DNA from: Plasmodium brasilianum
Lineage: Eukaryota; Apicomplexa; Aconoidasida; Haemosporida; Plasmodiidae
NCBI RefSeq assembly: GCF_023973825.1
Contig: NC_090118.1
Span: forward strand, 917,501-972,500
Direction of reading: 5' to 3'
Length of the DNA stretch: 55,000 nt
Part shown: positions 1 through 55,000 of the stretch, one piece after another
Layout of the letters: every line of letters starts with the position of its first letter
Position numbering within the stretch: position 1 is the first letter of the stretch
Made by a program: the position numbers and the translations under genes
Notes under the pieces: generated by a model
Seen by the model: only the letters and a program-made list of their open reading frames with translations
Databases searched by the model: none
Told to the model about the DNA's origin: nothing

Positions 1-303
1 ATGCACAAACATATATACCGTATATGTACTCATACTTATACGACTTCTATTCGTGCATTGTTAATAAATTCTATTGTAAGGATATAAAAAAGAATTAGTT
101 TAGTATATCCAACATATTTTGTATGCATACACAATTGTGTTTTCATTTAAAAAAAAAAAAAAAAAATTATATTATTGTGCAACCATCTGTTAACTTAAAT
201 GAGTATGCAAAAAAGAAGTATAATAACTGGAATTTCTTTTTATTATTTTTTCCTTTATTCACTGTTTTTTTTTGAAATATTTTTAAGAAAAACAGTTAAA
301 GCA
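1..303. other. Intergenic sequence upstream of the zinc-finger gene
   Basis: AT-rich DNA with poly-A and poly-T runs. I see no ORF or structured element. It probably contains the 5' UTR and promoter of the + strand zinc-finger gene that starts at 304, but no specific promoter motif can be named. Confidence 0.5.
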
Positions 304-1603
304 ATGGATTCGGAAAAAAAGCCAGCAACGGTAGGGGAGAAGGTACAGGTTAATATTTGCAAACTTGTGTAGAATAGTTATACGCTATAAGCATATATAT
401 ATGAACATGTGATTAAATGTAACTCACTACTTGTGTTCTTATCCTTGCTTACGTAACACCCTGTACATGTTTGTATGTATATATATATATATATATATAT
501 GCGCAGATTTGATCCGTGCATAAGTTTTATTATATACGAGATAAAGCGAATCTTTTTATTACATGTTATGCGCTGCTTATTTTATTAAGTGCCTATTGTG
601 CATTATAAATGCATGTTACATCAACGTCATTTATTTATTTATATATTTATTTATTTATTTATTTATATATTTATTTATGTATGTATGTACAATTATGTAT
701 ACATTGTTCTTGTGCTTTTATAAAAGTGTGTCATGCTTTTGCAGTACGTTTTGTTACACATACTCTGTTTTTTTTTTTTTAATTATGTTCATAATTATGC
801 TTATCTTTGTGCCCATGTTTATTATATTATAATATTATAATATTATTATATTATTAAATTATTAAATTATTATATTTTTTTTTTTTTTTTTTGTATAGCC
901 GCCCCCAGTGCTGTGCGAGAACAATTGCGGGTTCTATGGAAATCCAGCGAACAACAATTTATGCTCAAAGTGTTTTAGGGAATCAGAAGAAAAAAAAAAA
1001 AAAGAGTTGGCTAATATGGAAAAAATAAGTGAATATATTGATCCAAATTATACAGAGGGAAAAGGAAAAGGTAAGGGGAAATCAAGTAAGGGAAAGAAGG
1101 AAAAAACGGGAGATGATGAAACACAAGAGAAAATGCAAATACAAAGAGATATGGTGAGTCATGATAATAATACAGGTATTAATAATAATAAAACAAGCGT
1201 TAAAGATGATAATGTTAATTCAAGTATTAAAAATGAGAATGACAATAATACTATTGCGAAAAGTAATAGTAATGATAGTTGTAATACTAACACTAATACC
1301 AAAAGTAGTACTAACCCCAGTAGTAATAGCAGTATCAGTGCGCTTGGTGAAAAAAATACTGAGAACAAACCGTCTACCAGTGGTAGTAATACTGCAGGCA
1401 CAACCGAGAATAAAACAAAGTGCTTTTTATGTAATAAACGAATTGGATTATTAGGTATAAAATGTAGATGTGAACATTATTTTTGCGCACTTCATCGATA
1501 TGCTGATACACATAACTGTACATTCGATTATAAGAAATATTATAAAGACCAGTTAATGAAAAATAATGTTAAAGTTGTAGCAGACAAGGTGAAAAAAATA
1601 TAA
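304..1603 (+). CDS. A20/AN1-type zinc-finger protein, two exons
   Basis: Exons 304-348 and 899-1603 (249 aa). The ATG at 304 gives MDSEKKPATVGEKVQ. The donor is CAG|GTTAAT and the acceptor is TTGTATAG|CC, and both exons join in phase 0. Residues about 21-42 form an A20 finger (C-E-N-N-C, then C-S-K-C). Residues about 190-230 form an AN1 finger starting KCFLCNKRIGLLGIKCRC, with the Cys/His set continuing through HYFCALH and THNC. The middle is Lys-rich and then Asn/Ser/Thr-rich low complexity. Proteins with this A20-AN1 layout (stress-associated proteins, ZFAND5/6) bind ubiquitin and modulate stress and proteasome pathways. That role is inferred from the family. Without the first exon the ORF has no ATG, which supports the intron. 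Confidence 0.9.
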
Positions 1604-1719
1604 ATTCTCAAATTGGCATAGCGCGCAACCCCCACTCCCTCCCCACCTAACACGTGAAAAACCTACGTATTGTATATATATACATATATATATATATATA
1701 ATATATATATATTATATAT

Positions 1720-1751
<32 letters not shown>

Positions 1752-2434
1752 ATATATGGACGTATGTACAATGCATAAATGCGTACATATGTACATGCAT
1801 ATATATATACTGTATATATGCATAAGCGTCTGCATATTCCTGCACAATTTTAAAATTAATTTTTTAAATGTTAATAAATAATACGTTTATATTTATGTGT
1901 GTGTGTGTGTGTGTGTATACGTTAATACCACCTACATTATTTTTACGTCAATTTTATGTAATTATATATATTTTTTTTTTTTTTTTGCATTATTTTTAAA
2001 AAAAGAAATATATATACGCGAATATACGCAATTATTTACATTTGCACAAATGTATACGTATATATATATATATATGTGCATATTCATGTTCATTCCAAAT
2101 TATGATTTGTTTTTTTTTATCGTTATGTCTATATTATATTGCCAGGCCAACAATTATTATCATATAAACACCTTAAAATTTTAGTGCCCTACACATTTAG
2201 TATATATATACCTCTCTATAATCGCATAATATTTTCCTATTTGTAATTATGTGAATATATCATTATATTTTTTGTTAAATTTTACATTCATAAGATTTAT
2301 TAAAGTTAATTTTATTATGTTTTATTATTCTTTACTATGTTCTTTTATGTTTTATTAACTTTTTATTTTATTTTTTTTCATACCTTGAGCATTTCCAATT
2401 ATTGCCTTTTCCCCCTACAAAGAACCTACTTTCG

Positions 2435-2465
<31 letters not shown>

Positions 2466-2562
2466 CGTGTGTGTGTTGTATATTTTTATGGCCATTTTTT
2501 ATATCTACCCATATATATTATGTATAAATATATACATATGTATTACGTATGTATATGTATAT

Positions 2563-2594
<32 letters not shown>

Positions 2595-3139
2595 GCATAT
2601 GTAGTAAAAGAAGTATATATTATATATATATATGTTATTAGATAATTTTACCATTTTTGATTATTCATTTTTGAAGTGAAAAAAAAAAAAAAAAAAAGAA
2701 CAATCCTTATAAACTATTTAAATAATTAAAATAAAATAAACACATTTTTGTTTTTTCTTTTTTTTTTATTCTCTTTTATTTTCTCTATTTTCTCGATTTT
2801 TTTTTTTTTTTTTATGCTTTTTTAATTTCTTTATATTATTTATTTCTTTTTAATTTTTAAAATTTATATTATCTTCCATGCTGGTAATTTTTGTAATAAT
2901 GATAGACTAAGTCCGTATGCCAAGTGTGTATGTGTATGTATAAAATATATACACACAAGTATATTTTATATATTTTCCTTTAACTTAATAATTTCCATTT
3001 GAGTATAATAAATACAGGTTTTTTACTTTGCACTAAACTCATACATTTATTAGATCGTGTATGTGTGTACATGTACAAATAAGCACATAATACTCTTATG
3101 TGTATGCTTTGCTAAAAAGATACAATTTTTTGGTTCATT

Positions 3140-3234
3140 TATGGAAGTATTTCCATTGATACCCAGGAAAAGAATGTGGGTCGTGGGTTGCAGGTATAAA
3201 TGCAGTTGTTAAGGCTTATGTATAAATATGTACA

Positions 3235-3270
<36 letters not shown>

Positions 3271-3425
3271 AATTAAACGGTAAAACGTATATTATATTGT
3301 TCCTATTAGTTTGTCAGATATGAGAGACCCTTATCGTATCACGGTTGTTTTTGGTTTTCCATTTTGCGTATGTAACTAGTCCACTAGTTATCGTGCTACT
3401 ACTTTACTAACGATAGAGCACTAAA
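3140..3425. other. GC-richer island with palindromes, possible ncRNA
   Basis: The base composition is clearly less AT-biased than its surroundings. It contains a perfect 8-bp palindrome with a 2-nt loop (3373-3380 with 3383-3390, TAACTAGT arms) and further pairings (GTGCT 3393-3397 with AGCAC 3417-3421; TATCG 3389-3393 with CGATA 3411-3415). No ORF of note covers it. In AT-rich Plasmodium DNA such islands are often small RNA genes, but I recognise no family here. Confidence 0.25.
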
Positions 3426-3907
3426 CGTTTGTACATAAATGTATCTGCATATGTATATGTGTGTGTGTTTGTACTATACGGTATTGCAAAACTGTGTGTT
3501 ACATATCTGAGGTCGCTATTCATCTGAATTGCACACACGTGCATATATATACGCTCATTTGGGGATCATCAAAAAAAATGCATAATCAAAAAAAAAAAAG
3601 CTGTGATATGTTTCGTTATACGTTATAGGTTATATGTTATACTTTTTTTTTATTTCCTTTCTTTTTTTTCTTTTTGCCCCCTTTTCGCGTATGAGCATGG
3701 ATTGGTAAATGGACGGAAATGGAACTTATACATTGACTATGATTTCTCTTTCCTGCACATCCTCTACGTGCACTTTGTACAACAAATAGACAAATTGGGA
3801 GTGATATTAGAGAGAAGATTATATATATTGGGTTTTGTTGTTATCGATATTAAAAAAAAAAAAATTAATAAATACACAGATACGTAAATGGATAAATGAA
3901 TTAATAG

Positions 3908-4032
3908 CTAAATGAATTAGTACTAAATATATTAGTACTAAATATATTAATGCTAAATATATTAATGCTAAATATATTAATGCTAAATATATTAATGCTA
4001 AATATATTAATGCTAAATATATTAATGCTAAA
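3908..4032. repeat. 15-bp minisatellite
   Basis: Tandem copies of a 15-mer close to ATTAATGCTAAATAT, with the first copies reading ATTAGTACTAAATAT. About eight near-perfect copies are visible. Translation gives a meaningless YLALI repeat on the minus strand. Confidence 0.9.
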
Positions 4033-4952
4033 TGCATGAACAATATATAAATGAATAGCTTAATATATGGATAAATGAATAGACAAAATGAATAGTATAT
4101 TATTCATATAATAATAAGTAATAAGGAATTATGTGATACCGGTAAAAGAAACTAACGAAAAAAAAAAATTAAACAAACACGTTCATAAATGAAAATGTAA
4201 ATTAATTTTTTAAAATATTAATTCTTTTGTAATTATGAATAATACAGTTATAAAACTATTTAACAATGAAAAGGGGCAATAATATAATAACGACACAACA
4301 ATAACAACAATAATAATACTAACTGTAATATATGTATATATATATAAACACATATACATACATATACATACACATGCTTATACGTACACATGCATATACG
4401 TACACATGCATATACGCACACATGCATATACGTACACATGCATATACATACACAAATTAATAATTTTTTTTTTTTTTTTTTTTTTTTTTGCAGTATTCTT
4501 TTATGTATACAAAAAGCTACTTATAACTAAGTTATGAATATTTTGAATACACATTTATTACTGTACACGATATCCAAAAATAGGCCCAACGTAATATATG
4601 TATATATATATATATATGTGGGAGCTGACCACATACCAAAATTATAACGAACGTTTGGTCATGCTACCACAAGCTAGAGGGGCTTCTACACGTTTAAACT
4701 ACTTCTGTTTACTGTTCCTATTCTATTCCATTTATATTGCTTACTCAATTAGTCTTTGTGAAAAGAAAGCAAAAATAATTAAAACCGTGTAAAGGACTTT
4801 TCTCAACAATGGAAAGGGAGCCTTATATTACAATTTGGACAGGAAAAAAAAGGAGGCTACTTCAAATACATAGACACGTATGCACAAGTATACCCATGTA
4901 TACACACAGAACATATGTACACGTAGTACCCTATTTTTCTTTACAAGTTCGT

Positions 4953-6015
4953 CTAAACATCTTGCACAGATAAGTTCTCAACAGCACCACCACCATTAAC
5001 AATATTAATATCTTTTCTTTTTTTTTTTTTTTCATATTCCTCTTTATTATCCTTAATAAAAATAGCTGTTTCGATAAACTCCTTCAATGAATTGAAATAT
5101 TCTCCATGATCACTTATAATAATGTTATTATGCGTTCCGTCTTTTGAAATAAATAAATACTTATGCTTACTTGGGCATGTCTGTATTGGGATAGGATGGG
5201 TGGGAAATGGAAAATAATAATATGTACAGTGAACACAATAAAAAGTAAACATTGCACACACAATAAAGGTCAACTATGTACGCGTTATTGGGTATATTAA
5301 TAAAACATTCATGTAACTGCATATATAATTATGTATAAATGTAGGTGGTGCAAGTCTTTGGGGTATTTCAGATCAAACGGGCTGATACATACGAGTGATA
5401 GTATACGAAAAAAGAAAATGATATAGGGAGAAGACAAAAGGAAATACACTAATGAAATAAAAAAGACGGGAAAAAAAAAATGCTACAATAAATTTACCTC
5501 GTACAATGTTTGCGTGTGCCTAGGTGAAATAGTTTCGTCCTGAAATGAGTGAAGCATTAAAAAAAAAAAAAATATATATATATATGTATGTATATATATG
5601 TATATATATGTATGTATATATATGTATATATATATATGTATATATATATGTATATATATGTATGCACGTATGCATGCGCGTTTTCCCCATGCACTACATT
5701 ACATGTCATAATGTACATTATACTATTTTAGGACTGCATTTTTTTTTTTTTTTTTTTTTGCTTTTATTTTTGGATCTCTTTTCTTTTTATTTTGCTAACC
5801 TTGGCAGAAATAGTAAACAAGACTGGAGAACGAATTTTCTTTATTTTTTTTTCGTTGTCCATTTTCGTTCTAATAAGGAAGTCATAACATACAAGAAAAA
5901 AATACAAGAACGGCTTTTTTTCACGTGCCATTTTTTTCATGCTTAAAAATGTGTTCTGAACGATCAATCCGTATATCTGCGGAGGGAGGGGGGATTAGGA
6001 GCAAGTTAACGTAAC

Positions 6016-6066
<51 letters not shown>

Positions 6067-6820
6067 TACACATGTATACATACGTAAATACATGCACATA
6101 TACAGGTTGCAGACACATAATTATGCGCAAAATGTAATATTAGTGTAATATTAGAAATGTGTTTTCAAAATGAAAATGCACTTACGTCTTTCTGATTTTT
6201 CAATGCCGCTTCGATAGCCACTGCTCCGCCCATGGAACTACACAAACGGGGAAAAAAAAAAAAAATTTAATTAATTCATATATTTGCACATATACTGTAT
6301 GAATACAACATATAACTATGCACACGCAAAAACATACATAAGACATACACTTATATGCACACAATTATCCACGCAAATGAGTTTTATGTATACAAAAATA
6401 CTCTCGTTTGTTGCACTATAAATATGCGGTTCCCACAAGATGGATAAAGACAGGAAGGGGGAGAGGGGAGCCATGAAAATAATTGTTGAGATAAAGTTAT
6501 TACCTGCCGAATACAATTATTTTTCTTGATTTGTCTTGTTTTAAATAGTTTAAGTAAACATTTGCGTCTTTATAAAAATATTCCTCTGATGGCTCTTCGT
6601 CATTTGTTCCGCAGCTTTGGGGGAAGGAAAAAAAAAAAAAAAAAAAAAGAATTACACATATAAATATGTACATTTATATTTATGTATAGATATGTAGACA
6701 TACACACGTACATACTTATGAATGCGCACTCTAAATCGCATATCCTTTTTGTGTTATTTATTATTATGTATTGTATTATTATTATTATTAAGTATTGTAT
6801 TATTATTATTATTAAGTATT

Positions 6821-6860
<40 letters not shown>

Positions 6861-8215
6861 GTATTGTATTATTATTATTATTATTATTAAGTATTGTATT
6901 ACTATTATTATTAAGTATAGTATTATTATTATTATTATGTATTGTATTATTATTATTTTATTATTTTTTTTTTTTTACCCCCTGTTTGTGCAGGAGAAAA
7001 TGTTTACATCCACTTTATCGACGATGCGATCGAAAAGGTCAACGTACAATTCTAGGTCTACAAATAAACAAGAGTTTTGTAAATATTTGGGACGGAGGTC
7101 TTATTATACATTCATGGGAATACGTAAAGAAGCATACCACATGCTGTAATTGAGCACATGTAAACATACATATATATAAGAATAAACCATATATAGAATG
7201 ATGTATAACTCGAGCAACATTATTTGCAAACGAATATTTCTCAACACATACATCCTCCATTCCCAAGGAAGTATAAAAGTATGGGTTTTTTCTCGTGGTC
7301 TGGTGCCTTTACATACCAACTGGGAGCACAAAAAAAAGGAAAGTAAAAAATGATGTTGTAACGATATGAAGTTTGTTTTTTTGTTTTTTTGTTTTTTCGT
7401 TCTGTTTAATTTTCCTCCTTTTTTTTTTTTTTTTTTTTTTTTTTCATGTCTTTTTTCGCATTTACCATTGATGTGTATATCCATCTTCGGTTTTTACCAA
7501 AACTTCTTCGTAATTATTGCCTGATGGGGGAGGGGTGCAAATAAAAAATAAAAAAAAGAAAAGAAAATATTAAAAATAATAATTATAAAAAAAAAAAGAA
7601 AAGAAAAGAAAATATTAAAAATAATAATTATAAAAAAAAAAAAGCTCAAAAGGGAGATTTACAAAAATGCAGTGGATGGATTACCTGGTTTTTGTGCTAC
7701 GGCAGGGTCATACTCTATATAGGGGAAGGGAACAGAAAAAAAAGAAAAAATTGAAATTAAAACAGAATCAAAATATATGTTACAGTTATATAATATATTT
7801 TCTTTATCATTCCTAAGCATCTTTTATGCCATTTGTTTTTTTCTATCATTTGGTTTGGGGAACTATTCGTCTAGCATAATATTTTTCCATGCCATGGATC
7901 TGTCTCGATTTTGTTCTTTCCCTTGTTGATTAAAACTTACTATCTTTTGCAAATATAATATCATCCTGAACCAAGTACATGTAGCCTAATAAGAAGAAGT
8001 GTGTTTGTCATGTAGTTCGCTACTGCACACACTGGTAAAATTGACTTTTTTTTTTTTTTTTTTTTCATTTTTTCGCTTTTCAATTTATATATTTTTCCAT
8101 ATTTTCGATTTTTAATTTATCGAATTTTCGGCATGCATATTTCCTTACTGTTTAAGGCTACAACAAAGAGGAGTACACCACAGAGAGAAAACAAAAAAAC
8201 TTTAACAATTAGCAT
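4953..8215 (-). CDS. PBLP: BEM46-like alpha/beta hydrolase, 11 exons
   Basis: Exons (5' to 3', minus strand): 8215-8149, 7985-7941, 7714-7685, 7520-7466, 7319-7252, 7057-6979, 6614-6504, 6237-6186, 5976-5800, 5539-5498, 5180-4953. They join in frame into 317 aa, each with a GT donor and AG acceptor. The N-terminus ([20 protein letters not shown]) is a hydrophobic signal peptide or anchor. The core has [11 protein letters not shown] (oxyanion region), the nucleophile elbow G-S-S-M-G-G with Ser153, [15 protein letters not shown] with Asp229, and GTHNN with His259, so the triad is complete. Length and motif order fit the BEM46/ABHD13 family. The Plasmodium member has been described as PBLP, with a role in parasite stage development. 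The substrate is unknown. The short terminal exons are the least certain; exon 3 could start 2 nt later (AGAG acceptor). Confidence 0.88.
6770..6962. repeat. ATT trinucleotide array inside a hydrolase intron
   Basis: Runs of ATT broken by GTATTGT interruptions, lying in the intron between exons 6 and 7 of the BEM46-like gene. ORFs over it (poly-Ile or poly-Leu) are artefacts. Confidence 0.9.
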
Positions 8216-9226
8216 TTTATAAAGATGAAAATTAATATGTATATGTATGTATATGTATGTATGTATATGTACGTATTACATACGTATGTATGTATTACAT
8301 ATGTATGTATGTATGTTTATACGTATGCACGTATTACATATGTATATATATATATATATAGGACAACTACTTTTCATAACAAGTCAGTGCTTATCCGCAC
8401 GCAATATTGGACTGTATATATCTGAATTGAGAAAAAAAAGGAAGCAATTATAATCCTTTCCCCTTTTTCGTAAATATTCTCTTACACAAGCAACTTATTT
8501 CAAAAATTTAATTATTTTGCATTATATTACACAATTTTATTTTGTTATGTTTATTTTGTTATATTTATTTTGTTATATTTATTTTGTTATATTTATTTTG
8601 TTATATTTGTTTGTTTTTTTTTTTTTAATTCATTTTATGTAGTAATTTTTTTTCTTTTTTTTATCTCAATTTTTAAGATGTTAATTGCAGAAAAAGCAGA
8701 AAAAAGAAAAAAAAGCATAATTATTGTATATGTAAAAATGTATATAAGCACCTATATGAACATATATACACATTGCATGCATAAAATGAATATAATAATA
8801 ATTATATAGGTATAATACATATCTATATATATTAATATGTATGTGTATATGAGACTATGTATGTGTATGTGCTCTTATGTATGTATACATGTATGATATA
8901 CTATTTACAACTGGTGCGGGAGGGTAGTATTTTCTTTAAAAAAAAAAGGATATGTTGTACCTTCCGTTAACAAGAAAAATAAAAAAATTATAAAATTATA
9001 AAATAAAAAAATTAAAAAATAAAAAAAAAGATAAATAAAATAAAAGCGGCAAAATAGAGAATATAATAAAAAGGACCAAATAAATTGTAGGACGCAAAAG
9101 AAAGTAAAAAAAAAAAAAAAAAAGGCTATCAAAGGAACAATATAAAAAATGCTTTACGATAAATGTATATAAGTTTACATATATATTATTATATGCACAT
9201 GTATATATTTAATGCTTATATTTTTG

Positions 9227-9257
<31 letters not shown>

Positions 9258-9516
9258 TTACATATATATTTACATATCTGAGAATATTTGTAATGCTTAT
9301 TCTTTACTGATACATATTTATAAGCATGCACATTTTCGTTAAAATTGAGAAAAGGTCTAAAAGAACACATATGAATATATGGGCACTTTTAAGTACGTAA
9401 ATATAATATATATAAATATTTATATAATAAGTATACATCCATATGTATATATATTTTTCTCTTAACGTTTAATTGGAGCTTGATAGCAATATTAAAAACT
9501 TGAAAAAGGAGTATTC

Positions 9517-9547
<31 letters not shown>

Positions 9548-9970
9548 TATTTTTTCTGTTTGTTTTGTGTGTTACATTCTTTTGTTTTTTACTCCTTTAT
9601 TTTGCACTCTTGATCATTAATATAAATTTTATAAAAAGGGTAAAGCAAAAATAAAAAAAAAAAAAAAATTTAATAATTCAATAATTTAATAACTGAATTG
9701 AATAACTGAATTGAATAACTGAGTTGAATAACTGAATATCTTAATAACTGAATTGAATAACTGAAATGAATAACTGAAATGAATAACTGAATTGAATAAT
9801 AGAAATGTTGAATAATTGAAATATTGAATAATTGAAATATTGAATAATTGAAATATTGAAAAATTAAAAAAATTGAAAAATTAAAAAAATTGATAATGTG
9901 AACATATGAAAATTTGATAGGTGAAAAAAGAAGTTTAACTTAAAAATAGGACATCAACGGGAATACATTT
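8216..9970. other. Intergenic region between two minus-strand genes
   Basis: This holds the 5' flank of the BEM46-like gene and the 3' flank of the SNF2 gene. It consists of TATG/TACGTA repeats (8230-8360), a TATTTTGTTA repeat (8536-8610), A/T homopolymers and a degenerate 13-bp repeat at 9678-9860. No protein gene is visible. Confidence 0.6.
9678..9860. repeat. Degenerate AATAACTGAATTG minisatellite
   Basis: Tandem copies of about 13 bp (AATAACTGAATTG and variants, turning into AATAATTGAAATATTG). It lies about 110 bp past the stop codon of the SNF2 gene, so it is probably in the 3' UTR or flank. Confidence 0.8.
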
Positions 9971-12900
9971 TTATTTCATATCGACTGCGTTTAATGCATC
10001 CTGAAGGGGAAAAAATAGGAAAAAAAAAAAAAAAAAAAAAAAAGTAAAAAAATGAAAAATGAAAAATGAAAAATGAAAAATGAAAAAATGAAAAAATGAA
10101 AAAATGAAAAAATAGGAAAAATATCAAATGTAATTATTTGTTCTACCAACTGTTCACAACTCGAGTTGTAAAAAAAAAAAAAAAAATCGTAAGAATTATA
10201 GATACAACACAATAATGTAAACATTATAAACAAATTCGTAACTTAACATACAAACAACAATAACAAATATATATATGTTCAATTCTTATTCTTTCGAGCA
10301 AAATAAAATAATCAAACGATAGAACATTACCTTTATCAAAGCACTTTGTAGCAAATCGCTGTTTCCGCCAAAAGCTTGATCAAGATGTAATTTTGCTTTA
10401 CAGCACTGTGAGACATGGGTAAAATAAAATAAATAAATAAATAAATAAATAAAAAATAAATATATAAAAAATAAATAATATATAAAAAATAAATATATAA
10501 AAAATAAATATATAAAAAATAAATAATAAATAAATAAAAAATATATAAAAAATAAATAATAAATAAATAAAAAATATATAAAAAATAAATAATAAATAAA
10601 TAAAAAATATATAAAAAATAAATATATAAAAAATAAATATATAAAAAATAAATATATAAAAAATAAATAAATAAAGGAAACGATAAGATAACATGATACG
10701 ATGGCGCGATAGCATTACATGGTAAGAACAAAATAGCAATAATTACAAAGTGCAATAACTTCGTTAATTAAATGTACATTATGAAAATAAAAGGAAAAGA
10801 TAACAATATACATGCCTTAACCACGCCATCAAACCAACGAAGAGAAGCCATATATGAAAGCAAAAAAAAAAAAAATTGCAATTTTTGGTAATAACCTTCA
10901 GTATGCTCTCTTCGATGGTGTTCTTGCAGCACAACCTGTATATGTAAACTTCGTTTTTCTGGCCTGAAGAATGCGAAGAAGATATGGTTATATCCAATGC
11001 CTTTCAACGTACGTGGGTAATGCCTATGCACTTGAGCTAATTAACTCACAATGAAATACATATATTATAAATCAAACAAACACAATATGCACTGTTTGCT
11101 TTACCCAGCCTGTGGACTCTATCCTCCGCTTGTCTATCGTTGTGTGGATTCCAGTCCTACGAAGGAGAAAAACGACAGTGATAGTGATGACAGAGATATG
11201 GAAAACATGAAAAACATGAAAAACATGAAAAACAAGAAAAACATGAAAAACATGAAAAACATGATAAACAAGAAAAACAAGAAAAACGAGAAAAACGAGA
11301 AAAACAAGAAAAACGAGAAAAACAAGAAAAACAAGAAAAAATAAAAAAAGAATATTACATGAAAAATGTAAAACATAACATGAACAATATAAAATATAAC
11401 ACGAAAAATGTAAATTAAAACACAAGCATAATCATGTTCATTTATTATTTTTTTTTTTTTTTTTTTTTTTTGCTATTCCCCTTGGCTTCTTCCTTTTTTG
11501 CTTCGCGCTTGCTCCTTACCTGATCCATGAGAATAACGTGGTTGGCGGCAATCAAGTTGAGGCCTACGCCCCCGGCCTTGGTAGACAGCAAAAAGATAAA
11601 AACATTTTCGCTTTTTGAAAAACGCTTTATAATTTTTTGTCTTTCAATAGTATTAGTTGAACCATCCAGTCTAACATAGATTTGATTTCTCGTCTTATTA
11701 TCAGATGTAAAAGACGTCGATGTTGTAGTTGAAGAAAAACAACAATCCTTTTCTTCACTTTTGTTATAATCGTTATTTAGATCTTTGTTTTTAATGGAAT
11801 TTTCTTTCTCTTCCGTATTGTCCAAGTCCTCCGCTATTAACAATCCTCCTTCTGTTACTCCATCTTGGGCTGCTCCATCTCCCGCCCTCTCCACAGCTTT
11901 ACTACCTTCACCAGGCTCGTTCTTGCTAACACTCTGCGTACTCCTCAAGCATTGCAAATGATTTTTGAAATCTTGTTCATCATAAATAAACTCATATAGT
12001 AAAGCCTCTTCAATTATGTCAAGGAAGGTGGTAAACTGCGAGAAGATTAACACTTTTTCTCTTTTTTGTCTTATTTCTCTAATAAGACAAATCATATGAT
12101 GAATTTTGGTACTATTTAAAATATGCTCCTTTGCTATTAAATATTTATTTAAATTTGTATCTCCTTGTGATATTAAATGTTTAATAGATAAATGGATATC
12201 AAAATCTGATATTTTCATAAATTCATTTTCTACTGTTTTTAAATCTAAATCTATATATTGATCTGTGTTGTTATAAAAATATTTGGATATATTTTTTATG
12301 TCTTCTACTGAGTAGTAATATTTATGTAATAATGGATGATTACATATTCGGCGAAGAATAAATATAGAGGCGTTAATCATCTTTCCACGCACTTCTTTAC
12401 CAGCTGTGGTAAGACCTTCTTGCACTAATTCATCGTCTCTCTTATTAATAATTATATTACTTTCCTTGTTTTCCTCCTCCTCTGCTCGTTCGATGTTTAT
12501 TGTTTCCTCGTCTATCTTGTCATCATCATCGTCATCATCGTCATCATCGTCAACGTCGTTCCCCATATCATTATTTCCGATATGATCCATGCTGCTTATA
12601 TCGTTCTTGCCAATATCATCCCCGCTAACACTATTTCCCTTTTCCGGACCGTTGTTACATGAATCGGCTTCATTAATAGACTGCTTCTTAACTACCACAT
12701 CGATGCTAAGTGCTTCTTTATTGCCTGTTCCATCCACCAATCCTTTATCCCCCTTATGAGTTCCTTTCTTCTCCAGAATGGTGCTTATCCTTTCCAGTTC
12801 ACTTTTACTTGAATGCTTTTGTAAAAACTCAAGATGCTTGTGCGTATGTTGTAGTTTTGAAAATATTTCATCTTTATATAAATTCATTTGTGTACAGTTT

Positions 12901-14509
12901 AATGATAACTTTATAATAACACTATGTTTTTTAGGCATATCAATGAAAACATGTTTTTTCGACCTTCTCAAAATATATGGCTCTATAATAAGTTGCAATA
13001 AAATTATTTCCTTATTCTTCAACTCCACATGCTTTACATCGTTTCTTATAATTTCGATTAAATAATTTTTTATAATATTGCTCGTCTCTTCTGTCAGGTA
13101 TACACCTGCATCGCTTCCCCTGTCGTCCACCTGCTTTTCCGCATATTGCGCATTCACTGTACTTCCCCTATCTCGCTCCGACTTTATATCATATATATCA
13201 AATAGTTTGCCGCTCCGCAGTGGAGTGCTTTCGGATATGGCCTGCTCCTCTCCGTCCTTCTTATTCACAGTATCTTGATACATTTTTACAAATGCACTCA
13301 AGGCATTATTTATATTTTCTTCCGTAAATATATCTGGCATTAGAAACAAAAGTAGATTCATCAATTCTTGTGTCTTGTTTTGTATAGGTGACCCTGTTAA
13401 TAATATTTTATTATTAAAAACAATTTTTTTTTGTAATTTTTTATATATTAAAGAATTTTTATTTTTCAAAAAGTGGGCTTCATCAAATATTAGATAATCA
13501 TATTTTTTTATTTGTCGAAAATAGGAAACATCATTCTTACCTATAAGCATATTAATACTAGTAACAATTAAATGTATATTATTTGTCTTATTTGTAAAAA
13601 TATCATATGCTAAATATTTCCTCTCATTCTGACTTCCATAATATATTATTTTATGATTTCTTAAATAAGGACACCACATATTTATTTCATTATTCCAATT
13701 TTTTAACAAACTAGTTGGTGCTACAATAATCGTTTTATTTTGTAATTCTCCTGTCCTGTACATGTAATCTAAAAATACACAAGTCTGTGCTGTTTTTCCT
13801 AATCCCATTTCATCAGCTAAGATTCCATTTTTTTTTTCTTTATATAATATATATAACCAAAAAACACCACATTTTTGATAATTCTTTAACTTATGAAACG
13901 TATCAACATGTTTTTCAAAATCTTCAAAATTTGCATCATAATTGCTTATTCGGAAAGACCCTTTTACAAATTCTTTTATTATATCTTGTCTTTTCTCTCT
14001 TTCATTGGCTGTAAAATATTCAATAATTTTATTTTTTATCTTTATAGATATAAATATGCACTCAAATAACACCTTTAAGTTATTCTTATATTCCTCAATT
14101 TCTTTTTCATTCGATGTTATAAGATCATTCTCCTTCAAATACGAAGAGACCTGACTTTCTCCATCATACTCCTTTTTGAGTGTGTCCTCCTTCGCTTCAT
14201 TTCGTCCACTCATTCTGCTCATTCCGCTAATTCCGTTTAGCCCATTTAACTCTGTTTTTTCTCCTTTTATTTCACTATTTCTTTTCTTGTTATTCTTGAA
14301 GCCTCCTTCCTTCTCATTTTCCGCTACACTGTTCGAGCTGTCCAGTACTCTTCTCAATTTTTTTTTTTTTTCTTTTTCAAAACACGCTCGTCGCTTTTCT
14401 TTTCCTCTGCTTCGTCCAGCTTCTCTTTATACACATATTTGTCGAAATCAAATAAGTTGTTCGTTAATTTTCTTTTTCTCAACGGGTCAACGAATTCGAA
14501 AACGTCCAT
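9971..14509 (-). CDS. SNF2-family chromatin remodeller, Fun30/SMARCAD1-like
   Basis: Exons: 14509-11520, 11156-11105, 10963-10896, 10405-10331, 10000-9971; about 1071 aa once one frame break is allowed for. Motifs: ADEMGLGKT (Walker A, about residues 232-240), DEAH at 343-346, LLTGSPIQN, then STKAGGVGLNLIAANHVILMD. Exon 2 supplies DWNPHNDRQAEDRVHRLGQ, motif VI with Arg1010 and Arg1013. WCPYLRNHKIIYYGSQNERK resembles SMARCAD1/Fun30/ETL1 more than ISWI or CHD. The family uses ATP to move nucleosomes in heterochromatin maintenance and end resection. A long Asp/Glu/Ser-rich insertion separates the two lobes. Oddity: the frame from the ATG at 14509 (MDVFEFVDPLRKRKL) runs into TGA at 14356-14354, just after a 14-A tract (14371-14358). 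The helicase frame is offset by one base there. A downstream start at the first Met of MSRMSGRNE is the alternative. Confidence 0.85.
10431..10672. repeat. A/T minisatellite in a SNF2 intron
   Basis: AAATAAATATATAAA-type tandem repeats with a higher-order unit of about 55 bp (10524-10610), inside the intron between exons 3 and 4. The FYIFFIYLL-type ORFs over it are artefacts. Confidence 0.85.
11202..11342. repeat. AAACATGAA 9-bp array in the first SNF2 intron
   Basis: Tandem 9-mers (AAACATGAA, drifting to AAACAAGAA and AAACGAGAA) in the intron between exons 1 and 2 of the remodeller gene. It codes for KNMKNMKN only by chance of the repeat unit. Confidence 0.85.
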
Positions 14510-17500
14510 TTTGGCTCGTTCTGCTTCGTTTTATCTTTTTCCTTTATTTTTCCTCGTTTTTCCGCGTTCTACTTCGTTTAATTGTTTTGCTTTAGTTTGC
14601 TACACTTTTCCTCGTTTTTCTTTTACTTTTTTAATTTACTTTTCCTCGTTTTATCACTTTGTATATTTTTTTTTTTTTTTTTCCTTAACATGTCAGAAAA
14701 AAGCGGATCTCCTTACGCTTTAACCTGGTAACTTGCTCAATTTTAGCTATTTTTTTCGTCACTTTTTTCCAATTTTCTCGAATTACTCCAAAAAAAAAAA
14801 AAAAAAAAGAAAAGAAAAAATTTAACCATTAGACAGTTCACAAAATGTGTGCAAAAAAAAATTTCGTGGATGATAAAATAACCAGTGTTCAAAAATAGTA
14901 CAGCTTGAACATAAAAATAAATGGTAATATGTCCCTTTAATAAACGTTATAAAAAACGGTAAAAGGTGTGGCGAAATAATAAAATAAAGAAAAAAAAAAA
15001 AAAAAAAACAGATTAACATAAAATACACCAAGGTAAATGCACACACACTGATGAATAATATGAACAGTTCATAAAAAAAAAATATATATATATAATAAAA
15101 AAGCTGAACAATTCAAAAAAAAACTGAGTAATTCAAAAAAAAACTGAGTAATTCAAAAAAAAAATTGATAATTTTGTAAAAAAGGGATATATTCTTAAAA
15201 AAAGGATAAATGCGTAAAAAATTGATATATCCATAAAAAATGAGTAAACCATAAAATGGTGAATAATTCATAAAAAAATGAACGAACCATAAAAAAGGAA
15301 TAGGCGATTCAATTGCAAGCCATTAAGCATAACTCGACGAGATTAAGATTTGTATATCCTCTCTTCATTAAAAGAGGAAATGGGAATACCAAAAAGTATA
15401 ATACCAAAAATAAACAAAATGCAATTTTTAAAACAACAAAAAAAGGAGTAGTATATATATGTGTACATAAACATTATGGGAATATTGCGCACTTATTGCT
15501 GAACATATCGTAATATTACATAAAGGTCATATATACATATATGTACGTATGAAAGTATATACGTATGTAAGTATATACGTATGTATAAATGTATGTATAT
15601 ACGTATATATGTATGTATGTATATAAGTATATATGTATGTATGTATATAAGTTTATATATATGTATATAAGTATATATATATGTATATAAGTATATATGC
15701 ATATATATGTATACGTATGTATATGAAAAAAGGTAATTAGCAATAAACTGAAAAAAAGTAAAAAGCGCAAGTAAGAACTGTTCGAAAAAAAAAGAAAAAA
15801 GAGAAAAAAAGGAATTAATAAAAGATTGCTGAATAAGGCCCGTTCATTCTTAGTATATTAAGTCATTTTTAAAGCGTACACTGAAATACACATTTTTTAA
15901 AATGAATATATTAGTTTAGATGAGCGAAAAAGTAAACGCAAAAATGAGCTGTGTTATAAGAGATATATGTACATAAATGTGTGTACATATTTGTCCGTGA
16001 GCAATGTAGCGATATATATATATATACACATTATATACTAATCTATGCATATCGTACACATATAAATATATATATACTATATATATATATATATATATGT
16101 TTTTACATATATAAACACATATACATAATATATGTATATATAAAACTAACGAAGCCTCTCACATCCTCTAGCTCATTTACAATTTTATTTTAACTAAAAC
16201 TGTTCTACTTTTTAATTCACTAAATCTTTAAAATTTTTGTGGATGGTGCTTTTAAAAATATTATTTTCTTAATACGAAAAAAGAAAGGGAAATTATTTCT
16301 ACATACATGCATACCAATGTACATATATGCACGTGTAGTAATAAAAAAAAGTATTTTTATAATTCGTAGTGAATATGAAAAAAAATTGTGGAAAAAAATG
16401 TTTCTTACATATATTTATATTTTTAAATATAATAGCTTTAACTATTTTTGAAATGTAAAATAAATATCATAATAATAATTTCTGCTATTATATTTCCTCG
16501 TTGTATTGAAGTTCTATTTTTATTTATTTTACACATTGACTTGTTCCACGCGTAGCAAATAAAATAGAAAAAACAATAATTTAACGTAATAATAAAAAAA
16601 AAGTAAAAGAAAATTAATTTTTTTTAGTTCATAGCCTTTAATTCTTTTTTATTAAAATTTAAGTATTTTTACTTGAATTTAAAATATATACCTTTATTTT
16701 TAAAAAGTTCAAAATATTGGCTAAGCAACTGGACTTGCTATAAAATCATCTTTTACGATGATCTATTGCTTCGTATGGTATTATATTTATACATGTATAA
16801 TAAGTATAATACGTATAATATTATATGATACATTTACATCATATGAACATGAATAAAAAAATTTTACTACATATATGTAATATATAAATATATTTGAGAA
16901 TAAAATGCATACAAATGATTTAATTTTTATATATACGAATGTAGTAATACATATATATTACATTTTATTTTATATTTTTTTTTTTTTGCAGTTAAATGTA
17001 ACTTAATAAGAATTACTTTTTAAGAACAAACGCTTGACTATATTTTTATTTATAAAAAAAAAAAAATAAATAAGTTATACTTCAAAAATAATTGTATTAA
17101 AAAAATGTAGTTTTTATTATACTTTTTTACATAAAGGTTTATACTAAAAAAGTAAAAATATTCAGAATTTAGAATTTTTTCCAAGTAATATATTCATTTA
17201 ATTATTAATCGTTCCATTAAAAAAAGAGGGAAACATAATTTAAAGTTTTTTATGTTTTATATAAGAGAAAATGTTTTTAATTTTTTTGATATACTAAATT
17301 TTTTTTTTTTTTTCTATACATTATATATATATGTATATATATATATAGTATACATAATTATACTCTTAAAGAAAAACGAATTTTAAGGCATCATTATTTT
17401 TTATTTAAAAAATATTAAAAGACAAATATTCTGTTAACTTGATAACGCTAATATAAGAGCAAAGTTAAATATAAGTATAAACGCGGGTATGTGCATATAA

Positions 17501-17880
17501 ATATATATATATATATATATATGTACATAGGCATGTATATATACATATTAACATATGCTAATGGAAAGACTGAGAAAAAGGAAGATTTAATAATTAACGA
17601 TAATTTTTATAAGCTGATAATCTAAAATTTTCCAAAGCATAAGCTAATTTCATAAAATTAAAATAAATATACACATCAGTATGATGTTTTTAATTCATCC
17701 TAAAAAAAAAAAGAAATAAGCCTGTTTCGGTATGAGCATATGCATTTATATATATACATGTGTACATTTACGCGGGAAAAAAGCAAATGAGGGAAATCTA
17801 CACATTACATCGTTGCTCAACAGCTTGCCGTCAAATTAACTCAAGAATTTTGATTTTATGTATGCATGTATGTATATATG

Positions 17881-17933
<53 letters not shown>

Positions 17934-18533
17934 GTGATAAGCATTTCGTCAAACAGATACATTTTCACATTTGAGCAATTTATATTTTTGAATGATGAAT
18001 GGAAAAGTATCTACGCACACATAAATATGTGCGTTATACTACTATTTTATGTAAAATAATATGATTAAGTTATTAAATCATCACATTTACCTTTTCATAA
18101 AAAGAGGTAACATAATTGGTGAATAATTTATGAACAGGTCATAAAATTCCTATTTTCCGAACTATTTTTGCACACTTGTTCATAAATAAATTTTTACGCA
18201 TATTATAATATCTATTCGGTTAAACGTAAAATATGAAATATGATAATTGTGAAAGTTCAATCATAGACGCAAAAGTTAAAAACAAGTGGACAGCAAAATT
18301 GAAAAAGGATAGACAAATGATTACATAAATAATAGCAAAACATAGCAAAACATAGCAAAACAAAACTAAACGGGAACAATCTAAAATTAAGGAATTGGCA
18401 CAATTTATCATTTCAAAAATTTTGAATTGTGCATGTTATTTTTGCGTCTCCTGTCTTATAAGTCTTCTGAAATAAATTCCTCTCAGACATGGATTTTACG
18501 TGTCCTGCAAAAAGGTATACTACACATTAAATA

Positions 18534-18576
<43 letters not shown>

Positions 18577-20263
18577 CATGTGTGTGTTTGCATATACATA
18601 TGTATGTGTGCATATACATATGTATGTGTGCATATATTTATGTAGCTTCACTTTTTGGCTGTGCCCCCTCACTAAATATAAAATTACTGTTATATCTCGC
18701 ATGAACACCAAGACACACATTAAAATATTATCCTAAAGAAATAAATGAAATTCCTTAAATTCAACAATTTATCTTAATATGTAAGAATATATATGCACAA
18801 GTCATGTAACAAATAAAATATTGAGAAGCTGAAATTTTTATTGAGTATTATTCAATTATTTTTAATTTTTTATAACATTCACTATTAGACTAAGATTAAG
18901 TTCCGTAAAAAAGTGATCACATATTAAATTGTTTTTTTTTTAAAGAATACAAAAAAGGAAAATTAAATAAAAAGAAAAAAATATGAAAATAAGAAAATAT
19001 ATTAATATCTATATATACTATCTTAATATAAAAATAAAAGAATTTATGCAATTTATGAGTAAATAGAAAAATAACTTATTAAGTTTTAAACTTTCTGAAT
19101 TGTACATAATTTTTCCATTTTATCCCCTTGCATACATAAATGGAAAATATTTTTTTATAGAAATGTAGTTTGTGTGAAACAGGAAATGTAAATGTGTAAA
19201 TGTGTAAATGTGCAAATGTGTAAATGTGCAAATGTGTAAATGTGCAAATGTGTAAATGTTCAAATGTGTAAATGTTCAAATGTGTAAATGTTCAAATGTG
19301 TAAATGTTCAAATGTGTAAATGTTCAAATGTGTAAATGTGTAAATGTGCAAATATGTAAATGTGCAAATGTGTACGTTTATGTTCTACGAAATAAAATTA
19401 TTTCCTCCATATTATTATTACGTAATATCTTGTAAGTACACAATACACAAATGAAATATTGTTACCAATGAAAAGAACGTAAACGTGATATATATATATT
19501 CAAATACATATGGAATTCTTCTATATGAACGCTGTTAAACGTACAATAAATAAAATATAATTTATAGGTAACACAATAGTCTTTTTCTTCTATCAGTACA
19601 TGACAATATTCGTTTAGAGCATATATTATATTGAATTATACGCAATTTTGTATTGTTTACATATAATAAAATTTTTCTTAAATAAGAATAAAAAGTGTTT
19701 TATAATATTTACATATAGATATACAAGAAAAAAAAAAAAAAAAAAAATATTTAACCTTTCATATATTTTTAATACTTCCGAATCTTGATAATAAAAATTA
19801 CCCACATTATACATATTCATCTAGAGCCTTTAATTCGTCATAGAAAATATTAATGGCTAAGTTAATAAGACAAATACAGAATATATGTTCTTCATAATAA
19901 AGATATTACTAAAATTATTTTTATTATATATAATTAAATGTTACCCTTTATATTTAAAGTATAAAAACATATAATGGTGAATTACTGTAGCAACAGTTAT
20001 ATATAAAAAATAAAAGAATTTATAAAACCAATGAACATTAAACGTAAAAGTTTGGTGAACTTCCGGAGAATTATACACATGTACATTCTATATTTCCGCT
20101 TTTTTTCGTAATAATTATTTATCATTTTTTTTTTTTTTTTTATTTCTATACAAAAATTAATAATAAACGGAAGCTGGAAAAGTATGTTACATATTTCATG
20201 GGTATTACAACATGAACGAATAAATAAATATATAAATATGCATAAATTAATATGTACATATAT

Positions 20264-20322
<59 letters not shown>

Positions 20323-20728
20323 AATGGACATATACTATGTTAAGTATAATAGTGAAATTACAAATTACAATTAACTGGTGTAGAACAGAGATTAAAAAAA
20401 AAAAAATAATGAATATCGATGTAAAAACTCAATAAAAACATGTGAACAATAAATAAGTAACACATCAGTACTGTATATATTAATATACAATCGAATTTTG
20501 TATATTTTTGTTACTGTATTTGCAAATTATAAAAGTTGATATCAGTTAATTTTTTTTGTTTTTCTTAAAAACATTTAATATCATTTATACATCAACAAAG
20601 ATTTTACTTTTACAAACATATAATAAACATATGAATAATATACATTGATGAAAAATAAATTAAAAGTAAATCTTAAAATTAATTATAATTAATAGTTAAC
20701 TAATATAAAAAACGGGGAAAAATAAATT
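14510..20728. other. Left part of the gene desert
   Basis: Starts at the 5' flank of the SNF2 gene, so it should hold that promoter. The rest is very AT-rich DNA with poly-A/T, (TA)n tracts (15540-15720, 17885-17930, 18540-18575, 20265-20320), a CTGAGTAATTCA-type repeat at about 15100-15160 and the 19186-19376 array. No ORF has a plausible protein composition. A centromere could lie here or elsewhere in the desert, but nothing I can read proves it. Confidence 0.5.
19186..19376. repeat. AAATGTGTAAATGTGC 12/6-bp array
   Basis: Tandem AAATGT hexamers alternating as AAATGTGTAAATGTGC and AAATGTGTAAATGTTC, about 190 bp. Its reverse complement translates to HLHIYTF repeats, which I take as an artefact. 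Confidence 0.9.
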
Positions 20729-20868
20729 GGTGTGTCCCTACCCCTGTATGACTAATGCTGTGTATCAGGATTGTTATTTTGTACTAATATTCTTAAACAC
20801 GTGGGAATCGAGCCCTCGACGAATACTTCCAAAGGTAGCACCCTTAACCACTGCGCAAAAGACAACAA
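20729..20868 (-). ncRNA. Pol III-type tRNA-like element, family A (A1)
   Basis: Read on the minus strand. The A box is TGCGCAGTGGTTAAGG (20842-20857) and the B box GGCTCGATTCCC (20803-20814). The 5' end GTCTTTT can pair partly with the 3' end TAGGGAC. Short T runs follow the 3' end. It is the most diverged of the well-formed A copies downstream of the B box. It is not a tRNA: total length is ~140 nt and no clean T arm forms. Confidence 0.5.
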
Positions 20869-21208
20869 GAATAAAATTTTGTAATTGTAATTATAATTTT
20901 TTTTTTTATATTCACAAAATTTTTAACTTATGTACAAATGAAAAAAAAAATATATATATATGATATTGCAATAACTACAAGCAAAATATGCATAATGTCC
21001 ATAAGAGTCTAAATAAACGTAAAGTAGGAATTAGCACAAATAAAAATTTATTAAAATATAAAATTTAAGAAAATTGGTGAAACGTATAAGAAATTATACT
21101 TTATATTATGCGACTTATGCATAAATGTCTATATTACTTTTCTTAAAATATCTCCAAATAAAAATCTTATAAAATTCATATAAAATGTTTATTAAATTAA
21201 TTCTTTTA

Positions 21209-21462
21209 AATACATATACATAGTGAACATACAATTATAATAAGTAAATATTATTACATTGACATTGCTAATGTAAAAAAAATATAAAAAAATTTGATCG
21301 ACTCCATCCCAAGTACTCCCTCGCAGTGATTCATATTAGTATGTTGACTTGTGAACGCCTGATACCCCGGGACTTGAACCAGTTACTATCACTTCCTAAT
21401 CAACACGCCTAACCACTGGTGTACGAGTCGCTTAAAATTATTCTGTATAATTATAATTATAC

Positions 21463-21495
<33 letters not shown>

Positions 21496-21726
21496 GATTT
21501 GATAAAAGTATACATACATAAAAAAAAAAAAAAAAAAATTAAAAATATACCCTCTACAGTGTGTACATATATAAAATTAAGTTATATTAAAATGTATAAT
21601 ATTAAAAAATGTTTTTTGAAAAATGAGGATTTTCTTAAACACAAAACGTTTTATCTACAAGTTTTATGAAAAATTATGAACAGTAAATATTTTTATATCT
21701 CAATTTGCCTGACTTGTGCATAATTA
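21209..21726 (+). repeat. Left arm of a ~520-bp near-identical inverted repeat
   Basis: This segment, including element B1 and the GAACAG...CCTGACTTGTGC motif, reappears reverse-complemented at 27714-28230. By eye the match is nearly base for base apart from homopolymer length, whereas other copies of the same unit in the array are clearly diverged. This implies recent duplication or gene conversion. Confidence 0.85.
21299..21430 (-). ncRNA. Pol III-type tRNA-like element, family B (B1)
   Basis: Read on the minus strand, 132 nt. The A box is TACACCAGTGGTTAGGCG (21406-21423) and the B box GGTTCAAGTCC (21370-21380). The ends CGACTC (5') and GAGTCG (3') are perfectly complementary. A T7 run follows within ~12 nt of the 3' end. 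The A box resembles the Leu/Ser tRNA class. The T stem beside the B box is not fully pairable, so a functional tRNA is unlikely. An almost identical inverted copy is at 28009-28140. Confidence 0.65.
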
Positions 21727-21916
21727 TAATATTATGCATTCTTACAATTTTTTATTTTTCATAAAATTTGTAAAAACATCTATCTATATATACATACACA
21801 GTTCATTCACATTTTAGCTGGAACGCAATATAGATGATAAAACATTGTTATTATTTATATCATATGAATAAGTATGTAAGATATTGAGATATTTAAAAAA
21901 TTAAAGATAAAATAGT

Positions 21917-22066
21917 GATCCCCTGCTCTATCCCAAGTTTCTTCTTCAATTGATCAACATAATAACCTTGTTGTTAGAGTTTTAAGAACAAGGGATTAGA
22001 ACATGAAAAACCTGAGACCTCTAGTTCCAAAGCCAACATCCTTAGCCACTATGCTAATAACGACAA
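21917..22066 (-). ncRNA. Degenerate family A element (A2)
   Basis: Keeps the family A framework (CTTAGCCACTATGCTAATAACGACAAG on the plus strand spans the A box and 5' end), but the B-box region (GATTAGAACATG on the plus strand) is damaged and carries an insertion. No long T run sits at its 3' end. Probably an inactive copy. Confidence 0.4.
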
Positions 22067-22514
22067 GAGAATCACAGTAGCATTGTTATTATATTCATAA
22101 TTTTTTTTTTTTTTTTTTATATGCATAAAATCTCTCATTTTCGTATATACAACGGAAAAGACGAAAAAAAATGAAATGTTGCTATTACGCCGACATATGT
22201 ACATACATAAAATACATAAATATCAAATTAATTAAATGTAAAATACAATTGTTCATAAATAAAATTTTTTTTAAATATTAAATTTATAAAAATTTATGAT
22301 ATGTTCTGAAATTTATATTTTATATTAGAAGACATATGCACAAATGTCTGTATTATTATTTTTTAAAAGGTATCCAATAAAAATCATACAAAATGGACAT
22401 TAAATAATTTCTTTTAATCACATACATGTATACACTGTGAAGATACATTAAGTTAAATTTTATATTATTACATTAACATGATTATTGTAAAAATATGTAA
22501 AAAAAAAAAATTAA

Positions 22515-22646
22515 GGGACTCTATCCCTGGTATTTGCACGCAATAGCCATATTAGTATATTGACTAATGAGAGCCTGCTTCCCTGCAACTTGAACCAGTT
22601 ACCATCACCTCCTTATCAACATGATTATCCGCTGGAATAAGTGTCT
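22515..22646 (-). ncRNA. Family B element (B2), partly diverged
   Basis: The B box reads GGTTCAAGTTGC (22585-22596). The A-box region is diverged. The 5' end GACACT pairs with the 3' AGAGTC at five of six positions. A T12 run lies about 5 nt past the 3' end. Same length (132 nt) as B1. Confidence 0.5.
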
Positions 22647-23104
22647 ATTAAAACTGTTTTATGTAATTATAATTATGCTCTTTTTTTTTCTTTTTTTTCT
22701 TCGTTTTATATATGTATTCATATAATTAATTGAATGGAAGTTAAAAAACATATTCCTTGTACTAGTTATTCGAATGCGTGCGTAAAATAAAATTAAAATG
22801 TATAATGTTCAAAATAATTTTAAAAAAATTATGAACATTTATACATATAAAATGTTATATTTTCTAGTTTTATAAGAAAAATTATGAACAGTTCATGTAT
22901 TTATATTTCAAAATTGCCTGACTTGTTCATAATTTTGCTATGTTCTTTCTCTTTTTTTTTAATTAAAAAATATCTGAAAAGATATATAACATTAATTCTT
23001 TTTTAAACTGCAATTTAATACTTATGATAAAATATGGATATTATTTATTTTATATAAGTATCAATATGTAGTATTTATATTTAAAAAGTAAAAAAAAAAA
23101 AAAA

Positions 23105-23246
23105 TGGTGCGCCCCTACCCCAATCTGCTTTTTCAGAAGATCCAGATGTTAAACTTTGTTGTAATAGTTTGGAATTCGAGAGACTCGAACCCCAGACAAT
23201 TATTTCCAAAGGTAACATCCTTAGCTACTGTGCAAGGGACGACAAG
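23105..23246 (-). ncRNA. Family A element (A3)
   Basis: Read on the minus strand. The 5' end is CTTGTCGTCCCTTGCACAG, the B box GGTTCGAGTCT (23181-23191), and the 3' end TAGGGGCGCACC is followed directly by a T15 run. CGTCCCT can pair with the 3' AGGGGCG. The copy looks well preserved, and transcription by Pol III is plausible. Confidence 0.6.
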
Positions 23247-23746
23247 AAAATTATATTGTTTCTTTAATTATATTTATAATTTTTTTTTTTTTTTTTTATA
23301 CATATGTGATATGTTTTTCACATTTTTATGCCCGAGAAAAAAATATATGCCAACGTAATAAATAATTTGAATTTATGTATACTCTTAAAATACAAAAAAA
23401 TTCAAGAAAAATGGATGAAATATAAGAATATGTATTTAGGCTGAAAATTTTTAAATTAACACAATTTGGTAGAAATATTTAAGTGCAAAAAATTATAACA
23501 ATTTCCCTACATGCATAAAATAGGTGTATATTATTTTATTTATTTTTTTTTATAATTTTTTTAAAAAAATTCATTTATTTTTTTTAATTGTTTATGATAA
23601 TTTTACGAACTAGTATGGAACAGTACTCCTGTCGTTCCCTTTTCTTAAATACAAACATTTTACAAATATAAACATATAAAAAAAATAATTTTTTTTGTGT
23701 TATTTTATCTATTTAATGATAAAAAAAAAAGTGCGAAAAATTAAAA

Positions 23747-23890
23747 TTGGTGTGTATTGAATGCAAACTTATTTTTTGCATAGGATACATATGTTAACTT
23801 TTTCGTGAAAATTTTTAAGCAGTGGTATTCTATCATGTGGTCCGTACTTCCAAATATAACATACTTCTCTACTTCCTGTGAAAGGACAGG
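23747..23890 (-). ncRNA. Decayed family A remnant (A4)
   Basis: Recognised by position (~640 bp from A3), the TGGTGTGT-like start, the GTACTTCCAAATATAAC block and the ATTGTATTGTAATTGTATTC flank shared with other A copies. Both promoter boxes are lost. Presumably a dead copy. Confidence 0.3.
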
Positions 23891-24509
23891 AAAATTGTAT
23901 TGTAATTGTATTCTTAATTTTTTACTTATATAATATCAAAATACAATGGAACGCAGTCTGTTTTTTTACCTTTATATACTCACCATTTTCACTATAACGT
24001 TCTCACCGTTTTCTCTAATATATTCTCACCATTTTCTATTTTACATATTATCCATTTTTTCTTGCTCCACTTTTTGTTTCTTGATATAAATAAATAAAAA
24101 AAAAATATCCGAAATAGGATATTGTAATAATAACTGTTTTACATATATAGTTAATAGCTGTATATATTCTAAAGTTAATGTATGTACACGTGTAAATAAA
24201 TAAATAGGAAGAATTATAAAATTCAATTCCAAAATATTTTTCAAAATTAACGTCCTTAATGCAAACTAATTAGACTATTTGTGTATAACAGAGCTTATTT
24301 TTTATTTTTATTATTTTTTTTTTTTATATTTTAAAAATGTTATTTTAGCTAGTTTGTTTCTTTTATAGTTGTTAAAAAAAATGATACAGACTTCAAAATA
24401 CCTATATACTTAAAATACATGAATATGGTAAGTATTAGTTAGATAATTGTTTTATACAATTTTATATATTTAATAATAATTTAGAGTTTAATAAAAAAAA
24501 AAAAAAAAA

Positions 24510-24652
24510 GCTCCACTTTTACAATGTAACTGCTACTGTGAACGCAAACGTTAACTTTGTCGTAAGAGTTTGGAACCCGTAGGATACGAAACTTTGACAC
24601 GTACTTTCAATATCAGAATAGTTAGTTACAGAGAAAAAGCGGTAAGATAATT
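24510..24652 (-). ncRNA. Decayed family A remnant (A5)
   Basis: Shares GTTAACTTTGTCGTAAGAGTTT and the downstream ATGTAATTATAATTTTTTT flank with family A. The B-box region (GGATACGAAAC on the plus strand) is degenerate and the A box is absent. A poly-T run still follows its 3' end on the minus strand. Confidence 0.35.
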
Positions 24653-25073
24653 ATATCTTCATGTAATTATAATTTTTTTTTTTGTATACTTAAGTACAAA
24701 TGTTAAAAAAAAAAAAATGCAATAATGATTATTTTAATATATTCATATAATTAAAATGCATAAATATCAAAATAATTAAATACAAAATATCATTGTTCAT
24801 AAATAAAACTTTTTTTAAATGTTATATTTATAAAAATTTATGACATTTTCATAAATTTAACTTTCATAATGCATGATTTATGCATAAATGTTTTTATCGT
24901 TTTTCTATTTAAAAAAGTGTCCAATAAAAATCATATAAAAATTATACAAAGTTCATATTAAATAATTTCTTTTAAAAAATATACGTATGCATAGTGATCA
25001 TATAACAAGAATAATTGAATACTAATTAACTAATAATAAATAATGTTAAAATATGTAAAAAAAAAAATTAAGA

Positions 25074-25201
25074 GACCCCTATCCCAGGTATTTGCTTTCA
25101 CTGGTTCTTACTATGCTATCTAGTGAGAGACTGCTTCCCGGGAACTTGAATTAGTTATCAACACTTTCTTATTAGAATATCTAACGAGTGGAATAAGAGT
25201 C
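25074..25201 (-). ncRNA. Family B element (B3)
   Basis: Read on the minus strand. The 5' GACTCTTATTCC can pair over 12 positions with the 3' GGGATAGGGGTC (with G-U pairs). The B-box region (CTAATTCAAGTTCC) is partly eroded. A T11 run follows the 3' end. The pairing differs in sequence from B1 but keeps the stem. Confidence 0.5.
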
Positions 25202-25660
25202 GCTTAAAGCTATTTCGTGCAATTATAATTATATTAATATAAATTGTTTTTTTTTAATCGTACTTGTGCTTATATATTCAGATAAATAAAAAAATATATA
25301 TATGCCCATTATACTAGTTCCTGAAATAAGCATATAAAATAAAATTAAATTGTATATTATCCAAAATAAAGGAATTAATAATATTAATGTTCATAAATAT
25401 AAAATATATTATGAATCCGTTTTGTAAACAGTTATGAACAGTGAATATTTTTATACCTCAATTTTCCTGACTTGTGAATAATTATAAATTATGCTTTCTT
25501 ACAGTCTTATATTTTTCATAAAATTTGTAAAAATAAATACGGTTAATTTTTATTTTAATTGGATCACAATATGGTTGATAAAATACAATTATTATTTATT
25601 GAATATAAATAAATATATAAGTTATTGAATATTTAAAAATGTCAAAAAAAAAAAAAAAAA

Positions 25661-25801
25661 TGGTGCGCCACTATCCCAAGCTGCTTATTCAATGGATCCA
25701 AATGCTAACATTGTCGTAAGAATTTTAAGCCCGAGGGATTCGAACCTGCGATCCTTAGTTCCAAAGTTAACACCCTTAGCCACTGTGCTAGTGACGACAA
25801 G
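25661..25801 (-). ncRNA. Family A element (A6), well preserved
   Basis: Read on the minus strand. A box TAGCACAGTGGCTAAGG? The read here is TAGCACAGTGGCTAAGG (25774-25790), and the B box is GGTTCGAATCC (25736-25746). The 3' end is followed at once by T17. Terminal stem: 5' CGTCACTA pairs with 3' TAGTGGCG at all eight positions (one G-U). Compared with the copy at 32463, both sides of one pair have changed (C-G to A-T). Confidence 0.65.
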
Positions 25802-27713
25802 AAAATAATATTGTCATTGTGTTTATACTTATAATTTTTTTTTTTTTACGTGTGGCACATATTTGTACTTATATAAAAAAAAAGTTGTGTTTGTCAGAGT
25901 AATTTAAATGTTCATCAATGTTTTAGTGAAAGTTTAAATACTTATATAAAAATAAAATAAAAATAAGCACTAATGAGAATGGATAAATATAGAACATTTT
26001 CTTGCCTTAATTAGAATAACATTAAGGAAAAGTTTATTAACTATATTTTTTTATATCTTATTTTACCTGAACAAATTATATTTATTTTCTCTTTTTAAAT
26101 TTCTGATTATAACCATATTAAAAAAAAATAAAGTGGAATACCCGTTTTATCCTGAATTTTATGACAAAAATATAAGCTTTTATTATATGAGGAATAAATT
26201 TTTATATTTTTTTGATTATATATTCATGTTCACCAAATTAAAATTATGAAGTATGTGAGCATAAGTAATTTTGCTTAAAATATTTTCTTCTAAAGCTGGA
26301 AAACTTTTAATGTAAAGAAGCTTATTAAAAAATTAAATATAACCTGCACGTGTCAGGTAGCAAAAAAGTATGTTTAATGTTTTAAAAAAAATATTTTTAA
26401 GATCTTATTCATTTATTTTTTTTTTTGCATAATATATCTTTCATTGTTTAGTTATATGATATGTTGTAGAAAAGTGCTGGCACACACTACAAAATTTATT
26501 AGTTATTTAGAGTTAATTCATAATATACAAAATCTAGCTAAATAAGTGAAACATTATAAGATAGAAGGAAAAATTAGTTAATATACACATGTAAAATGTT
26601 TTTTTAAAATATTAAGCATACAGTAATAAAATGATGAGAACTGTGTAGTTTTCAGTATTTATCGTAAAAGATTTAAAAGCTTTTTTGATTTTTTCCTAGG
26701 TTTATTCATATGTACTACTACTGCTACTACTGCTACTACTGCCACTACTGCCACTACTGCCACTACTGCCACTACTGCCACTACTGCCACTACTGCAGAT
26801 ATGAAAGACATTTATCTTCTTTAAGTTAGTCATATTTTTCTATATCGTAAAAAAATGTTGTATCAAGGGTAAAAAGAAGAACATATTGCTATAACTGCAT
26901 AGCTATCATAATAATGTAATAAAAAATAAAGATATATAAGAAAAAAGAGATTAAGATAAATAGCCTTTAGTTATTCTCCAGAATTTTGAAATATTTTAGG
27001 TAAAAATTTCCATTATGCAAATATGAACTAGCGTTATTATAACGTGTTTTCATAGTATTGGAATACATTCTTTAGGGACTGTTGAAATATATAATATACA
27101 TTTTGATTAAATTCTGTAAATATATTTCTTTTTTTTTTTCATCACATATATATATTTACGTGTGTGTATTCATGAAGATAAATTTTTATAGTCCTACAAA
27201 ACAAATTAAGAATAGAACTATGTTCTAAACAACTGCTACTGTAAAAGTGAGATACATATATATCAAGGATAACCTAGGGTGTTAATATTACCGATATTTA
27301 TACAATTTTTTTTTTTGTTTATTTCAACAGCAGAAAATTCTGAATATAATACATATATTAAATAAAATATCTAGTTTCACAAAGTTTATCAACATGCAAG
27401 TAGTAAATGAACGCATTCAATAATATATCATCTCCGTCAGAAATATTTATTTCAAAAAAAATAACATATACTCATATTACATAAATACTTAAGCATATTT
27501 CTTTCACCCCTTATATATATATACTTATTCTAAGAAATAGGTGTTTCATAATAATATATTCATAGTACAAAATTTTTAAAATACTGTGCTTTCACATATG
27601 CATACATTATAATAACGAAATTATGTTATATGTCTCTTTTATAAATAGAATAAATAACTACATATATTCAACCAAATAGAAGAAAAACAAAATTAATTAA
27701 AAGAACAACAAAA
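25802..27713. other. Desert sequence between array arms
   Basis: AT-rich DNA without a recognisable gene or intact tRNA-like element. It contains a short GC-richer CTACTG/CCACTACTG array at 26713-26797, and otherwise A/T homopolymers. Confidence 0.5.
26713..26797. repeat. ACTACTGCC hexamer/9-mer array
   Basis: About 85 bp of ACTACTGCTACT passing into repeated ACTGCCACT units, far richer in C and G than the surrounding DNA. No ORF extends usefully beyond it. Confidence 0.9.
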
Positions 27714-27939
27714 TTATGCACAAGTCAGGCAAAGTGAAATATAAAAATATTTACTGTTCATAATTTTTCATAAAACTTGTAGATAAAACGTTTTGTGTTT
27801 AAGAAAATCCTCATTTTTCAAAAAACATTATTTAATATTATACATTTTAATATAACTTAATTTTATATATGTACACACTGTAGAGGGTATATTTTTAATT
27901 TTTTTTTTTTTTTTTTATGTATGTATACTTTTATCAAAT

Positions 27940-27976
<37 letters not shown>

Positions 27977-28230
27977 GTATAATTATAATTATACAGAATA
28001 ATTTTAAGCGACTCGTACACCAGTGGTTAGGCGTGTTGATTAGGAAGTGATAGTAACTGGTTCAAGTCCCGGGGTATCAGGCGTTCACAAGTCAACATAC
28101 TAATATGAATCACTGCGAGGGAGTACTTGGGATGGAGTCGATCAAATTTTTTTATATCTTTTTTACATTAGCAATGTCAATGTAATAATATTTACTTATT
28201 ATAATTGTATGTTCACTATGTATATGTATT
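27714..28230 (-). repeat. Right arm of the ~520-bp inverted repeat
   Basis: Reverse complement of 21209-21726. It includes element B4 (28009-28140) in plus orientation. Homology stops near TACATATACATAGTG at one end and at GTGCATAATT at the other. Confidence 0.85.
28009..28140 (+). ncRNA. Family B element (B4), inverted copy of B1
   Basis: Plus strand, 132 nt, same sequence as B1 as far as I can compare: CGACTC at 28009-28014, A box TACACCAGTGGTTAGGCG, B box GGTTCAAGTCC, and GAGTCG at 28135-28140 closing the stem. TTTTTTT follows within 10 nt. Confidence 0.65.
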
Positions 28231-28574
28231 AAAATAAAAATAATTTAATCTCAGCTGTGTATGATTTTTATTGGATACATTTAAAAAAAAAAATATATAA
28301 TATAACCAGTGTCGCATGCGTCAGGTAATATTAAATATAAATTTATGTACACATCATAAATTTCTTTAAATTTAATACTTTTTTTAATTTTTTATGTTCA
28401 TCCATATATTTCGTTTAATTCGTTTGATTTTTGCTTATTTTATTTATATAAATAAGTTCAAATAAATATTACAGAGGCATATATTTTTTCCCTTTGTATG
28501 TACAAAAGAGACAGAATTTGTGCATAAAAAAAAAAAAAAAATTATGACTATAATCAGAATGACCAGATTATTTT

Positions 28575-28716
28575 CTTGTCATCACTAGCACAGTGGCTAG
28601 GAATGTTAATTTTAGAACTAAGTGTATTAGTTTCGAATACTTCTCGCTTAAAATTCTTACGACAATGTTATCATTTGGATCCACTAAATAAGCAGATTGG
28701 GATATGGGCGCACTAT
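28575..28716 (+). ncRNA. Family A element (A7), plus strand, diverged
   Basis: Starts CTTGTCATCACTAGCACAGT with an intact A box (TAGCACAGTGGCTAGG). The B box (GTTTCGAATACT) is damaged, the terminal stem has three mismatches, and T5 follows the 3' end GGGCGCACTATC. Likely weak or dead. Confidence 0.45.
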
Positions 28717-29218
28717 CTTTTTATTTTCTTTATAGAATGCCATTAAATACATGAATGAACATGATATTATATTATAAAAAAAATATATATGTATTCAATA
28801 TACCTTTAAAAAAAAAAAAGATTAATACCATTAAAAAGGATTAATTGCGTTAATCCATTGCTAAAAAAATAATCATATCATTAAATCGATTTTTTCATTT
28901 TTGCATAATGAAGATAAAACATACATCCATGTTATGCACAATTGATGTACTTAGTGGTGTTGCAGTAGTTATCCCTGAGGTACCACTAAAAAGAATGAAT
29001 GCGTTAATTTTTTCTATTTATGAAAATTAACTTGTTTCATTGTTTAAATTTTATGTATATAGAAATTATCCATGCGTACACACAGATAATTATTGGAATA
29101 TCTGATTTTATTTTTTGTTTCGTTTTTACTTAAGTATGCGTCGAAATTTTGTGAGAGGAAACAATGGTTAGTGTATAAGAGTGAAAATAGTAAATATACT
29201 AGAATGCGCATAGTAAGT

Positions 29219-29375
29219 GTACTATAGTGAAATAGTAAGTATAGTATAGAGAAATAGTAAGTATACTGTATATAAATAGTAAGTATAGTATAGAGAAATA
29301 GTAAGTATAGTATAGAGAAATAGTAAGTATAGTATAGAGAAATAGTAAGTATAGTATAGAGAAATAGTAAGAATA
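29219..29375. repeat. AATAGTAAGTATAGTATAGAG 21-bp array
   Basis: About seven tandem units of 21 bp built from AATAGTAAGTATAGT and ATAGAGA, with single-base variants. The minus-strand ORF over it (YTYYFSILYLLFLY) is a repeat artefact. Confidence 0.9.
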
Positions 29376-30025
29376 TTAGAGTGAAAATGGGGAGCATATA
29401 TAAAAGTAATCGTGTGGAGTTTATAAATCTAAATAATATCGAAAATGTTAAAGTAAAATACGATTATCTTATATAAGCAGAAAATTATAAGCATAATTGC
29501 AATGGCAATAAAAATTATTTGCTGTTACATATTCAGTTGCTAGTATTAATGAAGATGGATGTGCAAGTCGAGGTCTTTATTGCCAATGTTATCTCCAAAT
29601 TTTCATAGTAATGTTTGCATGTGTATCCTCTGCAAAATAATAAGATTGGGGTAAGGGAATGCCAAAATATTTTTTCATATTCCTTTGTATTAACATGAAA
29701 TGCTTTCAATTGTAATGTCAAATGTTTTTAATAGTAATATGAAATGTTTCAATTATTTATACTTACTATTTAAGTGTGTGTACAAAAAAAGAATAATATA
29801 AAAGATGAGTAATCTTTTTAATAATTATCTAGGAATTGAAACAAATTAATAACATCTTGAAATTTTGTGAAAAAAAAAAATATATATATATATGTACAGC
29901 AATTTCATGCACACATCAGGGATATGTTGCTATATGTGTAAGCACTTTTGAGGAATTCTTAGAAATTTATTATTTCATTTATAGTTTAATGATGAATATT
30001 CTTACTCATCGACAAATAAACTACA

Positions 30026-30059
<34 letters not shown>

Positions 30060-30112
30060 TTTGTATGGTTAATGAGATATAATAAAATTTTTTGTTATTG
30101 CTCTTCCAATGG

Positions 30113-30124
30113 AATAGCTATATT

Positions 30125-30167
<43 letters not shown>

Positions 30168-30172
30168 CTATT
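30113..30172. repeat. Palindrome flanking an (AT)n tract
   Basis: AATAGCTATAT at 30113-30123 and its complement ATATAGCTATT at 30162-30172 bracket a pure (AT)n run. The whole stretch can form a ~60-bp cruciform. Confidence 0.8.
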
Positions 30173-31040
30173 CGAGCAAAAACAAAAAAAAAAATTAAAT
30201 TTATAACTACATGTAGACAAATTAATCATTAAAAAAAGAAAAATTACACGAATACAAATTATATAAAAGTAAATATGAAAAAATAGAAATAAGTAAAAAA
30301 GGGTTTATGTATAATTTTATATGAGATTGGTTATTCTTGAATAATGCATCATATTTTGCTTTCTCATTTTTAATATTTCACTTAATAACATTACATAAAA
30401 TGCATATATTTTATTACAATATAATCTACAAACATTTATATTTTTTTAAATGTTAATATATAATTCGTTATTTTACTTTCATAATAATAAAAAATTTACA
30501 TTATGTAGCTTATTAATTTATACATCATTAGGAATTAACATTTTCAATATAGTAAAAACTGATTTTTCTAATTCATCATTTTATGAAAAATTTGAACAGT
30601 ACCTGAACAAATCATATAAAATTTGAGTTACGTTATTTAATGGAATAGTAAATTTCCTGTAATACATTCATTTAATACATGTTTGTAAGAATATTTTCAT
30701 TATATTGTATGATGTATTGTGTGGCATCACAGGGATGATATAAAATTATTCGCTATGAAATACTTGTACAGCTTAATATACAATCATTATGAACAAATTA
30801 TGAACAAATTATAAACAAATTATAAAGCAAAAGAAATGATATATATTTCATAAGTAAAATGCAAATAAATGAATAATTCTGTTGAAGTGTAGGGAAATTA
30901 CGCATATTTTTACATTTCAAAATTTCCAAATGATCTGCATGTCGTACGTTTTCCTAATTTACCAACATTCACTATGAGATATACGAACATAATATTAACT
31001 TGCTAAAATTGTTAAATAAACACACCCTCATGGCATATGC

Positions 31041-31086
<46 letters not shown>

Positions 31087-31678
31087 CAATAGGTAGTGTA
31101 TTCATAATATTGATTTTTAATGAGTACTAGAAAATTCATTAATAACCACTTAACATATAATGCACTAAAAAAAATGGCATTTCCAGTAAGAAAATTAAAA
31201 TAGAAAATAATATTACTTAAAGAAAAGTGTAATATAGTGCGTGTTCGCTTATTTACATTAAAAAAGTAAAATTAAATTAAAAGAAAATAACCCAATTAAT
31301 TTATTAACCGATCAGATATTTTCTTATAATGCAATACTATAATTCGAAAAATACTATACCATTAATGTACGCAATATAATAAGCATAACAATAAATTATA
31401 AATCTCAAAATAAAAATTAAAGTAACAAACATATTTAAAGATAGTAATAAAGTTAATAATAGCTATACTTAAAATAATTAAAAATAATAATTCAAAATAT
31501 GTATAAGCAATAAATTTTGTATTATCTTTTTGAAAAATATTCAAGTAATAAAATCTTTCTTTCCTCTTAACTGTATACACCATAACATAAGCATTATGCT
31601 CTTGATATTACTTATTATATATAAGGAAATGTTCATATATATAACCCATTAATATTTGGAAAAAAAAAGAAAAAATAC

Positions 31679-31809
31679 ATTATACCAAACATATTATACT
31701 AAACATATTATACTAAGCATATTATACTAAACATATTATACTAAGCATATTATACTAAACATATTATACTAAACATATTATACTAAACATATTATACTAA
31801 ACATATTAT
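31679..31809. repeat. CATATTATACTAAA 13-bp array
   Basis: Tandem units close to AACATATTATACT and AGCATATTATACT, about ten copies, ending just before the tRNA-like element at 31858. Confidence 0.9.
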
Positions 31810-31857
31810 ATTAAATACAAAAAAAAAAAAAAGATAAAAAAAAAGAAAAAGAAATAA

Positions 31858-31996
31858 TTTTGCTCCTATTACAAGCTACTTTTTCAGTGGTTCCAAATGT
31901 AGATTTTGTCGTAAGAATTTTACGTCTGAGGGATTCAAACCTGCAACCCTTACTTCCAAAGTCAACAGCGTTAACCACCGCCTTAGTAACAACAAG
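31858..31996 (-). ncRNA. Family A element (A8)
   Basis: Read on the minus strand. The B box is GGTTTGAATCC (31931-31941); the A-box region is AAGGCGGTGGTTAACG. The 5' TGTTACTA pairs with the 3' TAGGAGCA at seven of eight positions, with two pairs changed on both sides relative to the 32463 copy (C-G to T-A). T5 and T9 runs follow. Confidence 0.5.
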
Positions 31997-32462
31997 AAAA
32001 TAATACTTTCATTGTGTTTATACTTATAATTTTTGTTTTGTTTTGTTTTATTTTATGCATGTATACTCATATTAAGGCAAAAAAAAAAAAAAAAATAATA
32101 ATATAGCCACTTCATTATTTGGTGTACATATATAAAATTAAGTTAAATTAAAATGTATAATATTAAAAATTATTTTTTGAAAAATATGAATATTCATAAA
32201 CACAAAATGCTTTATCTACAACTTTTATAAGATATTATGAACAGTAAATATATTTATGCATCAGATTTCCTGACCTGTGCATAATTATAATTTGTACTAT
32301 GTCACAATTTTTTTTTTTTCATAAAATTTATAAAAACATATACGATCAATTCATAATTTAACTGAAATGTAATATAAATTAAAAAACAGAGTAATTATTT
32401 ATTACATATAAATAAATTTATAAGTTATTGAATATTTAAAAATATCAAAAAAAAAAAAAGTA

Positions 32463-32606
32463 TGGTGCGCCCCTATCCCAAGCTGCTTTTTCAATGGATC
32501 CAAATGTTAATTCGGTTGTAAGAGTTTTAAGCCCGAGGGATTCGAACCTGCGACCCTTATTTCCAAAATCAACACCCTTAGCCACTGTGCTAGGGACGAC
32601 AAGAAA
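32463..32606 (-). ncRNA. Family A element (A9), best preserved copy
   Basis: Read on the minus strand. A box TAGCACAGTGGCTAAGG (32576-32592), 27 nt spacer, B box GGTTCGAATCC (32538-32548), then ~65 nt, 3' end TAGGGGCGCACCATAC and a T13 run (32447-32459). 5' CGTCCCTA (32598-32591) pairs with 3' TAGGGGCG (32475-32468) as an 8-bp terminal stem. The A box matches the Leu/Ser tRNA type. The T stem is broken, so it is tRNA-derived rather than a tRNA. This architecture equals a Pol III type 2 gene, like P. falciparum RUF6 or a tRNA-derived SINE head. Confidence 0.7.
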
Positions 32607-32673
32607 TTTATATTATTATTGTAATTATATTCATTTTTTTTTTTTTTTTTTTTAACCTATATGCTTGAGCATA

Positions 32674-32706
<33 letters not shown>

Positions 32707-33048
32707 CAATAATTATATGAACACATGCATACACTTAAAATACACAAATGTCAAAACGAATAAATTCAAAATATAAATATTCTTAAATAAAGACTGTTTA
32801 ATGTAACCACAATGTGAAAATTTATGAACAGTACATGCTCATATACTTCAATCGTCCTGACTCGTGCATAATTTTGCTGTAGTTTTTCTTTATTTATGTT
32901 ATAATATTTGCAAAGATATACATGGTTAATTCATTTTTAAATGGAATTTTATATAAATGATATGAATTTTATGGTATTTCCTAGTACTTTTGCTTATGAT
33001 TAAATTCATAAAACTTCGTGATATTTAAAAAGTAAAAAAAAAAAAAAA

Positions 33049-33196
33049 TGCTATTTAACCTCCTACCACAATCTGCTTTTTCAGTTGATCCAAGTGTTAA
33101 CTTTGTAGTAAGAGTTGTAAATCCAAAAGATTCGAACCCTGGATACTTAGTTCCAAAGTTAACATCCTTAGCTAATTGGCAAGAGATGACAAAGAA
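33049..33196 (-). ncRNA. Family A element (A10)
   Basis: Read on the minus strand. The B box is GGTTCGAATCT (33129-33139); the A box is weaker (GCCAATTAGCTAAGG). The 5' ATCTCTT pairs with the 3' AGGAGGT side over about seven positions including compensated pairs. T15 follows the 3' end. Confidence 0.5.
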
Positions 33197-35528
33197 ATAA
33201 TATTGTCCTAGTAATTATATTCATAATTTTTTTTTTTTTTTTTGTATGTATATATGTAAACATATGTACCTTAAAAATAGGTTGTTGCACGAGTTATGTA
33301 AAAAGACATATATATTAAAATTAAAATGCCTACTATTCAAAATAAATGAACAAGAAATGTAAATTTTCAAAAATTATAGTATGGTTAAAATAAGAAGGGT
33401 TATACGCATTTTTGTATCTCTTCTGTGTGATCATAATTAAAATTATTCTTATCTTCCATTTCTTAATTATTATCTTCGTTCATAAAAATTTATTTATTTT
33501 ACTGTTGGGTTTTATGGCTAAAATGTGTCTATATATATGTATATTTGTGTAAGAATGCATATCTGCATATGTATACATACTAACGCAAATTTTATATGTT
33601 CTCGTTTTCCTGCATTAAATTTAAAATACATTTTTCAAGCGATAAATATTTATTTAACGCAAAAATAAAAAACGGACTCCCATTTGATGCTTTCCCTTTT
33701 TCAATTATAAAAACATACATTTTATGAAATTTTTTTATATGAAAGTATACTAATTGTTAAAAATACATTTTATGTGTCTAAATAATATTTCTTTCATTTT
33801 TAAGTTTATGATCTGATGTTTGAATTTGTCTTCGTGTATATTACAACATATACCTCCTTTCCAACACATACACACACAAGGTCGCAAACACATATATAAA
33901 CATTTACAAGATGCTAAAATGTGTTTCTAACAAAAATATGCTCTACTAATGCAAAAATCTTACATGTACATATAGTAAAGAACTAACTGTGTTTATGATT
34001 AAGCATTTGGGATATTGTGTGTCATACTGTACATGATTTGATAAAAATCATCTTAGTCCATTCATTTGGGACTTAAAATTATTCAGCGTATATAAAACTG
34101 TTTATTATATTAAGAGTTAATTAACAGTAACTTTCAAAATTGTTAATAATGTTGAAGGGGTGTATAATTTATAAAATATAAACTAATTTCTTGCATATAG
34201 CAATAAAGTTATTTACATATTTTTTAGCCTTGCCTTTGTAAATAAAATTAAAATAAGTATCCAATTACACAGTGAAGAAAATAAATAAAAAAAAAAAAAA
34301 AAAGCTAACCTAACGAAAAATTTTCAAAAAAACATTATAAATACACATGCAAAAGAAGGAAATATTAGGACACTCATATCACGCCTTTTTAAACGATTAA
34401 CTCCACAACTTATGCTAATCATAATTTGAAAGATAAAGCGATGTTTGTACTTCAAATTATATGGCTAATTTTTTTTTTAAGCTGTACCTACTGGTACTTG
34501 GAAAAAGAATATAAAAGTGAAATATAATAAAATGAAATTAGAAATATAATAAAATAATAAAAATAAAAGTATATTTCTTAAAAAAATTGATTCCCTCATT
34601 AATACGCATTTCTTAATAAAAATCGTTCAAACGTTCACACAGTGCAAAATTAAAAATTACGAGTATCAATGATTTTCAATAAAACAAGAAATAGTAAAGG
34701 CACAAAAATGATTATCAATGTAGATTGCTTACGAATGTCATACTGCTCCTTATTTTTTAAAAAGTCGAAACATGCAAAACATGTGCGTACACTTATATAC
34801 ATTTATATATTTACACGTATATGTTTATGCACATATACATATACGTACGAATAACGCGAGTACATATTTTCACTTCCTTAAACGATGAAACGATTAAACG
34901 ATAAAACGATAAAACGATTAAACGATTAAACGATTAAACGATTAAACGATTAAACGATAAAACGATATAACGATATAACGATAAAACGATAAAACGATTA
35001 AACGATTAAACGATTAAACGATTAAACGATTAAACGATAAAACGATTAAACGATTAAACGATAAACCGATAAAACGACAAAACGACAAAAGGTACAATTT
35101 TTTGAAAAGAAACATGCTGACTTGTTCTACTCTATACTCTTAATTACATTTTAAAATGTAACAAAAAAATTAAGATATTAATAAAAACAACTAAGTAATA
35201 ATTTTTTTTTTTTTTTCAAAGGAGAAGAAAGAAATGTATATGTTCGCTCATAAGAGATTAAAAAATGCTTACACGATAAACACGTTACAACATTGGCAAA
35301 AATATATTTCTTATGTTACCTATTTGTGTAATTAAAAACAAAATAAAAGGGAAAACGGTAAAAAGCATTCCCACGCATGTTTGCACATATATATATTTTT
35401 ATATATATATACATGCACGTACCTATGCACACACGTGAAACAGGCGGAAATACGGAAGGATGTTAAATTGCAGGAAAGAAAATGTACCCGCTTGAAGTTC
35501 GATAAATGGGGAAACACGTAAATATAAT
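33197..35528. other. Right edge of the gene desert, upstream of GatA
   Basis: No gene recognised. AT-rich spacer, then the AAACGAT array, then about 400 bp directly 5' of GatA that should hold its promoter and 5' UTR. The ORF at 34669-34854 ends in a YTYTYE microsatellite and is not credible. Confidence 0.5.
34884..35090. repeat. AAACGAT heptamer array
   Basis: About 28 tandem copies of a 7-mer, mostly TAAACGA or AAAACGA, with a few ATATCGA-like variants. It is not the Plasmodium telomere repeat (GGGTTYA). It lies ~440 bp upstream of the GatA start. Confidence 0.92.
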
Positions 35529-37631
35529 ATGCACAGACTACCCATAAATTTATTGTACATTTCCTTTTTATTTCTGAACATTGACATATTTAACATTTTA
35601 CAATCACTATGCTTAGTTAAAGATAGTGTAGCGTTCAGAGTAGCAAAAAATAATAATTTTTTGAAAAATGAAATACCCCACTTTGTTAATTACAAGGGAT
35701 GCAAAAGTGCATGTACCCTATCTTATATATTTTTGAAGGACAAACATATACATGCAGAAAAAGGGAGAAGAAAAAGAAACTGTACACATATAATTACGTA
35801 TAATAGTACTTATGGTTGTGCACATGATAGTACATATGATAGTACATATGATAGTACATATGATAGTATATATGATAGTACGTACAATGAAAATAAGTAT
35901 AGTGAGTTTAACAGCTCTCACATATATCAAATAAGAAGGAAAATATTATCATCCAAGCTTGACATAAAATATATCTTTGAAAAATATATAATTAAGAAAG
36001 TATTGCATGAAAATATTAACAAATATAACAGCTTTTCGTATATATATTCCACTGATGAAATATATGAACAGATCAGAAAATTGTACAGAATTTATGAGCA
36101 GTGTGGAAATTTATCAAAACTACCAAAATTGTTTGGACTTCCAATCGTTTTAAAAGACAACATAATAACAAAAAATATACCAACAACAGGAGGAAGTAAA
36201 ATTCTATCAAAGTATATACCTTCTTACGATAGTACACTTGTAAAAAAATTGAAGAAAAATGGTGCAATCATAATAGGAAAAACACGTTTAGATGAATTTG
36301 CAATGGGATCCTGTACGGGCAAGGTAAAAAATCCATTTAATGAAAAATATTTATCATGTGGTGGTTCTTCTGGTGGATCAGCTAGCTGTATAGGATCAAA
36401 GATTATGAACTGTTCAGTAAATACAGACACAGGTGGATCCATTCGAACTCCATCATCTTTATGTGGATGTATTGGGTTAAAACCTACCTATGGAAGAATT
36501 AGTAGATATGGTGTTATACCATATAATGAAGAAACTGATGTAGTTGGGTTAATATGTAACAATGTGTATGATTGTAGTGTATTGTTGGATGTTTTAAGTG
36601 GGAGGGACAAAAAGGATTTAACAACGTTAAAAATTAAAAAAATTAAAAAAAAAAAAAAAGAAAAAGAAGAAAAAGAAAAAGAAAAAGAAAAAAGAGAAAT
36701 AAAAGAAATAAAAAATGTGAACAGTTTATTGAAAAAATATGAACTGTCAGAAAGATTTAAAAGTCAAAAACCATTAAAAAATATGAAGTTTGGATACATA
36801 TGTGAAGATATTTTAATGGACTGTTTTGTTGATAAAATTGTTTACATCAATTATAAAGAGGTTATGCGAAATATTGAACATTTGGGAGGAACATTAATAA
36901 ATACTAATATTTACAAATTAATTGATTACTGTTATATATATTATGTATATTCAATGATTATAGCGCATAGCAATATTTCAAGAATGAATGGAATAAATTA
37001 TAATATGCATAATATAAATAATGAAACGAATTATATTAATAAAGTTAGGTCAAATATGATAAATGAAAATGTGTTAACAAGAATAATTGGTGGTTCTATT
37101 TTTTCCTCTCATTTTCAAAAAATAAATTTTCGTAATATATTTTTAATGGTAAAAAAAAATCTTACCAAAAAATTAAAAATACATTTTAAAAAAGTAAATT
37201 ACATTTTGTTACCTTCCATTCCTAGAAGTAATAATATACGAGACGACATAGTAAACACGTGTGTATATGATGATATCATTTTAAAAGGAGGAAATATTGA
37301 ACATAGTATACATAGTGGCAATGGTCATATAAATGATATACATGTAGATATGGAAAATTTATGGAAAAAGAATAAATACAACAAGTACATGAAAGAAGTT
37401 TTCTCTATTGTGTCATCTATTACAGGCTTCCCAAGTATAGTCATACCAACAGGAACATTCACGAAAGATTTTAACGAACCGCAGTCCTTTCAGTTGATAA
37501 CTTCAAACTTAAATGAAATAGGATTACTACGAGTTGCCTTAGCATACAAGGAAAAGCTCAACGTTAATAAAAAATTAATAGAGAATTTGAATAATTTGAA
37601 TAATTTGAAAAACGTGCAAAACGGCGAGTAA
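35529..37631 (+). CDS. gatA: Glutamyl-tRNA(Gln) amidotransferase subunit A, apicoplast-type
   Basis: 700 aa, single exon. It is the amidase subunit that releases ammonia from glutamine to convert Glu-tRNA(Gln) into Gln-tRNA(Gln) with GatB. In Plasmodium this serves the apicoplast, which lacks its own GlnRS route (known). Amidase signature: VLKDNI with Lys209, CGGSSGGSA with cis-Ser280, TDTGGSIRTPSS with nucleophile Ser304. All three catalytic residues are present, and KPTYGRISRYGVIP follows. The N-terminus (LPINLLYISFLFLNIDIF) is a hydrophobic signal sequence followed by a Lys/Asn-rich stretch, fitting a bipartite apicoplast leader. Insertions: DSTYDSTY repeats at residues about 100-118 and a Lys/Glu run at about 360-395. 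Bacterial GatA is ~485 aa, so the excess is leader plus insertions. The ATG is the first in frame. Confidence 0.93.
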   Translation: MHRLPINLLYISFLFLNIDIFNILQSLCLVKDSVAFRVAKNNNFLKNEIPHFVNYKGCKSACTLSYIFLKDKHIHAEKGRRKRNCTHIITYNSTYGCAHDSTYDSTYDSTYDSIYDSTYNENKYSEFNSSHIYQIRRKILSSKLDIKYIFEKYIIKKVLHENINKYNSFSYIYSTDEIYEQIRKLYRIYEQCGNLSKLPKLFGLPIVLKDNIITKNIPTTGGSKILSKYIPSYDSTLVKKLKKNGAIIIGKTRLDEFAMGSCTGKVKNPFNEKYLSCGGSSGGSASCIGSKIMNCSVNTDTGGSIRTPSSLCGCIGLKPTYGRISRYGVIPYNEETDVVGLICNNVYDCSVLLDVLSGRDKKDLTTLKIKKIKKKKKEKEEKEKEKEKREIKEIKNVNSLLKKYELSERFKSQKPLKNMKFGYICEDILMDCFVDKIVYINYKEVMRNIEHLGGTLINTNIYKLIDYCYIYYVYSMIIAHSNISRMNGINYNMHNINNETNYINKVRSNMINENVLTRIIGGSIFSSHFQKINFRNIFLMVKKNLTKKLKIHFKKVNYILLPSIPRSNNIRDDIVNTCVYDDIILKGGNIEHSIHSGNGHINDIHVDMENLWKKNKYNKYMKEVFSIVSSITGFPSIVIPTGTFTKDFNEPQSFQLITSNLNEIGLLRVALAYKEKLNVNKKLIENLNNLNNLKNVQNGE

Positions 37632-38093
37632 TGAAGAGGATCACTCGAAGTAGGGTCACTGTCTACTCAAAGTAACATGCACACAAAAAAAACAAAAAGT
37701 AAAATATAAACGTGTGTATGTATATATATATATGTATATATATATGTTTGTGTGTGTACATTAGTGTGCACACGGCTGATGCTGCTTGAGTGGGGAAATT
37801 ACGCAAAACTAAAACCTTTTATTTTGGAGGAAAAGTTATGGGAAAAAAAAAGAAATTTCAAAAAAATATACATACATGAATATGCTGCTCTCGTTTAGTA
37901 TCCACGTCATTTTGTGCTTTTATTTTTCCTACTCCTATATTCATATTTTTTTTTTTTTTTTTCTGTTCTGTTTTGGCCATGTATATGTGTTTCTATATAA
38001 CCCAACAATGTATGTATAACGTCCAGCAGGCATTTGCACCTTTCTCGTTTCTTTTTTTTATTTTAAATAGAAATACATAACAAAAAGAAAATA
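37632..38093. other. Convergent intergenic gap GatA / PRKRIP1-like
   Basis: 3' flanks of two convergent genes: TATATG repeats, poly-A and poly-T. Nothing else seen. Confidence 0.6.
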
Positions 38094-38816
38094 CTAAAAC
38101 AGCTCATCCTCTTTAACAACAAGGAAATTGTTCAAATCAACAGGCGGGACACACAATTCGTTCTTATCATCTGTTTCCGTTTCTTTCTTTTTCCCTTTTA
38201 GCGTACTAGGATCTTCATTTGCAGTTGCGCCATCCTTATTAGGACTCCTATTATTGTTATTATCATATCTTTTTGAGAATTGTATTTCTTCCTCATCCAC
38301 TCCGCCATCCGCTGCACCATCCATCTCCTCATATACGTGCTGTTTATCCTTCCTTCTGCCACTACCTCTGTCTGTATCTGTGCATTTCTCTTCATTCTCA
38401 TCACTGGAAGACATTTTTGCCTTTTTTTCATTTTTATTAATCTTTTTGTTAATTCTTAGTTGTTTTATCTTATTCTTTTTCATTAACCTTTTATTTTTTT
38501 TCTTTTGCCTTTTTTTTTCTATATATTCTATTTTCTCCCTTCTTTTACTCTGAAATATCTGATTGTCCGTATATTCTTTCCATTGTTTTTCAATTATTTC
38601 TAGTCTTTCATTTTCTTCATTCCTTTGTTTTCGGTAAAGATCAAAATAGTCACTACCTGCCCCTGCACTACTACCCCACACGTTTGGAATTTTTTCCACT
38701 TTTAATTTTGCCTTTGCCTTGTCTTTCTCATTTTCGTCCTCCTTTCTTTTGACAGGCATTTTTATTATTCGTCCATCTGATAGCATAACTTCATCTTCTA
38801 CTATTTTTATGTCCAT
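38094..38816 (-). CDS. PRKRIP1-family (DUF1168) nuclear protein
   Basis: 240 aa from the ATG at 38816 (MDIKIVEDEVMLSDGR). The longer frame upstream begins with a Phe/Ile-rich stretch over repeats and is unlikely to be coding. The diagnostic block is VWGSSAGAGSDYFDLYRKQR at residues about 50-70, followed by a charged helix (EENERLEIIEKQWKEY) and a Lys/Arg-rich coiled stretch (KKRQKKKNKRLMKKNK). This matches the PRKRIP1 family signature (GSSAGAGSGEFHVYR in animals). In other eukaryotes it is a component of the catalytic (C) spliceosome that bridges U2 snRNP and other factors. The C-terminal ~100 residues are acidic and low complexity. The function here is inferred from the family. Confidence 0.85.
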   Translation of the reverse strand: MDIKIVEDEVMLSDGRIIKMPVKRKEDENEKDKAKAKLKVEKIPNVWGSSAGAGSDYFDLYRKQRNEENERLEIIEKQWKEYTDNQIFQSKRREKIEYIEKKRQKKKNKRLMKKNKIKQLRINKKINKNEKKAKMSSSDENEEKCTDTDRGSGRRKDKQHVYEEMDGAADGGVDEEEIQFSKRYDNNNNRSPNKDGATANEDPSTLKGKKKETETDDKNELCVPPVDLNNFLVVKEDELF

Positions 38817-38935
38817 CTTTTTGTAAAAATTAATACAACAAAAGGGGGGGCACAAGGACGGAAAAAAAAAAGAAAAAAATAAGTTAGCGAATAATATAAA
38901 ATAAAAAATAAGTACACGAATTATAAAAATCAATA

Positions 38936-39280
38936 AATAAGTAAACAAATTATATAAAACAAAATTAAAGTAAACGAATTATATACAACAAAATTAAAGT
39001 AAACGAATTATATAAAACAAAATTAAAGTAAACGAATTATATACAACAAAATTAAAGTAAACGAATTATATACAACAAAATTAAAGTAAACGAATTATAT
39101 ACAACAAAATTAAAGTAAACGAATTATATACAACAAAATTAAAGTAAACGAATTATATACAACAAAATTAAAGTAAACGAATTATATACAACAAAATTAA
39201 AGTAAACGAATTATATACAACAAAATTAAAGTAAACGAATTATATACAACAAAATTAAAGTAAACGAATTATATAAAATA
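38936..39280. repeat. 29-bp minisatellite upstream of the PRKRIP1-like gene
   Basis: About twelve near-identical copies of a 29-bp unit built from GTAAACGAATTATATAC and AACAAAATTAAA. Copies differ mainly by TATACAAC versus TATAAAAC. It begins only ~120 bp upstream of the ATG, so it lies in the promoter or 5' UTR. Confidence 0.95.
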
Positions 39281-40061
39281 AAAAAAGGTAAACAAATTAT
39301 ATGATATAAAGGATCATCAAAACAGAGCATTAAGAAGTAAGCTACGTATGAGAAGGTACTTCTGAACCATTTACATACATGTTCGTTCATATTTATATGT
39401 GTTACATTCCCTCAGGTTATATGACATATTCATTTCCTTATTCTCTTAGGCATATATTGTGTCAAGGGTAGGTAGTAAGTTAATTACTTACTCCATCAAG
39501 CTGTTACCAATATGAGGTTATTCTTCTTATTATAGGAAGAAAAGTAATTGTTTCGCCATCTGTTCTTTGTTTTTTTTTTTAGAAAAAATTATGTTCAATT
39601 TTTTAAAAAAGGAATTCAATTAAATTAAGTATGGGGGTAGCGGTATACTAAAATGTTATTTACGTGCCCTTTTTCCCTCATTTTGTTTATTCGTTTATTC
39701 GTTTATGCTTTTATTTATACAAGCATTTATATATATGTATATTTATATTTATATTTATATTTATATCTATTCATTTATTGTTTTTTCTTTTTTACCTTTG
39801 CCCATTTTTATTATCCGAACAAGGGCATCAATTGGCAATAAAATGAGCTATCGGAAAAAATGAGAGCAAAAACGTTTATGGTGTTAAATAGGAATATCTA
39901 TACGCGAATATGCACGTTTTTGAAAAATAGTGAAGTCAAATAATTGAACAGTGAATCCGCTAAGCAGTTCAAGATAATTAAAAAAAAAATTTCTCCATTT
40001 TGACATTTTTTACATGAACAAACTAGCCATACAACAATACATTAAAAAAAAAAAAAAAAAG

Positions 40062-40210
40062 GAAAAATGGGAAAAATGGGAAAAATGGGAAAAATGGGAA
40101 AAATGGGAAAAATGGGAAAAATGGAAAAAATGGAAAAAATGGAAAAATTGGAAAAAATGGAAAAAATGGAAAAATTGGAAAAAATGGAAAAATTGGAAAA
40201 AATGGAAAAA
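40062..40210. repeat. AAAAATGGG array
   Basis: 8-9 bp units (GGGAAAAAT, then GGAAAAAAT, then GGAAAAATT) in tandem for ~150 bp, 340 bp past the MCM9 stop codon. Confidence 0.92.
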
Positions 40211-40550
40211 GTCCATGACACCTGCACAAATGTTAGGTGCCAAATAAGCAATTACATTGGTGTGCAAAAAAATAAAATGAAATAAAATAAAATGAATAAT
40301 AAATTAAATAATTAATTAATTAAATTTGTATAAAGTAATACAAAAAGAACCATTGAATTCTCCTAGGACGCAATCAAAACAAAACCAATGTACTCTTCTA
40401 AAAAAAGACGTAGTTCTCTTTTTTCATCCACATTGCCTTAAAAAGAAGAAAAAAAAAATATATGAAAAATAGTTACCTCGACACATAAACACGGACTAAA
40501 ATTTCCTCATCTTTTAAGCGAAGTTAACATTGTGTTGAATTCTCACTATA

Positions 40551-43500
40551 CTAAACGACTGTGTATATAATTCCATTTTGTTCAACCAAATTTAATTTAT
40601 TCATAATGATGTTTTTAAAATAAAGATATAAGGATTTATAAAAAAGAACGTCATCTAAGGAATAGAAAGTTTTATGCATGTTATTATATAATAATAATAA
40701 ATCAGCTAGATTTTCAAGTATCCCTGTTCTAGCTATAAGTATATTATTTGAAATGGTTTTAATAGCTATTTTATACCCCCGTAAACTTAGCTCAACTAAT
40801 AAAATAATATTCATTACATCATCCAAAGTAACAATATTATTATGCATCAATTTAGAGTGTGCTTCACTTAGCCGTATTAAACTTTCTAGAGTTCGAACTG
40901 TTGTTCCATTATCTCCATCGTTATACTCTCTCAATTTAGTATAGTACTTAATTAATATTAGCTTAGAGTTTTTATTAAAATTTGGAAAACAATTAGTTTT
41001 AACATAATATATGTATTCCTTCAATTTTTCACTGGACCACGAAATTTTGTCATCCTCACATTGTGGCGAGAAACGATTACTACTGTTAATGGCATTGGCA
41101 GTATTAGGGGCATTGATAGTATTAGGGGCGTTGATAGTATTAGGGACATACGGGTGCCATCTTGGGCCATTATTTGTGGGATGTAGTACTCTCGAGGAGC
41201 TACCCCTTTTACTCATTTTGCAAGCATATTGCTTCTCTCGCCTGTTCTGAATGTGTACATTAACATGTGTTTCATCCTGCCCTTCACCCAGCATCTCATC
41301 CTGCCCCTCTTCCAGCATATCCTCGTGCACCTCTTCCAGAACTCCTTCCAGCTCTTTTTCTTGTGCCGATGCACCAAGATATTGTTCTTTCATTTCTTGC
41401 TCCATTGCGCGTTCTATTCGTCTGTGCCTTTGTCCTTTGCCATCATTTATAAGGCCCTTTTCTTTTACGAGACCATTATAAGACACATTCTCTTCAGAAT
41501 CTCTATCCAAGATATGATCGGCAATTTTGGAATCCATTTCATTATTATCCTCTGTTATAACAACTAAGTCAAATCTACTTAGTAAAGCATAAGAAAGATT
41601 AATAATAAGCACTTTACTATTAGAAGTAGCTAAATTTCCTTTAATGTTTTTATGTAACTCAAAATTAGATGCACCGATAATAGTACATTTACAGTTCAAT
41701 TTATCCACTATACCACCTTTTGCTACGGATATGGTTAATTGTTCCATAGCTTCGTGTATAGCATTTTTATTTTCATTTTTCATTAAACAAAATTCGTCAA
41801 TACAACAAACTCCATTGTCTGCTAATACTAACGCTCCACTTTCTAACATAAAATTATTTCCCTCCTTTATAGCTGCACATGTTAATCCAGCAGTAGTACA
41901 AAACATACCTGACACGTTCATGCAAATGTTGCTTATTTTATGCACTTCTTTTAATAACTGTGATTTTCCTGTCCCTGGATCTCCAACCAACAGTAAGTGA
42001 CACAATGCCCTTCTGCCGCAGTTTTCTGACGAAAAATGTGTGTCCCTCTTTCTTTTATGTTTCTCCCTACTTCTTCTTTTTCTTATCTTACCTTTACCCC
42101 CACTTCTTCGCCCATTACTGCGTTCGCTACTTTTCCCATTATTTTTTTTGCTTCTTCCTTCATTAATGTATTCATTTCTACCATCGATACTTGCATCTAT
42201 GCTATCACTAACACTGTCATCCAGGCTATCACCGACGCTACTGCCCCCACCTCCACAGTTTAGACCTTTCCTTGTAACGATATTTCCAGACTTATCCATG
42301 TTCACACGTTTGTGAGAAGATGAGACTTCATGCTCTCTTTGAGAAACTTTTTTTCCCTCTCTTTCTTTATCTCTATTGAAATACTTTTTCCACTTATTAC
42401 TTTCATTGTAAACAGAATCATTCTCATTTATTTCATTGCCACCTATTAGAACAAGTAACACTGACATTTTGGATAATTTGCAATTATACAGATTAGGGCA
42501 TAAACTTTCACATATAAACCTTTTTCCTTCCATTTTCTTATGTTTAAAAATAAACCAGTACTGTTCAAAGAAATTCATTTGGAGAGTGTTTATCGAAGAG
42601 TCATAACATGTGGTCCTGTTTGACTCATACTTTTCTGCGCTTATATTAGATGGAAGTGGACGTAAAAAATCGTCTACATCCTTATCCTGGTTTGTGCTGT
42701 TACATCTTTGTAAATTTTTTTTATGATACATAGGTGGAGTAAGAGGAGTATGTTTTTTGTCTTTCTCTTCTATACCATCGCTTGGGAAAAAGTCCTTACC
42801 TTGTAACCCACTTTTTATGTTGTTATTCTCTCCTTTGTTTTTATGTTCGTTAATATAGTTTTTATTTTCATTAATGCAGTTTTTGTCATCATCCATGAGA
42901 GACTCAACACGTGCACAGGTCTTATTCATTATGTTGTTTATATATTTAGCAAAATCATCATCTAATGAAATTTCTTTACATTTTGTATTTCCCATCTCTT
43001 TACATTCAACATTATTAGCTTCAATAAAAAGCTCAGCATCACACCGCACATCTTTATATAACCTTTTCCATCTCCTTAAGATTATACCATTTATAACTAC
43101 CTTTTTCCCTGGATGATATTTCCCCGCTAAATTTTCTAAAAGTACTACAGTAATTGAATAAGGGATATTTGTTTTTCTTGTGTCTTTTATTTTTATTTCT
43201 TGATAGTCAACTCTTTTAACTTCGCTTTCCAGAAATTCGAAATTTGTCCCATTGCACCTTTTCTCGGAGTATAGCTTCTTACCACTGCTCTGGTTAGGCA
43301 TGCCGTTACGAGGGTCATTGAGCTTCGTCAGGCTTTTTTTGAAGCTCCTCGCGTAAACATCTGCATTGTCATACGTGTGATAACCTGCATTGCCAATCGC
43401 GCTACCGCTTGTGTTAGCCCATTCCTTTTTCCTACTCCTTCCCTTTGTGCATATCTTCCTACTACCCTTAACAGAGTCCTTCATGGTGTAACTACCTTGG

Positions 43501-45176
43501 GAGTTAGTCTCCTCTTTTGTAATTTGGTTTAACAAATAGCCCCCTTCGTAATATGGGGGGATATTTGTATCTATTTGAATATTATGACATTTCAATATCG
43601 TATGAGTATTATAGTACAACTCAGGAATGGCTTTTTTTTTAATTATATGATCACATTTCATACATCTAAATTTTTTATACTCTTCTAATATTTTCTTTTC
43701 CCCTACTCTTGTAATTATTCCTTCTGTGCTTATAAATTTTCCTATATGCTTACTTTCTATCTCTTGTATGTCACTAATATGTATGTCATGTAGATAAGGA
43801 ACATTAATTATTCTACACTTAATTTTTATATTATGTTTATCAAAAATCATTTTCAAACAATTATTTATTTTCATTTTTATATTGACATCTTTAAAAAAAG
43901 AATAATTCTTATATGAATATAAAATACCCTTAATAAGACACGCACTGTAAAAATCTATCTCCTCCATGAACTTTTTGTCCTTTCCAAAATTGTACTCTAT
44001 GAAATCACAAAACAGCCATTTTTCCTTTTCCCCCTTTGTCGCTCCGTTAGAGTGGTACTCTTGATCGTTGCTGTTATCGTTGCTGTTGTTGTTGCTGGTA
44101 TCGTTGTTGTTGTTGTTGCTGGTATCGTTGCTGTTGTTGTTGCTGGTATCGTTGCTGGTATCGTTGCTGGTATCGTTGCTGGTATCGTTGCTGGTATCGT
44201 TGCTGTTATCACTGCTGTTGTCGTTGCTTCGTTCGTTGCTACGTTCGTTGTTGTGGTCATCCTTAGGATCGTCACTCTGTCCGCTTCTCTCTTCTATGCC
44301 ACTGTCATCTTGAGCGTTTTCCTTTTTATAGCAATTTTCCTCTTCTATATCTTTCTCCTCTTCTCCGCTTTTCCGTTCCTTCCTTGCTAACAGATTACCC
44401 GTTCCAATGTAACAGCTGATGCTAGTCACAGAGTCGTTGCCAATTACGGAGTCATCTCCCCTTACATAATAGTTACCCTTCATGCACTCGCTATCCACTA
44501 CAGAGTTGTTACCCTTCATGTACTCGCTATCCGCTACAGAGTTGTTACCCTTCATGTACTCGCTATCCGCTACAGAGTTGTTACCCTTCATGTACTCGCT
44601 ATCCACTACAGATTCGTCTCCCTCTATGTACTCGTTACCTGCAATTGTAAACGCTGCCCCTTTCTTCCTTGCATCAGAGTCAACGTTAAGATGGTACTTT
44701 CGAGTCTTAGAAGATACACCCTTAAGTTGATTACTTTTTGCCTCTTTATTGTGCAGAAATTCAAAGTAGCAACTGAGAAAAATAAGTCTAAAGAAAAACG
44801 GAATGGAGTAATTATCTATTACGTCAATGAATTTATGAAAATTATTTTGCATATAATATATCAATTTATTTTCCCCATATTCAATTATATCATATGTGTC
44901 AAAATAAAAATTATATATATGCTCAATTATCTCTTGGTCACTATTTTGAACATTGGAAAAATGAACATCTTCTATTTTACCGATATAATTCAGTGCTATA
45001 TTTCTGACTTGTTCATAATATTTTCTATTCTTTAAAAATAATTTAATTATTATTTTATTGTAAATCTTCACATTTTTTAGACTTTCTTCTGCGTTCGAGC
45101 TTTTATATTCTTCTTCACTACTTCCATCATAATCAGTCTCACTAAAGATACTCGATTCAGAGCTGGAGAACAGCAT
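40551..45176 (-). CDS. MCM9: MCM9-like replicative/repair helicase
   Basis: 1541 aa, single exon. MCM AAA+ core: Walker A GDPGTGKS at 1065-1072, LESGALVLADNGVCCIDEF with Walker B Asp1127/Glu1128, HEAMEQLTISVAKGGIV, sensor-1 Asn1171 (ASN instead of the usual ANP), Arg finger LLSRFD with Arg1201. HLLLVGDPGTGKSQ, VLADNGVCCIDEF and DYQEIKI match MCM9 better than MCM8 or MCM2-7. MCM9 works with MCM8 in recombination repair and fork protection (known in animals and plants). Zinc-finger Cys are at 505, 508, 530 and 641, with a ~110-residue insertion between the third and fourth. The N-terminal third has YMKGNNSVADSE and NDTSNDTS repeats, and the region before Walker A is Asn/Lys/Ser-rich. Human MCM9 is ~1140 aa. 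Upstream is a 4-kb divergent gap shared with HAT1. Confidence 0.88.
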   Translation of the reverse strand: MLFSSSESSIFSETDYDGSSEEEYKSSNAEESLKNVKIYNKIIIKLFLKNRKYYEQVRNIALNYIGKIEDVHFSNVQNSDQEIIEHIYNFYFDTYDIIEYGENKLIYYMQNNFHKFIDVIDNYSIPFFFRLIFLSCYFEFLHNKEAKSNQLKGVSSKTRKYHLNVDSDARKKGAAFTIAGNEYIEGDESVVDSEYMKGNNSVADSEYMKGNNSVADSEYMKGNNSVVDSECMKGNYYVRGDDSVIGNDSVTSISCYIGTGNLLARKERKSGEEEKDIEEENCYKKENAQDDSGIEERSGQSDDPKDDHNNERSNERSNDNSSDNSNDTSNDTSNDTSNDTSNDTSNNNSNDTSNNNNNDTSNNNSNDNSNDQEYHSNGATKGEKEKWLFCDFIEYNFGKDKKFMEEIDFYSACLIKGILYSYKNYSFFKDVNIKMKINNCLKMIFDKHNIKIKCRIINVPYLHDIHISDIQEIESKHIGKFISTEGIITRVGEKKILEEYKKFRCMKCDHIIKKKAIPELYYNTHTILKCHNIQIDTNIPPYYEGGYLLNQITKEETNSQGSYTMKDSVKGSRKICTKGRSRKKEWANTSGSAIGNAGYHTYDNADVYARSFKKSLTKLNDPRNGMPNQSSGKKLYSEKRCNGTNFEFLESEVKRVDYQEIKIKDTRKTNIPYSITVVLLENLAGKYHPGKKVVINGIILRRWKRLYKDVRCDAELFIEANNVECKEMGNTKCKEISLDDDFAKYINNIMNKTCARVESLMDDDKNCINENKNYINEHKNKGENNNIKSGLQGKDFFPSDGIEEKDKKHTPLTPPMYHKKNLQRCNSTNQDKDVDDFLRPLPSNISAEKYESNRTTCYDSSINTLQMNFFEQYWFIFKHKKMEGKRFICESLCPNLYNCKLSKMSVLLVLIGGNEINENDSVYNESNKWKKYFNRDKEREGKKVSQREHEVSSSHKRVNMDKSGNIVTRKGLNCGGGGSSVGDSLDDSVSDSIDASIDGRNEYINEGRSKKNNGKSSERSNGRRSGGKGKIRKRRSREKHKRKRDTHFSSENCGRRALCHLLLVGDPGTGKSQLLKEVHKISNICMNVSGMFCTTAGLTCAAIKEGNNFMLESGALVLADNGVCCIDEFCLMKNENKNAIHEAMEQLTISVAKGGIVDKLNCKCTIIGASNFELHKNIKGNLATSNSKVLIINLSYALLSRFDLVVITEDNNEMDSKIADHILDRDSEENVSYNGLVKEKGLINDGKGQRHRRIERAMEQEMKEQYLGASAQEKELEGVLEEVHEDMLEEGQDEMLGEGQDETHVNVHIQNRREKQYACKMSKRGSSSRVLHPTNNGPRWHPYVPNTINAPNTINAPNTANAINSSNRFSPQCEDDKISWSSEKLKEYIYYVKTNCFPNFNKNSKLILIKYYTKLREYNDGDNGTTVRTLESLIRLSEAHSKLMHNNIVTLDDVMNIILLVELSLRGYKIAIKTISNNILIARTGILENLADLLLLYNNMHKTFYSLDDVLFYKSLYLYFKNIIMNKLNLVEQNGIIYTVV

Positions 45177-45718
45177 ATTCCACTGAGTAACCGAATGAAA
45201 GGATAAAAGGGTTTTCTTTCAAATTAGGTACATATCGCAAGTGTACTACCAAATGGGGGACTCCTGCTCGAAGCACATAAAACAATAAAAAGGGAAAAAA
45301 AAAAAAAATAAATAAATAAAAACGGAAGGAACAAAACAGAAGCGACAAAACGGAAGCGACAAAGAGGGAGCAACAAAGAGGGAGCAACAAAAAAAAAAGG
45401 GGAAAATGTGCAATGCCAAAAAAATAAGAGGTGGGGAGAAACATACAACGGAAAAGAGTTAAAGGAGAATGGCAAAAATTGAATATAGGGAGAATACAAA
45501 TGATTTCACTCAGGTATGCTTCAACGTTCAGCAAAAATCGTAAACGCACAATTTTGTATGGTGCAAAATAAATAATTTAAAACAGTTATTTGAAAAACTT
45601 ACATTTCTTTTTTTAAAGAAAAAAAAAAAAGTGCAAAACCTTAAAAAGTAAAAATTTGTGTGCATAAACTCTCTTTTCCCTTTGTTTTTTTTTTTTTTTT
45701 TTTTTTTTGCCTTATTTT

Positions 45719-46213
45719 TCCCTTTTCGGTGCCTCCTATTTTTAATTTTCTCTTATTTTCTTCCCACTCAATCATTTGGTCGTAACCGAGTTTAATGAAC
45801 ACTACACGCTCGTTGAATTCTTGTAAAATGTTAAGATACTTTTAAGGTGCAAATAGCGAAAATATTATTTAAGAATACGTCAAAATATGAACAGGCAAGG
45901 AAAAAAAAAAAAGGTAATATGATTTATAGCTATTTTTGTTTTTGTTTTTGTTTTTATTTTTTTCTCTATTTAAATAAGTGTGCATATTTTCCCAAACATA
46001 TTTTTTCCTAATGCTCTCCTTATACTTGCGTAAAAATATATTACTAGTATATGTATATTTGCATATGCTTATATATAAATATATATAAAGGTGTGTGCAC
46101 ACCCGTACCTTCCTTGTTTTTTCTTGCCTTAACAAAGAACAGTAAGAATTAGCATGTAGTACGTTTCCGAAAAATACAGTACATGCTTACTTCTTTTTTA
46201 TGAACTGTGCAGG
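45719..46213 (-). other. Possible unrecognised small spliced gene (fragments)
   Basis: Several minus-strand blocks look coding: FNERVVFIKLGYDQMIEWEE (codons about 45812-45753) in GC-richer sequence; KESIRKKYVWENMHTYLN (about 46015-45965); and two mini-exons, 46213-46190 side (CAG|TTCATAAAAAAGAA|GTAAGC) and 46133-46108 side (AAG|GCAAGAAAAAACAAGGAAG|GTACGG), that join in frame as FIKKKQEKTRK. I cannot resolve all splice sites or the start codon. An upstream hydrophobic block (KKIFTVSVLVCLPLIYKKSW at about 47210-47150) might be its first exon. No family recognised. Confidence 0.3.
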
Positions 46214-47339
46214 AAAAAGAGTAAAAAAATAAAAGAGAAGGGGAGCAAAGACTAAATAGAACAAAAGAACAAAATAGCAAATGAACAAATGGGTATGAGA
46301 ACAAAAGAGCAAATGCACAAATGGGTATGAGAACAAAAGAGCATAAGAGCAAAAGAGCATAAGAGCATAAGAGCAAAAGAGCAAAGAAACAAAAGAGCAA
46401 AAAAATGAAAAAAAGCTAGAAATTTGAATTAGTCATAAACAATGAAAAAATGGTGAAATAGCAATCAAATAAGCAAGTTAAGATTTAACATTTTTTTTTT
46501 TTTTCTTAAAGCATGATTAAAAAGCAGTATTTCGAAAGTTTCATAACAGCAGAAACATTTTTTTCTTTTTAAAATATTAGCATATTTGCATATTAACACA
46601 TTAGCAGATTAGCATATTACCATATTAGCAGTTTTGCATATTTACGCGATTACATGTTTAAACATTCACGCATAAGTGACTCCTCTGCGGCCTATTGCTT
46701 CACTCCCTACGATATATACATGTAAACAAATAGAATTGTATGTTTACGTATTCTCATGTTTTCTATCATAAAATGGAATTTTTTTATCAAAATGGTCTTT
46801 TCATGTTACCAATAAAATATGAGTTACCGAAACAAACCATGCGCAGGTGTAACGTGGAGGTGGCAACAAAGGAAGGAGTGTAAAAGGGAAAAGCATATGG
46901 GTCATTAATAAAGCGAAACAAATATATGTATGTACATATTTATTTATATATGTACACAAAAGTTTTTAAAAACTTTGTAGGTTAGCTTTCATCATGAACT
47001 GAACTGAATATTTCTGTTTTTCTGTATTTTATTCTTATTTTTATTTTTCGTTTTATCTTTATTTTACCATTTTTCCATTTTATCTTTTCACTATTTTTTT
47101 TTTTTTTTTTTTTTTTTTTTTGTAACCCAGCCTCCCATGATTTTTTGTAAATTAACGGTAAACAAACAAGCACACTAACAGTAAATATCTTTTTATCATT
47201 GAAAATGATTTTTTTAAATGTCATGATTATTTTTTTAAAAATGAATTAATAAAAATAAATGCATACATAAATGTAAGCGAGAAATGCGAGAAACGCGAGA
47301 AATGCAAGAAATGCAAGTAACGATTTTTTCTTCTTTTCT

Positions 47340-47555
47340 TCTTTTCATCATTTCATCATTTCATCATTTCATCATTTCATCTTTTCATCATTTCATCTTT
47401 TCATCATTTCATCATTTCATCATTTCATCATTTCATCATTTCATCATTTCATCATTTCATCATTTCATCATTTCATCACTTCATCATTTCATCATTTCAT
47501 CATTTCATCATTTCATCATTTCATTATTTCATCATTTCATCATTTCATCATTTTT
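47340..47555. repeat. CATCATTT 8/10-bp array
   Basis: About 210 bp of TTTCATCATTTCATCA-type tandem units with few variants. The HHFIISSF ORF is a repeat artefact. Confidence 0.92.
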
Positions 47556-48198
47556 ATTCATTTCTTGTTTTTCCTGTTTTTATTTTATTTTTTTTTTATT
47601 GTTAAATGTCAGTCCCCCTTTTTTAAGGTAAAATTTTTTTTTTCTTTTTTTTTTTCCGTATTGCTAATTTTTTGTGAAATTTTTACAGAATATATTATTT
47701 AATTCTTTGCACCATAACTTTTTTTTACATTAATTTGTATAGTGTGCTAATTATGAGAATAAAAAGTACACTTACATTGTATATGTTTACACTTATATAA
47801 GTATGTGTACACATGAGTATATGTATGTATGCTTATACGTATGAGTGTGCGTGAATTTATATACGTATGAACGTGTTGGATTGCATGTACGTGTAACTGC
47901 GTATGAATGCGTTTACATTCTTGTACTTTTTTTGTACCAGGCTAGCAGTCATCTTACAGTTATGTCTCAATTTATATACATACATGAATACTGTATGTAT
48001 ATGTGTATATGTACGTATGTGTATATACATAGGATGATTAGCGATAATAGTAAAGGGACAAATGTTTGTTATCAGTTAGTAAGACTTATGTATGAACACA
48101 TATAAAAATCAAATTAATAATATATATAAAAAAGTAAGAGTACCTAAAATAGTAAAGATTTTAGAACAACCAATTCGGTAAAAGAACGATATCATTTG

Positions 48199-48253
48199 TA
48201 AAGTGGTAAATCGGAGCATTAGTTTATACCCCAGTTGGGGACTAACCACTTTA
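48199..48253. other. Strong nested hairpin, possible structured RNA
   Basis: TAAAGTGGT (48199-48207) pairs perfectly with ACCACTTTA (48245-48253). Inside it TAGT (48220-48223) pairs with ACTA (48241-48244), and CCCCA (48229-48233) pairs with TGGGG (48236-48240). Such a C/G-rich nested stem is unusual in this AT-rich DNA. It sits ~970 bp 5' of the HAT1 start. I recognise no RNA family. Confidence 0.4.
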
Positions 48254-48419
48254 ATAATTTAAATTATATTAAAATAACAGTGTCATCATTTACGTGTAGT
48301 AACTGAGCGCCTGTAAGTAACGTGCTCATGTAGAATTATGCACATGTGCATCATACATGTGGTGTACGTGCATTGTGCGTACATTATATGTATATTATAC
48401 GTACGTTATACGTATATTA

Positions 48420-48640
48420 TACGTATATATATATATATGTACATATATGATACGTATATTATTCATATATATGATACGTATATTATTCATATATATGTAT
48501 GTGTGTATGTGTATATGTGTATATGTGTGTATGTATGTGTATATGTGTGTATGTATGTGTATATGTATGTATGTATGTGTATATGTGTGTATGTATGTGT
48601 ATATGTGTGTATGTATGTGTATATGTATATATGTATATAT
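48420..48640. repeat. TATGTGTG / TACGTA microsatellite
   Basis: Imperfect ATATGTGTATGTATGT tandem units upstream of HAT1. Both-strand ORFs rich in Tyr, Cys, Val and His over this stretch are artefacts. Confidence 0.9.
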
Positions 48641-49016
48641 TAAACAGCAACGCCCTACGCTGTATGTAATTGGTTAATCCATTTTGAGGATAACCTTTAC
48701 TCATACCACTTTTAATATCTCATGAGCCTCAAATAGAAAAAAAGAAAAAATACATTTACGTGTATACGCGTAGCTTCCCTTCTTTTTTTGAATACCCATG
48801 TAGCGTATGTTGTGTCCTTATCTTTTTTTTAAAAAAAGAGAAATGGATGTTGTTTTTTTCCGTCAGACTTATTTGGTCAATCATTAAGTAGCTCATTTAT
48901 TTATTTATTTATTTTTATATTTTTTTTTTTTTTTTTTTTTTTTTCAAATCTCTTAAAAAAGTACACTCATATGTTCAAGTGATTACTCAGTAACGTAAAT
49001 TTTTAAAACAAAACGT

Positions 49017-49047
<31 letters not shown>

Positions 49048-49224
49048 AGATATATACATATATATATGTATATATGCCCTTATGCACATAAACACATATG
49101 TGCACATGTATGTATGGACATACCCAAGGGAGTAATGTTGAAACAACAACAAAGGAATACTGTTAATACATCTCCATTAAAAAAGCAAATTTTTTAAATA
49201 GTAAGAAAATACAAGTTCATAAAT

Positions 49225-52200
49225 ATGAAATATAAAGGTAACAACAAGTTAACAATAGATAGTGTACAGGAAAGAAAAAATGAGGAGATAGACAGGGAAT
49301 ATTATAATTGTATAAAAAATTGTGCAGCTGATTTACAAGACTTGTCAATGAATTTTTTCCCATCGATAAATACATATGCATGCATACCAAAGATAAATGC
49401 TATGAACTCTGTAACATTTCATCCATGTATTTCTAGCAAAGACTACTATAACAACACCTACTCCTTCAAGCCTTTATTTACACATCACTTCTTCAGTGAT
49501 TACGAACAGGTTACTCGAGCATGCGCAACGTACCTATATAACTACATACGTTTACATATGAATACATGTTCATATATACATATACTTGTATATGCATACA
49601 TACTTATATAAACGCGTGTGTTTATGCTCGCGGGTAGAACAAACTCCGAATGAACCCATTTCTGTCACTTTTCAGGACATGCGCAATTTTTTACTTTTTA
49701 TTTAATTTTATTTTGTACTTTTAATTTAATTTTATTTTATACTTTTAATTTTCTTTTTACTTTACCTGTGCAGGTGATCGGGTTCGACACCCTAAACATC
49801 GACTTCTACTACACGTGCGATAATTATGAAGTATTTATGAAGCTCAACGGTTCCATATGCGATCAGTATGAAAACTCGAATTATATTATGTTAATGCTTT
49901 TACAAAATCTGTATATCACTACTCCATACCCAGGAGGTTTTATCGAAACGGAAGAAGAATTTTTAAGTATACTTAGAAGGAATGAAAGAAAGGAAAGAAA
50001 TGAAATTAAGAATAGTAATAAAACAGAAGATATACAAGACGCTGATGTTGTTCTTCAAAATAAAGTTTACAAACCACCGGGACTTATTATATATGAAAAA
50101 AAAATTAGTGATGATATATATTTGCAGATAAGAAAATGCGGGTTTTCCTCTATGTATTTTAAAGTGGGAAAAGAAAACAGTAGTAGCGAGTTTATTAGCC
50201 AGATGAGGGGTAGGCAAAGTAACGAGAGTAAGTATAGCATGGCTAGCGCCGGAAGTAGTGGAAGTAATGGAAGTAGTGGAAGTAGTGGAAGTAATGGAAG
50301 TGGGGAAATTGTGTATCAAGCTAAATCGATTGAGTGCGTTCATAACAGTAACAATCTAATAGAACAGGGAAAAAAAAAAAAAAAAAAAAAAAGAAAGAAA
50401 GAAAACGACACAGTACTTTATGATAGTCAAAATGGCTTTATTTCAATGGAAAAGGGTTCATCCAAAAGTGCAATTAATATCAATGACAAAATGGATGAAT
50501 ATAAAATATATGATAGTGCAGGTGAAACCGAAGTGAAGGATGCAAACAGCAGTGCCAACAACGCATATGGTAAAAACTCTTATAATACATGTGACAACAA
50601 TACACCCAACAAATATGGTTACAATACACCTAACAAATATGGTTATAACACACCCAATGCATGTTGTAATAATGCTAACAAGTCTTTTGAAGAGAAGAAA
50701 AAAAGCATTAACAGCAATAAAAAGAGCGATTTAATTATACAGGGTGGTGGTAATTGGAACAGGGGAAAAAGAAAGAGCGAGAACTTAAAAGCAAAGGCGA
50801 TGGTAAATGTGAACACACACATGTCTACAAATATGAGCAGAAATATGACTGCCAATGTGATAGGCAACGAATGTAATAACCACATAAGCAGTAGTAATAG
50901 TAACAGTAGTAGCTGTGGTGAGGATAATTGCAGTGGATCTTCTTCCAATGAAGGCATAGGAAGAAAACGTATCGATTCGAAAGGATCTGGCTCCTATGCT
51001 GAGTCTAATGCCCGTAGTAATGATGAATCCATAACTAATAAGGATAGAAAAAGAAGAAAAAAGAAAAGAACAGATGTGACAAAAAAATATAAAGATATTG
51101 ATGAAAATAATCCTTTTGTTGAAAGTAAAACAACTAGAAGAAATTGCACAAAATTTGTAACAGAGAAAGATATGTCTAAACTGTATAGAGAATATTTACA
51201 TATCTTGAAAGAGAAAAAGAAAAAGGAACGTTTATCGAAAGAGAAGAGTACAGAAAGTATTATCGTCAAAGATAATTCAGAAAGACAAAGCAGTCATCAG
51301 CATATACATTTAGGTGGTAGTTGTTCCCCACATAAAGAGAGCAGAAGTGGTCATGTGGAGACGCAAGCACACATAGGGGAAGAAGCATTCATGGAGGAAA
51401 ATGTACACATGGGGAAAGAAGCACACATAGGGAGATCACAGCGGGAAGGAAAAGAAATGGAATACTACAGATCGTATAACAGATATGACTACACAATTAA
51501 GGAAAACTTTGAATTATTGCATCGAAAAGTAGAATGGTTCTATCATTGGTTTATCGAAAGTGCATCAAATATAGAATACGACTATCGGTGGAGTGTTATT
51601 TTGCCATATATTGTTTTTAAGCATGATAGTGAAAAAAAATTTACTCATAATAATTTTATAGAAAAACTGAATGTCCAATTATTTAAAAACGGCACTTCTA
51701 CTTTTAGTTTGTATCGAAATTTAAAAGGGGAAAAGCTTATCTTTTGTAATGATAAAAAAAAAAAAAGCATTGAGCAGGAAATAAAAACTACTTGTAAGGA
51801 AAGTGAGATAGGTAAAAAGAAATTAGCAAAACGATGTTTATCCTCAAGTGCAGAGGATAAGAAGGAGCACAAAAAGAAAAGGAGAATTTTGAAAGGAGTG
51901 GGTGGTGCACAAGAATCTGCAGTTTTAGGCGATATTGCAGAGGGGAGTGACGATCAGATAAACAGTAATGTGCGCGATAACATGAGCAGTAATGTGGGTA
52001 ATAATGTCGGAGCGGATGGTAGTATAAAGAAGGAGGACATAGAGCACATAAAAATGAAACAGTCAAAGAACAAACTAGGAGAAAAGAATTATAGCAATGG
52101 TAATAATTGCAAGAAATCTGAGTCCCTTTTTTTTGATCAAGATGAGTATGTGCTTACAAGCGAAGTTGTGTTAAGAGCAATTGACAATATTTTGAATGAT

Positions 52201-54205
52201 ATAAAGAATAAGGACGAAGAGGAATACTATTCCTTTCATAAAGATTTTGATGTGGTTTATCTGTACTCCGACTTAGTGAAGAACATGGGTGAAGAAATGT
52301 TAAGGGGGAGGGAAGCAGGATATCAAGTAGGAAATGAAGCAGGAATTGAAGCAAAAAAAGAAGCAGGAATTGAAACAGGAATTGAAGCAAGAAATGAAGC
52401 AGGACTTGAAGCAGGAATTGAAGCTGGAATTGAAGCAGGAATTGAAGCAAGAAATGAAGCAGGAATTGAAGCAAGAAATGAAGCAGGAATTGAAGCAAGA
52501 AATGAAGCAGTACATGGACAAAGAACTGGAGGAGCGGTTGAAACAGACATTATAGTGGCTAAGGATGCATCCAAGGAAGGAGCCAATGTAGCGACTAGTG
52601 TAGCACTGTATGAATTATCGGATGATGCAGCACAAAGGGGCAACAAAGACAAGGGAGAACTATGTAAGAAAAAAGGAAAGGCAGCTGATATTGGAGAATC
52701 AAAAGGACATTCATACTATTTCTACCTGTTCGGTTTAGTAACAACATATACGTTTTTTACATTTCAATTTGACAGAAATCGCATATCTCAATTTTTAATT
52801 TTTCCCCCAATGCAAAGTAAAGGGTTAGGTATGAAGGTATTAGAAAAGATATATCATCTATCTATTGTAAATGCAAATATACGTGAAATAACGGTGGAAG
52901 ACCCAGCTGTTTCTTTTACGCAACTGAGGGACATTATTACGATAAAGATGTGTATCGATTTAGGAATTCTAAGTCCTACTATTCTATACCCGGAAGAATA
53001 TTTAAAAGGAAAGAATATACAAAAGGAACATGTAGAATTAGACAAGAAAAAGTTTATGAAAGTATGTAAAGAAACACACAAACAAATTACTAGAATGATA
53101 GAAACACTTTTACTAGCTAGTGTTTTACCACATCCAGCTCCATCCTATGGAGATAGTGAGGATAAAAACTCCACTATTAGAAAAAAAGAAAAGAAAAATG
53201 AAAATAATGTACACTGTGTCAATACCATGGAACATTTTGAATTATCCGATATATGTAAAGACGTTCGCATTAAGATAAAGAAAAGGATCAAGAATGATTA
53301 CATAGGCAATCTGATTAACAAAAACATGAACTGTATGGCGAGCGACGTGTTCCGCGATTACGTAAGCAGAAAAAACGAAAGCGAAAAAAAGAAGCAAAAT
53401 AAAAGAAGCAAAATAAAAGAAGCAAAATAAAAGAAGCAAAATAAAAGAAGCAAAATAAAAGAAGCAAAATAAAAGAAGCACAATAAAAGAAGCAAAATAA
53501 AAGAAGCACAATAAAAGAAGCAAAATAAAAAGAAGGAGAAATATTTCACCTCATAGTGCATTGCATGTATATACATGGCTTCATTTATTTGAGGGTGTGA
53601 AATCATTTACAAACGTTGTACCATTTTTTTCATTATTGTGATAAATATTTATATCATATACTTTCTTACGGGAAGGGGTGGGGGATGTACTTGTTATAAC
53701 TGTGCTGGCCCCTTCAATCATTGCGTATGGTGTTACTCATGAATGCGCCTCTTTTGTTTTTATTGTCATTTCTTTTTAAGTTCATTTGCGTTTACACTGT
53801 GCTAAATGTTAATGCAGCAGTAATAATCAATTCTAATGATAACATATTATTTCCTTTTTTAGGTGAAAGAAGAATTATATAAACTGTGGAAGAAGCAGTG
53901 CAAGGTTTATTATAGGTAGGTTGTTATATAAACATTTAATTTTTTGTTAAAAGAATGAGGAGAAATTAAAAGAAAAATTAAAAGAAAAATTAAATAGGAT
54001 CGAGGGTGCGTCGCCTCTCATTATAGCAGCACATATTACTGTGCTACTTTATGCATACCTATATATGTAAATATGTATATACGCACATATGCGCATGTAT
54101 ACCTATACATATTTATGTTTATATTGTTTTTTTTTTTTTTTTTTTTTTGTTTCCATTACAATGCACAGGACTATAAAAAAACTCAGGTCATTATACCCTC
54201 TGTAG
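49225..54205 (+). CDS. HAT1: Type B histone acetyltransferase HAT1, four exons
   Basis: Exons 49225-49509, 49774-53361, 53863-53915, 54169-54205; 1320 aa, all junctions in frame. HAT1 acetylates newly made histone H4 before chromatin assembly (known). The N-terminal Hat1_N domain spans exon 1 and the start of exon 2 (FKPLFTHHFFSDYEQ|VIGFDTLNIDFYY). A further core block, VEWFYHWFIESASNIEYDYR, lies near residue 685. The acetyl-CoA loop is QSKGLG at 1109-1114, and ITVEDPA carries the acidic pair Glu1137/Asp1138. Long Ser/Asn/Lys-rich insertions (about residues 230-670 and 720-990) make it roughly three times the human length. Asp-Tyr|GTAAGC is taken as the exon 2 donor; reading through to a stop at 53428 would end in a repeat-coded tail (RSKIKEAK), which is less likely. 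Exons 3-4 add VKEELYKLWKKQCKVYYR and TIKKLRSLYPL. Confidence 0.88.
52315..52508 (+). repeat. EAGIEARN coding repeat within HAT1
   Basis: Tandem GCAGGAATTGAAGCAAGAAA-type units of 12-24 bp encoding EAGIEAGIEARNEAG. They lie in the variable insertion just before the acetyltransferase core block. Confidence 0.9.
53390..53530. repeat. AAAATAAAAGAAGC 14-bp array at the HAT1 exon 2 / intron border
   Basis: About nine tandem 14-mers (AAAATAAAAGAAGC, some with CACAATAA). In my model this lies in the second intron, starting ~30 bp after the donor. Confidence 0.9.
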
Positions 54206-54757
54206 AGTGCTGTGTAATAATGTACTTAGAAGGAGAAGAGGAGAAAGAGGAATAAAATTAAATAAATTTTGTTTATTTACACACACATAGAAGTCTACGT
54301 GCGTGGGCATTTTGAACAACAAAAAAAGGAAGAATAGTGAACATAAGAGTTTACTTATTTATTTGTGTATGTGTGTATGTGTGTATGTGTGTATGTGTGT
54401 ATGTGTGTATGAATGTATGTGTGTATGTGTGTATGAATGTATGTGTGTATGAATGTATGTATTTATGTATTTTTATTTTTTCTCTTTTTTCATTTGTAAC
54501 CTCTTTTCATCAACTTAAAATTTCGCATTTTTTTGCATTTTTTTGCATTTTTTTGCATTTTTTGTGAAAAACTTTAAATAAACACATAGTCATGAGGGGC
54601 GAATAAGCAGATGCATTGATGGGGCAGTTCGTGCGTATGTATATGCATATATATACGGATAGAAGCACAGACACATATATGTGTACATGTGGGCTTTGCA
54701 GGCAGGGTGCGCACGTAGGTTCGTTCTTGTGTGTCTCTTACGCTGTCAATCCATAAT
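54206..54757. other. Convergent gap HAT1 / MAF1
   Basis: 3' flanks of two convergent genes, with a TATGTGTG/TATGAATG microsatellite (54365-54465) and a TTTTTTGCAT repeat (54528-54560). No gene seen. Confidence 0.6.
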
Positions 54758-55000
54758 CTAACAAATCGACGAATCCTCGTCATCGCATTCGTTCTTATCG
54801 TTCACGGAAGGTTCATCTTGAATACCTATAAACACATTGTTGAAATCCTCATCGTTTTGATTTTTGTACTTGGGTTTGGTTATACATGATATGAATAGAA
54901 TTCTTTTATTCTTTTTTGCAAAAAAAAAATAATTAAAACTTGAAATACTTTCCTTGTCAACGTACGGATCATTATCAGTACTATTCAGATAGGTATAAAC
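54758..55000 (-). CDS. MAF1: MAF1, repressor of RNA polymerase III (3' part only)
   Basis: The reading frame is open from the window edge to a TAG stop at 54758-54760; 80 C-terminal residues are seen. The block VYTYLNSTDNDPYVDKES is followed by SFNYFFFAKKNKRILFIS. It matches the MAF1 signature YSY..D..SDP........SFNYFFYNK..KRI..F.CR of the conserved C box. The tail is acidic (ECDDEDSS), as in other MAF1 proteins. MAF1 binds Pol III and shuts it down under stress or nutrient limitation (known). The SFNYFFY Tyr is Phe here. The gene continues beyond 55000 and upstream exons are not visible. Confidence 0.88.
   Translation of the reverse strand, partial: VYTYLNSTDNDPYVDKESISSFNYFFFAKKNKRILFISCITKPKYKNQNDEDFNNVFIGIQDEPSVNDKNECDDEDSSIC

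What the first reader, a model, noticed from the sequence alone, without database searches (positions are those of the whole stretch)
20729..33196. An array of tRNA-like, Pol III-type small RNA genes in a Plasmodium gene desert
Seen: ten family A and four family B elements of ~130-145 bp. The better copies have A and B boxes of tRNA type (TAGCACAGTGGCTAAGG with GGTTCGAATCC; TACACCAGTGGTTAGGCG with GGTTCAAGTCC) at tRNA-like spacing, plus a T run of 7-17 at the 3' end. They are GC-rich islands in DNA that is otherwise almost all A/T. Known: Pol III type 2 genes use exactly this layout, and P. falciparum RUF6 genes are GC-rich Pol III RNAs beside var genes that affect var expression. Inference: this is a separate tRNA-derived ncRNA family, or SINE-like element, in a chromosomal desert of a non-falciparum species. 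Plasmodium is generally thought to lack SINEs.
Basis: partly seen in the sequence, partly recalled or inferred. Interest (0 to 1): 0.92.

Follow-up and report, generated by a model that had tools for sequence, protein, structure and literature searches.

The report
RUF6-like RNA gene arrays outside falciparum
A malaria parasite of monkeys, almost identical to human Plasmodium malariae, carries two clusters of what look like small RNA genes, built like the RNAs that P. falciparum uses to control its virulence genes and that have been described as restricted to falciparum-type parasites.

Summary
The window is chromosome 5 of Plasmodium brasilianum. It holds 15 elements (11 A, 4 B); a second, partly inverted paralogous array with 6-7 more copies lies about 307 kb away among PHIST genes. 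The best copies have exact tRNA-type A and B boxes 44 nt apart; 12 of 19 distinct copies have TATAA at one fixed upstream place; all 21 end at a T run. The 5' half is tRNA-like but the cloverleaf is lost (39% of cells paired). The best copies fold as one long rod with the B box at the tip, as the Rfam RUF6-5 consensus does. The six places that RUF6-5 matches genome-wide are all this family (best E 0.0075, 30.3 bits; cut-off 70). Sequence alone does not prove homology: tRNAs score higher. Many copies look decayed and no expression data are held. Verdict: a RUF6-like Pol III gene family in a lineage without var genes; homology and function open. Array 1 probably lies at a rearrangement breakpoint, and the two arrays may bound the known P. 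malariae chromosome-5 inversion. The SINE reading is disfavoured.

The parts
20720..20873 (-). A-type element
   Evidence: nhmmer E 2.7e-31; CM 116.4 bits
21286..21438 (-). B-type element; 141 nt identical to 28005-28145 and to C5:638288-638428
21910..22071 (-). A-type element (9-nt insertion before the B box)
22503..22654 (-). B-type element
23097..23250 (-). A-type element; RUF6-5 match 27.6 bits at 23083-23244; MFE z -3.9 (antisense -3.2)
23742..23894 (-). A-type element, decayed
24499..24651 (-). A-type element, decayed boxes
25061..25210 (-). B-type element, decayed boxes; weak RUF6-5 match (16.8 bits)
25653..25805 (-). A-type element, both boxes exact; best RUF6-5 match (30.3 bits, 25639-25799); aligns with tRNA-Arg(TCG) over ~60 nt
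28001..28153 (+). B-type element inside a tract shared with 21286-21438 and with C5:638 kb
28571..28722 (+). A-type element
29514..29671 (+).
31849..32000 (-). A-type element; MFE z -3.4
32455..32606 (-). A-type element, both boxes exact; RUF6-5 match 26.7 bits at 32442-32601
33042..33196 (-). A-type element; MFE z -2.6
32607..32650 (-). example of the proximal upstream region: A-tract, then TATAAT at -23 of the element record
   Evidence: TATAA[T/A/G] at -22/-23 in 12 of 19 distinct copies
27712..31641 (+). segment paralogous, in inverted orientation, to C5:634879-638721 (second array), 76% over 4003 columns
11445..14426 (-). left flank: SNF2-type DNA helicase frame, 99% identical to P. malariae; P. 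fragile AK88_01249
35496..37631 (+). right flank: GatA-like amidase frame; P. fragile AK88_01184

Best explanation
A two-locus family of RUF6-like RNA polymerase III small RNA genes. Seen in the sequence: an upstream A-tract and TATAA element, internal tRNA-type A and B boxes 43-44 nt apart in the better copies, a tRNA-like 5' half, a ~130-145 nt body that in the best copies folds back on itself as one long rod with the B box at the tip and the ends paired, and a T run. Inferred: TFIIIC binds the boxes, TFIIIB the TATA element, Pol III reads the body and stops in the T run; the rod RNA, or the TFIIIC-bound DNA, acts on chromatin of chromosome-internal exported-gene clusters, as RUF6 does at internal var/rif clusters. 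Array 2 lies among PHIST (PRESAN) genes, which are the likeliest targets. Copies spread by duplication of units with their upstream DNA and by gene conversion, not by retroposition; a few look intact and many are decaying. Common descent with RUF6 is plausible but not proven.
For: Full-length RUF6-5 (RF01581) matches of 30.3, 27.6 and 26.7 bits with genome-wide E 0.0075, 0.0345, 0.059; the other three listed places (E 1.1-2.1) are one B sequence present three times, so six of six places are this family; 37 of 1030 first-look candidates were scored. 39 and 40 of 51 model pairs are standard in the two aligned copies. The RUF6-5 consensus and the best copies fold as a single rod. Rod on 15 A copies: 75.5% of cells paired (letter-shuffled columns 72.5 +/- 0.8; slid 37-47%); cells changed on both sides 35 against 21.4 +/- 4.0 (1 of 500 shuffles as high); covariation score 0.248 against 0.204 +/- 0.014 (1 of 500). 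A rod taken from 5 copies pairs 309 of 450 cells (69%) in the 10 left out, 35-47% when slid. Cloverleaf: 39.4%, no covariation signal. Own ends pair better than swapped ends, p 0.007 over 19 distinct copies. Box pairs. TATAA[T/A/G] at -22/-23 in 12 of 19 distinct copies; in 30 of the 44 tRNA upstreams no 2-nt position holds it more than 3 times. PRESAN matches at C5:623.2, 628.7, 633.5 and 644.7 kb around array 2. Published RUF6 features: 135 nt, A and B box, Pol III, central var neighbours (passages of PMC9670795, PMC11208047, PMC6974570).
Against: RUF6-5 gathering score 70; best here 30.3. GC 0.31-0.45 against >50% for RUF6. RUF6 consensus on the family's sequence profile scores 0.4 bits, reached by 9 of 2000 shuffles; the plainly reversed RUF6 scores 1.4, and tRNAs up to 18. 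Of 16 of 21 copies whose 3' half was tested none is similar to RUF6 (lowest p 0.097), and the 5' scores are in the range of tRNAs. Five of 15 A copies have MFE z from -1.9 to -3.9, the other ten -1.5 to +2.4, B -0.2 to -1.2; 19 random windows with GC 0.3 or more reach -2.3, and the best copy is nearly as low on the antisense strand (-3.2). RNAalifold finds no structure on the full A set. The rod was taken from folds of the same copies, and related sequences can beat the shuffle control without structure. Held-out compensatory count not significant (24 against 19.6 +/- 3.3, p 0.12); end pairing within A alone p 0.096. Paralogous A bodies are no better conserved than spacer (66% against 69-75%). 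The A model does not find the B copies. No PRESAN gene lies in the window. No transcript evidence.
Confidence: 0.48

Rival explanations
1. An independent tRNA-derived Pol III RNA family of the P. malariae lineage that resembles RUF6 only by convergence: tRNA promoter half plus a self-complementary 3' half, used as RNA or as a TFIIIC-bound insulator/boundary.
For: The 5' half aligns over ~60 nt with tRNA-Arg(TCG) (A_25805) and tRNA-Thr(TGT) (A_32606) of the same genome; tRNAs score above RUF6 on the family profile; 3' halves share no detectable sequence with RUF6.
Against: The RUF6-5 model lists these elements and no other place in the genome at E up to 10, and box spacing, length, rod and terminator coincide. 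RUF6's own 5' half is tRNA-like too, so this rival is hard to separate.
Confidence: 0.31
2. Relics: tRNA-derived pseudogene repeats amplified by duplication and carried to two places by a chromosomal rearrangement, now without function.
For: Ten of 15 A copies fold no better than about z -1.5 against shuffles; A bodies diverge as fast as spacer between the two arrays; several copies have broken boxes.
Against: Two copies have both boxes exact and near-whole rods with TATAA at the usual place; the stretch at -40 to -21 is the best conserved upstream (0.73 against 0.47-0.66), though its A-tract inflates this; rod covariation in the full set.
Confidence: 0.19
3. A SINE (tRNA-derived retroposon).
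For: tRNA-like head with A and B boxes.
Against: T run instead of an A-rich tail; shared upstream DNA; found only in two partly paralogous arrays, although the single-copy DNA searches are insensitive: two of them returned only the query itself.
Confidence: 0.02

Closest known systems
RUF6 / GC-rich ncRNA family of P. falciparum (Rfam RF01581 RUF6-5)
   Same: Length, internal A and B boxes at the same spacing, T-run end, GC-rich against background, single-rod fold with paired ends, multigene family at chromosome-internal loci; array 2 lies among exported-protein (PHIST) genes.
   Different: 30.3 bits against a cut-off of 70; lower GC; tandem arrays of A and B subtypes with an upstream TATAA; lineage without var genes; published statements restrict RUF6 to Laverania.
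tRNA genes of the same genome
   Same: A and B boxes; 5' half alignable with tRNA-Arg(TCG)/tRNA-Thr(TGT).
   Different: No cloverleaf (39% of cells paired), no ARAGORN hit in the window and no RF00005 match in the arrays; twice as long.
Vault/Y-type Pol III RNAs (recalled, not compared directly)
   Same: Internal boxes with paired RNA ends.
   Different: No Rfam match to such a family was listed; only a likeness of layout.

Membership tests
RUF6 (RF01581) | Rfam gathering score of 70 bits | tested here: not met
   best 30.3 bits
RUF6 (RF01581) | full-length match to the covariance model beyond chance | tested here: met
   model 1-156, genome-wide E 0.0075, three copies at E < 0.06
RUF6 (RF01581) | internal Pol III A and B boxes | tested here: met
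   exact in two copies; at most one mismatch per box in five of 15
RUF6 (RF01581) | about 135 nt, ending in a T run | tested here: met
   (transcript ends inferred)
RUF6 (RF01581) | GC above 50% | tested here: not met
   0.31-0.45
RUF6 (RF01581) | single-rod secondary structure | tested here: inconclusive
   low MFE z in 5 of 15 A copies; covariation in the full set, not in the held-out compensatory count
RUF6 (RF01581) | sequence homology beyond the boxes | tested here: inconclusive
   9 of 2000 shuffles reach the score, reversed RUF6 and tRNAs score higher; 3' halves not similar
RUF6 (RF01581) | neighbour of var genes | tested here: not met
   var count 0 for P. malariae in the PMC5326575 table (passage); array 2 neighbours are PRESAN genes; no direct var search was made here
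RUF6 (RF01581) | transcribed by Pol III | not testable with these tools
   no RNA or ChIP data
tRNA | cloverleaf / tRNA model | tested here: not met
   0 tRNAs in the window by ARAGORN; 44 RF00005 matches in the genome, none in the arrays; 39.4% of cells paired, 50.3% when slid by +1
tRNA-derived SINE | A-rich 3' tail | tested here: not met
   T run at the end of 21 of 21 copies; tRNA-derived SINEs that end in T exist (recalled), so this alone is not decisive
tRNA-derived SINE | dispersed copies without shared flanks | tested here: not met
   two arrays, shared upstream DNA; genome searches have limited sensitivity
tRNA-derived SINE | target-site duplications | not tested
   no isolated copy to test

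The most novel reading that the evidence does not exclude
RUF6-type RNA control of chromosome-internal surface/exported gene clusters is older than var genes: the P. malariae lineage keeps its own expanded RUF6 relatives inside a PHIST cluster, and recombination between two inverted arrays of them made the chromosome-5 inversion that marks this lineage.
Probability: 0.25. Interest if true: 0.9.

Novelty: new variant of a known kind. Interest (0 to 1): 0.7.

Why it matters
Lowering RUF6 RNAs lowers var expression in P. falciparum, and the family is said to be conserved only in Laverania species with var genes and to have coevolved with them (passages of PMC6974570 and PMC9670795). RUF6-like genes in a var-less human/simian lineage would mean that the RNA system came first or arose twice, and would give a species where its basic function can be asked apart from var. 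The arrays also supply a candidate sequence for the breakpoints of the P. malariae chromosome-5 inversion.

Tried and rejected
Sequence-only proof of RUF6 homology (local alignment and HMM against shuffles and 30 of 44 tRNA loci): failed; 5' similarity is within the tRNA range, 3' halves (16 of 21 tested) are not similar, and reversed RUF6 scores above RUF6 on the profile. RNAalifold on 15 A copies: no structure. Purifying selection on A bodies between paralogous segments: not seen. The 100% identity of one B sequence in three places belongs to a longer conversion-like tract (about 600 bp at 99-100% between 27760-28359 and array 2), not to the gene alone. Distal motif CCTGACTTGTGCATAAT: at most 3 mismatches in 7 of 19 distinct copies, at -266 to -292; not a defining part. 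Cloverleaf: rejected. Names of miRNA families in the Rfam lists fall on AT repeats; single weak overlaps of elements with snoU30 (E 2.6) and ceN109 (E 8.9) were taken as chance. Other Plasmodium genomes: none could be searched here; synteny rests on locus tags of one draft genome. The IMP4 search meant to show the second breakpoint gave no P. fragile tag. Searches for earlier reports; in the titles and abstract starts listed I saw no report of RUF6-like RNAs in P. malariae or P. brasilianum; I opened only the papers whose passages are cited.
Full report
Where it is. The window is G000:C5:917501-972500 of a 31,374,054-base assembly in 43 contigs. The published P. brasilianum genome is 31.4 Mb with 14 chromosomes and 29 unplaced contigs (PMC9671904, passages). 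The IMP4 protein of this contig is listed from P. brasilianum on a contig of 1,736,770 bases, the length of C5, and the SNF2 protein is 99% identical to P. malariae. So this is chromosome 5 of P. brasilianum; 98.4% of its chromosomal sites are identical to P. malariae.

What is there. nhmmer profiles find 15 elements in the window, 11 A-type and 4 B-type, A on the minus strand except 28571 and 29514, B on the minus strand except 28001. A second array lies at C5:630.6-642.1 kb: A at 630616, 637859, 639051, 641259 and B at 638417 and 641933 (loci L015, L016; L057 for the copy across their border), plus a weaker copy at 636801-636955 (41.8 bits). The arrays share a segment in inverted orientation, window 27712-31641 against C5:638721-634879, 76% over 4003 columns. 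One 141-nt B sequence is identical in three places, two in array 1 in opposite orientation and one in array 2, inside tracts of several hundred identical or nearly identical bases that reach beyond the gene: recent gene conversion, or an assembly artefact, which I could not exclude.

Promoter anatomy. Two A copies have an A box that fits TRGYNNARNNG and a B box that fits GGTTCRANTCC without mismatch, 44 nt apart; three more pass with at most one mismatch per box; the others are weaker (patterns recalled). Upstream, the stretch at -40 to -21 is the best conserved of the 340 bp (mean pairwise identity 0.73, elsewhere 0.47-0.66; the A-tract inflates it). TATAA[T/A/G] stands at -22/-23 in 12 of 19 distinct copies, while among 30 of the 44 tRNA upstreams no 2-nt position holds it more than 3 times. 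This is what a compound Pol III promoter would look like; that it works is inferred. All 21 copies have a T run of four or more at the end.

The RNA. ARAGORN finds no tRNA in the window, the tRNA model finds 44 genes elsewhere and none here, and a cloverleaf is formed by only 39.4% of cells with no covariation signal; sliding it by one column gives 50.3%. Yet the 5' half of A_25805 and A_32606 aligns with tRNA-Arg(TCG) and tRNA-Thr(TGT) over ~60 nt. The best copies fold as one long rod, the 3' half pairing back on the 5' half, B box at the tip, ends paired shortly before the T run. MFE z-scores are -3.9, -3.4, -2.6, -2.4 and -1.9 for five A copies, -1.5 to +2.4 for the other ten, and -0.2 to -1.2 for B copies; 19 random windows of GC 0.3 or more average -0.6 and reach -2.3, and the best copy has -3.2 on its antisense strand. 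On the sequence-only alignment of 15 A copies the rod (46 pairs found in at least three single-copy folds, so partly circular) is formed by 75.5% of cells against 72.5 +/- 0.8 with shuffled letters and 37-47% when slid; cells changed on both sides are 35 against 21.4 +/- 4.0 and the covariation score 0.248 against 0.204 +/- 0.014, each reached by 1 of 500 shuffles; pairs with a change on both sides 21 against 15.3 +/- 2.6 (14 of 500). That control does not remove relatedness. A rod taken from five copies only holds for 309 of 450 cells in the ten left out (69%; slid 35-47%), but compensatory changes in those ten alone are not significant (24 against 19.6 +/- 3.3, p 0.12). RNAalifold finds nothing on the whole set. 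So the rod is likely for the best copies and eroding in many.

RUF6. In the permissive Rfam search of the array RUF6-5 is the only family that matches more than one element and the only one there below E 1; snoU30 (E 2.6) overlaps one element, ceN109 (E 8.9) another. Over the whole genome the RUF6-5 search lists six places at E up to 10: three A copies with 30.3 bits (E 0.0075), 27.6 (0.0345) and 26.7 (0.059), and one B sequence in its three copies (21.7 and 20.7 bits, E 1.1-2.1); 37 of 1030 first-look candidates were scored; the same search rings below the cut-off in 5 of 14 control genomes. In a scan of 20 tRNA loci no RUF6-5 match is among the 150 of 189 matches shown. The RUF6-5 consensus folds as the same kind of rod; 39 and 40 of 51 model pairs are standard in the two best copies. 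Against this: far below the 70-bit cut-off, lower GC, and no support from sequence: on the family profile RUF6 gets 0.4 bits (9 of 2000 shuffles as high; reversed RUF6 1.4; tRNAs up to 18) and the 3' halves are not alike. By eye RUF6 and A copies share an AACUUU/AAAGUU helix at nearly the same distance from the B box; I made no test of that. I therefore call the family RUF6-like and not RUF6.

Surroundings. Array 2 lies among PRESAN (PHIST) matches at C5:623181, 628652, 633547 (one in-frame stop) and 644716. Array 1 has no frame that looks to me like a gene between an SNF2-type helicase (11445-14426 -) and GatA (35496-37631 +), and no PRESAN match lies in the window; other multigene families were not searched for. 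In P. fragile these neighbours are AK88_01249 and AK88_01184, 65 tags apart, both on a contig of 481,316 bases, so array 1 probably sits at a rearrangement breakpoint; this rests on one draft genome. P. malariae has a pericentric inversion of chromosome 5 against P. vivax (PMC5326575, passages). The inverted paralogous segments are about 307 kb apart, near what 65 genes would span at the usual density (recalled, about 4.5 kb per gene). I infer that the two arrays may bound this inversion; the second breakpoint was not shown.

How it most likely works. Shown: gene anatomy, two arrays, rod in the best copies. Inferred from known Pol III biology: TFIIIC on the boxes, TFIIIB on TATA, Pol III stop in the T run. 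Inferred by likeness to RUF6 (Pol III transcript whose knock-down lowers var and other clonally variant families, and proposed insulator; passages of PMC11208047, PMC6974570, PMC9262227): a role for the RNA or the bound DNA in expression of neighbouring exported-gene clusters, here PHIST. No expression data were available.

Known or new. Papers state that this RNA family is conserved only in Laverania species with var genes (PMC9670795, passage) or throughout Laverania, coevolved with var (PMC6974570, passages). The listings show no report of such RNAs in P. malariae or P. brasilianum. P. malariae ncRNAs were annotated with Rfam 12.0 (PMC5326575, passage); with the present RUF6-5 cut-off of 70 bits these elements would be missed.

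Noticed in passing
C5:630616-642106 (L015, L016, L057): Second, partly inverted paralogous array interleaved with PHIST (PRESAN) genes.
   Followed up: yes
window 11445-37631: SNF2 helicase and GatA are neighbours here but 65 locus tags apart in P. fragile: probable chromosomal breakpoint at array 1.
   Followed up: partly
window ~21205-21725, ~27712-28360; C5 ~638.1-638.7 kb: Tracts of several hundred identical or nearly identical bases across three places, two of them 300 kb apart: gene conversion or assembly artefact.
   Followed up: partly
window 21708, 22917, 25466, 27729, 32269, 32856; L015 9704, 1340: Motif CCTGACTTGTGCATAAT, at most 3 mismatches, at -266 to -292 of 7 of 19 distinct copies.
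   Followed up: partly
window 29184-29382: Tandem repeat around AATAGTAAGTATAGTATAGAG with similar stretches at C11:863375 and C11:1240656.
   Followed up: no
window 26715-26795: Nine-base tandem repeat (CCACTACTG) in the desert.
   Followed up: no
C5:633547-633921, C7:1989491, C13:2531718 and others: Several PRESAN frames carry in-frame stops: pseudogenes or exon ends.
   Followed up: no
C5:625184-625344 (L058 184-344 +): Weak covariance-model match (21.6 bits, E 0.083) outside the arrays, near the PHIST cluster.
   Followed up: no
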